From: a virus
Length of the DNA: 64,000 nt
IMG/VR virus record: IMGVR_UViG_3300030060_002561
Coordinates: 1-64,000 of that record
Strand: one strand, 5' to 3'
The notes beneath the pieces were generated by a model, which had not been told where the DNA came from, did no database searches, and worked only from the letters and a program-made list of their open reading frames with translations. Within the stretch, counting starts at the first letter, position 1. Every line of letters starts with the position of its first letter. Positions 1-64,000 of the stretch are shown here, piece after piece. The translations under genes and the position numbers were made by a program.

Positions 1-3000
1 ATACGAGTTAGCAAGATACAGATAATTACTTTCAGCAATAGTCACATCGTCAGCAAAGGTGGCATCGTCATTGCTTAGAGTTATTACAGTATCACCGGAA
101 GATGATTTGATGTCGTTTCCGCTTACCTTCAAATCTCCATCAATAGTAAATGTACTTGCATCAGCACTAACAAGCAAGAAACGATTCTTTGAACCTTGAC
201 CAGTATACATCATTGTTTGACCAAACGCATCCTGTTCGATGTGCGTACTGCTATCTGTACCTGCACCATTCTTTATCTCGATACCAGATACCGTTGATGA
301 GTTTCCTGCGCTACCTACATTCTCAACCAGTAGACCAGTAATCAAACTGGTTGAGTCATCTGAGATGTGTAGGTTCGTACCGGGAGCAGTAGTGCCTATT
401 CCGACCTTACCATCATATTTGATGAACATTCTCTCAGATACAGGGTCGCCACTAACATTGGTTCCTTTAGTGGCGAAAATCATATTTGTCCTGTAATCAG
501 CGACATCCATCTCCTTAGCGATTATCTGCGCTCCTGCAACAGACTCCAATCTAGAAGAGATACCTAACCGAGTAATTCCTTGTACACCACCGGGATTACC
601 TGCGCCGTTTTGTACCCTCAACGCTTCCACATCATTCGTTGCGGTTTCAACGGTCAAAGGAGCAACAGGGCTTGTAGTGCCTATTCCAACTCTTCCTTCA
701 AAGATAGCGGCATCTCCATGTTCGTCTGTCCTATCTGATTTTACATGAAGAACAGGGCTGTCGTTGAATGCGTGGTCATCATGGAAATACACCAACGGTG
801 TACTGGTAGAATCATCGTTCCTGTAAACCTTCAACCCATGTGCTGAACCATCGCTTTGTGTAATCTCTGCCTTACCATCTGATAGTGTTAAGTCACTAGC
901 AATCGTTACATCATCAGGTAATCCTATTGTGACTGTGCCACTACTTTCTGCTACAGTTGTTTCATTACTCGTACCTGCAAAGGTAATTGTTCCACCAAGA
1001 GCAGTAGCAGTTGAGTTAGAACCATCAGTTACGGTAATGCTAGAGTTTGCTAGTTTCGCATTTGCAATAGAACCTGCTAGTTGTGCATTGGTAATCGTAC
1101 CCGTCAATGAGGAAGTTGGATAGTTAGTTGCATCTGTCAAGTCAAAGGCAGGAGTTGCATCTGATTGCCCCAAGTCTAGACTTACACCACCAAAACTTAC
1201 TGAATCGTTTGCAAGCATTGCATTACTGATATCTCCACTTGCAATCGAGAAAGCAATGGTATCTGATGCCGCAGTATTCGCTATTGTTATTCCAGAACCC
1301 GCAGTTAGTGTTAGAGTATCAGCAGAAGCATCTGCAACAATGTCATCTTGACCACTAACTGAGATTGTCTTGAATGCCTTGATTCCACCTGCTCCACCAT
1401 TATCTACCGCGAAATCTGCTAGATGTGCTAGATTTATGTAAGCCCATTCACCTGCGCTATCATCCCAAATTAACATCTGGTCAGCAGTATTTGCATTTCT
1501 CTGTGCGGGATTTGATGCGCTTCCATCTGAACCAGAACTCATCAAAGTAATATTGGTGTTCACAGGGTCGTCAATGCTGAAAGCAGTACCACTCAGAACA
1601 AGACCATTGTTAGATGCGGCGGTGAACGTTGTGTCAGTAGATGCTATTGTAATCGAGCCATCACCATTGGTGATTGAAACATTCGTTCCTGCTGTTAAGT
1701 GTGCGTTCTTCCACTTCGCTGGTACTGAGGAAGTATCTCTAATGAATACCTGTCCAGCAGTAGGATTGTTCTGATTAACATCAGCCAATTCAGCAATCGT
1801 ATCTACTGTATCTACTTGAGCATCTACATAGGTTTTGATGGCTTTAGCCGTAGCAAGAGAATCATCGTTAGCACTTACTGATGATAGGTCAGTATCTAAT
1901 GCGGAAATATCAGATAGGTTAGTAGTTGCTATTGTGATGTCAGCAGAACCATTGAATGACTGTCCTGCTATGCTTCTAGCCGTAGCGAGAGTAGTAGCAG
2001 TATCTGCATTTCCTGTAACATCTCCAGTAACATCTCCAGTCAAATCTCCTGTGAATGCACCCGCTACGAATGTTTCAGAACCAACAGTCCAGTTATCATT
2101 AGTTTCATCCCATGTCAGGGTTTTGTTAGAAGCAGTTCCCCTTTCCACTTCTATTCCAGCATTCTGTGAAGGAGTACCAGTCTCATCAGAATTGAGAACA
2201 ATTATGTTGTCGCCTATGTTCACAGTGTTGGTATTAACAGTAGTTGTAGTACCATTAACAGTTAAGTTACCAGTTACTACTAATGCTCCCGATGTTGTCA
2301 CAGTTACATCAGTTGCATCACCAATCGTAACATTGCTACTGATATCTGCAAGCCTTGTTCTTAAGTTGGCTTCGTTTACATTTACATCGGTGTTAGTTAC
2401 CTTAGCATCATTCAATGCAGTTCTAGTTTCTAGTTTCTGCATGGCCGCTAGAATAGTATCAGTTGCCGCTATTGCTCCACCAGTTCCAGTTCCAAGGTTT
2501 GTAAGTGCCTTACCAGTTATCGCAGTAGCCGCAGTTGCGTTATCTAATGCAGTAGTCGTAGTGAAGTTTGAATCATTTGTGTATGCTGACAATAGAGGAT
2601 TAACGGTGAATGTCAGGTCATATGGGTCAGCATCCGTACCGTTGTCAACATCTGTCCAGTTTATTGTAAGAAGACTTGAAGCAGGTACAAACTTAATTTC
2701 CTTAGAATCAGCAATTGTAAGTTCTGTTCCATCTCCGTCTTCTAGTTGGAATGTAGTAGAGCCTGTAGCCGCACCACCTACGCTATCCACATATGCCTTG
2801 ATTGATTTTGCAGAGGCTAGTGAGTCATCATTAGCACTTACACCATCAGCAAAGTTTGTCTCAAACGCCGCTACATCTGAAAGCCCTGTAACTGATAGAG
2901 AAGTTAGATATGTGTTGGTGTCTACTGAATAACTACCTGCACTAGTCCTCTTCAAGAAACCATTAGATGTGAAGTCACCATCCATCAATGCTCCTGCCGC

Positions 3001-6000
3001 CGCGACATTAGTAGCATCAGTAACATCAGCAGAAGTCTCGATACCAGACAGTTTGGTTCTCTCGGCAGAACTAATTACAGTTCCGCTACCTAAGTCACTC
3101 AATCCATCTATCTTACCAACAGTAACTTGATTGTTTCCTATGTGTGCAGTATCTATTGCTCCATTTGCAATGTGTTCCGAATCTATTGCATCATCTGCAA
3201 TCTTAGCACTAGTTATTGCATCTGCGGCAATCTTAGCAGTTGTTACTCCTAGGTTCGCCAACATCCCTGTCTCTACTGCTAGGTTAGCAATTGTTAGAGT
3301 ACCATCATTTGCAAGTGTAGCATCACCGGAAACTGCTACATTGTGATATTGACTACCACTACCGCCGACCATTATATGAGTATCAGTTGCCGCAATAGTA
3401 TCGCTGATGAAATTAATCTTGGCTCCAGTTACATTATCGTCTGCAATCTTAGCAGACGTTACTGCACCAGTTGCTAATTTACCAGTAGTTATTGCATTGC
3501 TGTTTATCTTACCTGTAGTGACTGCGGCAGATGCAATCATACCAGTTGCTATAGTTCCGGTATCTCCTGTGGTAATTAGCGTACCAGTTACATCTGGCAA
3601 TGAGATTGTTCTATCTGCTGTTGGGTCAACTATTGATAAAGTGGTTTCATGTGCATCAGCAGTCGTACCCTCAAATACAAATGCATTCTGTACGTTTACC
3701 TCTGTTTGGTTTACTGTAGTGGTAGTGCCATCTACAAAGAGATTGCCTCGGACACGAACAGTAGTGTCATTGCCAGCATCACCAATATGAAGAGTATCGC
3801 TCTCATTAAGAAGCGCGAGAGATGCGACCACATTTGCTTTGTCAGTGACATCTGCTGATGTCTCGATTCCTGCCAGTTTATCAAACTGGTCGTCAGTCAT
3901 CAAGCCATGAGCATCAGTTGTGGCATCGGGCAAGGTAGCCGTAATTGTCGAAGAGTCCCTTTGTGTTAGAGTAAGAAGACCTTGATTGAAAGATGCGGAT
4001 AGTACATCATCCCCTCTTTCAGAGTTGGCGATGTTTATGGTTTGACCAGTTTGTGTAATTCCTATTCCCTCTCCTGCTTCCAAGATTACTTCATCATCTT
4101 GGCTACTAGCATCCCTCAGTACGATTTTTGCTTTGTTGGTAGAAGCAAGACCTGCTAGTAGGTTATACGCAGAAGGCGCGACCACTTGAGCATCTACATA
4201 CGCTTTGGTCGCCTTCGCAGATGGAATGGTATCGTGTAAATTACTTACAGATGCGATATCGCTTTCCAGACCAGTTATATCGGTCAAGTCTGCTAGTGCA
4301 ACAGAAGACAGTTTAGTGTTCAGTTGTGTTTGTATTGAAGATGTCACTCCATCTAGATAGCCTATCTCTGTTGCACTAACACCTGTGACTCCATCTAGAA
4401 TATTTATCTCCGCCGCAGTAGCAGTTATACTCAAATCACTCAAGTCTTCTATTTTAGATGCTAGATTGCTTACTAGGTTGGTAACTTTACCTTGTGCAAT
4501 TCCACCTGCTAGATGTGTGTTAGTTATTCCACTAGCCTTGATAGCAACTGCACCAGACGGTACATCGAAGATATTTGAATCAAAAGATGCAACTCCCCTG
4601 TTACTTGTTGTAGCAACCTCTGCATCAATTGTTAGCGTACCAGAACCATCGCTGTATGTGGTTGTGATTCCCTCTCCATCAGTAATTAGCGCATTGACCC
4701 TATCATCGACTCTTTCATCTGTGTAGTATTTGTTGCTTCCTTCCGCTATGTCACCAGTATCTAGAGTGAGAGAACCACCTAGGTTCAGAGAATTACTGTT
4801 TATGGTTACTGCTGAATTTGCGAGTTTGTTGTTCGCAATGCTTCCAGCCAGTTGAGAATTTGCCACAGATATGTTGCTGACATTGCTCGACCAATCAGCA
4901 CCGACAGTCGCCCCCGTAGCAATGCCATCTAACTTTGACTTTAGAGTGGCGGTAAATAACTTATTGTTGGTGGAACTGCTTTCTGATAACTTGTCAACTT
5001 GTATGTTAGCAGAAGATGCTATATCCGCATCAACTATCTTTGTTCCTACTGCTCTGTATGCAGAACTAATGTCGGGTATATCACCCGCTACTAACTTACC
5101 AAAGACGTTCGCAAGATTAATTCTTCTTAGTGGATTTCCAGAAGTGACAGAACCATCATCGTACATTAAGAAGTCAGCAGTTCTATCCATGCCGTTTTCT
5201 TCGGTTAAACCACCACTAGCATCGTTGATGTTAATCTTCAAGGTCGAACCTGTTCTAGTTAGTCCATTCTCAATAGTGAGGCTAGGTTCTTTACCACTAA
5301 GAGCAGATGTTAATCCACTAATCTTACTTTGAGCGATGGCCGCATCACTAGCAACCTTACCGTTTGTGATTGCTCCATTTGCTATCTTTGCCTCTGTGAC
5401 ATTGCTATCTGCTATCTTGGCAGTCACTACTGCATCATTGGCGATAGTAGTAGCACCATCTGCATTAGAAGTAACATCGCCAGTATGGTTAGGATGCACA
5501 TACTTATTGGCATCAGTTGCACCTGTGTAGCCTAAGTCTGAGAGAGATAGATTTCTCTTTGATAGTGCAGTAACGTGACCTTGTGCATTTGTTGATATGT
5601 TTTCAACTACCTCGGTCCCAGATGTCGTTATATTTGCCACATCAGAAGTTGGGTGTATATACGCACTAGGAATCTCGGAAGATACAGGGATGTTATGATA
5701 TGCACTTCCGTCATTGCTAAATTCCCACCTATCACTAGATTCGTTCCAACGCAACTTAACGTTAGTCGAGTTTCCACGTTCTACTTCTAGCCCCGCGTTC
5801 TCGCTTGGGGTACTTGCAGAATTGCTATTGAGAAGAACCATATTGTCTTGCAATGCAAGTGTTTCTGTGTTTATCGTAGTGGTTGTACCATTTACTGTGA
5901 GATTTCCTCCTACAGTCATATGCCCTGCAAATACAGCAGTATCATTGGATTGTGTCCCTATGTTGAAATCACCACCCATGTCTGAGTTTAACCTAGCCTT

Positions 6001-7008
6001 TAGATTCGCTACGCTAACATCTGTATCCGTATTGGTATCAGTCTCATGAGTATCAATCATGCCCTTTATATCAGCAGGTGAGAATCTTCTGATGTCTGTA
6101 GCAGTCCCAGCATTCTTCTCTGCACCACTTACTTGTGATACCTGTGCGTTATACGCAGTTTCAATCTCAGCATTGCTCTGGTCAGCAGTAGCCCCTGCTT
6201 CTATTCCTAGCATTGTCCTTACATTTGCCGGGGAAATTTCCTCTACCACACCTGCACCAGAACTGTCTCTTCCTAGCAGTCTGTCTGTGGTTGATACGTT
6301 CTGCATCTTTGCGTATGTGACTGCATCATCTGCTATGTTAGCAGTTGCCACACCACCACTTGGGACTAATCCGGCATTACCTTGGGAGATGGCTGAAGTG
6401 TATGTTATCTGGTCAGTAGTTGCCAATGTACCACTCGCAGGTAGAGTTATTGTTCCAGAACCTCCTTTCGTCAATGTTCCATCTGCATTGATTCTAAGTG
6501 TCTCTGAACCACTGTTTATTGCACTCATTCCCTTTGTGGTTTGGTCGTATCCTAGGAACTGAACCAATCTATTTATTGCATCATGGTCCGAACCTGCGGG
6601 ATATTTGATAATAGCAACTGGAATATCGCCCGCAGTCAAAGAAGAGACAGACGCGGTTGAGACTGAACTTGCACCTGTTCTAATCTGTATGACGTTAGAT
6701 GCATCTACGACAACTGTGGCATACCAATCATTTCCTGCACGTTCACCAACTCCGGGTGCAATGTCATTTCTAGCAGATACCGAGACTAGCAACCCGTTCC
6801 TTAGTATCTTACCAGAAGCCACATCATACTGTGTGTATGTCCCACCATCTTCTTGTGTGATATTGAACCCACTAAGAGCAACATTCCCACCAGTAGCAAC
6901 GTTCAGGCTATTGATTATACCACTATGAATATTGTCCGAACCATCCACTATGCGAGTGTTAGGTGTAGCAGACAATGTACTTAGAAAGCCCGGATTACTA
7001 TTTACCAT
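1..7008 (-). CDS. Giant tail fibre / adhesin, partial (C-terminus beyond window)
   Basis: The minus-strand frame beginning at the ATG at 7008 stays open to the left edge. I read it triplet by triplet and found no TAA, TAG or TGA, so at least 2336 residues are encoded. The product is low in cysteine and rich in Ser, Thr, Asp, Ala and Gly, and is modular. It has three copies of a G-[ND/-]-L-x-V-[ND]-GTTTT-[VI]-N module (near 2255, 3735 and 5905). It also has an ARSIAGQSFNGSADI segment (near 1940-1990), repeated AK-[AS]-[IT]-K-[TA]-YVDA segments, VGIGTT repeats, and runs of short AKLA-x-x-x-I repeats. These are typical of long tail fibres of marine T4-like phages and cyanophages. Its ATG overlaps the previous stop as TGATG. 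Likely role: host-surface binding at the tail tip. The plus-strand reading frames here are shadows. Confidence 0.88.
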   Translation of the reverse strand, partial: MVNSNPGFLSTLSATPNTRIVDGSDNIHSGIINSLNVATGGNVALSGFNITQEDGGTYTQYDVASGKILRNGLLVSVSARNDIAPGVGERAGNDWYATVVVDASNVIQIRTGASSVSTASVSSLTAGDIPVAIIKYPAGSDHDAINRLVQFLGYDQTTKGMSAINSGSETLRINADGTLTKGGSGTITLPASGTLATTDQITYTSAISQGNAGLVPSGGVATANIADDAVTYAKMQNVSTTDRLLGRDSSGAGVVEEISPANVRTMLGIEAGATADQSNAEIETAYNAQVSQVSGAEKNAGTATDIRRFSPADIKGMIDTHETDTNTDTDVSVANLKARLNSDMGGDFNIGTQSNDTAVFAGHMTVGGNLTVNGTTTTINTETLALQDNMVLLNSNSASTPSENAGLEVERGNSTNVKLRWNESSDRWEFSNDGSAYHNIPVSSEIPSAYIHPTSDVANITTSGTEVVENISTNAQGHVTALSKRNLSLSDLGYTGATDANKYVHPNHTGDVTSNADGATTIANDAVVTAKIADSNVTEAKIANGAITNGKVASDAAIAQSKISGLTSALSGKEPSLTIENGLTRTGSTLKININDASGGLTEENGMDRTADFLMYDDGSVTSGNPLRRINLANVFGKLVAGDIPDISSAYRAVGTKIVDADIASSANIQVDKLSESSSTNNKLFTATLKSKLDGIATGATVGADWSSNVSNISVANSQLAGSIANNKLANSAVTINSNSLNLGGSLTLDTGDIAEGSNKYYTDERVDDRVNALITDGEGITTTYSDGSGTLTIDAEVATTSNRGVASFDSNIFDVPSGAVAIKASGITNTHLAGGIAQGKVTNLVSNLASKIEDLSDLSITATAAEINILDGVTGVSATEIGYLDGVTSSIQTQLNTKLSSVALADLTDITGLESDIASVSNLHDTIPSAKATKAYVDAQVVAPSAYNLLAGLASTNKAKIVLRDASSQDDEVILEAGEGIGITQTGQTINIANSERGDDVLSASFNQGLLTLTQRDSSTITATLPDATTDAHGLMTDDQFDKLAGIETSADVTDKANVVASLALLNESDTLHIGDAGNDTTVRVRGNLFVDGTTTTVNQTEVNVQNAFVFEGTTADAHETTLSIVDPTADRTISLPDVTGTLITTGDTGTIATGMIASAAVTTGKINSNAITTGKLATGAVTSAKIADDNVTGAKINFISDTIAATDTHIMVGGSGSQYHNVAVSGDATLANDGTLTIANLAVETGMLANLGVTTAKIAADAITSAKIADDAIDSEHIANGAIDTAHIGNNQVTVGKIDGLSDLGSGTVISSAERTKLSGIETSADVTDATNVAAAGALMDGDFTSNGFLKRTSAGSYSVDTNTYLTSLSVTGLSDVAAFETNFADGVSANDDSLASAKSIKAYVDSVGGAATGSTTFQLEDGDGTELTIADSKEIKFVPASSLLTINWTDVDNGTDADPYDLTFTVNPLLSAYTNDSNFTTTTALDNATAATAITGKALTNLGTGTGGAIAATDTILAAMQKLETRTALNDAKVTNTDVNVNEANLRTRLADISSNVTIGDATDVTVTTSGALVVTGNLTVNGTTTTVNTNTVNIGDNIIVLNSDETGTPSQNAGIEVERGTASNKTLTWDETNDNWTVGSETFVAGAFTGDLTGDVTGDVTGNADTATTLATARSIAGQSFNGSADITIATTNLSDISALDTDLSSVSANDDSLATAKAIKTYVDAQVDTVDTIAELADVNQNNPTAGQVFIRDTSSVPAKWKNAHLTAGTNVSITNGDGSITIASTDTTFTAASNNGLVLSGTAFSIDDPVNTNITLMSSGSDGSASNPAQRNANTADQMLIWDDSAGEWAYINLAHLADFAVDNGGAGGIKAFKTISVSGQDDIVADASADTLTLTAGSGITIANTAASDTIAFSIASGDISNAMLANDSVSFGGVSLDLGQSDATPAFDLTDATNYPTSSLTGTITNAQLAGSIANAKLANSSITVTDGSNSTATALGGTITFAGTSNETTVAESSGTVTIGLPDDVTIASDLTLSDGKAEITQSDGSAHGLKVYRNDDSTSTPLVYFHDDHAFNDSPVLHVKSDRTDEHGDAAIFEGRVGIGTTSPVAPLTVETATNDVEALRVQNGAGNPGGVQGITRLGISSRLESVAGAQIIAKEMDVADYRTNMIFATKGTNVSGDPVSERMFIKYDGKVGIGTTAPGTNLHISDDSTSLITGLLVENVGSAGNSSTVSGIEIKNGAGTDSSTHIEQDAFGQTMMYTGQGSKNRFLLVSADASTFTIDGDLKVSGNDIKSSSGDTVITLSNDDATFADDVTIAESNYLYLANSY

Positions 7009-7340
7009 CAATCTACCTCCAGTCTAATTGTGAACGTCACCGTGTCTGTAGTAGGCACTACTCCAGTATTCGTGAAGGTGACTCGGCTCAAGAGTTTATC
7101 GTTACCATCAAAAATTCCTAACTCTGAAACACCTTGAGTACCAATGTCTGTACCTGTGAAAGATGCAGTCCAAACTAGTTGCGTTCCTATCCTTGATGGT
7201 GTAGCAGACTTAGTGGCTACAAACGAATCTAAATCTGTCTGAGAACCAGCAGTATCATCTCCACCATTACCTATCTTTACCGTTGTAAAATTGCTTGCGA
7301 TATATGTCGCCAATACTTCTTTTCCTTCATCTACTATCAT
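7008..7340 (-). CDS. Small distal-tail protein of unknown function
   Basis: This 110-residue protein lies between two giant tail genes and overlaps both start and stop codons (ATGA-type at 7340, TGATG at 7008), so it is translationally coupled to them. It begins MIVDEGKEVLATYIASNF and ends in a beta-rich stretch (DTVTFTIRLEVD). It contains alternating Thr/Ser/Val strands and a GVSELGIFDGNDKLL segment of the sort found in small baseplate or fibre-connector proteins. No catalytic motif or membrane segment is visible. Its position suggests a connector or trimerisation piece between the hub/adhesin gene and the long fibre. That is inference from context only. Confidence 0.75.
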   Translation of the reverse strand: MIVDEGKEVLATYIASNFTTVKIGNGGDDTAGSQTDLDSFVATKSATPSRIGTQLVWTASFTGTDIGTQGVSELGIFDGNDKLLSRVTFTNTGVVPTTDTVTFTIRLEVD

Positions 7341-10300
7341 TAGTAATCCTCCTGTTCATAGAATCTATCCTTGTATGACTTCTTTGTGACAATGCTGTGT
7401 TCAAACCCTACTTCCTCCGTAAATCCAACTATGTCATCAAAGCCCATGTTTGAGTTTCTAGACAGCGCGTTAGATGGTCCGGTTATGTTGTAGGAGAAAC
7501 TGATGTTCTTTAATTTGATTGCATCGAATAGGAATTTACCAGATGATTCCACTACTGCATCTCTGCCTAGTAAAGTGGTACTGTCATCTGCTTGTTGCAT
7601 TGAGAGTTCGCTAAGTCGTTCTGCTATCGTCTTGTCAAACGTTCCTACCTTGAGTTTCAATGTTCCAGATAAAACATTCTCAATTTCAAATACTATGTAA
7701 TCGTTAACAGGAATGTTATGGTTAGGGAAGTTCATTCTTAGAATATCTCCCGCTTCAAGCAATTCAAGACCTTCTTTCTGCAACTCAATATCTATCTTCT
7801 TTGCATCCCCATCATATATATTCATCAGTTCAACTGCCTTTGTCTCAGCATCTACCCTACTCTTTATCGTTGGGTCAACAACCTTTACAGTTCTAGTCTG
7901 CTTCTTGGTCGGCTTTTCCAATTCGTATTGCACCTTATCACCTACAACGACTATCTTGTTTGCCTTGTCAAACATTGATGTGTTTCCTTTGACGGAGATT
8001 AGCCTATTGGATTCCTTGTATGATAGTGCGTATCTTCGTAGGCTTCCAGTATCTTCTATGTTCCTTGTTATGAATTCACCATTCTTGATATTGTAATCCA
8101 GTCCTCTCTTTACTACCAAGGAGTTCAGCGCGTTGTACATGTTCGTGTTATCGAACTTCAAGTTAGTTGCAAAGGTCTTCTTGTTCACAAGAACAAGTTC
8201 GTCATACTGAGCAGGTGAGAAGTATCTGTTTCTAAGTGCGATTGTCGAACCAGAAACTCCTGCTAGGGCAACTTCCCCAATCAAATGTCCATCATAGGAA
8301 TACACTACATCCCCTACTGATATTCCCTCAATGGCAGAGGTACATGTGATTCCCTCTCTCTGGAGATTTTCATTGTCGCTGATACCAACTAGATAATTTG
8401 CTGTTAGAGTTATCTCATTGGCTGTAGTGCTACTGACAAATCCTAGGAATGTTCCAGAATCATCGAAGACAGAATCTCCCTCTGCAAAGATAGTAGTTGC
8501 ATCAACACCATCTACTGCAATAGTAGGAGATGAACTACTATGTTGACCATTTACAATGACTCCGGTGGATAGCATGGTAGTTCCAGAATTCACGATATTA
8601 CCTGTAGGGTTGGAGAAACTTCGACTCGGATTGTACTCTAACCCAGCAAGAGTTACGATGTTCTCCACTTCCTTCTCAAGTTGAGATGCGATTGCGTAGG
8701 TTGTTCCTATGCTACATTTCGTGATGTCCTTCAACTTTGGCTTTCTTCCTAGGGTGACTTCAAACACCTCTCCAAACGATACGACTCCATTAGCAGATAA
8801 CTTACCATCGAATTCCAATGTCAAACCTGTCTTGGTCTGTTGATTCTCCCCATCATTTATCGAAACGGTCTTCCTGACTACGATGTTCTTTCTAACGGAT
8901 TCCGTGCCATCTGTGATGTTCATATCCAATATGTCTCCGTCTGCTAAATCCGAGAACGGAGCGATGGCATCAGTACCTGTTCTTCTCTCTATGGTGCTAT
9001 GTGCGTTGTCGATATCAAGAAGAAGGTACATGTAATTCACGCTTTCGGAGAATGTAGCGTTTGATTGCCTACTACCACCTGTTCTCCAATCTCTTCCCTT
9101 TCCGTCATTTAGAAGCACATTGAATCTTACCTCATTTTCATGCTCATTAAATGTGACTTCAGAAGGTCGCATCAATCTGTATCTTGCACCATTGCTTGAA
9201 GAGAAATCAGAATCTAGAGTTATCCTTTGTGTTTCTGTAGCAGTTGTACTAGGTGCTACAGAGACTTCGTGATTAACTATCTTGTGTATCTTCTTAGGCA
9301 TATCTGCATTAGGTGAGGTTCGTATGTTCAGATTGCCTTCTATATCATCAGTAAAGTCCTCAGAGACTAGGTAGTATCCTGTTAGGTTTGGCATGTAACT
9401 AAGCCAAGCATGTTCAGTATCTGAGTTAAGTACGAATGTGATTACCTTGTTATCGCTACTTGTAGGTACTGTGATTCCACCACTATTGTTTACTATGTTG
9501 AATGTTGGTTTAACTAGCATCTGTGCTGATATCACACCGCCCGCAGTTTCATAATGCGTAGGAGTTCCAGACGGTGTTGCTACTTGATGAGAAAAATGTG
9601 GAGAATAATACTTGAAATTACTTCTAGTTCCACTTGCCCGTAAGAACAACTTATCTGAAAGGATGCAATCAGCACCCTTTGTTCCCACCATAGCAAGACT
9701 GTACTCTGTTTCATGAACATCAGTTCCAACAGGATAGTCATTGTTCAAGTCCGGTACTCCTGTGAGTGTGTCATTACCACTCTTTCCTGTCCATGAAAAT
9801 GCTTGGAAGGAGTCTCCGATGAAACCAAATCCATTGGACGCAAATGAAACTCCGTAGTTTGTATCATAGCCACCTACATTGAGCATCATGGTAGTATCGT
9901 CATCATCATATGCTAGGTGCAGAGTATCGACATTCTTTGCATACCTTTGTATCATTAGGTTCCTAGTTACTTGGTCGTAGTCTGAGGTATTGTTAGTAAT
10001 GAAAGTGTCATACACAGAATCCGCAGTTAATGACAACGCCGTACTCATCACGATGTCATCATTGTCTATGACTCCAGTACCAAAGTTCTCCGCCATGACT
10101 GTTGAGCCTTGTTTGAAGCCTCTGAATATGCCAATGCATCCTTCATAGATATGTGCTAGGGAAGCACTATTGTTTGCGGTTTGCCCTACTCCGAACCTAA
10201 ATCGAAGGTCACTATCCGTATCGCTAAGTTCTCTGTGGTACAACCCGGCAACCACTCTAGAGATGTGCTTATGTGTTCCAGTAGAGAAGTGCGTATGGGC

Positions 10301-13300
10301 GGAGAGTCTCCTATCTTTCTTGTTTGGTTCTCGTATGAAATCATAATTAGGACTACCAGACCAAGTTCCAGCATGTTCCTCTGAGACAATTGGTAGGATT
10401 ATATCATGCCCCGTAAACCTCGTAGAAAAACCTGTAGAACTCTTTAGTGACTTAGCCCATTTGAAATTACTACTGTCTACTGTTGGCGTACATAGCCAAA
10501 CGTGACTAAAACGAATATTGTGTGCGTTACTTCTTCGTTGGAACTTAAGTTGTGTGCTTCCAGTATGCGAAGTAAGATTGTCAATGTTGAAGTCCGTGGT
10601 TCCGAAAAGCCGGAAGGGTTGCACACCGAAGTAACTCAGAAGCCCGCTTGCATGTGTTCCACCATCATATCTCAATAGGCCAGTTGCGCTACTTGCGCCT
10701 AATACATCATTAATCGAATTTATTATCCATCGAGTAGGTGACATTGTATTGTCTTGATTCAATGCAACGAAGCCGTTGATACCTCCCGCCGCTTGTATGT
10801 TTCCGTATGCACTAGCGGGGAATGCGCCTATCTTGCTTTTCTGGTAGAACACCCTACCATCTGATGCACCCACATTTGAGGTAGTATACTCACCATCATT
10901 GTTCCATGATATGCTATTGGTAGAAGTTTCTGCTACTGGTGTGCAGAACTGAACATAGTCAAACGTCTGCACAGTTGGTATATCTTCTGCTTTGTCTGGT
11001 AAGGATTCATAGTCTACCGGATTGAAATGCCAGTCGAATGTAGCCTCTACTAATTTCATGACTCCAAACCTTCTCATCTGATTGGTAGTTTGTGTTGATG
11101 TCTGAATGGATGATTCCTCAAACATGTTCTCTGTTTGGAGAGTCTGCTTCGTCTTACCAACATAGTGTTGATGAGTTGTTTCTCCTGTGAGAGTTGGTTC
11201 TGATTCCAATAGAACTCCAAATTCATTGTAGTCTTTCGTATGGTATCCCAGATTGTTATGTCGCAATTTGGAATATGGAAATATATCACCCGTTGCTAGT
11301 AATTCATATGTTTCTGCTCTTGGGTCTATCTGCTCAAAGGAGTCATATTGTATGTCACTTTCCAAACCACTTGGCACGTATCCAGACATTGAGACACTGG
11401 TTTCCTCTCGTATTGTTGGATAGGACTCTACTATTGGATAGTCATCTTGATTACCAAAGAAGTTAGCAACATATGTCCATCCCTTGATTGTGTTGCTACC
11501 AGATAGCGGTTTGCTGTCTCCTGTTGCAGTTGGAGTTATGAGACTGCCATCTGCCTTGACACCATATGCCACGGCGTAGCCAGTTACCATCTGTGGTTTA
11601 GAGCCAAACCGATAGATACTGTCATGGTTCCTGTATATCGTTCCTCTGTCAAATCTCTGCAAATCCCAGTACCTCATGGTTTCCTTTGGCCCGAAGTAAC
11701 CAGTACCACTTGCAGTTGATTGTAATCTATGGATAAATCCACCTGTGTCTGCATTGTTGTTGACTAGATACAGATTGCAGTTTCCTCTTGTATCTGAGGA
11801 ATTTATGTCCACTCTTCCTAGTAGTATGGGGAATATAGGAGATAGAGACAATCTGGTTTCAGATTCATCCTTCTCGTTTACCTTCACCACATCAAAGGTT
11901 TCCTTGCTTATTGAAGCAATATCTATCTTATCCAATGTCACTCCGTTTTCATTACCTGCATTGAATGCGAAGATAGCATCATTGGTAGAAATTGCCTTTG
12001 GTGATGATATGTCATATCCTAATGTTCCATCTTTTAGGTAGGAACCAGTATTGGATGAGCCTCTTATTGCTGTATAGACGAAATTATTTCCATCTAATGT
12101 TAAAGATAGCCCAGAGTTGAAATCAATTGCTTTCTCGCTTATCGAGGTGAAAGACGCAGTACCAGTATTGTGTTGCTCATTACTTCCTAGTGCCTTAGTG
12201 CCTGTAACATAGTTCACCCATGTAGAACTGTATGGATGATAATACTTTAATGATGATGTCGTAGTTGGTGTAGAGAACGCTCCATCATACAATGTTATGG
12301 TTCCAGATGAGTATTGTTTTACCTCCCCAATTAACTCCCCTGCTTGGTTAAGTATGAGGCCGTACTTCGCAGGAGTAGTAGAAGGAGTACCAGAGAATGT
12401 TACAGAAGCACTACCTGTTGTCACGCTTAGACTGCTTATACCAGTAATCGCAGTTGCGTTTAGAATAGGTGGTAATGAAGTATGGATAACATCTTCCATG
12501 AATGTAGTGTTCTTGCTTACTGTCTGTGATAGGAGTTTGGAAGTTTCATCTCTACCAATCACATTGTATGTAGTTAAACCATTCTCCGAGGCACTAGTAA
12601 TATCCTCTATCACGCCAGTAAAGGCAACATCGCTAATTGAATAACTACTGTTGTAGTAATAGAACCTGCTCTTGTTTTCATTAGAACGTTGGTAGAAGAC
12701 CCGACTATCATCCTGTATCTTCAGATACTTGTTATCCTTATCTCCATATTGTATTCTATTATCGTGCCTGTTATGCGTACCGATAACCAATCTGGAGTTG
12801 TATAACTTAGATTCATTCTCATCTATCGTAACATCTGACATTGATAATCTAGATGAATCTAAGTCAAATTCTGTATCTGGTTCTAATGTAGTATTCAATA
12901 CGCCTGTGTATGGTGCTACTTTCATTTCCTTTGATGAGAAGTTTTCTGCTACAGAACTACCTGTCCATGTGTTTGCCGCAATTGTTTTCTTGTTCTTGAT
13001 TGTGAATGATTGCTCTCCATTAGATTGAGCGTTCACTACATTGACGACATAGTAGTATCCATCTATCTCCACTATTGTATTTGCATTCGGGCCAGCACCC
13101 AATACGGCTCTTAGGTCTGTGTTCTTTTGTATGTCCGACAAGACGATTGTGGATGTGTTTGATGAATGTCGGGATGCCTTGCCGTGGAACTTCATAAATT
13201 GCATACTGCCATTGTATATGTTCCTCTCTAGAATCAAATCGGTTTCTTCCTTCATCTTGAGGTGTTGCAATCCGCTATTGTCCATTACTTTGAATTGAGC

Positions 13301-14725
13301 GAGTTGACTCATCTTATTCCTAGGTTGATTCAATAGTGCATGTGTAATTAATGGAATTTGATTATTCTTGTAGTTGGCTTTCTCAAAAGTCAGGTACTTG
13401 CCCGGTCCAGTTAGGTCACCATCTAATTTGAGAGTAGAAGTAGAATCCGAGTTTGCGGTATGCCTGTGCATCTTAGGAAACGCAGTTTCCCATTTGTAGA
13501 AATCACTAGAAGTGGAGTCATCAGATGTCTTATTCGCATCTACTAGAGTTGCCTCTAGTCTGTCCTTTCCTATACTGTGTATCGTATTGTTGAACTTTCC
13601 TTCGGTTCTGAATATTACGTTCTGTATCGTCTTACCAATCTTTACATTGAACTGTGAGTTGTTCTGGTTTATCAGCACTCTCGCATAATCTAATTTTAAT
13701 CTTAGATTGTTAGTATCATCCAAGGTTTTGATGTTTCCAAGGTAAACTCCGCTATTGTCAAAGATTGACATACCCGGCAAGAGTTTCTGTCTGTTCGTCA
13801 CATCTGTCACTGTGAACTTTATCGAGTCACTACCTATGGCGTACTGAGCATGTGTTGTTACTGCGCTCATTGATACAGTCGTGAAAGCACTCCAGTATCG
13901 TAGGTGTGTTAGATTGTACTTTGTCATGTAATCTAGTTGGTTTTTCTCATCTAATCTATCATTGTAGAAATACCAAGTCGGCCTACTAGCATGTGATACT
14001 CTATCGTGTTTGTTCGTATTGCTTAGAGCATCACCTCTCAGACCATAACTCACAGCAACTATGTCAGTCGCTGTCTTTGCTGGCCCTTTGTAAATCTCAA
14101 ACTTCGTATTGATTCCTACTTCTGTAGGATATGCGGGAGAGAATTCTATTCCATCTCCAAACTCATCAAAGGAGATTATTCTAGTTATTTTTGCAAAGTG
14201 TGGTCTGATAGCATCTGTTCCCATAACTACTGTATCTGGATTTAACAAGATAAAATAATCATAGTTCTCTATGTCTAATCCAACTTCCTCTGTAGCAGGA
14301 TAGTCACTAGTGGAATATACGAACTTTCTATTTGTCTCGGAATTAGTCAGTTGCGAATCATATACCTTCACTTTGAATGAATGAGTCTCATCTCTGTTTA
14401 GAGCATGGTCAGTCAAGGTGGCATTGCTAGGATATATCCTGTTTCCAATCCTACTTGTGGAGTCATTGCTAACTGAACCACCGTGAGAGGTGTCTCTTAT
14501 TTCCATGAAGTTAGCAGACGACTTCAAAGATGAACCATTCTGAGAGTTCTCGTATTGTAGGTTGTTCTGCACTAATGTAGGATTTACTGATACGTTTAGG
14601 TATGCTTCACTCTTCTTTGCGGCGTGTCCAGCATAGTCAAATGCATCATTGTCATCTGTGATGTCAGTATCCTTAACTCCCACGTTTAGTGGAAATATTG
14701 CCTTGCCCTTACTTACTCCACCCAT
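7340..14725 (-). CDS. Giant tail hub / adhesin protein (2461 aa)
   Basis: One of the largest genes in the window. The C-terminal ~450 residues look like a tail hub or prophage-tail domain: they include RRYALSYKESNRLISVKG, a DKANKIVVVGDKVQYEL segment, and LLEAGDILRMNFPNHNIPV, which resembles the beta-barrel part of gp27/tail-associated proteins. The rest is beta-rich, Asn/Ser/Thr-rich and probably adhesive. At least three copies of a short D-x-[IV]-[FY]-D-x-x-G-x-[FL]-x-G-x-V/I hinge occur (for example FDNSGVYLGNI and FDDSGTFLGFV), and the same hinge occurs in the upstream gene. The ATG at 14725 follows the upstream gene directly. Expected at the tail tip. Which domain binds the host cannot be told from the sequence. 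Confidence 0.82.
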   Translation of the reverse strand: MGGVSKGKAIFPLNVGVKDTDITDDNDAFDYAGHAAKKSEAYLNVSVNPTLVQNNLQYENSQNGSSLKSSANFMEIRDTSHGGSVSNDSTSRIGNRIYPSNATLTDHALNRDETHSFKVKVYDSQLTNSETNRKFVYSTSDYPATEEVGLDIENYDYFILLNPDTVVMGTDAIRPHFAKITRIISFDEFGDGIEFSPAYPTEVGINTKFEIYKGPAKTATDIVAVSYGLRGDALSNTNKHDRVSHASRPTWYFYNDRLDEKNQLDYMTKYNLTHLRYWSAFTTVSMSAVTTHAQYAIGSDSIKFTVTDVTNRQKLLPGMSIFDNSGVYLGNIKTLDDTNNLRLKLDYARVLINQNNSQFNVKIGKTIQNVIFRTEGKFNNTIHSIGKDRLEATLVDANKTSDDSTSSDFYKWETAFPKMHRHTANSDSTSTLKLDGDLTGPGKYLTFEKANYKNNQIPLITHALLNQPRNKMSQLAQFKVMDNSGLQHLKMKEETDLILERNIYNGSMQFMKFHGKASRHSSNTSTIVLSDIQKNTDLRAVLGAGPNANTIVEIDGYYYVVNVVNAQSNGEQSFTIKNKKTIAANTWTGSSVAENFSSKEMKVAPYTGVLNTTLEPDTEFDLDSSRLSMSDVTIDENESKLYNSRLVIGTHNRHDNRIQYGDKDNKYLKIQDDSRVFYQRSNENKSRFYYYNSSYSISDVAFTGVIEDITSASENGLTTYNVIGRDETSKLLSQTVSKNTTFMEDVIHTSLPPILNATAITGISSLSVTTGSASVTFSGTPSTTPAKYGLILNQAGELIGEVKQYSSGTITLYDGAFSTPTTTSSLKYYHPYSSTWVNYVTGTKALGSNEQHNTGTASFTSISEKAIDFNSGLSLTLDGNNFVYTAIRGSSNTGSYLKDGTLGYDISSPKAISTNDAIFAFNAGNENGVTLDKIDIASISKETFDVVKVNEKDESETRLSLSPIFPILLGRVDINSSDTRGNCNLYLVNNNADTGGFIHRLQSTASGTGYFGPKETMRYWDLQRFDRGTIYRNHDSIYRFGSKPQMVTGYAVAYGVKADGSLITPTATGDSKPLSGSNTIKGWTYVANFFGNQDDYPIVESYPTIREETSVSMSGYVPSGLESDIQYDSFEQIDPRAETYELLATGDIFPYSKLRHNNLGYHTKDYNEFGVLLESEPTLTGETTHQHYVGKTKQTLQTENMFEESSIQTSTQTTNQMRRFGVMKLVEATFDWHFNPVDYESLPDKAEDIPTVQTFDYVQFCTPVAETSTNSISWNNDGEYTTSNVGASDGRVFYQKSKIGAFPASAYGNIQAAGGINGFVALNQDNTMSPTRWIINSINDVLGASSATGLLRYDGGTHASGLLSYFGVQPFRLFGTTDFNIDNLTSHTGSTQLKFQRRSNAHNIRFSHVWLCTPTVDSSNFKWAKSLKSSTGFSTRFTGHDIILPIVSEEHAGTWSGSPNYDFIREPNKKDRRLSAHTHFSTGTHKHISRVVAGLYHRELSDTDSDLRFRFGVGQTANNSASLAHIYEGCIGIFRGFKQGSTVMAENFGTGVIDNDDIVMSTALSLTADSVYDTFITNNTSDYDQVTRNLMIQRYAKNVDTLHLAYDDDDTTMMLNVGGYDTNYGVSFASNGFGFIGDSFQAFSWTGKSGNDTLTGVPDLNNDYPVGTDVHETEYSLAMVGTKGADCILSDKLFLRASGTRSNFKYYSPHFSHQVATPSGTPTHYETAGGVISAQMLVKPTFNIVNNSGGITVPTSSDNKVITFVLNSDTEHAWLSYMPNLTGYYLVSEDFTDDIEGNLNIRTSPNADMPKKIHKIVNHEVSVAPSTTATETQRITLDSDFSSSNGARYRLMRPSEVTFNEHENEVRFNVLLNDGKGRDWRTGGSRQSNATFSESVNYMYLLLDIDNAHSTIERRTGTDAIAPFSDLADGDILDMNITDGTESVRKNIVVRKTVSINDGENQQTKTGLTLEFDGKLSANGVVSFGEVFEVTLGRKPKLKDITKCSIGTTYAIASQLEKEVENIVTLAGLEYNPSRSFSNPTGNIVNSGTTMLSTGVIVNGQHSSSSPTIAVDGVDATTIFAEGDSVFDDSGTFLGFVSSTTANEITLTANYLVGISDNENLQREGITCTSAIEGISVGDVVYSYDGHLIGEVALAGVSGSTIALRNRYFSPAQYDELVLVNKKTFATNLKFDNTNMYNALNSLVVKRGLDYNIKNGEFITRNIEDTGSLRRYALSYKESNRLISVKGNTSMFDKANKIVVVGDKVQYELEKPTKKQTRTVKVVDPTIKSRVDAETKAVELMNIYDGDAKKIDIELQKEGLELLEAGDILRMNFPNHNIPVNDYIVFEIENVLSGTLKLKVGTFDKTIAERLSELSMQQADDSTTLLGRDAVVESSGKFLFDAIKLKNISFSYNITGPSNALSRNSNMGFDDIVGFTEEVGFEHSIVTKKSYKDRFYEQEDY

Positions 14726-17700
14726 TCAATCACCAAACGTATAGTAAAACAAGATATCAGAAAAACCGGGACTCAATGTATGTGAGTTAGTCGATGGGCG
14801 TTTTGACTTATGCATGGCAATTTCAAATAACTCACCAAAGAATTGCTCTGAATTACCCGAACCTCTACCTATTTGGCAATCACTCTTATCAAGATAGAAT
14901 GGTGCTACGTTGTGTGCTTTCTGCTTTACTAGAGAGTTATTCAGATGTAATTCTAGGTTGTTTCTATTATACACTAGAGACACCTTGAATACTTGCTCAA
15001 GATACAATGCTTCCTTTCTCTGGTCTGTATAGATTGTAGAAGTTACAGTATATGCAGGAGTAGAAGTAAGAGTGATAGTATCCCCATTAACAGAGGCAAC
15101 AGTTCCTAACTCCTGTATTGATGAGTCATATATCTTGTTTCCCGGCCCTATTTCTGTTGCTTCTCCAGAACCCACACTAATTTCCGTATTGTTTCCTGCT
15201 GAGAAATTCACAGTAGCCAAGTCAGTTATGCTATCAGACATAGCCGCACTACCCATAGACGCTTGATTCAGTTTGACAGTTAGCACATTGTTTGCCCTTG
15301 TGGTAATCAATGTCCCATTATGACCATTTGCTCCATCTATGGCAGTTTCTAGATTGGCGGCAGTTGTATCGTTGTTAGTCTCTGCTTTGAAGAAGGTGTA
15401 TGTTCCATCGGTTGTTCCGGTGACTTCATGTGTAGAAGCCTTGTACTTCTTCAATGTACCAGATGCATCTGTAACGCTGATAAAATTGTCTGGCGTTCCA
15501 CCACCACTAAAGTTAGTCTTACTGATATTTGAGGGAAGATTACCCAAAGTTATGGCGGCGGTGTTTGTTCCAATCGTATTCTGTGTTAGATTAATTGTGG
15601 CACTACCTGCGGCATCCGTTAGTATGCTACCTGCATGACCATTGCTATGAGCAATTGCAGTTCTTAGATTATCAGCCGTTGCAGATGCGCTTCCTCCCTC
15701 TTGGAATGCTATACCTCCAGATACATCTCCAATAGAACCACCATTCAAACCACCAGTAGCAATTTCACCACCATTCGCTACAGGAACGTACTTCTTAGTG
15801 ACAGGAGAACCCGCATTGTTTACTAGTTGTATGAATGGGGTACTGCTTGCATTAGTTTCTGTGACTCCGCCTGTGAAGTTAGCACCGGATATTGTTGCCG
15901 CGCTATTGGCAATGTTTGCCTTTGCTATCGTTGCGTTATTACCTGCCGCACCAGTCAAATCATGAGTGAGGTTTACTGTTGCACCATTAGCAACAGCAGT
16001 TATCGTACTGCCGTGTCCGTTGTTGTGATTGATTGCATTTGCTAGAGCAGTAGCCGCACCAATGTTATTTGCGTTACTTGCGAAATTAAAGTAGACTACC
16101 GATACGGTACTACTGTCATCTAACGTTCTAGTTCCAGTGGAACCAGTGGTTTGTGTGGAGTCATGTGCAGGAAAGTAGTTCTTCGTATTGCCAGCACTAT
16201 CTGTTAGCGTGAAGTAGTTTATCGTGTTGTCATTTGAGCCAGTAGTCTCCCCTAGAATCAACTCATTGACTCCACCACTAAAAGGAAGAACCTTTACTCC
16301 TGCTTGAGTTGTACCATTTGTCTCAGTATAGTTATTGTTTGATATCAATGTGCTACCCGCAGACAATACCGCACTTTCATCTCCCTTTCTGTTTGGTGCG
16401 CTACCTGTGATAGCAACCGTTAGCGTCACTTCTTCGGGTGTGTTAAATCCGAATATAATCGCAGTACCATCTCTAGGATTGGAAGCAGAACCTGCAAAAC
16501 CTGTGTTATCGGCGTTAACCGCATCAGCGAAGTTCTGTGCAGTTGCTTCCACAGTACCCCCTATCAAGTATCCTTTAGCACCAGAAGGCCAAGTAAACCC
16601 CGCAGATGCAGTACCACTTAGGTCAGCACCATTAGTTATTCCCGGTAGAGCAAACCACTTCCTAGTAGGATTACCGCTTTCATGAGTGACTAGAATGTGA
16701 TTATTAACATCTGTACCATCAGCATTGACTGGTTGATTGTAGAACTGTACTGTTCCTTCTTCAGCAGTAGCACCAACTACATCTGTATTCAGATTATTTC
16801 TTTGCACTATTGTAATGCTTCCAGTTGCTTTGACAGGTTTCGTGTAATTTGCTATATCTCCAGAGATAACGATTTGACCTGTGGATTTTGTGTTTCTCTC
16901 CAAGTCATCATAGTCCTGTATGGTTATAGTACCAGACGGATTGCTACCAGTTGCGCTAGTAGTCACCCTTCGATGGCTAGTAGTAATACCGTTGTAGTAG
17001 CCAGTATTATCATAGTATCCGTATAGATTCTTACTTGCAGTAATTATCTTGTGGCTTTCAATCTTCTCTGTAGTTCCTCCTTTCGTCAACTCAGCAACTA
17101 ACTTGTACTCTGCGGGTTGGTTGTATGAACTACCCGTAAGTGAAGAAGTAGAAGTAACGTTTTGCAAATAGAATTTAAGATTAGCATTGTGAAATATCAT
17201 CATCTTCTGTTGTAGGTATGCAGACGGACCAAGATAGTCCACGCTTTCATACGCCGTTCTATCACCAACATCACTAGAGTTGTCATTAGGATATGGTGGA
17301 GTTTTCTGTGAGTCTAGAACACCATGCCTACCAGCAGTCCTAGAACCAATCCCGTTTACATCGTATGGGGTGATTATTGCCTCCAATACGAATCCGTTAG
17401 TCAAACCAACTTCAGAGTCGTCCGACCATATACTTCTATTCCTTAGAGAAGAAGTAGTCGTTATGTTCTTCTTGAGATTCTCATCATTGTTCAAAGACTG
17501 TGCAATAACTGCAAGGAAAGTTATCTGTGTCGCAGTAACTGCATTTACTACTCCAACTAAATTGTTAGCATCATCAAAGACGTTATCTCCTTTAGAAAAC
17601 TTAGTTGTAGCATCTACTGTATCTACTGCTATTGTGTTGGTGCTTCCACTATTATAACCACTTCCACTATTCACTAGCACACCACTAGATTCTAGTGTAG

Positions 17701-17806
17701 TAGGATGGTTGACTGCCGCATCATAATCAATGTTTAGATAACCGTTGCACAATATTGGAAATACCAATTTGTATGAGTCCTCGATGTATGCATTGACCAT
17801 TTTCAC
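14726..17806 (-). CDS. Large tail/baseplate protein with LamG-like ends (1026 aa)
   Basis: The C-terminus (about residues 920-1026) contains a pattern like concanavalin/laminin-G domains: FKVSLVYNRNNLELHLNNSL followed by an IGRG and a GELFEIAMH strand. Near the N-terminus NGFVLEAIITPYDVNG may belong to a similar sandwich domain. The middle holds repeats containing N-x-x-x-A-x-A-L-x-x-A-I and NFSGG/NFTGG ends, about 70-90 residues apart, which look like serial immunoglobulin-like beta domains. Residues about 52-120 carry the D-x-V-F-D-D hinge also seen in the downstream giant protein. It overlaps the preceding gene by 4 nt. Likely a distal tail or adhesin component that could bind sugars; function inferred. 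Confidence 0.8.
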   Translation of the reverse strand: MKMVNAYIEDSYKLVFPILCNGYLNIDYDAAVNHPTTLESSGVLVNSGSGYNSGSTNTIAVDTVDATTKFSKGDNVFDDANNLVGVVNAVTATQITFLAVIAQSLNNDENLKKNITTTSSLRNRSIWSDDSEVGLTNGFVLEAIITPYDVNGIGSRTAGRHGVLDSQKTPPYPNDNSSDVGDRTAYESVDYLGPSAYLQQKMMIFHNANLKFYLQNVTSTSSLTGSSYNQPAEYKLVAELTKGGTTEKIESHKIITASKNLYGYYDNTGYYNGITTSHRRVTTSATGSNPSGTITIQDYDDLERNTKSTGQIVISGDIANYTKPVKATGSITIVQRNNLNTDVVGATAEEGTVQFYNQPVNADGTDVNNHILVTHESGNPTRKWFALPGITNGADLSGTASAGFTWPSGAKGYLIGGTVEATAQNFADAVNADNTGFAGSASNPRDGTAIIFGFNTPEEVTLTVAITGSAPNRKGDESAVLSAGSTLISNNNYTETNGTTQAGVKVLPFSGGVNELILGETTGSNDNTINYFTLTDSAGNTKNYFPAHDSTQTTGSTGTRTLDDSSTVSVVYFNFASNANNIGAATALANAINHNNGHGSTITAVANGATVNLTHDLTGAAGNNATIAKANIANSAATISGANFTGGVTETNASSTPFIQLVNNAGSPVTKKYVPVANGGEIATGGLNGGSIGDVSGGIAFQEGGSASATADNLRTAIAHSNGHAGSILTDAAGSATINLTQNTIGTNTAAITLGNLPSNISKTNFSGGGTPDNFISVTDASGTLKKYKASTHEVTGTTDGTYTFFKAETNNDTTAANLETAIDGANGHNGTLITTRANNVLTVKLNQASMGSAAMSDSITDLATVNFSAGNNTEISVGSGEATEIGPGNKIYDSSIQELGTVASVNGDTITLTSTPAYTVTSTIYTDQRKEALYLEQVFKVSLVYNRNNLELHLNNSLVKQKAHNVAPFYLDKSDCQIGRGSGNSEQFFGELFEIAMHKSKRPSTNSHTLSPGFSDILFYYTFGD

Positions 17807-18519
17807 CCATCCAAGAAGTTCTCCGATAGCACAAAGGCTTCTGTAAAGTCCATTGTAAAACCAACCGCAGGAAACGTAGACCCATCCATGGTTGTGTTGA
17901 AGTTTTGAATAAACCCAGTTATACCAACGCTAACTTCCTCTGCTCCAGTATAGGGAGTAAACCATTCGGAGTTTGCTCCAGTTCCTGCTTCTGCATCGTA
18001 ATCATATCGAGTGAAACTGTTGTCGTATCCCCTAGTTTTCCAAGAGAAGGGCATCATCTTCAAATCTGAGACATCTGCATTCTCTGCCCCGGCATGATAG
18101 TCAAAGTTGAACCCTACTCTAGTTGGGCCTAGAACGATTAGTTTGTTCATGTTCTGGTCATCTTGGAATGTACTTGAATCCACATACGAATGTATGAGTT
18201 GGGCCATTTCATAGGAAGTCATCTTTACGGTCTTGGCCGCAGAACCATCTCTCTTCTTCACTATGGTCTGTCCTAGTAGTTGACCGGACATGTTTATTGT
18301 CTTCTGAGCCATACCCACATCGAAGGCTAGATTCAGAGACTCTCCCTGTATAGCACCAGAGAAAGGAACAGGTATAGCCATCACACTCTTTGATGTGGTT
18401 ATGCCGAGGTTGTCTACGAATAGCGGTATTCTGTTCACCGCACCATCATTCATGCCTTCGTCATTTCTTCTTTGTAATTCCAAGAAGACCTTGAAGTTAT
18501 TGAAGTTCTCACCGGGCAT
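17803..18519 (-). CDS. Tail protein downstream of tape measure, distal-tail/baseplate type
   Basis: A 238-residue protein placed directly after the tape measure, where siphoviruses usually encode the distal tail protein. It starts MPGENFNNFKVFLELQRRN and is beta-rich with GITTSKSVMAIPVPFSGA, LNLAFDVG and VSVGITGFIQNFNTTMDG segments, consistent with a tail-tube-like or distal-tail fold. No enzyme motif is visible. The ATG overlaps the tape-measure stop by one nucleotide, and the next gene overlaps by 4 nt. Assignment rests mainly on gene order. Confidence 0.72.
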   Translation of the reverse strand: MPGENFNNFKVFLELQRRNDEGMNDGAVNRIPLFVDNLGITTSKSVMAIPVPFSGAIQGESLNLAFDVGMAQKTINMSGQLLGQTIVKKRDGSAAKTVKMTSYEMAQLIHSYVDSSTFQDDQNMNKLIVLGPTRVGFNFDYHAGAENADVSDLKMMPFSWKTRGYDNSFTRYDYDAEAGTGANSEWFTPYTGAEEVSVGITGFIQNFNTTMDGSTFPAVGFTMDFTEAFVLSENFLDG

Positions 18520-19868
18520 CAGAATCTACCTACCGCGCTTGTCGTTCTGTTCATCTGTATTCCTATCTCCCTTGCTACCTTTGTGGCGATGTCTCGTATC
18601 TCTGCATCAGAAGCACCAACCCTGCCATTCACATGGACATTGATTGTGTGTCCTCCCATCATTCTCTTACTCTCCGTATTATTGTGTACTCTAGCACCTG
18701 CTGGAAGCGATACCAACTCTGGCCCTCTTTCTCCTACCAACGCTACTCCGCTTCTTGGTGTGACACCACCAGTTGCATATCCACCTAGCCAACTTGGGGC
18801 AATGCTTCGATAACCATGGACTATTGCCTTCCCTAGCCCTACTAGAGCCGCTATGATTATCTTACCCAATCCAAACAACGCACCTAGTAGTATATTCCAG
18901 AATCCTTTCAGAACCTTCGTAAATCCTTTCCATATCTTACCAAAGTCTCCTTGGAATACACCTTGGAACATGGTGAATAAGCCACCAAGGACATCCTTCA
19001 ATCCATTCCATATTTGGTCTAATTGCGGTTTTAGCCCACCTAATTGGTCTAATGTAGCCGTAAACTTGGGCCATACCTTTCTAACTATCATGATAAAGAA
19101 TGTAATTAGCAATAACCCCATAGTTAGTTTTAGAAATATTGAAAGGCCCACATCCAAGAACCTACCAAGAGTAGTTAGTTTCTTTCTAAACCAGTCATTT
19201 ACTTTCTCTGCTTTCTTTCTAAAACTACCTTGTAGAACTATTTCTTTAACCCATTTCATTTTCTTGAATGTGTTTCCTAGCATGTTTGCAGTAAATCCAC
19301 CAATACCTGAATCTTTCATTTCTTGATTGATTGCTGTTAGTTTTCCATCCTTACCTCTTTCTGCTGATAATTCCTGTACCTTTCCATATTTTAGGAAGTC
19401 TCTCATTCCTGCTTTAGTAGTCATCCTACCTTCTAAACCTCTTTGCACTTGAGCATATTGTTTTTGAATTTGGGACTTAGCAATTTCTTCTGCATCACTC
19501 TCCGTGTATCCCTTCAGTTGCAGTCCTTTCTTCATCTGCTTGAAATAATCTGATTGACCTATCTCCTTGTACTCCTTCTTCAGTTTCATCATGGTCTTAG
19601 CCAAGTTCTGGTTGGCTTCCATCTGCTTCATCTGATTCTCTAGAGCCTTGTTATTAGCCTCGTTGAAAACGTTGATTGTCTGCCCTACAGCACGAATCCT
19701 ATTCTGTAGTTTCCACAATCCAGAACCCGAAAGAATCCTAGATGCTATTGTCCATACTTTACTGCTATCTGAAATCTCACCGAACTTTACTACTAGGCTA
19801 TCAGTCTCGGCGTTCAATTGTGAAATAGCATCAGACAATGCGGAAGTGGATGATGCAACATCAACCAT
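18519..19868 (-). CDS. Tail tape measure protein
   Basis: This 449-residue protein has a helical N-terminal half with long coiled-coil runs rich in Gln, Lys and Met (residues 60-180). A hydrophobic segment (about 245-265, SIFLKLTMGLLLITFFIMIV) and a second hydrophobic region (about 325-350) follow. Near the C-terminus is GGYATGGVTPRSGVALVGE plus LVSLPAGARV, a motif common at the ends of phage tape measure proteins. It follows the frameshifted tail assembly chaperone, the canonical order. Tape length sets tail length, so 449 residues suggests a fairly short non-contractile tail. The ATG lies inside the end of the -1 frame of the chaperone extension. Confidence 0.88.
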   Translation of the reverse strand: MVDVASSTSALSDAISQLNAETDSLVVKFGEISDSSKVWTIASRILSGSGLWKLQNRIRAVGQTINVFNEANNKALENQMKQMEANQNLAKTMMKLKKEYKEIGQSDYFKQMKKGLQLKGYTESDAEEIAKSQIQKQYAQVQRGLEGRMTTKAGMRDFLKYGKVQELSAERGKDGKLTAINQEMKDSGIGGFTANMLGNTFKKMKWVKEIVLQGSFRKKAEKVNDWFRKKLTTLGRFLDVGLSIFLKLTMGLLLITFFIMIVRKVWPKFTATLDQLGGLKPQLDQIWNGLKDVLGGLFTMFQGVFQGDFGKIWKGFTKVLKGFWNILLGALFGLGKIIIAALVGLGKAIVHGYRSIAPSWLGGYATGGVTPRSGVALVGERGPELVSLPAGARVHNNTESKRMMGGHTINVHVNGRVGASDAEIRDIATKVAREIGIQMNRTTSAVGRF

Positions 19869-20432
19869 TTTCTCTCATTCTCCTTGACTCTCTTTCTATC
19901 TCATCCGATTTGTATTTCTCTACTTCTCCGTGTATCAGTATCATCTCCATCATTAGGCTCAATGGAGTATGTTTCGCGTGGTGTGGGTCTATGCCGAATG
20001 TCTTGCAATATGTGTATAGAAGAAGAGAGAATGACACAGAAGCGTCACTCGCTCTTCCTTCTAATGCTTGACGTATCGCTAGACTTTTCCCGTATCAGCC
20101 TCCATCAAATCGGTGAATGGGTTAGGGAGAATATCCTTTAGTTGTTCTCCGATGAAGGGGCTTAACCTAAGAATCTCCGTAGTCGATAGAGATGGCTCGG
20201 TCTTGTCGATAAATTCTTCAGCCATGAATCTGTACATCTTATTCAAGTCTAGATTCATACTTTCCTCTGATAACTGCATAACAGAAGATAGGGCTTGTTC
20301 TACTTGTAGCCAAGTAGGTTCCTTTACCCAGACTTTCAGAATCTGGTCTGAATCCGGGCTTACTTTCAATTCATGGCATTCGCTTTCTGTTCTTGCGAAC
20401 AGCATATTCTTGTCATTTACTATTTCACTCAT
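19861..20432 (-). CDS. Tail assembly chaperone, long form made by -1 frameshift
   Basis: The zero frame (20432 to 20079) encodes a 117-residue acidic helical protein beginning MSEIVNDKNMLFARTESE, which sits between the major tail protein and tape measure like lambda gpG. Just before its TAG (20079-20081) is the heptamer G GGA AAA (20091-20085), a classical -1 slippery site in the correct phase. After slipping, the frame continues without a stop to TGA at 19861-19863. It adds about 74 residues (starting S-L-A-I-R-Q-A-L-E-G-R, ending R-R-M-R-E-N-G) and yields a ~190-residue gpGT-like protein. The extension ends inside the tape-measure start. The pair would guide assembly of the tail tube around the tape measure. 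Confidence 0.85.
20079..20432 (-). CDS. Tail assembly chaperone, short (unshifted) form
   Basis: Product of ribosomes that do not slip at 20085-20091: 117 residues ending E-A-D-T-G-K-V. It is helical and contains LKVWVKEPTWLQVEQALSSV, similar in character to small tail chaperones. It shares its start with the long form. The start ATG at 20432 is preceded by GGTGGAA, which can be sequestered in a hairpin. Family assignment is from gene order, size and the frameshift arrangement. Confidence 0.8.
   Translation of the reverse strand: MSEIVNDKNMLFARTESECHELKVSPDSDQILKVWVKEPTWLQVEQALSSVMQLSEESMNLDLNKMYRFMAEEFIDKTEPSLSTTEILRLSPFIGEQLKDILPNPFTDLMEADTGKV
20085..20091 (-). other. Programmed -1 ribosomal frameshift slippery site
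   Basis: On the minus strand the heptamer GGGAAAA is read as G-GGA-AAA in the chaperone frame, two codons before its TAG. It fits the X-XXY-YYZ rule. The -1 frame behind it is open for 74 codons and looks coding. Confidence 0.82.
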
Positions 20433-20438
20433 TTTTTA

Positions 20439-20482
20439 TTCCACCTATAACACAAACCAACAAACAAACAATGTTGGTGGAA
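20439..20482 (-). promoter_or_regulatory. Hairpin that can mask the chaperone ribosome binding site
   Basis: TTCCACC (minus strand, 20482-20476) can pair with GGTGGAA (20445-20439), and the latter is the likely Shine-Dalgarno of the chaperone gene. A second, competing stem CCAAC/GTTGG lies inside. Such a structure could lower chaperone translation relative to the tail tube protein. Pairing is visible; the effect is inferred. Confidence 0.45.
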
Positions 20483-20497
20483 CTTGATTAATGTTGC

Positions 20498-22063
20498 TTA
20501 CTCGCTCGTAGCAACACCTCCGATTGACAATACATGCCATCTTCCTTTGTATTGGACTGTACCTAGGCTTCTAGCAGATACTGCCAACTCTACTTCAACT
20601 GCACCTTTGTCATCGGGTAGGGGAACTGTTACGTTCTGTACCAAGTAATCATTGAGTTGCAACTTGAGAAGTTCTCCAGAATCCTTGACAAAGGAAACCT
20701 CGATTACTCCACCAGAATGCTCTGTCTCTGTTCTCAACTCATCCCATACCTTGGTGTCTGTGATTAATAGTGTGAATGATGCATCATAGTTTCTCTGTCC
20801 GGGTACGTGCATTGAGGTAACTTCCCGACTGTAATTACCTATGAATCTGTGAGGGGTTATGTTATTGTTGATGGTAATGTTACCATTCTTTACTCTGGCA
20901 AAGGTCTGCCCAAATATCTTGATTGCCCCAGATGAGAACATGAAGGGTTGGTTCTCTGCATCTGTACCGAAGTTAAACAACTCGCTTGCCTGTAGTTTCC
21001 CTCTGTTTGGTATGTGACCATCGAAGGTTGCACTTGCACTTGCACCGGGAACATCGAACGCTCTCCTAGTAACGAAGTCCACGGAAGCCTTGACTTCCTG
21101 CCCTTCCTCAAAGTTGATTGCAAGGGAGTTTACTTGGTTTCCTGTGAATACTCTTGCATACATGTTTGAGTTGTTGGTGTTATCATCAACGACCTCTGTT
21201 GCAGTTCTACCTTCCTTGGCGTAGCACATCTCTATTGCGAATGATGGAAGAGCCGAACCGTTTGCCTCTGTGAATGTATATTCGTACAACTTGCTTTCTA
21301 CCCCATCAGTAATGCTTGATGCGTGAACAAGATGAAAATCTGGGTCTGTGGTATCTGTGCTTTCTCTATATGCTGGAGTTAAACTAGTGTGTATGGGTGG
21401 ATAGAAAGCCCCTCCTATTGCTCGGACAATACTCTCATCGCCGTTATTGACGTATGTTCCTTCGTCAGTTGCATGTATGTGCGTAGCAGAAGTTTCCATT
21501 GTAGCGTCTATTGCATACTTACCTAATGCGTAGTATAGCCAAGAACCATTGTTCAACGCGATGTCAAGAGAACCACCACTTACTGTCTCATTGCCTTTGA
21601 ACTGGAATCCGAAGTTGCGTGTGCTTCCAGTTGCTAGATTCAATTGCTTCATCTCGACTTCTACCGAAGGCGGATTGAATGTATTGACTAGTCCTAGCCA
21701 ATGGTCTGATAGTAGAGTTGTCTTACTACTGTCCTTTGGTCCCGGTACTGGTGCGCCAAACGCTAGAATGACCAAGTTAGCATGGTTATTTCCATCCTTT
21801 ACTAGAGTCTCATCGAATGTGATGGTCGTAGAAGAGTTATCCTTTATCACAAGATATTGGGTAGATGCCGCGGTACCATTGTGAATTTTAGCAACACATC
21901 CCTTGTATAGTCCGGGAACTAAAAGAAAATCTGCCGTTACACCGGCATCAAGTGTTGCTACTGCTCCAGAGATGTCACATTGATGTAGAAAAATGTCACA
22001 CTCCGGGGCTAATGTAGTCATTGCACCTGCGCCAATAAACACCTCATTACTCACTGAAATCAT
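20498..22063 (-). CDS. Major tail (tube) protein
   Basis: A 521-residue, beta-rich protein immediately upstream of the tail chaperone, the normal place of the major tail protein. Segments such as NFGFQFKGNETVSGGSLDIA, INFEEGQEVKASVDFVTRRA and GNITINNNITPHRFIGN match the repeated strand pattern of tail-tube proteins, where a tube domain pairs inner and outer strands. It is longer than usual (tube proteins are often 150-350 residues), so it probably carries inserted surface domains (region about 60-260). No signal peptide or membrane segment is visible. Role: polymerises into the tail tube on the tape measure. Confidence 0.78.
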   Translation of the reverse strand: MISVSNEVFIGAGAMTTLAPECDIFLHQCDISGAVATLDAGVTADFLLVPGLYKGCVAKIHNGTAASTQYLVIKDNSSTTITFDETLVKDGNNHANLVILAFGAPVPGPKDSSKTTLLSDHWLGLVNTFNPPSVEVEMKQLNLATGSTRNFGFQFKGNETVSGGSLDIALNNGSWLYYALGKYAIDATMETSATHIHATDEGTYVNNGDESIVRAIGGAFYPPIHTSLTPAYRESTDTTDPDFHLVHASSITDGVESKLYEYTFTEANGSALPSFAIEMCYAKEGRTATEVVDDNTNNSNMYARVFTGNQVNSLAINFEEGQEVKASVDFVTRRAFDVPGASASATFDGHIPNRGKLQASELFNFGTDAENQPFMFSSGAIKIFGQTFARVKNGNITINNNITPHRFIGNYSREVTSMHVPGQRNYDASFTLLITDTKVWDELRTETEHSGGVIEVSFVKDSGELLKLQLNDYLVQNVTVPLPDDKGAVEVELAVSARSLGTVQYKGRWHVLSIGGVATSE

Positions 22064-22068
22064 CCCAC

Positions 22069-22647
22069 CTATACTGTCCGAGCGAACCGCTTCATCTCAA
22101 CCGCTAGTTTGTAGCCCAATAACCTTTTTCCACGGTCATTGGCTTCCGACCTGCTTTGAAGTTTGATGAGGTCTGCATTACCTTCCACGGTTCCCGAAGT
22201 CCCACCACCTACATAGACGGTTGGCCTCAATGAGTTATTTTCTAGGATATATCGTGCTATTTCGTATAATGCCTTGAGCCTATCTCTAGAGAAAACTAGG
22301 CCAGCCTCATAGTCTGAGATATCACCCCCAGTCTCAGTAATAGGATAACCATCTGCGAAATCCCTACGATGTAGGACTCTAAGATGAAGTGTGAATGTGT
22401 ATGTCTCGTTTCTCACGGCATAGTCTATCGTTGGATAATCTGTGGTGTTGGAATCTTCGTATACAATAAGTATCGCCTTCTGGTCAGCATCTACCCTTCT
22501 GCCCTCGTTTGGCTTGATAGAACGAACATCAATGAATCTAGGAGTTTCAACGTGACTAGCAGTTATCTTGCCAGCACTAACTAACGCACTAGCGGCGGCA
22601 GACCACCTATCAGATAACAAACGTAGTACCAACGTCACCTCATCCAT
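22069..22647 (-). CDS. Tail completion / neck protein
   Basis: A 192-residue protein between the connector genes and the tail tube gene. It has YTFTLHLRVLHRRDFADG and RDRLKALYEIARYILENN segments, and ends KLAVEMKRFARTV. This combination of a beta strand pair with a helix resembles tail terminator/completion proteins that cap the tail before joining the head. It overlaps the upstream 71-residue gene by 8 nt. Assigned from position and general character; no specific motif is recognised. Confidence 0.6.
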   Translation of the reverse strand: MDEVTLVLRLLSDRWSAAASALVSAGKITASHVETPRFIDVRSIKPNEGRRVDADQKAILIVYEDSNTTDYPTIDYAVRNETYTFTLHLRVLHRRDFADGYPITETGGDISDYEAGLVFSRDRLKALYEIARYILENNSLRPTVYVGGGTSGTVEGNADLIKLQSRSEANDRGKRLLGYKLAVEMKRFARTV

Positions 22648-22855
22648 CTGTCAAAGCCTCCGACATTTTTCTGGCAAACGCCTCATCTGCGGCCTTTAGA
22701 GCCTGTTCATTCAATGCGCTCTCAGATAGAGAAAACTCCCCAAGTCCCAAATCAGCAAGCATGGCGTTTCGCTCTATCTCTCTCTCCGCCGCCTCTCTGC
22801 CTATCTTCAAGGCTTTGAGCAATTTTCTTCTTACTTCTTCTACCATTTGAATCAC
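22640..22855 (-). CDS. Small helical protein in the connector region
   Basis: 71 residues, almost entirely helical and charged (MIQMVEEVRRKLLKALKIG at the start, ending RKMSEALTDG). It overlaps both neighbours by 4-8 nt (ATGA-type at 22855), so it is almost certainly translated. It lies between the head-tail connector and the tail completion gene. It may be a neck assembly factor. I do not recognise a family. Confidence 0.65.
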   Translation of the reverse strand: MIQMVEEVRRKLLKALKIGREAAEREIERNAMLADLGLGEFSLSESALNEQALKAADEAFARKMSEALTDG

Positions 22856-23958
22856 GATATGAAATGGATGATGTTCTTCTTACCATCAATAATCTTGTTC
22901 GCCTCTTCAATTAGTATATCGTGCTTGGTCTTCAAGTCGATGTTTGAACCTGTTTCAGCAACAAGGATAGAATTGTCATCATGCCTAATTACTTCGGCGG
23001 CTACTAGTTTCGTAGCGGCTTCGTGAATAGGTGCAGGTACTCTTCCATCACCTGCGACATATGTGACTCTAATGGAGTGATTCTTGATGAATGGATACTT
23101 ACTATGAAAGAATATCTTACCTTCATGGCTTATCTGCCAGAAGTCATCTAGCCTCCCTTGTGTCTCATGGTCTGTAAATCCAGATACACTTCCGACTCCT
23201 GCACTTCCATCCTGCGTATCCACAGAAGCAATGGTGCAACTAGAGCCATCATCACCCATCAACAACGATGAGATTGTTACCTTGTCACCATCCTTGGTAG
23301 CATAGAAGAAATCAGATATATTTACTGATGTGTTTCCAACGGCAGTCACAGTCTTACGTGCAGTTTCTCCTGTAAACTTAGCCGTTTTCATTGGATATAC
23401 TTCATTGATTGCATCTACCAATTGACTGGCTGTTGTCTTCGGGCCAAAGGAGTCAAAGAAATGAGTTCCCTCTATTATCTCAAAGGTATACGTTCCTGCG
23501 GTAAGTGTAATCTTCCAAGTCTGTGAATTAGTAGTAGCAGAGGATGGCATTGTGATACTAGCAGTAGCAGAAGCCAAGTCCACCCAATCGCTTCCTTGCC
23601 ATATCTCTAACCTCACAAGTTTCTGAACCTTCGGAAATTCCAGTTGAACGAAACCAATGTAATCCCTGTACATAGTTACAGGATACATAAGATGGCGATT
23701 TGCCTCAAACGAAGAAAACTCATCTTTGTAGATTAGTGGTCTGTATGAGTGCTTGGTTGCATCATCTATCTTTTCTTCTACTCTCTTGATGAGTTTACCT
23801 ACCTCTGCTCTCGTTGGTGTAGAGAAGTCTGTAAAGGACTCTATTTGGAGTAAGTTAGAAACATCTGTATGAGTAGTGTAGAATCCATTTCCTATTGTGT
23901 AGTTTGGATTGATAGACGTAAAATCGCTTGGGGAACCTAGTTTAACCATTTTAACCAC
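22852..23958 (-). CDS. Head-tail connector (adaptor) protein
   Basis: 368 residues. The N-terminal part contains TRAEVGKLIKRVEEKIDDAT and the C-terminal part GRVPAPIHEAATKLVAAEVI followed by LKTKHDILIEEANKIIDGKK. This helix arrangement is typical of phage gp6/gp15-like adaptor proteins that sit under the portal. An inserted beta-rich domain (about residues 130-290) makes it longer than usual. It lies next to the tail completion gene, as expected. Function from pattern and order rather than from a database match. Confidence 0.65.
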   Translation of the reverse strand: MVKMVKLGSPSDFTSINPNYTIGNGFYTTHTDVSNLLQIESFTDFSTPTRAEVGKLIKRVEEKIDDATKHSYRPLIYKDEFSSFEANRHLMYPVTMYRDYIGFVQLEFPKVQKLVRLEIWQGSDWVDLASATASITMPSSATTNSQTWKITLTAGTYTFEIIEGTHFFDSFGPKTTASQLVDAINEVYPMKTAKFTGETARKTVTAVGNTSVNISDFFYATKDGDKVTISSLLMGDDGSSCTIASVDTQDGSAGVGSVSGFTDHETQGRLDDFWQISHEGKIFFHSKYPFIKNHSIRVTYVAGDGRVPAPIHEAATKLVAAEVIRHDDNSILVAETGSNIDLKTKHDILIEEANKIIDGKKNIIHFIS

Positions 23959-26878
23959 CGCTATAGATTACTCTTCTTAAGTCTTGATAATTGTTCTTTA
24001 TCTTCATGAGCGCATTCACATCCTGTGCTTTCTCTTTATCGAATATGTTCTTCTCACCTTTACGAGAGTCATATGTCGCTCTCCATTGTTTTCTCCCGGC
24101 CTTTACTTCTGGCTTGGTACGAATAAGTTGCCTTTGGTGTATGCTATCCTTGTTCTTGTCAACGGGCTTACCTAGCCACATTAGATTCATTTGGGGTTGT
24201 ATGAATGGGTCTTCATCATCATCTATCTGAACTCCCCCTGCATTTTCTAGAAGTTTCTTGAGGTAGTCCTTATGGTCATAATAAATTTCTATAAGACCTT
24301 GGCCCTTATTTCCTATACTTGTCATAATTTCCTCATGTGCTGAGTCACCCGACATCGTGGTAAACAACTCCGATAGACTGTAACTAAGACCGACATCTCC
24401 CTTTGGCCTGTAAAAGAGACTTGTCTTTCCAGTTCCCAAACCATCTATGATAGCCTTGTCTTGTGGCTCCATCTTTGCTTTATCTACATCTGGTTTTGCC
24501 AGTTCGATGTTATCTATGTACATGATAATCTTATTGATATCTTCAACCAATTTAGTTAGGTCTGCTACTGTTTTAGTTGTATATCCCTGTGTAAAATCAT
24601 TTAAGTCAACCTTAGCAAATCTGAACTTTCTAAATGGTGGAGTCTTGTCGTCTACTTCCATTCTCTGACTTTCAACTATTGGAGTGCCTTCTCTATTTTT
24701 ACCTTCAACAAGACGGCCTTTTTCATCAATGGTATCTGCTTCGTAGAATTTACCCGGTTCTGTCGGTTTTTCCTTGACCTTACCTGTCTCCATGTCTACC
24801 TCATCAGGTGCATCTGCAACTTTCTTTTTCCAAGCATTGAACAACTCTGTGTATTGTGGGTTCTCTACTGCTTTCTTCCAATCTGGGTGGTCTTTTATTG
24901 CAGGTATTTCCTCTTCTATTTCCTCATATGCTTTGGTATCTGGATTGTATCTATTTGCTAGTCTAATTCCACCTTCTGGATTCTTCAATGCATATGCATC
25001 GTTAGTAATCAAAGCCGCATACGATACCAAATCTTGCACTAGTTCTTCTTCATCTGTATATCTGTCAAGCATCTTTGCAAGTTCAAACTTAGGCATACTT
25101 TGAATCAACTGATTGTATTTGAAAAGAATGAATGTCACTTTCAGCAACTCTGGTACATATGCCATAAACTGCGAATCTTCTTTTGTGTCCTTTCTCTGTA
25201 GTGACATTAGGAATTTATCATATCCCGCATCTCCTTGGAACGGAGCATAGTTGATTTTGAATTCAGTAGTCCCAATTGATATAGAGCCATTAGAAGGTGT
25301 TATGGTTGATAGAATCATTCTCCTTAATGCATGTACATCTCTACCGCTTTTAGGTGGCTTTGATAGTAGAGCGTTCTTAATGTCGGTTTCTGTCAACTCC
25401 GTCAATCTTGCATTGTACGCTTCTCTAGGTGTCAAGTTATCTAATTCTGTACCGTCAAATCTTTTCAAGGTATAATTTGCACTAGTAATTATCCTTTTAT
25501 TGTCTTTGTCAGTTCCTTCGATTCCTTTAGGAGTAAGATATTCTACACTGTAGTTATCTACCTTCTTCAATTCTCTCCTTTGACCTACACTCGATTTGAT
25601 GATATCCATCGCTTTCATCATCTTTTCAGCAACCTCATCCTCATCTGGACTTCCTGCCTCTAACACTTCAATCTCTTCTTGAGGTTCTTCTTCGATGTCA
25701 CCTTCACCTGTCTCAGCATCAGCACCAGTCTCAGCACCTCGCATATCCTTTATGCTTTGCTTAGTATCCGCAATCTTATCTTCTAGGTTCTGTAAATAGG
25801 TATCGACTTCCTCTGGTGTGAGAAAGTTCTCTTTCTCCAGTCTCTTGAGTTGTCTCTTGAATTTTCTATAGTCCTTCATATATCCCCTTAAACCCGAAGA
25901 ACTTTCCGCAGGTTCATCCTCAAACTTATCCATTCCCTCTAGGATTTTATCAAGCATGTTCTGCATTTCTTCTGTGTCTGCTCCTTCTGGAGCATCCTTC
26001 ATCTCAAACTGCCATTCATCCTTCGCTGGGTCATAGTACCCATGAATAGCCATGATAGCCTTGATGTAATCCTCAGTTTGAATTTTAATCGTATCTCCTT
26101 CTATTGATATGTTATCCAAGAACATCTGAAAGGTATCGCTGTTTCTACCTATGTCCACTATTGGTTCTCCCTTGTCAAACTTGGATAGTAGGGATATGGT
26201 TCTGTTTGGCTTGTCTGCCTCTTGGAAATCTGGTTTGGGTGCTTCGGGTTTTTCTTTGACCTTACCTGCTTCATACTGCTTCATATCATCTTCATATTTT
26301 TTCTGTTGCTCTGGTGTCACCGCAGTTATCTTACCACTAGGAGAAAGCCCTGTACCTGCTTCATAGCCTACTACCTTCTGAATGGTAGATTCGCTATCCA
26401 ATCTCTCTAGAGTTAGATTCTCCCCTTCCTTGCCACCTAGACGTTTTATCGTGGCTTCGGAGAGATTCAACTCCTTTGCTAGAAAATCTTCCTTTTGAAG
26501 TATCTTTATCAATAGTGAAAGATTCTCCTTTCCTAGTTTTTTCATGAATGTATCGAAGTATCTCTTCTTCTTGGTATCAGTAAAACTACCGGGCTTGTTC
26601 TTCCTAGTGGATATGTTTGCATCTGCAAAATCACTCTCATCTACATCAGCAAGTAGTGGCATCACTTTCCTTGCTTTGTTCATCTTTGCAGTTTGATTCT
26701 TACCTAGATTTTTGAAAGGATAGGCCGTTAGATACTGGAATGCTATGTTTCTCAAGAATTCTTCAAAGTCTGCTGATGCAGAAAGATTGTCAAAAACCGC
26801 ATTCTGATTTTCTAGGCGTATCAACTGGCCCGGAATAATCATTTTTTCCTTGTATCTATCTTGTTTAATCAGAACCAT
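23951..26878 (-). CDS. Large helical virion-region protein of unknown function (975 aa)
   Basis: I do not recognise this protein. It is hydrophilic, Lys/Glu-rich and mostly helical, with a coiled-coil stretch about 325-385 and an acidic linker about 385-420 (TGEGDIEEEPQEEIEVLEAG). Low-complexity K-x-K-E-K-P-E/T-x-P segments occur near 210 and 700. There is no clear enzyme motif: a G-L-G-T-G-K-T-S run near residue 822 resembles a P-loop, but no Walker B partner is evident. It overlaps the connector gene by 8 nt. A start at Met13 is also possible. Its place between the GTPase cluster and the connector suggests a structural or internal virion protein. Confidence 0.75.
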   Translation of the reverse strand: MVLIKQDRYKEKMIIPGQLIRLENQNAVFDNLSASADFEEFLRNIAFQYLTAYPFKNLGKNQTAKMNKARKVMPLLADVDESDFADANISTRKNKPGSFTDTKKKRYFDTFMKKLGKENLSLLIKILQKEDFLAKELNLSEATIKRLGGKEGENLTLERLDSESTIQKVVGYEAGTGLSPSGKITAVTPEQQKKYEDDMKQYEAGKVKEKPEAPKPDFQEADKPNRTISLLSKFDKGEPIVDIGRNSDTFQMFLDNISIEGDTIKIQTEDYIKAIMAIHGYYDPAKDEWQFEMKDAPEGADTEEMQNMLDKILEGMDKFEDEPAESSSGLRGYMKDYRKFKRQLKRLEKENFLTPEEVDTYLQNLEDKIADTKQSIKDMRGAETGADAETGEGDIEEEPQEEIEVLEAGSPDEDEVAEKMMKAMDIIKSSVGQRRELKKVDNYSVEYLTPKGIEGTDKDNKRIITSANYTLKRFDGTELDNLTPREAYNARLTELTETDIKNALLSKPPKSGRDVHALRRMILSTITPSNGSISIGTTEFKINYAPFQGDAGYDKFLMSLQRKDTKEDSQFMAYVPELLKVTFILFKYNQLIQSMPKFELAKMLDRYTDEEELVQDLVSYAALITNDAYALKNPEGGIRLANRYNPDTKAYEEIEEEIPAIKDHPDWKKAVENPQYTELFNAWKKKVADAPDEVDMETGKVKEKPTEPGKFYEADTIDEKGRLVEGKNREGTPIVESQRMEVDDKTPPFRKFRFAKVDLNDFTQGYTTKTVADLTKLVEDINKIIMYIDNIELAKPDVDKAKMEPQDKAIIDGLGTGKTSLFYRPKGDVGLSYSLSELFTTMSGDSAHEEIMTSIGNKGQGLIEIYYDHKDYLKKLLENAGGVQIDDDEDPFIQPQMNLMWLGKPVDKNKDSIHQRQLIRTKPEVKAGRKQWRATYDSRKGEKNIFDKEKAQDVNALMKIKNNYQDLRRVIYSGG

Positions 26879-26887
26879 CTACCTCAC

Positions 26888-27610
26888 CTATGCAAGCCAC
26901 TTGGCCCAAGCAATGCCCTTACTGACGGCATTAGCAAGACCAAGCCCGCTTGCGGGCGGGGTGTATGTCATCTGACCGGATACAGGGTCTATCCAATATG
27001 GATTGTTCATATTGTCATATCCAGAAGGAGGTACGGGATATCCAGATTGGTTGTTGAATGCCATTTGTTGTTGCATCATCGTGTTGTTCATCTGGACAGA
27101 GGCGTTACCACCTTGTATCATTGATGGGTCTATGCCACTAGGATTGGGCTGACCGGGCATACCACCCACCATTGCTTGCTGTTGTGTGACCTGCTGTTCT
27201 TGTGGCATAGCAAATCCTTGAGCCTCAAGGTATTGCGTCTTAGCCATTCTTCTCTGCATGATGACTTCGGAGTTTATCGCAGAAGCAAGGAGAGTCTGTA
27301 TGTCTAATTCGATGTTTGCCTGTGTGATAGCATTGAGAGCATTGGTAGAATCTACAGATAGAGAAAGATTACCATTGTTGGAAGTCACGAAAGCGAGATT
27401 TGTCAATATCTCACTAACGGTCTTGTTAACCACATCACCCACTAGTTGTGCTAATGCAGATAGAAATGCCTCACCATGATACTGAAAGAAATCCTCTACG
27501 TGATTCTCCTGTAGAGTCAACAGATTGTTCATTGTCTTGAACTGAGCCTGTTGATTACTTTGCATCTGATTATACAGGGAACTATTGCTTGTTCCGAAAA
27601 GCCCCATCAC
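26888..27610 (-). CDS. Gln/Asn/Met-rich structural-region protein
   Basis: 240 residues. The N-terminal 130 are helical, and a hydrophobic AFLSALAQLVGDVVNKTV stretch lies about residues 48-66. The following 80 residues are rich in Gln, Met, Pro, Gly and Asn (for example QQQAMVGGMPGQPNPSG), and the protein ends LGLANAVSKGIAWAKWLA. It overlaps the upstream zinc-protein gene by 4 nt. The disordered Q/N/P-rich tail is like that of some virion assembly or membrane-associated proteins. No family recognised. Confidence 0.7.
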   Translation of the reverse strand: MMGLFGTSNSSLYNQMQSNQQAQFKTMNNLLTLQENHVEDFFQYHGEAFLSALAQLVGDVVNKTVSEILTNLAFVTSNNGNLSLSVDSTNALNAITQANIELDIQTLLASAINSEVIMQRRMAKTQYLEAQGFAMPQEQQVTQQQAMVGGMPGQPNPSGIDPSMIQGGNASVQMNNTMMQQQMAFNNQSGYPVPPSGYDNMNNPYWIDPVSGQMTYTPPASGLGLANAVSKGIAWAKWLA

Positions 27611-28281
27611 GCATCACTCTCCTTAGTGGTGACCTTCGCACCCTCGGTCAATAACGTTTTCACTCGTTGGTTAATTGTATTTTGCTCTATTAGCAACCGA
27701 AACAATTCTTCTTCGATGTTTTCTTGTTCTGCCGTAGGTGGTTTAATTGTCCAACCGACAGAAGAAAGTGACATGATATCAGTTTCTTTCAAGGTAGTCA
27801 AAGGACCAGAGGACAATGGATTCAGAGTCTGCATGGATGGGGTCTTAGGTATGTATGCGCTGAATGACAATCCATGTTCCTCTGCTAGTACCTGTTGCTC
27901 TAGCATCTCGTATTGCCTGTGTATACCTGCATGTTTCTCGCAGTAGGTTCCTCGCATTGGGTATCCCTTGCGAACCTTGTGTAGTGGTAGAGGTGGTCGA
28001 AGATTATCACTTGCATCCCAGACTTTGTGTGTACCACACACCACACATCTATCTTTGATGTTGTACTTGAATCTGTATGGTATCTTTAGGAATGTTTTCT
28101 TCTCAGGTGTTAGTACCTTGATTATCTCTTTCAATTGTTTCTTTGGCTTGACGCTCTTGTATTCATATTGCATTATGGAACCCGCGCTTCTAGCATGTTC
28201 CATTCTATCCATGAATGCCGTATTGGTTACATTCGTTGTCGAAGAACCTATCAAACTTGGTGGTTGGAATGACATTGACAT
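27607..28281 (-). CDS. Zinc-finger protein next to the GTPase
   Basis: 224 residues with a likely zinc site: C79-x2-C82 (RCVVCGTHKVW) and C114-x2-H117, with H121 nearby (GTYCEKHAGIH). A helical C-terminus follows (EEELFRLLIEQNTINQRVKTL). It follows the GTPase gene by 12 nt and overlaps the next gene by 4 nt, so it belongs to the same translational group. It could be an adaptor for the GTPase or a nucleic-acid-binding virion protein. Family unknown. Confidence 0.72.
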   Translation of the reverse strand: MSMSFQPPSLIGSSTTNVTNTAFMDRMEHARSAGSIMQYEYKSVKPKKQLKEIIKVLTPEKKTFLKIPYRFKYNIKDRCVVCGTHKVWDASDNLRPPLPLHKVRKGYPMRGTYCEKHAGIHRQYEMLEQQVLAEEHGLSFSAYIPKTPSMQTLNPLSSGPLTTLKETDIMSLSSVGWTIKPPTAEQENIEEELFRLLIEQNTINQRVKTLLTEGAKVTTKESDA

Positions 28282-28293
28282 ATGTTCACCGAA

Positions 28294-28965
28294 CTAGTAG
28301 TCCTTTATCATGGTTAGGACACCTCTGTAGACCATCTCAGAGTCTGTCTTGGCACTTACTATGTATTTGTAACAAGGAATTCCCTTGTCGTTTAATCTTT
28401 GAATGCCATCTCTGAATGCAGAGAAAATAGGATGCTGTTCTATTGGCCCATCATGTTCATACTTGTCTTTCCACAAGTCATACTTGTTAGCCCATATTCC
28501 TACTGCTACTGGATAGTCTGATTCTCTTTTCTTCTTTCTCTTACCATTGATGTTCCATTCTGTACTGCAAATTGTATCCACTAGGAAAGTCCAACACAGT
28601 TGTTGTTCGATATCATAATGCTTGTCCATGTGTCTATCATCCATCATGAAGATGATGTACTTGACTCTTCGATTCCTCATATCGTTTAACCAGTCATTCC
28701 AGTATACCGTCTGTCCACCTACATCAGCAGTCTTCACAGTATGTGCATCCCCGTCTAGTTTGACGTACTTCCTACTTGCACGTTGCAATCCTTCTGTCCT
28801 ATGTCGAATATCTGGAACATCACCTCTCGTTCTCAACTGGTGATTCATAGTGGTCTTACCTGCTCTGGTAGCACCATATATTCCGAAGTTGATTGCATGT
28901 ACACGTTGGTATAGTTTGTTAAGTCCCTCGACTATCAATATGGCAAAACCTGCCATTACTGACAA
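28294..28965 (-). CDS. Arf-like small GTPase
   Basis: 223 residues with the full set of GTPase motifs. G1 is GATRAGKT (31-38), G3 is DVGGQ (81-85, the exact Arf/Sar form with the catalytic Gln), G4 is NKYD (160-163) and G5 is SAK (204-206). A Thr at 57 may serve as G2. The N-terminus has a hydrophobic/amphipathic helix (MAGFAILIVEGL, 4-15), as in membrane-associated Arf proteins. A Lys/Arg-rich insert (GKRKKKRESD, 141-150) precedes G4. It lies among virion genes directly after two small membrane-protein genes (4-nt gap to the nearer one). It probably binds GTP at a membrane. A viral use in membrane remodelling, virion assembly or blocking a host GTPase is inference. Confidence 0.82.
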   Translation of the reverse strand: MSVMAGFAILIVEGLNKLYQRVHAINFGIYGATRAGKTTMNHQLRTRGDVPDIRHRTEGLQRASRKYVKLDGDAHTVKTADVGGQTVYWNDWLNDMRNRRVKYIIFMMDDRHMDKHYDIEQQLCWTFLVDTICSTEWNINGKRKKKRESDYPVAVGIWANKYDLWKDKYEHDGPIEQHPIFSAFRDGIQRLNDKGIPCYKYIVSAKTDSEMVYRGVLTMIKDY

Positions 28966-28969
28966 GATA

Positions 28970-29194
28970 TCACCACAGATGGTCCCAGAAGTCTACTAGG
29001 CCATTCCAAGCCATTGATAGGGTGTTGATTCCATAAACCGCTAGGAGTTGTCCAAGTGCAAAACTACTCAGACAGAAGATTCCGCCCCATAGGTAGAACC
29101 TAGCCCTAAGAAACCAGATATCAGCAGAGTGCGCTCTTTGTAGGTCATATGCAAGGGTTGACTCATCCATTCCAAATAGGATTTCGCTTACCAT
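28970..29194 (-). CDS. Small single-span membrane protein
   Basis: 74 residues with one clear membrane segment (about 33-54, FYLWGGIFCLSSFALGQLLA) and a second, amphipathic and Trp-rich C-terminal region ending WNGLVDFWDHLW. It lies between another membrane protein and the GTPase gene, 4 nt from the latter. It could recruit the GTPase to a membrane. No family recognised. Confidence 0.72.
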   Translation of the reverse strand: MVSEILFGMDESTLAYDLQRAHSADIWFLRARFYLWGGIFCLSSFALGQLLAVYGINTLSMAWNGLVDFWDHLW

Positions 29195-29209
29195 ACATAT
29201 TCCTCACAT

Positions 29210-29617
29210 CTACTGGTTTTCAAGTGTTAAGAACGCAGGAGTCATTGTCTCTGGTTCTTCGGCCTTCACCGTTGGAAGAGTAGTATCCCCGTAGGGAGTG
29301 TAGTTCTGCTGGAAGCGAGCCATCGACTCTCGCACTCTTCTCTTGTTTTGCTCTTCTCTTTCCTTCCTACCCCAGTAACCATCAATGGCTCTCCTAAGTA
29401 GACCTTCCTCAATCATATCGCTAAGGAACACATCAAATGCCACTTTGACAACAAGTATCCCACCTACCGTACTAATGCCAAATAAGATGGCATGTGCTTC
29501 TGGCCCGTATGGGAAGGATATCCCGTACTGTGAGTATGCGAATACATTCACACCACACATAGAACCTACGAACAGTATCGCCATAATCATGCGGGTGTCT
29601 GTTTCTAGGCTTGGCAT
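29210..29617 (-). CDS. Two-span membrane protein
   Basis: 135 residues with two predicted membrane segments (about 10-28, MIMAILFVGSMCGVNVFAY, and 42-63, HAILFGISTVGGILVVKVAF) and a charged C-terminal tail (RRAIDGYWGRKEREEQNKRR onward). It heads the group of membrane protein, membrane protein, GTPase and zinc protein. The two spans with both ends on the same side suggest a small membrane anchor or pore, but the size and charged tail do not match a known holin family. Function unknown. Confidence 0.75.
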   Translation of the reverse strand: MPSLETDTRMIMAILFVGSMCGVNVFAYSQYGISFPYGPEAHAILFGISTVGGILVVKVAFDVFLSDMIEEGLLRRAIDGYWGRKEREEQNKRRVRESMARFQQNYTPYGDTTLPTVKAEEPETMTPAFLTLENQ

Positions 29618-29626
29618 ATTTTTTCC

Positions 29627-29938
29627 TCAACTATAGTTAACGGTGACTGCAACAGTAGCACCTGACGCAGTTACATCTACTAGTATTCCATCTGATAGCA
29701 AAGCCCCATGAAAGTCATGCTCTAAGTTCGTTACTGCGTTTGGTAGGTATATTCTTGCTATCTCGTCAGCACTAACCTTCGTTGTGTCGTGACTGTCATA
29801 GATGTTAACTGTCGCAGTAGAACCACCATCAGAACTGATATGAATACTGTTTAATCTAACCTTCTGTGGAGACTTACCACCAACTACAACAACGTTGTCT
29901 GGACTAACTAACAGTTTGCTAGTTGCTACTGTGGTCAT
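29627..29938 (-). CDS. Small beta-rich virion protein
   Basis: 103 residues, nearly all beta strand (VRLNSIHISSDGGSTATVN, VTASGATVAVTVNYS). This pattern is typical of minor capsid, decoration or tail-adaptor proteins. It overlaps the upstream gene (SAP-domain protein) by 4 nt and lies in the capsid block. No enzymatic motif. Confidence 0.68.
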   Translation of the reverse strand: MTTVATSKLLVSPDNVVVVGGKSPQKVRLNSIHISSDGGSTATVNIYDSHDTTKVSADEIARIYLPNAVTNLEHDFHGALLSDGILVDVTASGATVAVTVNYS

Positions 29939-30462
29939 CCTTCTGCCTCCAATAGCGCATCAATTAGAATCGACTTCTTACCATCTGCCTTGATTCCTCT
30001 CTCATCGAGTAGAGCCTTGAGTTGCTTGTTGGTGAGTTTCTCTAGATTTGGTGGCAGAGGGGCAAGGACTTCCTTTTCTTCCTTGACTGGCTTCTCCATT
30101 TGAGGATGAATCTCTTCCTTAGCCTCTGGTAGTTTCTCCGGCTTGGGCTTGGCCTTACCACCGAAGAACGACTTGCTCTTTCCGAATATTTTCTCAACCA
30201 TAGTCGGACCATCATCATCCTCGGTCAATTTATCATAGTGACCAACTAGATGGCTTCTCTTGTACTTTGACATAGTAGCCAAGTCCTTCTCATCGTTTGA
30301 GTCTAGGACTACTGTGTAGTTGTCATCTCTAAGAAGCGAACTAGCATACCTCAAGGGTATGTCTACGTCTTGTTTGTATCCTACAACGTATCTGTCAGTA
30401 CCGAAATTTATTCTCATTGCTCGACCATTCAATGGTCTGTTCGTTAGTCTAACCTTAGCCAT
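29935..30462 (-). CDS. SAP/HeH-domain protein of the capsid block
   Basis: 175 residues if translation starts at the ATG at 30462, which has GGTGAG just upstream; an in-frame ATG at 30522 has no such site. The N-terminal half is a small beta domain (RLTNRPLNGRAMRINFGTD), and the middle is a Lys/Pro/Glu linker. The last ~33 residues (LTNKQLKALLDERGIKADGK then SILIDALLEAEG) match the SAP/HeH helix-extension-helix fold, often found in DNA-binding proteins and in phage head-region proteins. It could contact DNA at the portal vertex or act as a small head protein. Confidence 0.72.
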   Translation of the reverse strand: MAKVRLTNRPLNGRAMRINFGTDRYVVGYKQDVDIPLRYASSLLRDDNYTVVLDSNDEKDLATMSKYKRSHLVGHYDKLTEDDDGPTMVEKIFGKSKSFFGGKAKPKPEKLPEAKEEIHPQMEKPVKEEKEVLAPLPPNLEKLTNKQLKALLDERGIKADGKKSILIDALLEAEG

Positions 30463-30491
30463 ATTCTCACCTAGTAATAGAGGGTAGCGAC

Positions 30492-30518
30492 CCCCTTCCT
30501 GATGTTCTAGGAAGAGGG
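30492..30518 (-). terminator. Hairpin between capsid-block genes
   Basis: CTTCCT (30495-30500) pairs with AGGAAG (30509-30514), extended by CCC/GGG with one bulge, in the 75-nt gap between two genes. It is followed by no T-run on the minus strand, so it may be a processing site or a partial terminator that separates the very highly expressed capsid gene from downstream genes. Confidence 0.4.
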
Positions 30519-30537
30519 CCACTACTTTATGTTTTAC

Positions 30538-30921
30538 TCAGAGAAGGCCGTAAACTCGACAGCGTACCGCACCGTAATCTGTGGTTCCGGTATGCTCTGC
30601 TATCTCGTTACTTACTTCGTGTAGAACGTTCAGAACGAACGAGGTCGTAGAAGCAGATGCTCCGCTTCCTGTGTTCGTTGTGTACGAGCCTGTTGACAGT
30701 ACCTCTGGTACAACTAGTGCAGTAAATGTGTCCTGACCAGTCACCATTACTTGGTGTATGGTGCTTAGTCCACAATCTGCGGCATTAACCAGAAGCCCTA
30801 CAGCATCCGTAGCCGGGTATGCACCCAAGTCTACTAGGATGTCCACGAAATACTCGTCACCTGATACTCTAGGCGATGTCATTCCCTTGTGGTCTTCAAG
30901 TATGGTTACTGCGGTTGCCAT
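30538..30921 (-). CDS. Small protein after major capsid gene, possibly decoration
   Basis: 127 residues, beta-rich and Thr/Ser/Gly/Ala-rich (GSYTTNTGSGASASTTSFVL). It lies directly downstream of the major capsid gene with an 11-nt gap, where many HK97-type viruses encode a decoration or stabilising protein. It contains two cysteines (NAADCGLS and AVRCRVYG). Role inferred from position and composition. Confidence 0.65.
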   Translation of the reverse strand: MATAVTILEDHKGMTSPRVSGDEYFVDILVDLGAYPATDAVGLLVNAADCGLSTIHQVMVTGQDTFTALVVPEVLSTGSYTTNTGSGASASTTSFVLNVLHEVSNEIAEHTGTTDYGAVRCRVYGLL

Positions 30922-30932
30922 TCACAACCACC

Positions 30933-32354
30933 TCACGCAGACTTTAGGTTGGTTATCTTACCTTGTCCCTTGAAGAACGAGCAAGCAGTCTCGCCCATGG
31001 TTCTGTACAGACCTGTGTTACCAAGCCTGTCAACACCGAATGGGTTGCCGTTAGCGATACCATCCTCAAAGTATTGAGTAGGCTTCATCACACTCATCCA
31101 CAGATGGTCTGTGTCCAGAAGAAGGATGTCGCTCAATCCGTTGGTAACTGACGAAGCAGTTGTGGATGGCATGTCCTTTGCTGGTATGATGGGTATGTCG
31201 TAGTAGGTTGCTACACGGAAACCGACTTCAGCACCTTTGGGTCCACGGACACCGTTGTGGGTAGGTACAATCTCCTTCCTGTCCATGAACCTCTCTTGGC
31301 TCTGTAGTAGGTCCGAGATGTGCTGGATAGTATCGTATCCAGTAATCATTACCTTCGGGTTTCCACCGTTCTGCCTTATCTTCCTAATCATGTCGTTAAG
31401 GATGGATAGAGTTAGAACCCTAGCAGATGCGTATGATGTACCGAAGTCAACCTCTGCATCTAGGTAAGTCCTGTCTCCAGTATTGTTTATCACAACATCG
31501 TCAACGCTTCCTGCGTCACCACCATCGGCGGCAGACGTAACTTCTCTGTCTGTTCCGAAAATCTTCCTTACTGCAAGGGAGATGTCGGTTACACCAGTAT
31601 CGTTCTCGCTCCTAGCCGTTATGTTGTCTAGGTACATCTGTCCGATTTCCTCGGCAGATGAGACAATCTTGTGGAGCGAAGTGTAGTTCTCCATAACTCC
31701 AGTCTTGTTGCTGTCTGTGATGTCATCTCCGTTGACTGCGCCATCGACATCCGAGTATCGCTCTAGTGGCATCAGAAGCATAACGTTCTGAACCTCTGCG
31801 TGGTGCTTACCCATGTCCTCTCTAACGATAGAACGAATGTCACCTACACCGTCATCAATAGCGGCCATCTCCATACCAACCTCTGAGAACTCAAACTTGT
31901 GAGCAATCGTCTTAGGGCTGATGTAGAGTTTGGTGTACTCTGGAGATAGAGCAGGGATGTCTGCTAGAGCCTCGTTCTCTGTGACTCCACCTAGTCTGTC
32001 TGCTCTAGGGGTTGCAGAACCTGCGGCTCCGCTTCCTACTCCGAAGGCGGCAGAAGCCCCACCGGATGGTCGGCTTCTTAGAACCCTCCAACCAGAGGAA
32101 GTGTAAGGTCGCTTTGCCATCATCGAAAGTGCGTTAACTTCCTGATTCAGCATTGACCAAACCTTCTGTCCGTATAGGACTCCGTATAGGTCGGACAATC
32201 CAGTGGCGGCAGTAAAGTCTCTGCCACTTGCATCGTGTGGTGTTCCAAATCCTCCGACTACACCTGCGCTCTTTAGTAGTGCATTGCCCTGTGCGCCCCT
32301 CATTCCATAGGTTGCGGCTTCAAGGTCTTTCATTGTCTTAATATATCCAGTCAT
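30933..32354 (-). CDS. Major capsid protein, HK97-fold
   Basis: 473 residues, located directly after protease/scaffold as in HK97-type viruses. Features include a helical N-terminus with short Gly-rich stretches, GVLYGQKVWSMLNQEVNALS (N-arm to E-loop region), and the long helix VREDMGKHHAEVQNVMLLM. NGGNPKVMITGYDTIQHISDL and GFRVATYYDIPIIPAKDMPS are typical of HK97 capsid A-domain segments. The gene has few overlaps and base composition suited to high expression. Proteolytic maturation near the N-terminus is likely given the adjacent protease, but the site cannot be placed. Confidence 0.85.
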   Translation of the reverse strand: MTGYIKTMKDLEAATYGMRGAQGNALLKSAGVVGGFGTPHDASGRDFTAATGLSDLYGVLYGQKVWSMLNQEVNALSMMAKRPYTSSGWRVLRSRPSGGASAAFGVGSGAAGSATPRADRLGGVTENEALADIPALSPEYTKLYISPKTIAHKFEFSEVGMEMAAIDDGVGDIRSIVREDMGKHHAEVQNVMLLMPLERYSDVDGAVNGDDITDSNKTGVMENYTSLHKIVSSAEEIGQMYLDNITARSENDTGVTDISLAVRKIFGTDREVTSAADGGDAGSVDDVVINNTGDRTYLDAEVDFGTSYASARVLTLSILNDMIRKIRQNGGNPKVMITGYDTIQHISDLLQSQERFMDRKEIVPTHNGVRGPKGAEVGFRVATYYDIPIIPAKDMPSTTASSVTNGLSDILLLDTDHLWMSVMKPTQYFEDGIANGNPFGVDRLGNTGLYRTMGETACSFFKGQGKITNLKSA

Positions 32355-32356
32355 AT

Positions 32357-33031
32357 TTAATCACCCCTCGCTAGGTTGTGTATATCTCCCCATGACAGAC
32401 CGTGTGCATCCTCAACTGATGTTGGGAAGTTTTCGGGTAAGTCAAAGGCGACTTCCTGTGCCTTGCGAATTTCTTCATCCTTCTCAGTGAGAGACTTTCT
32501 CAACTCAGCAAACTCTGCCTTTAGTCCAGCAACGTCTGCGCGAGCATCGTACTCGCTTCTCTCTGCGGCGGATTTCTTCAAAGCAAGTTCCTCTTGGAAC
32601 CTAGCACCGAAGGTTTTGCTTAGGTTGTCGTAAGCAAGTTTCTCCAATTGCTCTGCTTTGAAAGCCTCGTAAGCCTTCTCTACGTTCTCGGCACTGAGGT
32701 CCAAAGTAGAGAAATCAGTCGATTCTAGACCCTTAGAGACTGTGAGTGGTGGAGGTGTTGCTTTGGGTGAACCACCGCTAACAACTTCCTCTCCCGCCTC
32801 ACCATGTTCTCTTGTGGTGTCCTCATCGAGTGCCTTCTCTTCCTTGTCCTCGTCATCATCCTCTTTGTATGACATGTCGCCCATCAGTTCTTCTTCCATG
32901 TCATCGCCTTCATCGGCTTTCATTTCGGATGTTGCCATCTTTTCATCTTCTTCTTCTTCCTTGTTAAGTTGCTCAACCTGCTTCATTAGGCTGTTCAACT
33001 CTTCAAGTGCTTTTTCCAGTTTTTCACTCAT
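32357..33031 (-). CDS. Nested scaffold protein from internal start in protease gene
   Basis: The internal ATG at 33031 (Met185 of the protease, start MSEKLEKALEELNSLMKQ) is preceded 8 nt upstream by a strong GGAGGTGA at 33047-33040. Translation from it gives a 224-residue acidic coiled-coil protein lacking the protease domain. This is the same arrangement as lambda C and Nu3, where the scaffold is made from a nested start in the protease gene. It overlaps the protease CDS completely and in frame. Confidence 0.7.
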   Translation of the reverse strand: MSEKLEKALEELNSLMKQVEQLNKEEEEDEKMATSEMKADEGDDMEEELMGDMSYKEDDDEDKEEKALDEDTTREHGEAGEEVVSGGSPKATPPPLTVSKGLESTDFSTLDLSAENVEKAYEAFKAEQLEKLAYDNLSKTFGARFQEELALKKSAAERSEYDARADVAGLKAEFAELRKSLTEKDEEIRKAQEVAFDLPENFPTSVEDAHGLSWGDIHNLARGD

Positions 33032-33583
33032 ATTGTTTTTCACCTCCGACTCTTGTTTCAAGATGTCGAATTTCGCTTCCGGGTTGATTCCTTTCTCGCA
33101 GATTGTGACTTCATGTAATTCCAACTTATCTATTTCGTTGTATTCTCCATACTCGTCAGATGTTCTCTGCTTCTTAGAAATCGCTTGCCCTCCTATACTA
33201 AATGACCTAAGTGTTCCTTTTCGGATGTTTCTAGAGATTTCCTTCGCTTTTTCTATGTCATCTCTCATTTTGATAACGACATAGAATCCAACGTCATCCA
33301 CACTTGTTTTGTGTAAGATTCCGTTTTTATCACGATATTTCTCTACTACCTCCCCGACTTGAACATTTGAATGGTTTGACATTACATTTCTGTACTTCTT
33401 CTCTCCCATGTATTTCTTGACTGCTTCATCCAATGCATCTAGTGTGATAAGGTCGTTTTGCTTGTCAACGATTTCTATTGATGCATATCCTCCTATTACT
33501 AATCCGTCAGACTTCAGTATACTAAATTCTCTTTCCTCATTTGCCTTTAGTAGCAGTTCTCCTGATGCTAACACTTTCGACAC
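32357..33583 (-). CDS. Prohead protease fused to scaffold
   Basis: 408 residues. Residues about 20-175 show the S78-type prohead protease pattern: VIGGYASIEIVDKQNDLIT, the catalytic His in MSNHSN (His71), Ser129 in SFSIGG, and LHEVTICEKGINPEAKF. From about 185 on the chain is an acidic, Glu/Lys-rich coiled-coil scaffold (KLEKALEELNSLMKQVEQLN and a poly-acidic run). It ends with SWGDIHNLARGD, a C-terminal motif also seen in a small gene at 37.0 kb. The protease would cleave scaffold and capsid delta regions during maturation. An in-frame internal start is likely (see 32357-33031). Confidence 0.85.
   Translation of the reverse strand: MSKVLASGELLLKANEEREFSILKSDGLVIGGYASIEIVDKQNDLITLDALDEAVKKYMGEKKYRNVMSNHSNVQVGEVVEKYRDKNGILHKTSVDDVGFYVVIKMRDDIEKAKEISRNIRKGTLRSFSIGGQAISKKQRTSDEYGEYNEIDKLELHEVTICEKGINPEAKFDILKQESEVKNNMSEKLEKALEELNSLMKQVEQLNKEEEEDEKMATSEMKADEGDDMEEELMGDMSYKEDDDEDKEEKALDEDTTREHGEAGEEVVSGGSPKATPPPLTVSKGLESTDFSTLDLSAENVEKAYEAFKAEQLEKLAYDNLSKTFGARFQEELALKKSAAERSEYDARADVAGLKAEFAELRKSLTEKDEEIRKAQEVAFDLPENFPTSVEDAHGLSWGDIHNLARGD
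33040..33047 (-). promoter_or_regulatory. Internal Shine-Dalgarno for nested scaffold
   Basis: Minus-strand GGAGGTGA, 8 nt before the ATG at 33031, inside the protease coding region. It is the clearest internal ribosome binding site I saw in the capsid block. Confidence 0.65.
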
Positions 33584-33604
33584 CTTTTTTTCTTTCTATT
33601 TAAG

Positions 33605-36199
33605 TTAATCTGATTTTTTAGTTGGAAATGACAAATCTGCGTATTTATCTTCTGTAATATCCCAGAGTTTTGTATCATCCTTCATATCCAACATCTCTTG
33701 TTTCTTACCTGTCCAGACAATCCAAGTCTTCTTCTCATCTAGAGGTACAACTCTAACGTGGAATCTAGTATCGAACTTGTCACCTTCTAGTTTGTATTCA
33801 TGGTATCCTTCTTTCTGTACACCTAGTATTAACTTACCAGAATCTATCTCCTTCTTATGTTGACCTAACCGTTTTCCTACAATAGCAGGGAACTTCCCAG
33901 ACTTACCAAACAAGTCGTATATGTCCTCACTGTTTTCTATATCAATCTCCCAGAAGTTTCTCTTGTCATTAACATCCATGATGAAATCCAAGTTGCCATC
34001 TTCTCTCAAGATGATGCTAAACGAACCTGTTTCTCTTTTTTTTAATTCCTCGACATCCTTCTCTAGTACATCTGGTATGGCAGTAAACTTGTTGGGATGA
34101 TGATATCTCAGACTATCCTGCTTCTTCATCCAAGTCATCAGATTCTCATCGCTACTCTGGAAAACCTCTTCGTATGTCTCTGGGAACTCCTTCTTTACGA
34201 AATCAACTATCTTAGGAAAGGCAGTTGGTTTGTTCTTGTATATGTCTATTATCTCATTCTTGATTGCGATTCTTAATTCTGACCTTCTGGTTTTCAACAT
34301 CCTCTCTAGTTCAGACTTCCACATGTCTAGATTGTACAATGCGTTCTTCTGCATAAGTGAATCACCTTCAAATCCATATATGGTGAAACCATCAAAGTCG
34401 CTCTTCAAGATTATCTCAGCAGTACCATGTATGTCATCAGTTATCATATACGACTTCTTTTCATTGGTCTTGTCCTTTATTCCAGTTGTGATATTGAACG
34501 GGCTGAGTTGTCGAACCCCAATCATAGCATCTGAAGTCAATGATTTCTTGGTCTTGGTAGATAACTTCTCCAATGTGGATAGTTTGTCTGACTGAGTTAC
34601 TTCTGGTATCTCTATCACTTTAGCAGAGTAGAGATTGAATCCCTTCTTATTCTTCTTGACTTCATCCACCTTGACTCTAACTATGTCTCCGACACTTACC
34701 TTTACCTTGGTGTTGAGTGCCTTACCAACTGAAACATATGCCTTGTCATCCATCTCCGTAGTTGTATAAGTCCTAGCCTCTTCCGCAGTAATCGGGCCTA
34801 CTCCCATAGTGTAAGTATGCATTCCATTGTTAGTGGATTTCTTATCTAGTACAATAACATCCAAGTCAACGAACTTTTTCCACTTAATCCACTTCGGATT
34901 CTTCTTCTTTGTAATTGGATATGTTGACTCCATATCCTTGATTACCACTCCCTCCGATGCAGGTAGTTCCATGATATCCTTCGCATACTCTCCTACTTCC
35001 TTGATTGAGTCTGCGACTCTGGTATCTTTCTTCGATGGGAATGCGAGAGAATCAGATGAGTGTTGACTGAATTGGTATAGAAGGATGTTATGTCTCTCTC
35101 TCAATGGTTCATCATGAATGTCCTTGCCCTCATGTTGCATTATGTCAAACACATGCGCTCTTAGTTCTCCACCTTTCTTGTTCTTGAAAACATGAGCAAT
35201 GGTAGAAGCCCGATGTAGTGGTTCATCATCCTCAAACAGAACCAACTCTCCATCTAGTATACAATCCCCGAACTGCTTCTTCCTTAGTTGCTCGACTTGC
35301 TTCTCACATTTGTCAGTAATATCCTTCTTGTTGTATGAGTATACCTTGATGTTATCCTTCTTCTTGTGAAGTTGTATTCTCATGCCGTCATACTTCTCTT
35401 GAACCAACCACTCTCCAGTAAATCCCTTCAACTCCTTCAAGTCATCTAACTCAAATATCCTGTACATCGGTTTGTTTGGTATGATGAAATCTATTTCCGA
35501 TTTCTCATCTACACTCTTCTCGTCTTCGCTCTTCTCTAGGTCTAACTCAACTAGATTGTCCCATTGTTCATCTTCGTATACGCCATTGAACATCTTGTCG
35601 AGTCGCTTCAATGCTCCCTTGAACTTTGACTTGATTCTGCTTTGGTCTTCATCTTCTGCCCCATAGTGTTCTATGATGTAGAGAGGTATGTCATCCATCT
35701 CTAAATCCAATCCCATTGCACCTTGAGTGACATTATCTCCCTCCATGTCGTGTTCTTCCCATATTTTATCGGGAAGTGCATTGGAATGGGAACGTAGTGC
35801 ATAGTGAATAAATGCAATGAAGAGTCTGTCACTCTCCAATAGGGTGTTTATCACATCCCCTTCAAACTTCTTGGAGAACGGGTCGCTAACTTTCTTGGAC
35901 TGGAACCTCATGTCCTTGACGGCTTCGTATACCTTCTTGGCTTCTAGAGTGGTTGGGTCTTTAGCAGACTTGTCGAATAGAACCTTCTCTTCTAGATACT
36001 TCTTCAATTCCTCAGACAGTTTGTTTAGTGAGTCGAAGTCATCTCTGATTTTATCTATGACTTCGTGCCATTCCTTCTCATACTCTGCTTTGTCCTCTCT
36101 GGCTGAAAGATAGGCGTATCGTGTCTTCTCAAAGAAATCAAGAATTGCTCTAGTCAAATCCTCAGTTTCTTTCTCAAACATCAATCCTGTTTCAACCAC
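33605..36199 (-). CDS. ATP-dependent DNA ligase with long C-terminal extension
   Basis: 864 residues. The nucleotidyltransferase core is clear: motif I EKYDGMR with the adenylated Lys269, motif III ILDGELVLFED, motif IIIa AHVFDIMQHEG, motif IV SEGVVIKDME, and motif V KWIKWKKFVDLDVIVLD. An OB-fold follows (VSVGDIVRVKVDEV). The N-terminal ~235 residues are helical, probably the DNA-binding domain of archaeal-type ligases (family usually ~560-600 residues). The C-terminal ~280 residues are extra; part of them (YKLEGDKFDTRFHVRVV) recalls the LigD phosphoesterase fold but lacks its HDA/HYD motif. Start GTG at 36199 has AAGGTGGG upstream. It joins nicked DNA; why it sits among late genes is open. 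Confidence 0.88.
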   Translation of the reverse strand: MVETGLMFEKETEDLTRAILDFFEKTRYAYLSAREDKAEYEKEWHEVIDKIRDDFDSLNKLSEELKKYLEEKVLFDKSAKDPTTLEAKKVYEAVKDMRFQSKKVSDPFSKKFEGDVINTLLESDRLFIAFIHYALRSHSNALPDKIWEEHDMEGDNVTQGAMGLDLEMDDIPLYIIEHYGAEDEDQSRIKSKFKGALKRLDKMFNGVYEDEQWDNLVELDLEKSEDEKSVDEKSEIDFIIPNKPMYRIFELDDLKELKGFTGEWLVQEKYDGMRIQLHKKKDNIKVYSYNKKDITDKCEKQVEQLRKKQFGDCILDGELVLFEDDEPLHRASTIAHVFKNKKGGELRAHVFDIMQHEGKDIHDEPLRERHNILLYQFSQHSSDSLAFPSKKDTRVADSIKEVGEYAKDIMELPASEGVVIKDMESTYPITKKKNPKWIKWKKFVDLDVIVLDKKSTNNGMHTYTMGVGPITAEEARTYTTTEMDDKAYVSVGKALNTKVKVSVGDIVRVKVDEVKKNKKGFNLYSAKVIEIPEVTQSDKLSTLEKLSTKTKKSLTSDAMIGVRQLSPFNITTGIKDKTNEKKSYMITDDIHGTAEIILKSDFDGFTIYGFEGDSLMQKNALYNLDMWKSELERMLKTRRSELRIAIKNEIIDIYKNKPTAFPKIVDFVKKEFPETYEEVFQSSDENLMTWMKKQDSLRYHHPNKFTAIPDVLEKDVEELKKRETGSFSIILREDGNLDFIMDVNDKRNFWEIDIENSEDIYDLFGKSGKFPAIVGKRLGQHKKEIDSGKLILGVQKEGYHEYKLEGDKFDTRFHVRVVPLDEKKTWIVWTGKKQEMLDMKDDTKLWDITEDKYADLSFPTKKSD

Positions 36200-36211
36200 A
36201 CAGAACCCACC

Positions 36212-37009
36212 TTATGCTTGAGTCGGGGCTGGGCCAGTATTGTCACTCATCCTTCTATTGTGTTCCTCTTGACTATGTTGACGCGCCCTAAGTTTGCTTA
36301 CTTTTCCTAACCCGCGACATAAATCACATGTCTGCATTCCCGGATTCTTACCACCTTTAGCATCACCAAGATACATCTTAACTGGCCGTCCTCCTAAACT
36401 TCCACTACCACCGCATTTGGGACAGGCTACCATTTCACCCATGGTTTTCGGATTCATCGGTTCTTCTATTCTATATTTCAAAAGAGTCTTCCATCCCTCA
36501 ACTGACTTATCGAGATAGATTTTTTCTTCTTCTTCCTCATCTTCTTTATCTAATCTCTCATCTATGTCTGCTTCACTTCTAAACTCGCTATCCATCGAAG
36601 GTGCGGAACTTAATACTCTAGGACTACCCTTGATGTCTCTTAGAATCTCATGCATCTTTTCCTCTAGTTCTCTCTTATCTTTTCCTTGCACTCTTTGTAT
36701 TGCTTGAGTCAATTCATCTAGAAGTCCTTCCAACTGTGGGGACAACTTCTCAAGTGAGTCCAGTCCCTTGCCGAAGTATTCCTTGCTTCCGACATGACCG
36801 TATCCAGAGTTGATGTCATCCGTGGATACCGGGTTGTCTACCTTCTCTTCTGCTGGCTTCTTCTTTGGTCTTTTGACCTTGATTTCCTCTCCTATAAGTG
36901 GGTCTTTGTTCTCAATGATTCCTAGGTGTTCGGCTTCCTGTATGCTTTCCTTTGCTTTGATTATAGCGGTTCTTACCAGCATCTCGTCTTTGCTTACTCT
37001 ATCTGGCAT
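36212..37009 (-). CDS. DnaJ-type zinc-finger protein upstream of ligase
   Basis: 265 residues. The C-terminal part carries two C-x-x-C-x-G-x-G units (C196PKCGGSG and C228DLCRGLG), the repeat that binds zinc in DnaJ. The J-domain itself is absent. The N-terminal half is helical and charged with an acidic stretch (EDEEEEEKIYL about 157-167), and GWKTLLKYR (173-181) resembles the terminal W-motif of neighbouring proteins but is internal. It lies 12 nt before the ligase start and abuts the next gene. It could be a chaperone-like or ssDNA-interacting virion factor; no function assigned. Confidence 0.72.
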   Translation of the reverse strand: MPDRVSKDEMLVRTAIIKAKESIQEAEHLGIIENKDPLIGEEIKVKRPKKKPAEEKVDNPVSTDDINSGYGHVGSKEYFGKGLDSLEKLSPQLEGLLDELTQAIQRVQGKDKRELEEKMHEILRDIKGSPRVLSSAPSMDSEFRSEADIDERLDKEDEEEEEKIYLDKSVEGWKTLLKYRIEEPMNPKTMGEMVACPKCGGSGSLGGRPVKMYLGDAKGGKNPGMQTCDLCRGLGKVSKLRARQHSQEEHNRRMSDNTGPAPTQA

Positions 37010-37237
37010 CTAACTCATCCTCTCTACCATAGTGTGAATGTCATCCCAATCCATCTTCGCAATTGTATCTCCTGTAGGCAACTCTCCACCTTGAGCCATT
37101 GCGGGAGTTGGAGTGTCAACCACAACCATTCCACTCTTCATCAATAGATTATCCTTGTGATAAACTGCATCTTCTAAATTCTTTACCTTGTTTACTAATT
37201 CTTTCAATAGTAGCATCATTTCATTGTCTTCTGTCAT
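37010..37237 (-). CDS. Small protein ending in W-x-D-I-H motif
   Basis: 75 residues: helical N-terminus (LLLKELVNKVKNLEDAVYH), a Pro/Gly/Thr-rich linker, and the C-terminal helix DWDDIHTMVERMS. The last helix resembles the end of the protease/scaffold protein (SWGDIHNLARGD). It overlaps the next gene by 4 nt and abuts the previous one. Perhaps it binds the same partner as the scaffold C-terminus, for example the capsid shell; this is inference. Confidence 0.65.
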   Translation of the reverse strand: MTEDNEMMLLLKELVNKVKNLEDAVYHKDNLLMKSGMVVVDTPTPAMAQGGELPTGDTIAKMDWDDIHTMVERMS

Positions 37238-37563
37238 TTCTTCCCATCTCCTTTCTTCTTTGGATAAATCATATTTCTAATCTGACCGTAGAGAACCTCG
37301 TAGTCCTTCCTTAGTTCTGCGGCAGAGGCAACTATTTCTAGGTTCTTCTCATCGAACGATTCTATTTTCTTGTTCAGACTCTCATCGCCCTTCATCATAT
37401 CCAGTGATTTCATCTCTGTAATCAAGTCACCTAGTTGTGTCATGTCCTTTCCGAAGAACTCAGTAGGTTGAGATGATTGCAATAGTTTCTTGACTCTCTT
37501 CTTTTCCTTCGGGTCTAGTTTCTCCAGTATCGGACTAGCCTTTAGAATAGATTGCCAACTCAT
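37234..37563 (-). CDS. Small helical protein with N-terminal W-motif
   Basis: 109 residues starting MSWQSILKASPILEKLD. Its first seven residues match the motif M-S-W-x-x-I-L-K shared by many genes here. The rest is helical and charged, ending with a Lys-rich tail (IYPKKKGDGKK). It overlaps its neighbour by 4 nt. No known family. It may be an internal head protein carrying a targeting tag. Confidence 0.7.
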   Translation of the reverse strand: MSWQSILKASPILEKLDPKEKKRVKKLLQSSQPTEFFGKDMTQLGDLITEMKSLDMMKGDESLNKKIESFDEKNLEIVASAAELRKDYEVLYGQIRNMIYPKKKGDGKK

Positions 37564-37570
37564 TTTTTAA

Positions 37571-37981
37571 TTACCTCGGTAGATATGGTTGTCCAAAGAC
37601 CTCTTCCCTTTGTTTGCTTCTTTCCTCATAAGTTGGTTTAGGTTTGATTTTCTTACGTTCATGTGACATACCTTGCTTTTTGAGTGCTTTCAAATCTTTT
37701 ATGAATTGAGAAAATGTCTCGTATAATTTGTTATTCTGGTCAACATCATACTTGTATGATTCTAGACCAGACATATTCATGTACGGATTGTCATCATAAT
37801 ATCCTTCTTTCTCTTTCCTTTCTACACGTTTTTGCGCCTGTGTTAATACCTTCTTGTACATAGGCTCTATCGAATCTATCATTTCATTTATTGCATTGAA
37901 ATCTTCCATATCTTTAGGTGCATACTCTTCTGCTATCTCTCTTTCAAGAGGTGAAACTTTGATTATATCTTCCCAACTCAT
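37571..37981 (-). CDS. Small helical protein with N-terminal W-motif
   Basis: 136 residues starting MSWEDIIKVSPLEREIAEEY, with the common N-terminal W-motif, followed by a helical charged body and a Lys/Arg-rich end (ERKKIKPKPTYEERSKQREE). Separated from the next gene by 7-8 nt. No family recognised. It resembles its neighbour at 37.2 kb in layout (tag, then helical charged body), suggesting a diverged pair. Confidence 0.7.
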   Translation of the reverse strand: MSWEDIIKVSPLEREIAEEYAPKDMEDFNAINEMIDSIEPMYKKVLTQAQKRVERKEKEGYYDDNPYMNMSGLESYKYDVDQNNKLYETFSQFIKDLKALKKQGMSHERKKIKPKPTYEERSKQREEVFGQPYLPR

Positions 37982-37989
37982 AACGTCAC

Positions 37990-40143
37990 CTACTCTTCTT
38001 CTTTACTAGGCGGAGAGAGAGGCGGTAAATCAAACTCTCTATCGGTGTCGAATGGTATCTCTTCTGTAGTGGCGATATCTTCTACACGTTCTAATGCGAC
38101 ATCAGATATTCTCCTACTCTTCCCTATGTGTCGTAGGACAGCATATAGGAATTCTATCATTTCAATATCAGATGCTAATTCATCTGTCTTACCATCATCA
38201 TAGTCATTACGCAATTTCTCTATTACCTTGAATAGTAATTTTCTGTAAGTGTTACCTGCGCTACCTCGTAGTGGAAGTTGCTTATCTTCCCCAGATATGA
38301 ATTGCTTTACTTCCTTCATCATCTCGGACAACGTGTATTCCTTTCTTCTAGGCTTACCCCCTTCTTGGTCGAACCTAGTTAACTTGAAGTCTGGAGTTGA
38401 GAATTCTTCTAACTCAGAAAGTATCTGCCCTTGTGTCCTTCTATCGGGAAGTATTCTCTTTTTGTTCTTGTTGAGTATCTCTGGAATTAACTCAAGCGTA
38501 CTCCTACCTGCGTATGTCTTGTATGCAGGTTCGCCTGTTTTCTTGTTTACCCACCTTTTCGTCTTAGCATCCCACTTGCTATCATTGTAATTTTCTATCA
38601 ATGCATCTCTTGCTGTTCGGGCCAACTTCTTATTTCCTCTAGTGAGAAACTTTTGTATAAGAATCAGATTGTCTGCGCTTATTTTTGAAAGTGCTTCACC
38701 TGCTGTTTTTTCATTGCCTTCTGCATGGTTCTTGAGAATTCTTGCTAGTGTTCTACCAAGTTGGTCTTGTCGCTCTCTCTTTTCCTTGGCTGCTTTCTTT
38801 CCCTTTACACCAATTCCAGCAGTAACATCCAAAACCTCGCTCTCCAAGGTAGGTGCTTGTTCGACAGATAGGATGTTGAATACTTCATCGAAGAAGTTCT
38901 TTACTCTTTGATAGAGTTCTGAGACTTTCCCGGCAACTGGGCCAGTTCTTCTAGTGACCTTGCTACCAATCTTCTGCTTGGGTTGGTCTTTACCCGGTTC
39001 TGGAGCATCTCTCAACATAGCCTCTCTGATGTCCTCTCTTTCCTTTGGTGTCTCACCAAGCATCTCAAGCAGTTTCTTATCCGCATTCAATTTGTTGAAA
39101 GTCCAAGTCCTTTCGACTATGGTTCCTTCTTCTGTAGTGTTGTGTGTATCAGATACTTCCTTTGTTTCTTCCTCAGAAGACAGTCCTAGGTCACTTGCAT
39201 ATTTCTTGAGTCTTCTTGTGCTGATGCCGGGTACTCGGAAATCATCTCCAGTAGGTGCTTGAACGGTTATCTCCCTAGTTGGGGTTTTCTCTTCATCATC
39301 ACCTTCTATCGTCATCGTGTGTGGTTCTCTCTTTCTTTGGAATAGGAGAATCTCTGGAATCTTTCCTCCTGCCTCATCGAACTTGTCAAGGAGCGTTCTC
39401 ATTACTGACATGTCTTCCTGTGTATATTTCTCGGAAGTCTTAGGCATCTGCATGGGAATTGGTTTTCCTTCCTCATCTGTTCCCCTTTCCTCTCTCTGTC
39501 TTGCAGATTCTCGTTCTTGCTCGGATACCTCTGCGTCTGTGAGTTCTCTTGGTTCTTGGTAACCAACCCCCTTCAATGCCTCAGATACTGCCTTGTCATA
39601 ATCCTTGACAACTGCTTGGAATTGTCTTCGATGTTGACTTCTAAGTTTACCTCGACCACCAGCCTCCTTGAATTCCTTTCCAGTTGGTCGCATTCGTTGA
39701 GAAGTTGGCCCACCAGTTACCATGATGTTTCTAGTGAATGGGTTCTTGATACCTAATTCAACTGCAATTCCATCAGCACTCTCTTCTGCCGTAAACAGAT
39801 TTCTTGTCCAAGAATCTAATCCGCCCATGATATCGTCTGAATACCAAACCCAAACTTGTAGCCACGAATCATCTATGTCCTTTCCTAAACTATCATAGGC
39901 ACTTTCTATCTCACGCTGACTGATTCTTTCTCTTTCCTTATCCTTTTGTTTGTATCCAACTTGACCGAATAACACTCTTGTTTCTGGTGGTTTAACCTTC
40001 TTCTTCGGTTTCTCTTCTGGTTTCTTTTCTTCGGGTCGTTCGGCTCTTTGCTCATATGTACCATCATCCTTGATACCTAACATTTCTCTCAAACGTGCCG
40101 CATCATCTTCCGCGTCTTTCCTTAGAATATCCATGAAAGACAA
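37990..40143 (-). CDS. Large charged protein with N-terminal tag-like motif
   Basis: About 717 residues from a TTG at 40143, which has GAGGTGAG just upstream and gives an N-terminus reading M-S-F-M-D-I-L-R-K, a W-to-F version of the tag on its neighbours. An earlier in-frame ATG at 40227 would overlap the previous gene by about 74 nt. The body is highly charged, with a Lys/Glu/Pro linker near residue 25-45, RRLKKYASDLGLSSEEE, and a helical Lys-rich domain (GKKAAKEKRERQDQLGRTL). No enzymatic motif was recognised. Likely an internal head protein. Confidence 0.68.
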   Translation of the reverse strand: MSFMDILRKDAEDDAARLREMLGIKDDGTYEQRAERPEEKKPEEKPKKKVKPPETRVLFGQVGYKQKDKERERISQREIESAYDSLGKDIDDSWLQVWVWYSDDIMGGLDSWTRNLFTAEESADGIAVELGIKNPFTRNIMVTGGPTSQRMRPTGKEFKEAGGRGKLRSQHRRQFQAVVKDYDKAVSEALKGVGYQEPRELTDAEVSEQERESARQREERGTDEEGKPIPMQMPKTSEKYTQEDMSVMRTLLDKFDEAGGKIPEILLFQRKREPHTMTIEGDDEEKTPTREITVQAPTGDDFRVPGISTRRLKKYASDLGLSSEEETKEVSDTHNTTEEGTIVERTWTFNKLNADKKLLEMLGETPKEREDIREAMLRDAPEPGKDQPKQKIGSKVTRRTGPVAGKVSELYQRVKNFFDEVFNILSVEQAPTLESEVLDVTAGIGVKGKKAAKEKRERQDQLGRTLARILKNHAEGNEKTAGEALSKISADNLILIQKFLTRGNKKLARTARDALIENYNDSKWDAKTKRWVNKKTGEPAYKTYAGRSTLELIPEILNKNKKRILPDRRTQGQILSELEEFSTPDFKLTRFDQEGGKPRRKEYTLSEMMKEVKQFISGEDKQLPLRGSAGNTYRKLLFKVIEKLRNDYDDGKTDELASDIEMIEFLYAVLRHIGKSRRISDVALERVEDIATTEEIPFDTDREFDLPPLSPPSKEEE

Positions 40144-40153
40144 CTTGCTCACC

Positions 40154-40390
40154 TCAGAATGGTATGTTTTCCTTTCTTCCCTTGCTTTTCTTAGGTAGTA
40201 TAACGACATCTGGAATCTCGGAAGCATTAGGTATCTTCTTCTCGACAGTAGAATCCTTGTCGATGCCTACACCAAGAGAGTAGTCTCTACTCTTGTTCTT
40301 CTCGATGCGAGCATCATGCTCGTTCTTCTGCGCTATCCTTGCTTGCTTCAGTTCTCTTTCCAGTTCCCTTACTCCTTTTTCTTCACTCAT
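40154..40390 (-). CDS. Small charged protein of unknown function
   Basis: 78 residues starting MSEEKGVRELERELKQARI with a helical N-terminal half and a C-terminal Lys-rich tail (ILPKKSKGRKENIPF). Start taken at the ATG at 40390, preceded by GGTGAG; a GTG at 40399 is less likely. The ATG overlaps the stop of the 40-residue tag protein upstream. No family recognised. Confidence 0.62.
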   Translation of the reverse strand: MSEEKGVRELERELKQARIAQKNEHDARIEKNKSRDYSLGVGIDKDSTVEKKIPNASEIPDVVILPKKSKGRKENIPF

Positions 40391-40505
40391 CTTTCTCACC
40401 TTTGTCCTTAACTGCGTCTTTCATTGATTCTTTCTTGTCGCCGTCATCATCTATGTCAATGTAATCAGGCTTGATATTCTTTCTTAGTATTTCTTTCCAT
40501 TCCAT
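40383..40505 (-). CDS. 40-aa protein with N-terminal W-motif
   Basis: Starts MEWKEILRKNIKPDYIDID, matching the W-x-x-I-L-[KR] tag, then an acidic/Lys-rich tail ending E-K-D-E. A GGAGGAAGG precedes the ATG. The stop (40385-40383) overlaps the ATG of the next gene. Small size, tag, ribosome site and overlap together support a real gene. Confidence 0.6.
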   Translation of the reverse strand: MEWKEILRKNIKPDYIDIDDDGDKKESMKDAVKDKGEKDE

Positions 40506-40606
40506 ATTCCTTCCTCCACAAATAATCTAATTCTTTCATCTGTCTCTTCATTTAGTTTGTCAATTTCTTCTTTCCATTTTCTTGCGACTTCAAGCAATCT
40601 GCTCAA
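40484..40606 (-). CDS. Possible 40-aa helical protein with TTG start after portal
   Basis: Begins at a TTG (40606) overlapping the portal stop, and reads L-S-R-L-L-E-V-A-R-K-W-K-E-E-I-D-K, an amphipathic helix. It ends in the start region of the next small gene. Shows a coding-like pattern but has no clear ribosome binding site. It could instead be untranslated. Confidence 0.3.
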   Translation of the reverse strand: MSRLLEVARKWKEEIDKLNEETDERIRLFVEEGIWNGKKY

Positions 40607-42252
40607 CCGACTCGCCTCTCTGTCCTTTTATCCACGTTTTCATTACCTGCTTCTCTAGGTAATCCGCTAAATCTCTTGTCTGGACCTTTGTTCATAGATG
40701 GCTTGTTTCTCGATTTTACCTCTGCGGGTTGACCTGCCTCTGCCATTGTTGGCTTGTTTCCAGACTCCATCATCTGTCCTAGTTGTGATTGGTCAATGTT
40801 AGTACCTGCGTATGGGTCTAGTTCTATTGGTGCATCTCCATCACCCTTAGCACCTTCTTGTTCTTTTGGCTCTGGCTTGAAGTAGTTGAATCTACCTTCA
40901 TCATCCATGTCAACCTCAAATCCTAGATTCTTAATTGCCGCCGCAACGTTAACCTCAATCTCCCTCTTCCTCAACTTAGCAATTTCATCCTCTTCTTCGG
41001 AAGGTGGTAACTTGAGAGTCCAGTCTGTAATTCCAAACTGCTTGACCATGAAGGGAAACACATAGTTGTTCCAGATAGTTTGAGCCATCTCTACTGCTCG
41101 ATTGGTAACTAGTATCTGCATACCCTCGTTGTTCAATCCACCACTTGCGGAATTGTCTGCCATGAAGATTTTACTCACACCGTAGAATGCTGAGATTCTA
41201 TCACGTAGTTCGTCTTTGACGGCAATGTAATCCATCTCCTTCAAACTGTCCATGAATTTGACCCACTCTACAGAGCCTTTGCCGTTCTCTGCTTCTACGC
41301 CCATGACTGGAATAAAGTGAGGGTCAACTTCCATCTTCTCCTTTACACTACGCCAGAACGACTTCATCGAATCTATGTTTCTGGTTTGTACTGCCAACAA
41401 TCCTCTTGGCATTCTAGCCTTGGTGTATGATGAGTTAACGTAGTTCTCCATTGCCATCAAGGTCGTTACCATGTTCCAGAGAGTAAGAATCGGTGAGACA
41501 CCATACAGCCTAGATGGTGAATACTTGCTGAAGTGTACAACCTCTCCTTCTATGAAATACTGCTCTTCACCATTTGCCCTGTTAACATAATGAACAGGAT
41601 GTAAAGCAGAATTACAGTGTTCGCAAAGGTCGGATGCTTCTTCGGAAATGTGATTCCTGTGTTTTAGACATGTGAATCCCTTTACTCCCCTTTCACCAAC
41701 CTCATTTGAATAGATGTGCATAGTTACAGGGTCACCTCGATACAATTCCTTTATTCTGTGCATCTTGATACAATTTGTGTTATCCATGTAGTATTCCTTT
41801 ACTAGCACTAAGTATGCATCATCCATTATGTTCAAGTCATCCTCTAGTTCTTTCAGAACGTCAATGAATAATTGTTCGGACTTGTTGACATATCCTTCTA
41901 GAAATTTATGAGCATAATCTAATTGTGCTTTGTCTGGCTTCTGTAAGTTTGCAGAACCACATGACTTACATTCCTTGACTGGACTCTCATGCTTCTCACC
42001 ACAATCACCACACTTGAGAACAAATGCTTCTTCCCACTTGTATCCCCTTCGGAATATCTCTTGCTTTAGTTGGGTGATGCAAGTCCTAACTATTGTGGAT
42101 TGCTTTGCTAGTGAGTATATGACTGGACTCGTTAGAAAATAAGATGTGTCTTTTTCTTGAATTCCCGGATTGTATATTGTCCTGTCCTGTGGTTTAGGTG
42201 TTGATTGCCTAAACAAATTGAATATGCTGAATCTTCTCTTTTCTTCTGTCAT
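40603..42252 (-). CDS. Portal protein
   Basis: 549 residues in the canonical position between terminase and protease genes. The portal core is recognisable (TSPVIYSLAKQSTIVRTCIT, VHFSKYSPSRLYGVSPILTL, RISAFYGVSKIFMADNSA). Two unusual zinc-binding inserts are visible: C81-x2-C84 with C95-x2-C98, and C195-x2-H198 with C210-x2-C213. The C-terminal part is hydrophilic with an acidic, Gly-rich region. It would form the dodecameric ring through which DNA is packaged and to which the tail attaches. The zinc inserts are not standard for portal proteins. Confidence 0.85.
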   Translation of the reverse strand: MTEEKRRFSIFNLFRQSTPKPQDRTIYNPGIQEKDTSYFLTSPVIYSLAKQSTIVRTCITQLKQEIFRRGYKWEEAFVLKCGDCGEKHESPVKECKSCGSANLQKPDKAQLDYAHKFLEGYVNKSEQLFIDVLKELEDDLNIMDDAYLVLVKEYYMDNTNCIKMHRIKELYRGDPVTMHIYSNEVGERGVKGFTCLKHRNHISEEASDLCEHCNSALHPVHYVNRANGEEQYFIEGEVVHFSKYSPSRLYGVSPILTLWNMVTTLMAMENYVNSSYTKARMPRGLLAVQTRNIDSMKSFWRSVKEKMEVDPHFIPVMGVEAENGKGSVEWVKFMDSLKEMDYIAVKDELRDRISAFYGVSKIFMADNSASGGLNNEGMQILVTNRAVEMAQTIWNNYVFPFMVKQFGITDWTLKLPPSEEEDEIAKLRKREIEVNVAAAIKNLGFEVDMDDEGRFNYFKPEPKEQEGAKGDGDAPIELDPYAGTNIDQSQLGQMMESGNKPTMAEAGQPAEVKSRNKPSMNKGPDKRFSGLPREAGNENVDKRTERRVG

Positions 42253-42253
42253 G

Positions 42254-43720
42254 TCACTCCTTCTCCATTACTTTGTGTTCAAACAGATAATCCGATGCAT
42301 CATCTACTGAACTCCATTCATCTTCGGATAAATCATGCTCTTCAGCAATCTCTTCCAAGTCGTCTATGGCATCATCCACATCAGACGACTTCAAGATACC
42401 TTCTATCTTATCCATTTCGTTCATCTTAGAATTGCCATAGAGTTTCTCTATGCTATTGACATCAATATCAAACTCTGACCAGTTAAAGCCAACGTGGTCT
42501 TTGTGGTTCTCGTACTTCATCAACTTGAATAGTTCCTCTTTTCTTGCCTTGTACCAATCAGCCTTCTTGTGAGACTTCTTCATTCTTACTAACTCAAGAA
42601 GTATCTCCGCATTGCCCTTCTTCATCTTGAAGTGTGGAAGACACTTTGTTAGCAACTCTGTGACATCAGCCGCAGAGTAGAAGTTCAGCCTGTTCACTGG
42701 TCTGGTATTCTGTGGTGATTTCTGGTCTAGATGTAATCTACCGCACCCAAGGGATTTATGCATCTCCATCATGAATGCCTTTCCCCTATCTCCTGTAGCA
42801 ACCAATCCAACTCTAGGATTGAAGTTCCTATCCATTGTAATGTATCCATCCGAATCTATGAAAGCGGCAGTATAGGCATAGATGTCTTTCTTGATATCAT
42901 CTGATAACTTGTAGAATGCACCATCCACCTGTGTTATGTTATTGACCTTCGCTATCTTTGAGATGATAGTTGGACTAGATTTCTTGAATAGATTCTTAGG
43001 GAGTCTCTCATGTATTTGTCTAGAAGAAATACCGGGTTCCTCTGAAACCGACTTTACTATGTGGTCTGCTAGAACATCCTTCTGATTCTCACGATGAATA
43101 TGATTCTTGATAATCTGCTTGAACTCTCTCTTGGATGCAGTCATCGACTTGCTTAACTCTCCATATCCCTTCTGATATTCTACCATGTTGAAGTCTTGCC
43201 TGTCTTCCCAATACTTACAAAGAACATCTACCAATTTTCTTCTAGTAGTAACATCTTGAATCTTTGATAGTTTCAAGAGATTGTCCTCACTACAGTTCAT
43301 CTCCTTGAGTACGGGCTTGTACTTTGCTATCCAATAGATTTCATCTATTGATTTGTCTAAGTGGTCTGAATACGCTTCAATCAAACCATCAATTGATTTT
43401 GTGATAGCCAGCCTTGGTTCTCCTTTCAATGACCTTCTGTACTTTCTGAGACTCTTAATCATCTGAGGAATGTCCTGTCCCTCTATCTCATACTTGTTAA
43501 CTGAATTCTTCAGCATCTTCTTTGCATCTGTTAGTGATATCTCAAACTCCCTAGCAAAATTTTTCTCGATGGAGAAGTGGTCATCTAGTGAAACTGTGAG
43601 AAGCCATTGCTTCTGAGTTCCATCCAAGTCGTCAATTAGAGTCTGTTGCTCTTGCTCCAACTCTTCTTGCTCATCAGCGAGTTGTGCCGCTTCTCTGAAT
43701 TTATCACCTTTAACACCCAT
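42254..43720 (-). CDS. LAGLIDADG-domain protein between terminase and portal
   Basis: 488 residues. Residues about 280-400 carry a LAGLIDADG-type fold: YTAAFIDSDGYIT (283-295, Asp291 as the catalytic acid) and a following GLVATGDRGKAFMMEMHKSL helix, then AEILLELVRMKKS. Upstream (about 215-272) is a winged-helix-like region (ISSRQIHERLPKNLFKKSS, then an AFYKL strand), and the first ~210 residues are helical. The C-terminus is acidic. There is no intron or intein around it. It could be a free homing nuclease or a DNA-cutting/DNA-binding partner of the terminase; both are inference. Confidence 0.75.
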   Translation of the reverse strand: MGVKGDKFREAAQLADEQEELEQEQQTLIDDLDGTQKQWLLTVSLDDHFSIEKNFAREFEISLTDAKKMLKNSVNKYEIEGQDIPQMIKSLRKYRRSLKGEPRLAITKSIDGLIEAYSDHLDKSIDEIYWIAKYKPVLKEMNCSEDNLLKLSKIQDVTTRRKLVDVLCKYWEDRQDFNMVEYQKGYGELSKSMTASKREFKQIIKNHIHRENQKDVLADHIVKSVSEEPGISSRQIHERLPKNLFKKSSPTIISKIAKVNNITQVDGAFYKLSDDIKKDIYAYTAAFIDSDGYITMDRNFNPRVGLVATGDRGKAFMMEMHKSLGCGRLHLDQKSPQNTRPVNRLNFYSAADVTELLTKCLPHFKMKKGNAEILLELVRMKKSHKKADWYKARKEELFKLMKYENHKDHVGFNWSEFDIDVNSIEKLYGNSKMNEMDKIEGILKSSDVDDAIDDLEEIAEEHDLSEDEWSSVDDASDYLFEHKVMEKE

Positions 43721-43731
43721 TTTTTCACCCC

Positions 43732-45171
43732 CTAGAAGTTCAACCCAAGTATTCCGTTACGGGGATTGTTAATTGTTGTTGTGGGGTCTTCAAAGATGTC
43801 CATGTCATCTAATAGCATGAAAACCTCACCTTGATGTTGTGATGCGGCATTGGCTAGAGCGAGGCTCATAACCAAGTCATCGTGCGCTCCCACACCTTCA
43901 AACTTACCAGAGTGAGTAATGGAGAACATAGACAGTTCCTCTACTATCATGTTGCTAATCCGTCTACTTGCGGCATCAGCATACGGTAAATGCAACTTTT
44001 CATTTTCTATATTCATCTGCAATGCAAGAATTATCTCTTGCTTGTTCTTTCTAGTTGTATTGAAATCTCTTATGTTCAAGTCGGAGATGCTTCTCAACTC
44101 CTGCGTAAATGCTTTGGCAAATGTATTCGTTTCATAGAGAATCTCTTCTGGTTGGAATATCTGTCCAATCAATCTTATCTTCTCTATGTTCTCTCTGAAC
44201 TCAACGTTCTTCGCTCTGTCAACATGAACGATTATCTTGTTCTTATTCTCATCGACCTCTAGAACTGTGATGACGTTATAATCACCATCTGTTGATATTG
44301 CAGGGTCAACACCAACGTAATACTTGTAGCCTTTGTCTTTCCTATTTCCTAGTTTTAACACGTAGTCCTTGTTCTTACATTTCTCTACAAATTCGGGATT
44401 GAATAATGCAGTTCCAGTGGAAATGGGGACACAAAGGTACTCCCTTGTAAATTTCAAAGAACCTATCTCAGCCTTCCTTTGCATAAGAGCATCATAGTCC
44501 CAACGCTCCGGCCACAATGGTTCATTCAAGGAATTCAAACACGGATACTTTCTAACAGTGTATGCTTCATTATCCTCTAACTGTGCAAAGATATCTGTGT
44601 ATGTGAAAGGCGTACCAATCATTCTGAGATTAGAAGTATGGTGTAGTGTAGGTATCATGTCACCGAAGAACCAATCAGTTACTCTTTGGATAGCAGATAG
44701 GCTGAACTCCTTCAAGGGGTCGTCAATGATGATTTCCTGTGGGTGAAGACCACGAATCTGAGAACCAACGGAACGCTCTAGAATCGCGTTGCCATTGGTT
44801 AGTTGAATGTTACCAATAGCCCATCCTCTACTCGGTCTAAATTTCTTAAGTGATGGATGATTGAAGTATCTGTCAATCTCCCTCATGTGAACTAGAGTCT
44901 GCTTCTGGTTCGATGAGATGTATAGCATCTGATATGGCGGCTCTTGGAAGACTAGATTCCATACCACCCAACAATGCATGAAGACAGACTTGCCGTGGTC
45001 ACGACTACATACAATGACTGTTCTATCTGTACCTTGCATGGTTTCCAACCACTCTTCCATGTACTTCGGAAACATCATTCCCAAAACATTCTGGAAGAAG
45101 TAGGGAAACGATGTCTTGGATATCTCCATATCCATCTCTGAAACGAAATCTAAACCTTCCATATCAGACAT
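43732..45171 (-). CDS. terL: Terminase large subunit (TerL)
   Basis: 479 residues with a clear packaging ATPase and nuclease. Walker A is CSRDHGKS (55-62), Walker B is IIIDD (147-151), and a coupling-type RMIGTPF follows near 183-189. The C-terminal RNase H-like nuclease has GVDPAIS (Asp289), LYETNTF (Glu347) and GAHDDLVMSLA (Asp431/432). It drives DNA into the prohead using ATP and cuts concatemers. It overlaps the acetyltransferase gene by 8 nt. The start ATG at 45171 is not strongly preceded by a ribosome site. Confidence 0.93.
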   Translation of the reverse strand: MSDMEGLDFVSEMDMEISKTSFPYFFQNVLGMMFPKYMEEWLETMQGTDRTVIVCSRDHGKSVFMHCWVVWNLVFQEPPYQMLYISSNQKQTLVHMREIDRYFNHPSLKKFRPSRGWAIGNIQLTNGNAILERSVGSQIRGLHPQEIIIDDPLKEFSLSAIQRVTDWFFGDMIPTLHHTSNLRMIGTPFTYTDIFAQLEDNEAYTVRKYPCLNSLNEPLWPERWDYDALMQRKAEIGSLKFTREYLCVPISTGTALFNPEFVEKCKNKDYVLKLGNRKDKGYKYYVGVDPAISTDGDYNVITVLEVDENKNKIIVHVDRAKNVEFRENIEKIRLIGQIFQPEEILYETNTFAKAFTQELRSISDLNIRDFNTTRKNKQEIILALQMNIENEKLHLPYADAASRRISNMIVEELSMFSITHSGKFEGVGAHDDLVMSLALANAASQHQGEVFMLLDDMDIFEDPTTTINNPRNGILGLNF

Positions 45172-45703
45172 GTCTTCTCAACACCTGCATCCACTTTGAC
45201 ACACCCCAATCATCTACGTTATCTAGATGCGCGATTCGCTCATTCATGAACGCCAAGACATCATCTGGAATTACCTCATCAGTTTCTGGCTTGTCCAATG
45301 TAAGTCCAGATTTTTGTCTCATGGTAGAGAAACCTGCGATTCTTGGCATTCCACGAATTCCTTCTAATGCCTTCTCTCGTATACCTCTCATTAATCCCCT
45401 ACCTCGATAGTCGGGATGTGTCTTTGCCCCACCGAAGTATGCGTATGGTTTACCTTCCTTCCCCTCTCTAACTGCATGACCTATTACAGATACGAGTCTG
45501 CTCTTGTCACCTTCTCTCACGATTGTCCCAAACCAGTTTTCTACTGGATACTTCCACTTGTCATTAGAACGCATCTCATGTTGCATGTCTGGATTACTTG
45601 CATCCCACAATTCCTTCATGTCTTCCTCTGAGCCAATCTGAACATCTACCTGTTCTTGTCCTTGGGACAAATCTCTCAGTCTTGGATGGAACTTTCTAAT
45701 CAA
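45164..45703 (-). CDS. GNAT acetyltransferase with C-terminal W-motif
   Basis: 179 residues. GNAT motif A is visible: AYFGGAKTHPDYRGRGLM with the acetyl-CoA loop R100-G-R-G-L-M. It ends SKWMQVLRRHV, a C-terminal copy of the tag found on neighbouring proteins. It overlaps TerL by 8 nt. Substrate unknown: could acetylate a virion or host protein or a small molecule. An acetyltransferase immediately before TerL carrying a possible packaging tag is unusual. Confidence 0.78.
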   Translation of the reverse strand: MIRKFHPRLRDLSQGQEQVDVQIGSEEDMKELWDASNPDMQHEMRSNDKWKYPVENWFGTIVREGDKSRLVSVIGHAVREGKEGKPYAYFGGAKTHPDYRGRGLMRGIREKALEGIRGMPRIAGFSTMRQKSGLTLDKPETDEVIPDDVLAFMNERIAHLDNVDDWGVSKWMQVLRRHV

Positions 45704-45707
45704 CTAA

Positions 45708-48700
45708 TCACCTGAAATTCGCTTTGAGATAATAGACACTATCAGAAGGAACTCCATATTTCTTAGCAAGTGACTCCATAGAATCAAATTCATTGACAAT
45801 GTTCTCAATCTCTACTGCTGAGATGTCTACATTGTAAGACTTCACTAGCGTATCTTGTGCCTTGGCTATATGTCCGAAGTCATCTAGATTGGATGTTCCA
45901 TAGTAAATTGGCTTACCTAGCATCTTTCTTATCCCATCATGTGCGGCAAGAACCCTCATCTCTTCAATGCTCTTCGTAATGTTGAATCTCTCTCTGATTT
46001 CATTGAAGACCTGTAGTGCCTCTCTAAGTTCCGAGTCATCACTACCTCTTCCCTTTTCTCTCAAGTATCTACCCTTGTCACTACCAGTGCCACTCTTGGA
46101 ACCCTTGCCAGAACCTCCGGCATTTCTCCTAACATGGTTAACAAATGAGATGAAGGGTGCGGCGGCTTTCCTTGGATTCTCCTTGTGTCTATCCTTCCAT
46201 ACTCTTGCAGGGGTATTCCAGAGAAGTATGTCCTCATAGCCATCGACATTGTTTCTCTTTGCCATATGGAAGAAGTACGAACCTAACTCTTCTTTCATTC
46301 TCTCCCCTAATGTCGATTTAGGACTTTGACCGAATACTCTAATCATTACATCCTTTTGTAAGTCTACTATTATACTCTTGAAGCCTTTCGCGTTTTCTGC
46401 GAAACTTGGTTCGGATAGGGTCTTCAAGACATCAGCGAAATCAATGATGTCTTCTCTATCAACGAACGTTCCATCTTCCTTCTCCTTCGCCATGACTGCG
46501 AACAGTCCATCATCTACCATTCCCTTCGTCAATGCACCAAACACACCCCCACTTGTTTGCTCACTAATGAATGAACTGTCATCATCGAAAGGCATGTACA
46601 TTCCCTCAATGGGTATGACATAATAATCAATGACTGCATCTAGCAAGTCATCGAATTCTCTTCTCACGGTTTGTATGTCGTTGAGATAGGATTCGTCATT
46701 GCTTCTGGCTGGGAAGATGGAGTCTATTCCCATTGGGTCTGTAGTAATTGCTTGTTGACTGGTCTTCGTTCTAACGCTACTTGATGGCCCAGACCTTCTA
46801 TCTCCCTTCTCCACGAACGATGCCATGAGTTCCAAGAATTGGCTAATGTTCTTCTTGTTAGTTTCCAGTCTTCTAGGAGATACTGCTTCTATGATTCTGA
46901 ACAGAGCCTTGCCCTTTGATTCCCTGCTCTTTCCTAGTATTATTTCTTCTAGGGTAGCAGATAGTGGAAGGTAGTATATCTGTCTAGTATCTCCTTGTGT
47001 AGCGACCTTGGAAAGAGACTCTATCCAATCGGTAATCCTTTCATCGTAATCCAAGTCCAAACCGAAGATGTTGGTTTCCAATCCTATCTTGAGTTTGTTT
47101 AGTTCGCGCTCTAAGATGGCGGTGTTCTTGAACGCGCTACCATCCTTGGAGAATGCATATGCGAATAATGGGTCAACATCTTCTGCCAATGCGTCAAAGT
47201 CAAACTTTTCTTTGGCTTCTATCAACTCATCTATTTCTCTAACTGTTTCCCCTATACTCTCAAGGTATCTTGCTTTCTCAGACTGTCTTGCCAACCTGTA
47301 CTGTGCGCCCGCGTCTTCGATAGGTCTTTTGCCGTCAGTACCTATCTCGGTTCTTGCTGATGCAGAAGTAGTCTCATCTTCTCCTTGTCCTCTCTGAGTC
47401 ACAGTAGTTCTTGTTTCATCTCTCTCTACCGCACCTATTTCCAGAAGTCTCTCTCGTAGAGTCTCCATGTCCAACTCGGTCTTTGACCCTGTATCTACTA
47501 GATTCATCTCTCGTAGGAATGTATCGAAGAGAGTCCTCACCTTATCAGATGAATCTTTAGCGGCGGCTTGCATAGGTGATGCCTTGAATGGCAAGACGTA
47601 ATTCATACCATCATCATATGCAGATTCAAATTTAGCATCAAACTCAAGGTACTCATCTATCAGTTCACTCAGAGGCTCATTCAGATTCTCCCCTTCGCCA
47701 ATGAGGATATCCTTGTGCTTGAGGAAAGCCTTTCTCAAATCATCATACTTGGTTTGAAGATTCTTGAAGTCCTTGGTGGCTACTCCTTCCCAATACTTGT
47801 AAATCTCATCTCTGCTCTCAAGGTCTGCTAGGTTCAAGTCACCAATGAGATATTCACCAGATATACTTGCTCTGGTAATTTTGATATCTGCTTCCTCATC
47901 CTCTTCTATGAATTGTCTAATCTGATTTGTCAGGGGTTCCAACTGAGATGAAGTCTGGTCTTCCATAACTCGTAGATGTTGCCTTGCCTGTGTCTTGTCC
48001 TCTGGTCTGTATACAAAACCACTAGCATCCCTCTCACCTTGCATTACCTGCTTTCTTTCTGAAACGCTCATTGGTTTGCTAGAAACCAAATTGATGAACC
48101 TACCAAGAACTCTTGTGACTGCTTGTACATCTCCCTCAAATGAACTTGTCAAATCTCCTGCCTTCATTCCCTTTTCGCCAGATAACTGAGTAACTGCATA
48201 TCTCAGTTGTTCTTCAAAGAGGCTCTTACCAATATTCGTTCCACGTAAGGTAGTTTTCAAAAGTGGCCTAATCGCATCTTTGAAGTCATCGAACAAAAGT
48301 CCCTTTGATTGTATATCTCTCACAGTTTCTCCAATATGTGGCTGAACGGTGTAATCCCCATCAACAGAGAGAATCAGTTTGCTCTCATCCTTCTTCGTGG
48401 AAGTAAAGCCATTGCTATCATCTATAAGATATCTGTAAAGTAGGTCTTTTTCCCTCTTATATTCCCTTTTCTTATTCTCCATGAGAACATCTAGTTCACC
48501 GTCTATCTGTTCACCAATCTGGGCTTGGAATACTGAATCTAGATTGTCACCAGTCAACTCTTGTCCTTTTGGCAAATCTTGCTTGATGTTCCTAGGATTA
48601 TACTTGCTACCGCCTTCCAGATACTCCTTCCCTATCTGAGCGAGATAAAAATCCTCAATTTCATCCATTGAGGACTTCAACCACATAGCAAACTCTGATT

Positions 48701-48713
48701 CATCAACCGTCAT
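45708..48713 (-). CDS. Very large helical protein, possible internal virion protein (1001 aa)
   Basis: Start taken at the ATG at 48713, which shares an ATGA overlap with the upstream stop; an ATG at 48737 would overlap by 28 nt. The protein is Lys/Glu/Asp-rich, mostly helical, with many short hydrophobic helices and no transmembrane segment. A Ser/Gly-rich basic stretch (GGSGKGSKSGTGSDKGRYL) lies in the C-terminal half. An R-x-x-I-x-x-F-x-N-x-V pattern recurs. No family recognised. With the 634-residue gene upstream it looks like a pair of large virion proteins, perhaps injected with the DNA. Confidence 0.75.
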   Translation of the reverse strand: MTVDESEFAMWLKSSMDEIEDFYLAQIGKEYLEGGSKYNPRNIKQDLPKGQELTGDNLDSVFQAQIGEQIDGELDVLMENKKREYKREKDLLYRYLIDDSNGFTSTKKDESKLILSVDGDYTVQPHIGETVRDIQSKGLLFDDFKDAIRPLLKTTLRGTNIGKSLFEEQLRYAVTQLSGEKGMKAGDLTSSFEGDVQAVTRVLGRFINLVSSKPMSVSERKQVMQGERDASGFVYRPEDKTQARQHLRVMEDQTSSQLEPLTNQIRQFIEEDEEADIKITRASISGEYLIGDLNLADLESRDEIYKYWEGVATKDFKNLQTKYDDLRKAFLKHKDILIGEGENLNEPLSELIDEYLEFDAKFESAYDDGMNYVLPFKASPMQAAAKDSSDKVRTLFDTFLREMNLVDTGSKTELDMETLRERLLEIGAVERDETRTTVTQRGQGEDETTSASARTEIGTDGKRPIEDAGAQYRLARQSEKARYLESIGETVREIDELIEAKEKFDFDALAEDVDPLFAYAFSKDGSAFKNTAILERELNKLKIGLETNIFGLDLDYDERITDWIESLSKVATQGDTRQIYYLPLSATLEEIILGKSRESKGKALFRIIEAVSPRRLETNKKNISQFLELMASFVEKGDRRSGPSSSVRTKTSQQAITTDPMGIDSIFPARSNDESYLNDIQTVRREFDDLLDAVIDYYVIPIEGMYMPFDDDSSFISEQTSGGVFGALTKGMVDDGLFAVMAKEKEDGTFVDREDIIDFADVLKTLSEPSFAENAKGFKSIIVDLQKDVMIRVFGQSPKSTLGERMKEELGSYFFHMAKRNNVDGYEDILLWNTPARVWKDRHKENPRKAAAPFISFVNHVRRNAGGSGKGSKSGTGSDKGRYLREKGRGSDDSELREALQVFNEIRERFNITKSIEEMRVLAAHDGIRKMLGKPIYYGTSNLDDFGHIAKAQDTLVKSYNVDISAVEIENIVNEFDSMESLAKKYGVPSDSVYYLKANFR

Positions 48714-50614
48714 ACTGCCACCTGCGTCTTCAGCCAACTAGCCATGTTAAATTGTCCTTTTGTTGGATATTTTTGTGGATTTGCCAAAATTCTATTCATC
48801 TTTATGCGAAGCATTTCTAAAAATTTGCTTCTGATGGTCGAATACTTGCTACTTAATGCAGTCTCAAGTGCTTCCTTCTTCTCTTCCACTTCTTTCCTGT
48901 TCTGTTCGATGATTTCCGCATTGGTATCTTCATCATCACCTTCGTCTGCTACGAATTGCAAGAATCCAAAGTAATCCTTAGCGGCTTGCTCGACTTCCTT
49001 GCTTTGTAGGGTTGCCTTCTCCAAAGTAGATAGAACTACGATAATCTTACCAAGACTCAGACTCGTTGGGTCACTCTCCTTGATATTCCTCTTTATCTTC
49101 TTCCAGTACCTAGTTGGAACCGTGGTTGTTCCCTCAAAAGTTCTTGCGCCCCTTGAACCAGTCTTATCTAGTAAGTTCAATGCCTCTTGAGCCATTTTTT
49201 CTCTCTGAGACTCGACTGATTCAGAAAAAAGAGCAGAAATTGCGTCTTTGTCTTCTTCGATGGTGTTTGCTTCTGGATTTAGAACGTATCTTCCGCCCTC
49301 TCCGCTTTTTTCCATCTTTTTCAGTGCTTTTTGCATTGGAGAAAGGAACTCAAACACCTCATCTCTCGATTTACCTTCCAAAACATGTGAAAATTCAGAA
49401 TTTTTCAATTTTCGCAGGGAAGAACGGCTAATGGACTCGGTATCTATCTCACTTTCATCTAAAATCAGTGCTTCGTAGTCATTTTCTGGTATCGAGAACC
49501 TCTGAGACTCGACCATTGCTTTGAATTCATTCAAACGAGGCGTATTTTTACTCAATTGCTGTAAAAACTTCTTTTTATCGGTGATATTTTCTCCGAAGAG
49601 CCTTGCAAGAGCCGAAAGTCCCTCTCCTTCTGGGTTGTTCTCATATTCTCTCTTCAAATTGGCAAAAACATTGTTCTCTGCCCTACTTTTCCTACCGATA
49701 TTGTCAATATTACCTAGTTGCTCATTCTCTAGGATGTAAATCATACCCGGAGACAGGATTTTGTCTCTAATGAATATGTCATTGAAGAAATCATCCTTAC
49801 CTGCTAATGACAACCCCTTCCTAAATGGCAAAAACTCAGTTCTACCTGCAAATTTGGAACTTCTACCAGAAGAGCCTACCTTGTTGCCTACTTCCTCCAA
49901 GTATCGTACTGCGAACTGTCCTGTGATGTCACCAACCTGCTGACTCTCTGCTTGCATCGCTTCTGAGAAACCCGCTTTCTCAAACAGGGCAGTTATTTCC
50001 TCGTTCGCTAGTTCCTCTACCTTATCCAACAGTTCGTCATTCTTGTTCTCCCATGCTCTTAGGTCTTTCAAGAATCGGTGATACTTTTGTTGTCCAGTAT
50101 CTAGTTTCTCTTCAAGTGCTTGCTTCATTCTATCTACAAGAGGTTGAGTGTCTCCATTGACGAACTTCCTAGCAAGTTGGGATACCTCTGGAGATATCGT
50201 TCTACCACCACTAGTTAGACTCTTTATCGCATCCATCGCCTGTTTGTAGTTGGCTCTCCACTCATCATCCATCAGCATATCTTCATCGTTATACTCTAAG
50301 AATTCCTCATCGCTCATGTCGTTGAACTTGCTCATCTCTCCTACCAAGACTCTCTTTACAGAACGAAGGTCAAGCATCCTGTCCTTTATTGCTTGAATGA
50401 ATTGTGCATCATCTAGTAACTTGACATCACGCTTTTCCTTTGGGTCTTCTTGTGGCCCATATCTGAAAGACCTACGTTCAAGGCCACTAAGCACACTGAA
50501 GATTTTGGCTTTCGTGGAACTCTTTCTCCAACTGTTAACTGATTTGGCAGGGTCAACCTTCTTGGGGGTTTTCTCAGATTCTATATCTGCCCTAAGTAGG
50601 TCTTGCCATGACAT
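48710..50614 (-). CDS. Large helical protein with N-terminal W-motif (634 aa)
   Basis: Starts MSWQDLLRADIESEKTP, a clear version of the tag. The body is charged and helical with ENDYEALILDESEIDTESIS and a long helical segment near the end; the C-terminus is FNMASWLKTQVAV. It overlaps the next gene (ATGA) and abuts a small tag gene upstream. No family or motif recognised. Probably an internal head or ejection protein delivered by the tag. Confidence 0.75.
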   Translation of the reverse strand: MSWQDLLRADIESEKTPKKVDPAKSVNSWRKSSTKAKIFSVLSGLERRSFRYGPQEDPKEKRDVKLLDDAQFIQAIKDRMLDLRSVKRVLVGEMSKFNDMSDEEFLEYNDEDMLMDDEWRANYKQAMDAIKSLTSGGRTISPEVSQLARKFVNGDTQPLVDRMKQALEEKLDTGQQKYHRFLKDLRAWENKNDELLDKVEELANEEITALFEKAGFSEAMQAESQQVGDITGQFAVRYLEEVGNKVGSSGRSSKFAGRTEFLPFRKGLSLAGKDDFFNDIFIRDKILSPGMIYILENEQLGNIDNIGRKSRAENNVFANLKREYENNPEGEGLSALARLFGENITDKKKFLQQLSKNTPRLNEFKAMVESQRFSIPENDYEALILDESEIDTESISRSSLRKLKNSEFSHVLEGKSRDEVFEFLSPMQKALKKMEKSGEGGRYVLNPEANTIEEDKDAISALFSESVESQREKMAQEALNLLDKTGSRGARTFEGTTTVPTRYWKKIKRNIKESDPTSLSLGKIIVVLSTLEKATLQSKEVEQAAKDYFGFLQFVADEGDDEDTNAEIIEQNRKEVEEKKEALETALSSKYSTIRSKFLEMLRIKMNRILANPQKYPTKGQFNMASWLKTQVAV

Positions 50615-50616
50615 AT

Positions 50617-50913
50617 CTATTCCTGCCTTGACTTCTTATTCCTTTCTTTTATTCTAGCCAGAAGTTCCGCTTCATTCTCTTTGGTTCTCTTGGCGGCTTC
50701 TTCATCTTGACCTGTAGATGGCGTTGTAGATACTCTCTCCTGTGGTGTCTTAGACTCCCCCATGACATGTCTCACGTATTGTTGAATTTCATCCTCAGTT
50801 AACGGTTCTGGTCGCACAGCAATCCCTAATCTCTTTGCATCTTCCCTAAAGTTACCACTAGGTACGAAATCCTTTGGCAATTCTTTTTTCTTTATCACTT
50901 CTTTCCATTTCAT
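50617..50913 (-). CDS. Small protein with N-terminal W-motif
   Basis: 98 residues starting MKWKEVIKKKELPKDF, a version of the tag (W-K-E-V-I-K). The C-terminal half is a charged helix (ENEAELLARIKERNKKSRQE). Separated from the next gene by 2 nt. No family recognised. Confidence 0.65.
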   Translation of the reverse strand: MKWKEVIKKKELPKDFVPSGNFREDAKRLGIAVRPEPLTEDEIQQYVRHVMGESKTPQERVSTTPSTGQDEEAAKRTKENEAELLARIKERNKKSRQE

Positions 50914-50968
50914 CTGTATATCTCTCCTTGGTTATACCATGTCTCAAAATCTATCTTAGTTGTAAATA

Positions 50969-51325
50969 TCATTCTATGTACTCACCTTTGACTTTCTCAT
51001 ATACTCTACGAACCTCTTCCTCATTCTCATACTCACCGTTAGGATACATAGTTACGGGGTTAATAGCGTAATCTGCTACTTCTTCGTCTGACATCGTTCT
51101 CCACGTATCTTCTATCTCCTTGGCATCCTTAACAGGGTCCAATTTTTCCATATACTCTATGAATTCATAGAATTCCTTTGCCTCTTCTGCTCTACTACCG
51201 TCTTCAACAGGACTTTCATACCTTCTAGCAAACACATACAAGTCGTATATGAAAGCCTTGTATATCTCTCTGAGCATTTCATTTAGTGAAATTTCCTCCG
51301 CTTTCAGAATATCTTTCCAACTCAT
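50969..51325 (-). CDS. Small acidic protein with N-terminal W-motif
   Basis: 118 residues starting MSWKDILKAEEISLNEML, one of the best matches to the tag. The rest is acidic and helical, rich in Glu and Tyr (VYEKVKGEYIE at the end). It overlaps the zinc-finger gene upstream by 4 nt. Charge and size fit a small internal protein. No family recognised. Confidence 0.7.
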   Translation of the reverse strand: MSWKDILKAEEISLNEMLREIYKAFIYDLYVFARRYESPVEDGSRAEEAKEFYEFIEYMEKLDPVKDAKEIEDTWRTMSDEEVADYAINPVTMYPNGEYENEEEVRRVYEKVKGEYIE

Positions 51326-51978
51326 TGTAACTTATCCTCCATCTGCTTCCTCACATCCAACCATACATCTGGATGGTTCTGTGCTAGAACCTCCTTGATT
51401 ACTTGCATCTGGTGAACGATAACTGTGTCTTGCCTCTTGTGAACCAACTTGCCCTTGAACTCCATGAGGTACTTGAGGCTCTCACGAATCTCCTTTGCCA
51501 ACTTGGTTAGAGAGTCAATGTACTTCGGGTCAAGTGCATCCTGTGCGAACAACTCATCCACCTTGGCCTCAAGCCTGTTGATGTTGTTGCTTAGAGTATC
51601 TATCTCATTGACTTCCTTCTGTGCAATTAGGTTCGCCGCAGATTGTTGTACCAATGGTTGTAGGTGATGTGTCATGTGCCTGAACACTTGGTCGTCTGTG
51701 CAACCTAGGAAATCAGCAACCTCAGACGGTGATATTTCGCCAGAGTGAATTCTCGTTTCCAACTCAGAGCGACTCTCGGAAGTGCATAGTACACACTTTG
51801 GATTCGCAGACTTGGTGTATCCTGTCATGTGGTTCCTCTGGTGTTTGGCAGATGTCCCACTAGGCCAGTTCTCCAATCTATCTAACTCATCAGCAGTAAT
51901 TACCATGTCATCTAGGTCTGCCTCAAGTTGGTCACGATTCTCATGTTGGCAGAGTTGACATCGCTTTCTGGTAATCAT
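51322..51978 (-). CDS. Zinc-finger protein, candidate small terminase subunit
   Basis: 218 residues. Two tandem modules have identical spacing: C7-x2-C10-x35-H46-x3-H50 and C62-x2-C65-x35-H101-x3-H105. In both, the Cys pair begins a helix (ENRDQLEADLDD / ESRSELETRI) and the His pair ends one. These look like duplicated zinc DNA-binding domains. A coiled-coil follows (IDTLSNNINRLEAKVDELF). Such C-x2-C/H-x3-H helical modules occur in some phage small terminase and DNA-recognition proteins. It lies upstream of the TerL group. The role is inferred. Confidence 0.6.
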   Translation of the reverse strand: MITRKRCQLCQHENRDQLEADLDDMVITADELDRLENWPSGTSAKHQRNHMTGYTKSANPKCVLCTSESRSELETRIHSGEISPSEVADFLGCTDDQVFRHMTHHLQPLVQQSAANLIAQKEVNEIDTLSNNINRLEAKVDELFAQDALDPKYIDSLTKLAKEIRESLKYLMEFKGKLVHKRQDTVIVHQMQVIKEVLAQNHPDVWLDVRKQMEDKLQ

Positions 51979-51982
51979 GTAA

Positions 51983-53215
51983 TCACTCTGTCTTCAATGT
52001 ATTGAACCACTCACTCTTGTTCATGCTAGTTTCCATTTCGTCATCGGCTTCCTCTTCTGGGTCAACCGTGAATTCCTTTCCTCTTGTTCTGGGTTCTCCA
52101 GTCTCTGGGTCTGGTGGCCCTTGTGACATGTTAGGTGCAGGTGCGGGTGTCTGTGGAATCATTGGCATTCCTATTCCCATTGAAGCAGGGTCCATTCCAG
52201 ACATGTCCATTGGAGGTGGCGCACCCGGAGGTTCTGCTAGTGGTGGAACAGGCGGTTGCTTGTTCACTCGGTAGTGGTCGTTCTCTTGGTCTGGGTCTAC
52301 TCCTTTTCTCATTTCTTGTTCCTCCGTGTTAGATGGATTATATCTATCTCCGTACATTAATCGGCTAAACCAATTACTTGCGGCAGATGACTTTCTTCCT
52401 CTCTTTGTTGGCATGGGAAGTGCCTTACCTGTCTTTAGGTCGTTAATTCCTCCACTATACAGGTTCTCTATTTGATTCTCAATGGCTCTAATCTGACCAT
52501 CGCTTAAGCCTTCCAATTTGTCTGGGTTGCTTAGTGTAGCCTCTAATTCTTGAATCTGTGATATAACTTTCTCATCTTCAGCAGTTATGTTCATCTTATC
52601 CTTGTCTTTCTTAGAACCGTCTGGATTGATGTTTCTAGTTAGGAAACTCCTTGCTCTAGCATCCGTAGCATAATCTCCCATCTCTGATTGTATCCTAGAT
52701 TGTTTAGCCTGATTTTCTTCGCTGAGTTGTTGACCACTTGCTAATCTAGTCGCAGGGTCTGCTACTCTCTGTCCTATCGCACTAGCATATCTTGCCGCCT
52801 GTTCTCTCCCCGGTTTAGTAATCCTATCTGCCGCACCGCCAGTTACTGTGTTTACTGTCGAAGCAATATTACTAGGGCGCATAGCATCCATGGCACTCCC
52901 GATTGCTGGAATTACCTTGCCGGGTAAACTTGCGACATTTGATACTGTTTGCATGTTTGGTAGTGAAGGTTCACCTAGTAACCGAGAGGCTTGTTGTCCT
53001 ATCTTGGCCTTAGCACCTTCCATTAATTTACGTTTATTAGCCGCTTCAATCTCTTTCTGTCTTGCTAGTTCTACTTGTTTCTTTTGTTTCGCGGCCTCGG
53101 CTTTTGCTCTAGCCGCTTCTGTCTGGGCTTGTTGTTGTGCAAAGAACGCGAAGTTGTCATCTTGCATTTTACCTCGTTCCTCATCAGTTTGCTTTAACAC
53201 AGCCGTCCAACTCAT
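51983..53215 (-). CDS. Tagged protein with W-motif at both ends (410 aa)
   Basis: Starts MSWTAVLKQTDEERGK and ends KSEWFNTLKTE, so the tag appears at both termini. The first 80 residues are an Ala/Gln/Lys-rich coiled coil. A Gly/Ala/Ser region with hydrophobic helices follows, then a Pro/Met-rich disordered stretch (PPMDMSGMDPASMGIGMPM). It overlaps the 28-residue zinc microprotein by 4 nt (ATGA). A multi-domain internal structural protein is plausible; no family recognised. Confidence 0.7.
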   Translation of the reverse strand: MSWTAVLKQTDEERGKMQDDNFAFFAQQQAQTEAARAKAEAAKQKKQVELARQKEIEAANKRKLMEGAKAKIGQQASRLLGEPSLPNMQTVSNVASLPGKVIPAIGSAMDAMRPSNIASTVNTVTGGAADRITKPGREQAARYASAIGQRVADPATRLASGQQLSEENQAKQSRIQSEMGDYATDARARSFLTRNINPDGSKKDKDKMNITAEDEKVISQIQELEATLSNPDKLEGLSDGQIRAIENQIENLYSGGINDLKTGKALPMPTKRGRKSSAASNWFSRLMYGDRYNPSNTEEQEMRKGVDPDQENDHYRVNKQPPVPPLAEPPGAPPPMDMSGMDPASMGIGMPMIPQTPAPAPNMSQGPPDPETGEPRTRGKEFTVDPEEEADDEMETSMNKSEWFNTLKTE

Positions 53216-53298
53216 TTTCTACCACCGCCACCACAGTATGGACATACGGTGATTGCAAGATTCTCTCTTGATATCTTCATATCACAGCAAGTTAACAT
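53212..53298 (-). CDS. 28-residue double-cysteine zinc microprotein
   Basis: Short gene reading M-L-T-C-C-D-M-K...A-I-T-V-C-P-Y-C-G-G-G-G-R-K, with two Cys pairs (C4-C5 and C19-x2-C22) that could bind one zinc. It is overlapped with the preceding stop and shares ATGA with the next start, and has GGGAGGA about 9 nt before the ATG. The tight overlaps on both sides argue for real translation. Confidence 0.5.
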   Translation of the reverse strand: MLTCCDMKISRENLAITVCPYCGGGGRK

Positions 53299-54551
53299 TT
53301 GAGAATTTCCTCCCATGACTTCTTCATGTTCTTCTCCCCATCCTTCTTCTGCTTGTATTCCTCTGCTCTCTGTCGAGATGCTTGTTGCGCTCTCTCCTGC
53401 TTCAAGGATACGAACAGGTATAGCGTGTCTGCACCTGTACCTAGTTTCGGCAAGTCGTTATCTAGAACCAGATTCGCCTTCTTCATGAAATGGAACATCA
53501 GTCTGTTGACCTGCTTCCTAGCAGGGAATGATATCCAGATAAAATCTAATTCTATGTTCTCCCTCAGACCTGCTAGTTCTTGCGCTTCGTCACTCTCACC
53601 ATCTGTGGGTATGGGGTTTCTCTCAAACTCGCTTGCTACCTCAGACCAGTTCAAGGTTCCAGACCTGCGAACGTACTTGCTCTGTCTCTTCTGGGATTTG
53701 ATGTCGTCAATTATCTCGTTGGCTATGTCCTCTACGCCATCTAGTTTGACTGCTTTCTGCCAACTGCCCTTACCTGCCGTTGACTGAATCTTGATTCTGT
53801 TCTGCTTGGGTATTCCACCACCCGCACCTGTTGACTTGCCCCATGACTCCCTTAGTTCCTTGACAATTGTATACAGGCTTTCACTCTTGAATTCACCAGT
53901 ACCATCACCATACATGGCTTGCCACATAGGAGGCTTTGCTTGCCCTTTGGTGGGTTTGTACCAATCTTCTGGCGCGGCCTTTCCCCAATTTCTTCCCTCA
54001 AACTGGTCACCAAGAGCATCTGCCCTCGTATCTATCCTATCCACATACTCCGGGGTAACGTAGTGTCCGTAAACTGGCTCGGTGTCTATGGTAATTCCAG
54101 CATCATTGAAATCTGTGGGATTACTGAACATCACGTTCTGTGGATTGAGATTGCTTTCTGACCTATCTACCTCTTTCATCAATGCTTCCAGTTTCTTCAG
54201 CGCGGTAAGGTTCTGTCCGGGCAGACTCTTACCCGGTTTTGACAGTTTATCCAGAACATCGAGCATGGCACTACCGCTTCTCTCACCAGTACCTTGGGGG
54301 CCGCCTCCCTTCGTTCTACCTGTGATTCCATGAGCCTCTATTATCTTCAGGAGATTGTCTCCACTTGCTACGAATAACTTGTCACCGGAGAGACTCTTTG
54401 CGGCATTCTTCCACTTCTTCAACCGCTTGGCTAAATCGTTCAATCCGCCGGGTAGCGGAACCATCACTATTTGCCCGCTTGCATCAGTTATGGGGATTAA
54501 CTCAGCCTTCCTTATCTCGCCGTTTCCTGCGCTTCTTTTTCTTGTTCGCAA
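53292..54551 (-). CDS. Large tagged protein with C-terminal W-motif
   Basis: About 419 residues (start uncertain). The reading frame opens inside the previous gene; I use the TTG at 54551 (overlap about 50 nt), with an ATG at 54464 as alternative. It contains RKAELIPITDASGQIVMVPL, a Pro/Gly linker, and Lys/Gly-rich segments. The C-terminus is K-K-S-W-E-E-I-L-K-C, a clear C-terminal tag. No enzymatic motif is recognised. Similar in style to the other internal-protein candidates. Confidence 0.68.
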   Translation of the reverse strand: MRTRKRSAGNGEIRKAELIPITDASGQIVMVPLPGGLNDLAKRLKKWKNAAKSLSGDKLFVASGDNLLKIIEAHGITGRTKGGGPQGTGERSGSAMLDVLDKLSKPGKSLPGQNLTALKKLEALMKEVDRSESNLNPQNVMFSNPTDFNDAGITIDTEPVYGHYVTPEYVDRIDTRADALGDQFEGRNWGKAAPEDWYKPTKGQAKPPMWQAMYGDGTGEFKSESLYTIVKELRESWGKSTGAGGGIPKQNRIKIQSTAGKGSWQKAVKLDGVEDIANEIIDDIKSQKRQSKYVRRSGTLNWSEVASEFERNPIPTDGESDEAQELAGLRENIELDFIWISFPARKQVNRLMFHFMKKANLVLDNDLPKLGTGADTLYLFVSLKQERAQQASRQRAEEYKQKKDGEKNMKKSWEEILKC

Positions 54552-54684
54552 TTGAGTAGCCCCCCGTTTTATTGTTGAATAATGCACTTGTTCCAGAAGA
54601 GGTGCTTGTGACAGCACCCGCCATTCTGAGTATGTCAAACCATGCCTCGTTATTCATTCTTGTCTTTGAGGGTGCTTTTGACAT
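54502..54684 (-). CDS. Small basic protein with W-motif near N-terminus
   Basis: 60 residues from the ATG at 54684 (GGTGAT upstream). The tag NNEAWFDILRM sits at about residues 10-20. It ends with a very basic tail (NKKKKRRKRRDKEG). The basic tail and tag together suggest a DNA-associated internal protein. No family recognised. Confidence 0.62.
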   Translation of the reverse strand: MSKAPSKTRMNNEAWFDILRMAGAVTSTSSGTSALFNNKTGGYSIANKKKKRRKRRDKEG

Positions 54685-54815
54685 CTTATCACCTGTTAGT
54701 TGGTAGAGCAAACAAAGATTCTCAAAAATTGGGCCGTAATTTTTGTGCCACTAGCGAAATTTTACCTTCCTACCTTGCCCCATTCCCAAGATAAGGTTCA
54801 CCTTCTAGGTAGAAA

Positions 54816-55058
54816 TTAATATTCACCTAGTTTAGTTTGCTTCAAGTTACCTCCTTCTTCTACTCCCTTCGCGGGAACTACCTTTGGATTGCGTCTTTTT
54901 ATCTCTTTTACCTGTTCTTCCGATAACGCAGTATCTAGGAGTTCTTGGGGCAAGGTAGTTTGTTCTTTTGTATGGGTAGCCCGTTTTTTATTGCTACCTT
55001 TTTTACCCGCTTCATCATCTTGCTTGATAATGTTAAACCAAGATGAGTTAGATACCAT
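54816..55058 (-). CDS. Small basic protein with W-motif near N-terminus
   Basis: 80 residues starting MVSNSSWFNIIKQDDEAGKK; the tag is at residues 6-12. The rest is Lys/Thr/Gln-rich. It is the first (rightmost) tagged gene of the late region. A degenerate copy of the palindromic element lies about 78-105 nt upstream (55136-55163). No family recognised. Confidence 0.62.
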   Translation of the reverse strand: MVSNSSWFNIIKQDDEAGKKGSNKKRATHTKEQTTLPQELLDTALSEEQVKEIKRRNPKVVPAKGVEEGGNLKQTKLGEY

Positions 55059-55135
55059 TGGTAGGCCCGAAACTTACCAATTAGATTAACCTTGGCCCAC
55101 CATTTTCTATCTACCTAAGAAAAAAATTTGAACTG

Positions 55136-55163
55136 CAAAGCCATATGGTTGTAGGATACTTTG
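55136..55163. promoter_or_regulatory. Palindromic element, degenerate copy A
   Basis: CAAAG directly abuts CCATATGG here, and ACTTTG follows at 55158-55163. It lacks the left spacer of the other copies and has no clear CCYTAT box beside it. It sits upstream of the first late gene. Confidence 0.5.
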
Positions 55164-55184
55164 TTAGGATAATCATACCTGATG

Positions 55185-55216
55185 GGAGGGGAGAGAAGAT
55201 TACCTATCTTCCCTCC
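55185..55216 (-). terminator. G-rich hairpin at end of the 55.2-kb gene
   Basis: GGAGGGGAGA (55185-55194) pairs with TCTTCCCTCC (55207-55216) with one G-T pair. It overlaps the end of the gene that finishes at 55204. No T-run follows on the minus strand. Confidence 0.5.
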
Positions 55217-55539
55217 GCCTCCTTTGCGAGTCTCTCTGCTTCCCTGTCCAGTAATACTTGGTGCTTCTCTGAAATGGGCCAGTGAGGATACTGTGATGCG
55301 AGCCTTTGAGCAAACCAGAGGTTAACCTTGGACTCTTGGACCTTGCCTCTTTTGTCCTCAAAGCGGGTTCTCCAAGAAGCATACCTGTTCCAGTACGCCC
55401 TTTGTCCTTGTTTCCTACTGATGGTGTCTCCTGCCTTACCTTCAACTACTTCCTTGTGTCTGTTAGACCAAGTGTTAGTGTTTCTGCCTTTGATGGTAGG
55501 TTTATCTTCTGCGTAGTCAAACTCAGGATTGTAAGTCAT
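55204..55539 (-). CDS. Unknown protein, Arg/Trp-rich
   Basis: 111 residues from the ATG at 55539, which shares a TGATG with the stop of the upstream gene and has GGGAGGT at ideal distance; a longer version from 55569 is less likely. It starts MTYNPEFDYAEDKPTIKGRN and is rich in Arg, Lys, Glu and Trp (YWNRYASWRTRFEDKRGK). No motif is recognised. It is coupled with the upstream gene. Confidence 0.62.
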   Translation of the reverse strand: MTYNPEFDYAEDKPTIKGRNTNTWSNRHKEVVEGKAGDTISRKQGQRAYWNRYASWRTRFEDKRGKVQESKVNLWFAQRLASQYPHWPISEKHQVLLDREAERLAKEAEGR

Positions 55540-55793
55540 CAGGGTTGACCTCCCTTTGAGAACTGCCAACCGTTTCCTATCCTCTCTTCTAAGTCTTCCA
55601 TCTTAGTTTCCATCCAGATAAGACTCTCAATCCATCCACAGTGAATGTAGTAATCGTTAGGCAACGGGTTTCGTGTTGTACCTGTCTTTATCCTATGCTC
55701 GATTATACTATCCATCATCATTCGGATGTCACTCTTAGCAATCTCTATTTCATCACACATTATTTCTAGATTAGTTCTCCTAGTTTTGTTCAT
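55539..55793 (-). CDS. Unknown protein, start set by promoter element
   Basis: 84 residues from the ATG at 55793 (M-N-K-T-R-R-T-N-L-E-I-M). A longer version to 55874 would place the palindromic element inside the gene, while the shorter start lies 18 nt from the box, as in the other units. Trp/Met-rich, with IHCGWIESLIWMETKMEDLE. It overlaps the next gene. No family recognised. Confidence 0.6.
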   Translation of the reverse strand: MNKTRRTNLEIMCDEIEIAKSDIRMMMDSIIEHRIKTGTTRNPLPNDYYIHCGWIESLIWMETKMEDLEERIGNGWQFSKGGQP

Positions 55794-55810
55794 GTCTGTA
55801 TCTGGCAATG

Positions 55811-55827
55811 CGAGATGATAAGGTGAG
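55811..55827 (-). promoter_or_regulatory. CCYTAT-type promoter box, copy B
   Basis: Minus-strand CTCACCTTATCATCTCG, 4 nt from the palindrome (55832-55864) and about 18 nt before the ATG at 55793. Spacing matches the other units and suggests a TATA-like element with a very short or leaderless transcript. Confidence 0.55.
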
Positions 55828-55831
55828 TTGA

Positions 55832-55864
55832 CAAAGTTACTACCATATGGTATTGTACACTTTG
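55832..55864. promoter_or_regulatory. Palindromic regulatory element, copy B
   Basis: CAAAGT (55832-55837), perfect palindrome ACCATATGGT (55842-55851) and ACTTTG (55859-55864). The outer arms are inverted repeats of each other. It lies just upstream of the 55.8-kb gene and of the structured element on its other side. Confidence 0.7.
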
Positions 55865-55887
55865 CTCTGGACAAGCACCTGAAGTTT

Positions 55888-55962
55888 GTCGGGGGAAGGA
55901 GTTTAATTGCTGAATTTGCGAGTTAATTCAATGTTCAAGGACAGCAATCTCCAACCCCCGAC
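55888..55962. ncRNA. Strongly structured element in gene-free stretch
   Basis: The 336-bp gap 55875-56210 has no gene. Here GTCGGGGG (55888-55895) pairs with CCCCCGAC (55955-55962). Symmetrical AA/AA internal-loop positions follow, then GGAG (55898-55901) with CTCC (55949-55952), then ATTGCTG (55906-55912) with CAGCAAT (55942-55948). Inside, GAATT...AATTC may form a small top hairpin. Nineteen base pairs in three nested blocks are unlikely by chance and suggest a structured RNA, or a complex terminator. Strand not known. Confidence 0.55.
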
Positions 55963-56076
55963 TAGGAGTTTATCTATAGGACATCCGGAAGGTAGAGGTT
56001 CACCTAGAATGTGTTAAGCAGGAATTTCGGAATCACGCTTTTCGCGTACCTTAGTCTTACCATCGAATACTTCTCT

Positions 56077-56109
56077 CAACCCAACTAATTGCCTAGGGTA
56101 AGTTGGTTG
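56077..56109. other. Hairpin in the 55.9-56.2 kb gap
   Basis: CAACCCAACT (56077-56086) pairs with AGTTGGTTG (56101-56109) with one bulged base. A further ACCCAT/ATGGGT pair (56140-56145/56169-56174) lies beyond it. The gap therefore holds several possible stems and no supported gene. Confidence 0.4.
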
Positions 56110-56210
56110 TTAGCGAGGGCTATGGAGTTTCGCGTTGCTACCCATTTGTCATAACATGCGTATTCATCATGGGTGTGGAAACTTATCCTTCCTTCAGTCC
56201 TATAGGAGTG

Positions 56211-56402
56211 TTATTTGTGGAACTCTTCAACAGAATCGTTGAAACTGCGAAGAGCCGCGTATATTTCTTGTAGGGCCGTGTTCAAGTCATCACTTCTAAC
56301 CTTGAGTGACTTCAACACTACTACATGATTAGAGCCAGACTTAGAATGTCCGACATCTATCTCATATTGATACTGTTTCAAATCTACTTGTCCAGTATTC
56401 AT
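56211..56402 (-). CDS. Small unknown protein
   Basis: 63 residues starting MNTGQVDLKQYQYEIDVG, with mixed beta strands (SNHVVVLKSLKVRSDDLNT) and a C-terminal helix. It overlaps the upstream gene by 4 nt (ATGA), so it is cotranslated. No family recognised. Confidence 0.6.
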   Translation of the reverse strand: MNTGQVDLKQYQYEIDVGHSKSGSNHVVVLKSLKVRSDDLNTALQEIYAALRSFNDSVEEFHK

Positions 56403-56665
56403 CTATCCACCCCATCCAGTTGAAAGAGATGTTTACCGTCTGCATCTATTGTGAAGACACCAAGTAGCCTGTTACCTGTTCGTGCGTTAGAACCACCAGT
56501 TGACCATACTATGAACCAGTCTTTGTTTGATTCTGCGTCAAAGTATGCTCTTACCTTGATTCCAGACTCCCAACCGTTGCTAGTCATTGTTAAGCCGCTT
56601 GATTTAGTACCAAGTCTTGACGCTTCGCCTCTGTTACCTTGTATTGTGCCTCTGTATTGTGCCAT
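56399..56665 (-). CDS. Small unknown beta-rich protein
   Basis: 88 residues starting MAQYRGTIQGNRGEASRLG. The GNRGEASRLGTKSSGLTMTS part followed by alternating strands (VRAYFDAESNKDWFIVWSTG) looks like a small, compact beta domain. Its ATG is 18 nt from the box at 56683-56697, with the palindrome (56706-56741) beyond. Role unknown. Confidence 0.62.
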   Translation of the reverse strand: MAQYRGTIQGNRGEASRLGTKSSGLTMTSNGWESGIKVRAYFDAESNKDWFIVWSTGGSNARTGNRLLGVFTIDADGKHLFQLDGVDR

Positions 56666-56682
56666 GGTTCCCTATGGCCTAT

Positions 56683-56697
56683 CGGGGTTAAGGTAAT
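56683..56697 (-). promoter_or_regulatory. CCYTAT-type promoter box, copy C
   Basis: Minus-strand ATTACCTTAACCCCG, 8 nt from the palindrome and 17-18 nt before the ATG at 56665. The most diverged box of the set. Confidence 0.45.
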
Positions 56698-56705
56698 TAG
56701 CGAGC

Positions 56706-56741
56706 AAAGTGCTACTACCATATGGTTTGTAATTACTTTGC
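56706..56741. promoter_or_regulatory. Palindromic regulatory element, copy C
   Basis: CAAAGT (56706-56711), ACCATATGGT (56718-56727), ACTTTG (56736-56741), spacers 6 and 8 nt. Between two minus-strand genes, upstream of the 56.7-kb gene. Confidence 0.7.
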
Positions 56742-56772
56742 TATCGGAAAATTCCTCAAGTTGGCCCACAGT

Positions 56773-56798
56773 GGGGAGGTCGGTGTTCTGACCCCCCC
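56773..56798 (-). terminator. G-tract/C-tract hairpin
   Basis: GGTC (56778-56781) pairs with GACC (56790-56793), flanked by GGGG and CCCC with one bulge. Located downstream of the 57.4-kb gene, before the next palindrome. Confidence 0.5.
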
Positions 56799-56833
56799 TC
56801 TGGGGTTATGTGGTTCCTCGGTACTCGGTTCGC

Positions 56834-57433
56834 CTACTTAGAGGACTTCTTGGCCTTCTTCTTAGGTTTCTCCGGCCTATCCGCGAGCGGGATTTGGGTG
56901 AAGGCGACTGTCCAAGACCAATCCTCGCTCTCTGGCTCGTAGGTGCCATCCCAACAGCGACCATATGCATCCCCGGTCCTAGGTTCTGCATTGTGACCCC
57001 TAAACTGAGCATTCAGAGCGTTTCTGATTGCCGTTTCATCTCTCTGGGAGAATTGTGAGCCACTAATGAACCATCCACCATCGGAACGGCCCGAAGCAGT
57101 CTCAACAATCTTCACGGAGACATTATTCTCCCAAGACCGGGTTCTCTCTGCCTTGATATCGGTAATAATTGCCTCTCGGCTCACTATCATCTCGGCAGTT
57201 AGACCAACTGGTATCTTCACGGTGACGAAGGGTGAGTCTGGAAGGTCTTCAAAGACCTCCTTGATTGATGTACTTAGCCTACCTCGCCTTGTTGACATCT
57301 TGTCTCCCTTGTCCAACCACTTGTGTACGACCTTCAACTCTGCTTTCTGCTCTTTGTTAAGGTCTGGGTGGTCTTTCTCCCAATCTTCCACTTTCTTTCT
57401 TGTTTCTTTCCATTCTTCATCGCTTATTGCCAT
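56834..57433 (-). CDS. Unknown protein with Lys-rich tail
   Basis: 199 residues starting MAISDEEWKETRKKVEDWEK, with helical N-terminus, beta-rich centre (SPFVTVKIPVGLTAEMIVSR) and a very Lys-rich C-terminus (PEKPKKKAKKSSK). GGTGAT precedes the ATG. Preceded by a box (57454-57467) and palindrome (57473-57507), followed by a hairpin. No family recognised; the tail suggests nucleic-acid contact. Confidence 0.65.
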   Translation of the reverse strand: MAISDEEWKETRKKVEDWEKDHPDLNKEQKAELKVVHKWLDKGDKMSTRRGRLSTSIKEVFEDLPDSPFVTVKIPVGLTAEMIVSREAIITDIKAERTRSWENNVSVKIVETASGRSDGGWFISGSQFSQRDETAIRNALNAQFRGHNAEPRTGDAYGRCWDGTYEPESEDWSWTVAFTQIPLADRPEKPKKKAKKSSK

Positions 57434-57453
57434 GTATCACCTAATACCGACAT

Positions 57454-57467
57454 GGGTATATAGGGTA
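57454..57467 (-). promoter_or_regulatory. CCYTAT-type promoter box, copy D
   Basis: Minus-strand ACCCTATATACCC, 5 nt from palindrome D and 20 nt before the ATG at 57433. The best TATA-like member. Confidence 0.6.
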
Positions 57468-57472
57468 ATGAA

Positions 57473-57507
57473 CAAAAGTAACAACCATATGGTTTGTACA
57501 TACTTTG
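57473..57507. promoter_or_regulatory. Palindromic regulatory element, copy D
   Basis: CAAAAGT (57473-57479), ACCATATGGT (57484-57493), ACTTTG (57502-57507). One extra A in the left arm. Upstream of the 57.4-kb gene. Confidence 0.7.
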
Positions 57508-57531
57508 TTCGGTAAACTACCTCGATTTGGT

Positions 57532-57560
57532 GAGGGGGGGATGGAGGTATTCCCCCCCTC
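57532..57560 (-). terminator. Perfect 10-bp G-tract hairpin terminator
   Basis: GAGGGGGGGA (57532-57541) pairs perfectly with TCCCCCCCTC (57551-57560), 9-nt loop. It lies about 11 nt after the stop of the 57.8-kb gene on the minus strand. No T-run follows, so it may work as a processing or stall site. Confidence 0.55.
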
Positions 57561-57571
57561 AGTATGCGAGG

Positions 57572-57832
57572 CTAGGTTTCCACTATCCTCTCTATGATTG
57601 TCCATACTCCGGTGGTAATTTCGTGCTGGATTCTCTGGGCCTCAAAATAGTCCTTGCTGTTTTTACCAGTCCCGGACAATTTATGATATGCTCTGAATAA
57701 TCTGTTGTTCGATATAGCATTCATTTCTCTGAGATGTTTCTTTGCATCTTCATGGTTCAGAAAGACCTCTATTCCATAATGCGTTCTCTTTTCGGGCTTT
57801 GTTTTGCATACTTCGTATATCACTAATGACAT
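57572..57832 (-). CDS. Small unknown protein
   Basis: 86 residues starting MSLVIYEVCKTKPEKRTHYG. Mixed alpha/beta with a Lys/His-rich helix (NHEDAKKHLREMNAISNNR) and a Trp-containing end (GVWTIIERIVET). AGGGGATAC precedes the ATG. It shares palindrome E with the divergent plus-strand gene. No family recognised. Confidence 0.62.
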   Translation of the reverse strand: MSLVIYEVCKTKPEKRTHYGIEVFLNHEDAKKHLREMNAISNNRLFRAYHKLSGTGKNSKDYFEAQRIQHEITTGVWTIIERIVET

Positions 57833-57850
57833 AGTATCCCCTGACCATCT

Positions 57851-57864
57851 GGGTACATAGGGTA
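57851..57864 (-). promoter_or_regulatory. CCYTAT-type promoter box, copy E (minus)
   Basis: Minus-strand TACCCTATGTACCC, 5 nt from palindrome E and 19 nt before the ATG at 57832. Confidence 0.6.
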
Positions 57865-57869
57865 CAGTT

Positions 57870-57900
57870 CAAAGTGTGCAACCATATGGTAGTCACTTTG
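57870..57900. promoter_or_regulatory. Palindromic regulatory element, copy E (divergent)
   Basis: CAAAGT (57870-57875), ACCATATGGT (57881-57890), ACTTTG (57895-57900). It is the most compact copy and stands between divergent genes, with a promoter-like box on each side. This fits a dimeric DNA-binding regulator controlling both directions. Confidence 0.75.
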
Positions 57901-57908
57901 CTCGACTC

Positions 57909-57921
57909 GCCTTATGTATCC
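57909..57921 (+). promoter_or_regulatory. CCYTAT-type promoter box, copy E (plus)
   Basis: GCCTTATGTATCC, 8 nt from palindrome E, on the plus side. It lies about 62 nt before the ATG of the plus-strand gene, leaving a longer leader than in the minus units. Confidence 0.5.
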
Positions 57922-57983
57922 GAAGGGCCAAAAGTAATTGTTCAGAGGGTAAAGAACCCCACAACAAAGAAAAGGTGAATAAA

Positions 57984-58454
57984 ATGACGGCAATGGATAA
58001 TTGGACAGAATTTAGTAAAACGATGAATGACTTTGCAAACAAAGGCACGATGGATGAAGTCGATGCTGAGTATGTGAAGAGACAGATAGCGAAGGGAACG
58101 GACAACCCAGAAAGGCAAAGCCGAATCGCTACTGCTGTTAGGGAAACCGTGAGAGATTACGATGATAGCCCTGTCAACAGTAGAGGTTTCTCTCTGCCCG
58201 CTGTGGCACAGGCTGTTGTAGACCTAGCAATCGCGGCTGTTGTAGCAATGGGTCAAGCATTCGACTCGGCTCCATCAGTACGCGCACTATGGATTCCACA
58301 CGGCAAGTGCAAGTTCGACCACTTTGAGAATGGTGAGCATTGGGCCACCTATCACAGTGCGAAGATACAGGAGGCCGCCGAGGAAATGTACAAGGCGGGC
58401 GAATGGGATGGCTCTGAGAAGAGTCTTCTAGCCACAATCGGAGGTTCTCTCTGA
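57984..58454 (+). CDS. Unknown plus-strand protein
   Basis: 156 residues from the ATG at 57984, preceded by AAAGGTGAAT; an open frame from 57876 would include the promoter element and is rejected. It is helical (NWTEFSKTMNDFANKGTMDE) with a hydrophobic Ala/Val run (LPAVAQAVVDLAIAAVVAMG, about 78-97) and a Cys/His segment (GKCKFDHFENGEHW). Divergent from the 57.8-kb gene and followed by a hairpin. No family recognised. Confidence 0.65.
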   Translation: MTAMDNWTEFSKTMNDFANKGTMDEVDAEYVKRQIAKGTDNPERQSRIATAVRETVRDYDDSPVNSRGFSLPAVAQAVVDLAIAAVVAMGQAFDSAPSVRALWIPHGKCKFDHFENGEHWATYHSAKIQEAAEEMYKAGEWDGSEKSLLATIGGSL

Positions 58455-58490
58455 TTGTGGAACGTTCGGACCCTTCTGAACACTCCTTCG

Positions 58491-58528
58491 GGGGGGCAGG
58501 TGTTAATTCACCTGCTCTCCCACCCCCA
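58491..58528 (+). terminator. Strong hairpin after plus-strand gene
   Basis: GCAGGTG (58496-58502) pairs with CACCTGC (58509-58515), loop TTAATT, extended outward by a G-run (58490-58495) and a C-run with bulges. Located about 40 nt after the stop at 58454. Confidence 0.55.
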
Positions 58529-58547
58529 GATAGTCAGGTCGAGGCGA

Positions 58548-58568
58548 CAAAGTGCCTAACCATATGGT
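58548..58568. promoter_or_regulatory. Palindromic element, half-degenerate copy F
   Basis: CAAAGT (58548-58553) and ACCATATGGT (58559-58568) are intact but the right-hand ACTTTG arm is missing. Next to it no clear gene starts. A TATATATA run follows at about 58618-58626 on the plus strand. Confidence 0.5.
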
Positions 58569-58840
58569 TGTATGGCAGATTTCTAGGTAGAATCGGATTA
58601 CCGGGATATGGGCGGGAGTATATATATCGAGGGGGCCAAGAGGGAATTGTCCGATGACCTAGGGATTCCGACATCGAATGCGCTCACCTAACCAGAGCAA
58701 TATATCAAAGTCGAAACCTACCTGTTAGATTTTTCAACTAACAAAAAAGAATAGGTTCACACAAGGTCCATCTAGTTCTTACATATAGTATAATACTAAT
58801 ACAATATATACAGTACAAGTATCTATACTACAATACTCAA
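58569..58840. other. Gene-free stretch before AT-rich region
   Basis: This stretch holds a TATATATA run, G-rich patches and a CATCGAAT-x-CGC element that recurs near 59058. I see no supported gene in it. Confidence 0.4.
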
Positions 58841-58842
58841 TA

Positions 58843-59138
<296 letters not shown>

Positions 59139-59236
59139 CCAAACCTTGACGGTTGATTGAAAGGTGACATGAGGCATCGTTGAACAGTTTAGCGACTTAG
59201 TAAACCTCGTCTTTGTCATATGGGTAATACCATGCT

Positions 59237-59424
59237 TGTCCCATGAATGAAGTAGTGGGACATAGATGAGTAAATCACAAGGGTCGAAACGGGGAGTTCT
59301 ACGGAACATCTTCGGATGAAACAAGTAAAGATACAGGGGTTGACTCCACTCTTTCCTATGACCACTTAGCCGTGGCTCTGAACGGGTGTAGTAACTGACT
59401 TGGTAGGGATGGCTTCTCTACCAA
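59237..59424. ncRNA. Candidate structured RNA with tandem cUNCGg tetraloop hairpins
   Basis: Within 190 nt there are several stems: TGTCCCA/TGGGACA (59237-59243/59256-59262), GTTC-TACG-GAAC (59296-59307), CATC-TTCG-GATG (59307-59318), CCAC/GTGG near 59362-59375, and TTGGTAG/CTACCAA (59400-59406/59418-59424). The two central hairpins have C-UNCG-G loops, a very stable tetraloop family of structured RNAs. Strand not settled: on the other strand the loops would not be UNCG, which favours plus-strand transcription. Function unknown. Confidence 0.5.
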
Positions 59425-59572
59425 CTGTGCGCTATAAAGGAGAAATCCAACAGTAGTCGTCAGCGTCATAAAACAAATCGCTCAACAAGCCCGTTAGTTG
59501 AGAAGCCCATTTTCCCTGCGTAGCAACGGCATAGCACGTTCTTGTTCTCTCCCCATAACTATTCACACCTTT

Positions 59573-59592
59573 TCTTGGGGCTTTACCCAAGA
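59573..59592. other. Hairpin TCTTGGG/CCCAAGA
   Basis: Seven-base-pair perfect stem with loop GCTTTA, followed by a G-run (59595-59600). Could be a terminator or part of a structured RNA. Confidence 0.4.
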
Positions 59593-59808
59593 CCGGGGGG
59601 ATATCCACATTGCCGCGATATCCTCCCACCATCTCAAAATAATCGAAATGATTATCATACTCCTACCCCCGATTAGTAGGACGTAGTTTGCTAAGTAATA
59701 CGGAGAAAAACACATTTTCTACTGTCGTGTTCTTTGTTTAGCGGGTTCTCTCCCCAAAGAGTTCCTCTCCGTCCTACACCTACTTTTACTACGGGGGCTA
59801 GTGATTAT

Positions 59809-59827
59809 ATTCAGTCCTATACTGAAT
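59809..59827. other. Hairpin ATTCAG/CTGAAT
   Basis: Six-base-pair perfect stem with a 7-nt loop in the gene-free region. Confidence 0.35.
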
Positions 59828-59919
59828 GTCAGACATACAAGGGCGATGTTGAATTGGGCCACCTTTAACATGATTGCACTACTTAGTAGACTTTCGTGGG
59901 TGTTCGTACCTGTTGTTTT

Positions 59920-59935
59920 ACTCGCAAGAGCGAGT
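59920..59935. other. Hairpin ACTCGC/GCGAGT
   Basis: Six-base-pair perfect stem with loop AAGA, flanked by TTTT and TTTG, in the gene-free region. Could be a terminator on the plus strand. Confidence 0.35.
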
Positions 59936-60183
59936 TTGTATGCAATAACAAACAACGAAACTTTCACACTCAAGACTCACTTATGTGGGTTTAACGCTTG
60001 GACGCAACTCTCTGTTCAGAGAATGAGATAGAGAACATATTGGGAAATGTGGTTGCTTCTGAGTTAGAGCGAGGTTTAGCAGTAATGCAGAGAATATCTT
60101 CTGAGATAAGTTATGAACGAAGGATACCAGAGTCGGAAGAGAAAGGGTATTAGAAATGTAATTTTATCAAAACATAATTTCTA

Positions 60184-60204
60184 AGTAAAATTTGAGTAAA
60201 ATTT
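60184..60204 (+). promoter_or_regulatory. AT-rich direct repeat upstream of helicase operon
   Basis: AGTAAAATTT occurs twice in tandem (60184-60193 and 60195-60204). It is about 165-185 nt before the chosen helicase start, and immediately before GGTGG. A promoter or operator for the plus-strand operon is likely. Confidence 0.5.
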
Positions 60205-60247
60205 TGTTTAGTAGGGTGGTATCATGCCACTCAACTTCATGTTACCG

Positions 60248-60305
60248 AGACTAACTAACGGTACGCTCTCAGGCTATCAGCGTAGAGATTCCTACGCACT
60301 AGTCT
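60248..60305 (+). promoter_or_regulatory. Structured leader of helicase gene
   Basis: AGACTA (60248-60253) pairs with TAGTCT (60300-60305), enclosing the perfect hairpin GCGTAG/CTACGC (60280-60285/60292-60297). Lies between the AT-rich promoter region and the helicase start. It could be a 5' leader structure; alternatively the region is translated as an N-terminal extension. Confidence 0.4.
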
Positions 60306-60367
60306 TAGGCATATGCTTGATGACTCTGCCCCTCGCTACAATATTACACTCCAAAGGAGAACTAAAA

Positions 60368-64000: not shown

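Follow-up and report, generated by a model that had tools for sequence, protein, structure and literature searches.

What does a tailed virus of archaea do with a small GTPase that is encoded beside two membrane proteins and a zinc protein, in the midst of its head and tail genes? A preliminary description of the 64,000-nt stretch of DNA analysed here (the window, which belongs to an 82.7 kb IMG/VR record) had noted a cluster of four such genes with small gaps between them, and had taken their products for a two-span membrane protein (TM2), a one-span Trp-rich membrane protein (TM1W), a GTPase and a Cys/His zinc protein (Zn protein). All four open reading frames are present on the minus strand where they had been placed, with intergenic gaps of 15, 4 and 12 nt, and the assigned identities are borne out by hydrophobic spans, G motifs and a C-x2-C-x31-C-x2-H motif. 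The cluster had also been described as embedded in head and tail genes, which is correct: the capsid and protease genes lie upstream, and a neck-adaptor homologue and the tail tube gene lie downstream. The features of the region are as follows.

32357-33583, upstream of the capsid gene: protease, upstream of the block
30933-32354, minus strand: major capsid protein, HK97/SU10-type (profile matches); the fixed landmark upstream of the block
29627-30921, minus strand: fast-varying genes from the capsid to the module, encoding a 127 aa protein, a SAP-domain protein and a 103 aa protein
29210-29617, minus strand: TM2, two-span membrane protein of 135 aa (hydropathy), without Pfam or PHROG family
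28970-29194, minus strand: TM1W, one-span, Trp-rich small membrane protein of 74 aa (hydropathy), without family
28294-28965, minus strand: Ras/Arf-superfamily GTPase of 223 aa with G1-G5 intact (motifs, profiles, model)
27607-28281, minus strand: Zn protein of 224 aa, C-x2-C-x31-C-x2-H (motif), without family or fold match
26888-27610, minus strand: fifth module gene, 240 aa (conservation in relatives)
22852-23958, minus strand: neck/adaptor-position homologue of HCTV-1 gp117 and HVTV-1 gp125 (E 4e-21); the fixed downstream landmark
20498-22063, minus strand: tail tube protein (PF18906), downstream of the block

The fifth gene overlaps the stop of the Zn gene by 4 nt, and across relatives the same junction is mostly an overlap of 1 or 4 nt, which suggests translational coupling. 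Because this open reading frame overlaps the Zn gene and is equally conserved, the unit comprises at least five genes. The SAP-domain protein between the capsid and the block (29935-30522) is found in about half of the relatives.

The virus encodes an SF1 helicase, an RFC-like clamp loader, a TFB-like factor, ATP-dependent ligases and a ribonucleotide reductase, and the Druskaviridae have related capsid and portal proteins. Six relatives of 93-103 kb matched the PolB family as two adjacent pieces; PolB is not present on the window's own 82.7 kb contig. PolB is labelled as two pieces in the magrovirus family Aoguangviridae (PMC10768690), and the Magrovirales are characterized by a two-part PolB, their own clamp loader, TFB, SF1 helicase and ligase, genomes of 90-110 kb and a Druskaviridae-related capsid (PMC10768690, PMC12999244). 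On these shared genome features, rather than by direct comparison with classified exemplars, the virus is a magrovirus-like marine archaeal member of the Caudoviricetes, and its host probably belongs to the Poseidoniales. Magroviruses are reported throughout the surface ocean and are abundant marine viruses of archaea. Two ATP-dependent DNA ligases were noted, one of 864 aa in the structural operon by the protease and capsid genes (window 33605-36199) and a second, conventional one in the replication half (G000 73327-74886, locus L162). A ThiF/E1-like protein and a nearby JAB/JAMM-like peptidase (G000 70235-71780, locus L162) resemble a ubiquitin-like conjugation/deconjugation pair, here encoded by an archaeal virus.

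The distribution of the block among relatives confirms the grouping. A search seeded with the GTPase yielded 149 relatives, and in the 80 examined TM2, TM1W and the Zn protein were found 78, 79 and 79 times, respectively, the absences being consistent with contig edges. Because this first set had been picked via the GTPase, the search was repeated with the capsid as seed, counting loci with at least 4.2 kb downstream; all four genes, in the order TM2-TM1W-GTPase-Zn, are present in 51 of 51 such loci. The complete ordered block is likewise found in 69 of 69 loci of a second clade (60% GTPase identity), and a third search, with capsids ranging from haloviruses to marine viruses, recovered all four genes in 25 of 25 further marine loci with enough sequence. 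Of the halovirus and intermediate loci, which have the capsid gene in common with the marine group, 20 were compared and none carries any gene of the module. Contigs partly recur between these sets, which together hold 168 distinct GTPase proteins. Strand and gene order are kept wherever a relative has room for the block, far above chance. The check put forward in the preliminary description, a search for the same four-gene order in relatives, thus came out clearly positive, and its contrary case, genes occurring apart or a GTPase unlinked from the others, was not seen; several clade-2 loci keep the order but have further open reading frames inserted. The block is a lineage-wide trait of the marine group, and related viruses fill that slot differently.

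Sequence conservation within the block was compared over 60 dereplicated loci. On average over all pairs, the GTPases are 71% identical, followed by the capsid (64%), the fifth protein (61%), TM2 and the Zn protein (55% each) and TM1W (53%), in contrast to 41% and 37% for two genes just upstream. Among the neighbouring genes compared, the GTPase is therefore conserved best, ahead even of the capsid, and the expectation that gene order and GTPase motifs would be kept while neighbours vary proved right. More specifically, the genes immediately flanking the block on either side (g30538, SAP, g23951) are lost or replaced while the five block genes remain, and in several clade-2 loci extra open reading frames are inserted between block genes with the order unchanged. 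No gene fusions that would reveal partners were found in the compact loci checked.

The GTPase begins with a TTG start codon, with an in-frame ATG three codons further, and in the window its G motifs read GATRAGKTT, RTEG, DVGGQ, NKYD and SAK. The P-loop core, the switch I Thr, DxGG, NKxD and SAK are all invariant among the 168 distinct GTPases. The residue after DxGG, the catalytic Gln position of switch II (residue 85, window 28711-28713), is Gln in 47 and Glu in 121 of the 168, and because of this predominance of Glu the chemistry of hydrolysis is not standard. Since this intact GTPase is more conserved than the capsid and G1-G5 are invariant in 168 proteins, it is presumably an active, essential-looking switch. 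Residues 3-22 are predicted to form a hydrophobic to amphipathic helix (hydrophobic moment 0.30-0.41 in the window), which in clade 2 is hydrophobic enough for a short membrane span or anchor. A Gly2 myristoylation site is absent, position 2 being Ser in 21 aligned members and in the clade-2 members examined.

Profile searches gave best E-values of 4e-5 to 1e-3 (Arf, Roc, SRPRB, MMR_HSR1, small_GTP), with scores below the curated cut-offs where these were shown. For Arf (PF00025) the window GTPase reaches 16.6 bits against a cut-off of 22.3 and the best member E 3.8e-5, other GTPase families being similar; SRPRB (signal recognition particle receptor beta) is matched weakly by 20 of 21 members, at E 1e-4 at best. 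An AlphaFold model of moderate confidence (pLDDT 62) aligns at Z 9.8-9.9 with Arl3 (9.9), Arl6, the Asgard GerdArfR1 (9.8), Gtr1 and Galpha, and has a Foldseek match at E 2e-5. According to this model the protein has the Arf/Arl/Galpha fold of the Ras/Arf superfamily (P-loop, TRAFAC). A dynamin-like large GTPase was considered and dropped, as 223 aa is too short for a stalk. Nothing convincing was found for the GTPase in 50,697 phage records, no match in plasmids and no family in PHROG; the predicted viral structures that match it better are giant-virus GTPases of the Ras type. Strict peptide patterns run against cellular genomes found homologues on only two contigs, of a 'Maricaulis' MAG (L160 and L161; NZMJ01000101.1, NZMJ01000024.1), and these are misbinned virus contigs that carry the ligase, protease, capsid and the whole block. 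Judged by its sequence, the GTPase is a new, divergent family of a known superfamily, and no curated family claims it.

The membrane and zinc proteins have no convincing match to a known family either. TM2 has hydrophobic spans at residues 10-28 (KD 1.92) and 43-61 (KD 2.13), a charged tail of some 70 residues at the C terminus and the conserved pattern DTRx3MxxLFVG...FGxxTxGxI...D..IE..LL.R.I...W.RK. TM1W has a single span at 38-56 (KD 1.71) and five Trp among its 74 residues, and directly before the span lies a near-invariant N-terminal segment around RAHSAD, which may be a natural docking site for a partner. Neither membrane protein matches a Pfam or PHROG family, holin families included. 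Of 175 Zn proteins, 172-174 retain each of the ligands C79, C82, C114 and H117, and the C-terminal half of the protein is helical; no convincing Pfam, PHROG or NCBIfam relative was found, and a fold search against the PDB gave no match below E 5. Two identities were tried for it and rejected. None of 21 Zn proteins matches OapC (PF09845) at E<1. An ArfGAP finger is a CX2CX16CX2C zinc finger with an Arg finger, whereas the spacing here is C-x2-C-x31-C-x2-H, and there is no Pfam ArfGAP match. The fifth protein has a helical N-terminal half, a Gln/Asn/Pro-rich middle and a conserved tail, GYPxPPxGxD...YWID...SGLG...AWAKWL.

Several known systems resemble the block in part. In Haloferax volcanii, the archaeal GTPase of ArvA-ArvB-ArvC (OapABC) drives vesicle budding with a zinc-ribbon partner (PMC10927574). 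The viral block shares with ArvABC a small GTPase with a hydrophobic or amphipathic N-terminal helix, an adjacent zinc protein and a proposed action on membranes, and the best Pfam neighbours are PF00025 and PF01926, a likeness by description and profiles. Unlike ArvABC, the block has no match to OapB (PF09846) among its neighbouring genes and none to OapC (PF09845), and its genes sit in a structural operon; conversely, no membrane-protein partners are described in the ArvABC operon (PMC10927574). With Arf, Arl, SAR and the Asgard ArfR (PDB 8oum/8oun) the GTPase has in common the fold, G1-G5, the position of a predicted, putatively membrane-binding N-terminal helix and the DxGG of switch II, but it falls below the Pfam gathering score, lacks Gly2, has a longer stretch between switch I and switch II and a basic insertion before G4, and in most members Glu replaces Gln. 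SRPRB is also an Arf-like GTPase with N-terminal membrane attachment; however, no SRP receptor alpha partner is seen in the block, and the genomic context is viral. The Ras-type GTPases of pithoviruses and Bodo saltans virus are likewise small, virus-encoded and similar in fold, yet those viruses infect eukaryotes and identity is 12-16%. We know of no comparable gene block in giant viruses.

The closest comparison of position is with the Druskaviridae HCTV-1 and HVTV-1, in which homologous capsid, protease, neck adaptor and tail tube genes flank the same slot. This slot holds a one-span membrane protein (HCTV-1 gp116, HVTV-1 gp124), and these viruses, in contrast to the marine group, have no homologues of the GTPase, the zinc protein, TM2 or TM1W. 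Intermediates likewise encode small membrane proteins with a single span between capsid and neck (L271:14377-14801, L275:2176-2415, L278:11035-11322). The five proteins are partly coiled-coil, none of them has a Pfam holin match, and they are putative candidates for archaeal holins. The preliminary description had suggested a membrane-remodelling or entry/exit system not described for tailed viruses, and, as to the latter point, the absence of a PHROG family and of matches in the phage records agrees with it. No literature on GTPases in magroviruses was found, short of a possible annotation in the tables of Philosof 2017 and Prabhu 2025. Within the literature short of those first magrovirus papers' tables, no viral system was found that matches the five-gene set.

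The answer that we favour, at a probability of roughly 0.4, is that the block encodes a putative membrane-bound small-GTPase machine for virion release, late-expressed, virus-encoded and specific to the magrovirus lineage. A membrane-remodelling role is plausible. The machine is favoured by the invariance of the block, the intact, conserved GTPase with its predicted Arf/Arl/Galpha fold and hydrophobic N-terminal helix, and its two integral membrane partners. The block is a good candidate for the means by which these viruses affect the host membrane and probably exit across it. In such a mechanism, TM2 and TM1W would form a membrane platform, on which the GTPase would be held by the hydrophobic helix at its N terminus and by the invariant cytosolic segment of TM1W. 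Regulating or reading the GTP state would fall to the zinc protein, and a GTP-driven assembly would bend or open the membrane of a host that should have no peptidoglycan to digest, so that finished virions leave; we infer that expression is late, that the machine docks at the membrane under regulation by the zinc protein, and that it acts as infection ends. Exit is favoured because most archaea lack a peptidoglycan-like wall and, according to a 2015 review, no lysis mechanism, holin or membrane disruption was known for archaeal tailed viruses (PMC4456609). It is also favoured because archaea bud vesicles with a small GTPase that has a zinc-ribbon neighbour (PMC10927574), and because the same slot in haloviruses and intermediates holds small single-span membrane proteins; this last argument is limited, since those proteins are themselves only putative holins.

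Conservation cuts the other way. In tailed viruses the genes for lysis are usually variable and quick to evolve, so that a GTPase more conserved than the capsid weakens the case for exit, and a structural or assembly role fits this conservation as well or better. A membrane-tethered assembly step is therefore a serious rival, even if we consider it somewhat unlikely. TM2 and TM1W would anchor, at the cytoplasmic membrane, a factor under GTP control that sets the timing of head completion, neck attachment or prohead assembly, the GTPase being a checkpoint and not a membrane cutter. The block lies exactly between the capsid and the neck/tail genes in every relative, conservation above that of the capsid is typical of core morphogenesis, and a fifth protein whose gene overlaps the Zn gene is co-conserved. 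However, related haloviruses make the same head and neck without the block, and no GTPase is, to our knowledge, known to act in the assembly of tailed-virus heads.

Control of the host is a less probable explanation, and we regard it as unlikely. The block would hijack or block vesicle budding, membrane traffic or envelope defence, or exclude superinfecting viruses, in keeping with the occurrence in archaea of vesiculating GTPases of the ArvA type that have a zinc-ribbon partner (PMC10927574). Host-interaction genes are, however, normally variable and patchy, whereas the block is universal in its lineage and lies within a structural operon. Moreover, a strict peptide-pattern scan found no homologue in host genomes, and a search of defence families gave no convincing match, only weak hits to single domains and none for the GTPase or the Zn protein.

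Slightly less likely still is a role in the virion or at entry, in which the particle or tail would carry the membrane and zinc proteins, these would build a channel or fusion site at genome delivery and the GTPase would act in the new host. The head/tail setting, the two membrane proteins and the extreme conservation agree with such a role, but a switch that cycles with GTP could hardly be operated from outside the cell, the block bears no resemblance to tail fibre or baseplate families in Pfam or PHROG, and we know of no precedent. That the genes have no joint function, and are merely inherited together as one region of a strictly conserved late operon whose other genes are also syntenic, is very improbable, given that the five stay together while g30538, SAP and g23951 come and go and that clade-2 insertions leave the set unbroken.

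The release machine, if real, would give tailed viruses their first small-GTPase membrane system, and would represent a principle of lysis or budding unlike both holin-endolysin and the archaeal pyramids. The fuller statement, that marine archaeal tailed viruses exit by bending or opening the membrane with an Arf-like switch, a platform of two membrane proteins and a zinc regulator, is offered more tentatively. A universal, conserved GTPase-membrane block makes the exit of tailed viruses from wall-less archaea a testable question. It also adds an unusual Arf-like membrane GTPase system, in archaeal viruses, which bears on the spread of such switches.

A separate observation concerns the N-termini of late proteins. 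Six window proteins, largely unrelated in sequence, start with M(S/K)Wxx[IVL][LIV][KR]:

37234-37563, 37571-37981, 48710-50614, 50617-50913, 50969-51325 and 51983-53215, minus strand: open reading frames with the N-terminal tag

Over the marine loci, the tag M(S)Wxx[IVL][LIV][KR] begins 181 distinct late proteins, any other residue in the W position being found in at most 14; none was found in halovirus and intermediate loci. M(S)WxxILK looks like a shared targeting tag, perhaps for packaging into the head, for which T4 uses such a tag, or for other sorting. The open reading frames inserted between block genes in clade 2 begin MW..ILK; tagged ones (MWKDILK...) sit in the TM1W-GTPase and GTPase-Zn gaps of L194, L212, L223, L226 and L242, as if cargo genes land there.

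Follow-up and report, generated by a model that had tools for sequence, protein, structure and literature searches.

A conserved small GTPase encoded among the virion genes of a magrovirus travels as a block with two small membrane proteins, which suggests a GTP-controlled host-membrane step late in infection that is seemingly undescribed. The GTPase is encoded in the window, the whole 64,000-nucleotide stretch of viral DNA that was analyzed. It is a single-copy core gene of its lineage, and purifying selection acts on it more strongly than on the major capsid protein (MCP). Magroviruses are reported to be ubiquitous and to infect one of the most abundant groups of planktonic archaea. We know of no magrovirus in culture.

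The window is from a magrovirus, a predicted Poseidoniales virus, as judged by published descriptions and not against the type genomes OR863078, ON649702 and PP497039. As described for Magrovirales, it contains an HK97-type MCP related to those of Druskaviridae, a structural module, a portal, a terminase and a ligase located near the prohead protease. The MCP matches HCTV-1-type capsids, and a tail tube gene is also found. The original prediction placed the GTPase amid the structural genes of a tailed virus; its neighbors indeed encode the prohead protease, MCP, portal, terminase and tail tube. The three small genes that adjoin the MCP gene probably encode capsid decoration proteins. The ligase–protease neighborhood of the window matches the one published for a magrovirus of group A (PMC7318539), and magroviruses are described as predicted viruses of Poseidoniales (PMC12999244, PMC10768690). 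In the window, the ATP-dependent DNA ligase domain is part of an 864-aa protein (positions 33605–36199) encoded in the head cluster, directly before the prohead protease.

Table 1. Genes and motifs of the GTPase block and its surroundings in the window
Feature	Position	Strand	Description
Major capsid protein, SU10/HCTV-1 type	30933..32354	(-)	Used for the clade tree
Three small MCP-adjoining genes (127 aa; SAP-domain, 195 aa; 103 aa)	29627..30921	(-)	Upstream border of the block
TM135	29210..29617	(-)	Two predicted transmembrane helices; long, charged tail at the C-terminus
TM74, small membrane protein	28970..29194	(-)	Conserved N-terminal segment; candidate membrane partner of the GTPase
GTPase, 223 aa	28294..28965	(-)	P-loop GTPase ORF with a TTG start
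GTPase motifs			G1 GATRAGKTT; G2 RT(V/E)G; G3 DVGG(Q/E); G4 NKYD; G5 SAK
Other GTPase features			Helix 2-21; Trp seven residues after the G3 Q/E; conserved hairpin insert with basic residues (KRKKKR) preceding G4
Zn224, putative zinc protein	27607..28281	(-)	Conserved CxxC...CxxH; directly downstream of the GTPase
g240, last gene of the block	26888..27610	(-)	Helical N-terminus, Gln/Met/Pro-rich middle and conserved C-terminus
975-aa protein and 368-aa neck adaptor	22852..26878	(-)	Downstream border of the block; adaptor with a profile match to HCTV-1 gp117

The predicted GTPase ORF is present in the window and contains GATRAGKT, DVGGQ, NKYD and SAK in that order, as originally claimed. Three scans of viral contigs for relatives gave 149–181 matches each. 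The start codon is kept among relatives as ATG (186), TTG (43) or GTG (20). In 207 distinct GTPase sequences from 367 loci, a set that includes partial sequences at contig ends, the motifs G[A/S][T/S]xxGKTT, T-x-G, DxGG, NKxD and SAK are retained almost without exception. Residues G35, K36, T37, T38, T56, D80, G82, G83, N159, K160, D162 and S203–K205 are invariant in 50 representatives with identities down to 58%, and the motifs are therefore not due to chance. The catalytic Gln, predicted to be intact, is found in the DVGGQ motif of the window but belongs to a minority of the family, as 159 of 206 relatives have Glu and 47 have Gln directly after DxGG. Because hydrolysis persists in Ras with Glu at the corresponding position, the family is not necessarily inactive. 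The dN/dS ratio of the GTPase is about 0.01–0.06, versus 0.13–0.25 for the MCP in the same pairs, and is the lowest among the module genes compared. The N-terminal hydrophobic helix that had been proposed is also predicted here, at residues 2–21; it has a moderate hydrophobic moment and no Gly at position 2, which is occupied by Ser. The N-terminal helix of Arf proteins is amphipathic and often myristoylated.

The motifs and the predicted fold place the protein securely in the Ras/Arf/G-alpha superfamily. The Ras-like (TRAFAC) motifs G1 GxxxxGK[ST], G3 DxxG, G4 NKxD and G5 SAK occur in order. A better match to a non-GTPase P-loop family and a loss of G4 and G5 in relatives had been named as contrary evidence; no such family fits better, and G4 and G5 are conserved. 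The original prediction also called the protein Arf-like from its DVGGQ signature. It is a small GTPase with all G motifs, but Arf membership was not borne out, as the profile HMM search with the window protein gives 16.7 bits for Pfam Arf (PF00025), under the gathering score of 22.3. G-alpha and SRPRB are likewise sub-threshold Pfam matches. Among 50 members of the family, MMR_HSR1 matches 49, SRPRB 46, Roc 44 and Arf 16 (the latter at E ≤ 1). The general small_GTP model is the only plausible NCBIfam match and is also below its cut-off. In a PDB-sequence profile search, Ras, ARL proteins and the 8oun GTP-binding protein, which we take to be from an Asgard archaeon, score about equally, and no E-value is below 0.1.

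Individual Arf features are divided. At G3, the family reads A/S-D-[VIL]-G-G-[E/Q] instead of the Arf motif WDxGGQ. The Trp residue located seven residues after the G3 Gln in Arf proteins is found in all 206 relatives and in the 8oun fragment; ARF1, ARL3 and SAR1A have it too, and RAS, RHO, RAB and RAN are not known to. Of the Arf switch I motif PTxGxN, the RT[VE]G sequence of the GTPase keeps T and G but not P and N. Judged by these local signatures only, GKTT, T-x-G and DxGG[Q/E]x6W appear to lean to the Arf/G-alpha side. Membership in the Arf family failed two tests (the Pfam score and the G3 sequence) and is not claimed. It is unlikely that the protein is an Arf-family GTPase proper, derived from an archaeal (for example, Asgard-type) Arf, an origin that would be compatible with any mechanism. 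GKTT, TxG and the Trp residue argue for such an origin, as do the 8oun fragment, which is the best single reference (94%) in a small, eight-sequence hhalign profile comparison, and ARF1, which has the best target-normalized TM-score among the PDB matches listed. However, HRAS scores almost as high as 8oun in the same comparison, SRPRB, Roc and MMR_HSR1 match more members than Arf does, and SAK at G5, A/S before G3 and the predominant DxGGE are un-Arf-like. The GTPase further shares DxGG, NKxD and an N-terminal helix before β1 with Arf/Sar/Arl proteins, including the archaeal-type 8oun, but differs from them in Ser instead of Gly at position 2 and in the basic hairpin inserted ahead of G4. SRP receptor beta (PF09439) is comparable as a membrane-anchored Arf-like GTPase with a weak profile match in most members. 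It has its own membrane helix, whereas the magrovirus block has separate transmembrane proteins, the window GTPase is below the cut-off and no SRP receptor alpha partner is encoded nearby.

Two AF2 models of the GTPase both exhibit the strand and helix order of a small GTPase, and the first (23-sequence alignment) is weaker than the second. The better model has modest confidence, with a pLDDT value of 66 and values below 50 at residues 33–85, which cover the switches. A Foldseek search with this model matches 370 PDB structures at E ≤ 0.001, and all 50 matches listed are G-alpha, Ras, Rab, Rag or ARF1 structures. The predicted topology and these best matches are those of the six-stranded GTPase fold, within the modest confidence of the model. 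The best 50 matches among BFVD viral structures are mainly giant-virus small GTPases and contain no tailed-virus small GTPase. The GTPases of giant eukaryotic viruses (Rab/Ras/Ran-like, such as Mimivirus R214) are likewise virus-encoded members of the Ras superfamily. They are accessory and thought to be captured from eukaryotic hosts, as inferred for R214 (PMC2263039), whereas the magrovirus GTPase is a core gene of the morphogenesis module of tailed archaeal viruses.

The GTPase gene is the third of a fixed five-gene block, TM135-TM74-GTPase-Zn224-g240, located between the capsid-decoration and neck-adaptor genes. In 20 loci, as far as the contigs reach, the gene order is protease, MCP, g127, SAP protein, g103, TM135, TM74, GTPase, Zn224, g240, (g975), adaptor g368, g192 and tail tube. 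The N-terminal segment of TM74 reads QRAHSAD in clade A and [QST]RAHSAD overall (labels A and B, assigned here by similarity of the GTPase, are distinct from the published magrovirus groups, and neither is a clean clade in the MCP tree). Because the RAHSAD segment is strictly conserved, it is a likely docking site for the GTPase. The Shine-Dalgarno sequence of the GTPase (GGTGA), located 5′ of the TTG start at 28965, overlaps the stop codon of TM74, and the gap between the two genes is 4 or 6 nt in 111 loci. The two genes thus appear translationally coupled. Zn224, which is found in every GTPase locus with room downstream, contains a conserved CxxC-x31-CxxH pattern and RPPxPL motif, and searches of Pfam, PHROGs and NCBIfam gave it no significant match. 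The CEKHAGIHR sequence of the window Zn224 resembles an ArfGAP finger, but an ArfGAP identity was rejected, as the ArfGAP spacing is CxxC-x16-CxxC and the position of the catalytic Arg varies between R, M and K. Lacking the ArfGAP arginine, Zn224 therefore identifies no GTPase regulator. The C-terminal segment of g240 is strongly conserved as SGLGLxxxIxKGxAWAKWLx.

The GTPase is present as a single copy in each of 24 records of 92–103 kb that were chosen for having it. Among MCP-bearing loci of the carrier clade that reach far enough, 235 contain both MCP and GTPase and none lacks the GTPase. In a second sample, chosen by MCP, the GTPase is found in 59 of 59. In clade C (L395, L425, L435 and others; 13 loci that extend to the adaptor) and clade D (L449, L481, L488, L489 and L495; 5 loci), all five block genes are absent together, but the MCP, g127, the SAP-like gene, the g975-like gene and the adaptor are retained. 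Whole clade C records contain neither the GTPase nor Zn224, and the control search for Zn224 was positive in three carriers. The GTPase is also absent from HCTV-1 and more distant capsid relatives. Absence of the gene from viruses with intact membrane genes had been named as evidence against the original prediction; the relatives without the GTPase also lack the neighboring membrane genes. The head–neck module of Druskaviridae (HCTV-1) has the MCP, a SAP-like protein, the adaptor gp117 and the tail tube gp121 in the same order but no GTPase, and a single unrelated transmembrane protein (gp116) is encoded just before the adaptor. Homology of the block to HCTV-1 gp113–gp120 was rejected, as profile matches are limited to the adaptor and tail tube.

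A maximum-likelihood tree of the MCP groups all carriers in a single clade (support 100/100), from which clades C and D and the distant relatives are excluded. Because the carriers are one MCP clade and the block is missing as a unit in the outside clades, a single gain of the block in one magrovirus lineage is implied. A loss of the block in clades C and D is less likely but conceivable, since the branches among the distant rows are long and the root is not firmly placed. The magrovirus-like capsids of clade D, on a well-supported separate branch without the block, may represent an undescribed group. No close cellular homologues of the GTPase are found in 84,980 species genomes, in which the sole matches are viral contigs; these magrovirus contigs (L082 and L083) are binned in a ‘Maricaulis’ MAG (NZMJ01), apparently by mis-binning. 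INPHARED phages contain no relatives of the GTPase, TM135, Zn224 or the 8oun Arf-like fragment. The record IMGVR_UViG_3300021958_000021 (L143) has 184,733 bases, about twice the magrovirus genome, and may be a duplicated assembly.

For the role of the GTPase, we favor, at roughly even chances, a membrane-tethered GTP switch that acts late, was gained once with the block and gates a membrane-linked step of virion production. One magrovirus lineage would have gained the GTPase, TM135, TM74, Zn224 and g240 once, between the decoration and neck genes. From its place in the structural gene run, the GTPase would be made late, with the virion proteins. Its N-terminal hydrophobic helix would place it at the cytoplasmic membrane of the host, on the inner side, where it would also be held by the segment of TM74 that is conserved and presumably cytosolic. 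Cycling between GTP and GDP would then control the membrane-linked step. Most likely, the GTPase would recruit or organize procapsid or neck components at the membrane or time egress through the transmembrane proteins, with Zn224 and g240 as its partners, either effectors or regulators. We infer the GTP hydrolysis, membrane location, partners and stage of the GTPase. A membrane-bound complex is suggested by helix 2–21, the two transmembrane proteins of the block, the overlap of the TM74 stop codon with the ribosome-binding site and the short gaps in most relatives; going by hydrophobicity and neighbors, the GTPase probably has a membrane role. The position among late genes points to assembly or egress. 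The original prediction suggested membrane remodeling for virion entry or exit, or mimicry of a host GTPase, and both are hypotheses. The task of the block is not shared by all such viruses, as the sister clades manage without it. A structural, non-switching role could also account for the close conservation. More tentatively, and at less than even chances, the block may form a virus-specific GTPase-driven membrane machine, acquired in a single gain, that docks virion assembly to the archaeal membrane or drives exit through it. If true, this machine would perform a GTP-switched step without a known counterpart in any tailed virus.

An egress or lysis cassette, with TM135 and TM74 permeabilizing or reshaping the membrane at a time set by the GTPase, is unlikely, although two small membrane proteins always adjoin the GTPase in the late genes and no known lysis gene was recognized among the window ORFs searched. 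TM135 is like class II holins, which form lethal pores, in its architecture only, with two predicted transmembrane helices and a charged C-terminus, and has no sequence match to them; moreover, the genes are flanked by those of the head and neck and are missing from sister clades. Less probable again is a virion component, with the GTPase and its neighbors in the neck or head acting at genome delivery, for example by engaging the host membrane or opening it during entry. The location between the decoration and neck-adaptor genes and a conservation equal in strength to that of the MCP would fit this role. However, an invariant set of GTPase catalytic residues is rarely retained in virion proteins, transmembrane proteins are unusual in tailed virions, and HCTV-1 and clades C and D make virions without these proteins. 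Mimicry of a host small GTPase that diverts host polarity, trafficking or division machinery is improbable, as the superfamily match and Arf/G-alpha-type local signatures are offset by the lack of a close cellular homologue in the species genomes searched and by the constant location within the late virion module with virus-specific partners.

A literature search identified no tailed-virus small GTPase as a core gene of the morphogenesis module, within a scope that excluded the main magrovirus papers, so an earlier annotation is possible; it also returned nothing on magrovirus assembly at, or exit from, the host. The main text of a survey of 234 magrovirus genomes does not mention a GTPase (PMC10160649). 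A core GTPase coupled to membrane proteins provides a concrete, testable handle on magrovirus assembly or exit and extends the viral use of small GTPases beyond the giant viruses of eukaryotes to the tailed viruses of archaea. The gain of the block as a unit represents one innovation within the magrovirus order. Some clade B genomes (L119, L172, L178, L190, L114, L117, L173 and L183) carry extra cargo at the TM74/GTPase and GTPase/Zn224 junctions, and the cargo ORFs of L119, L172 and L178 are GNAT-like by eye.
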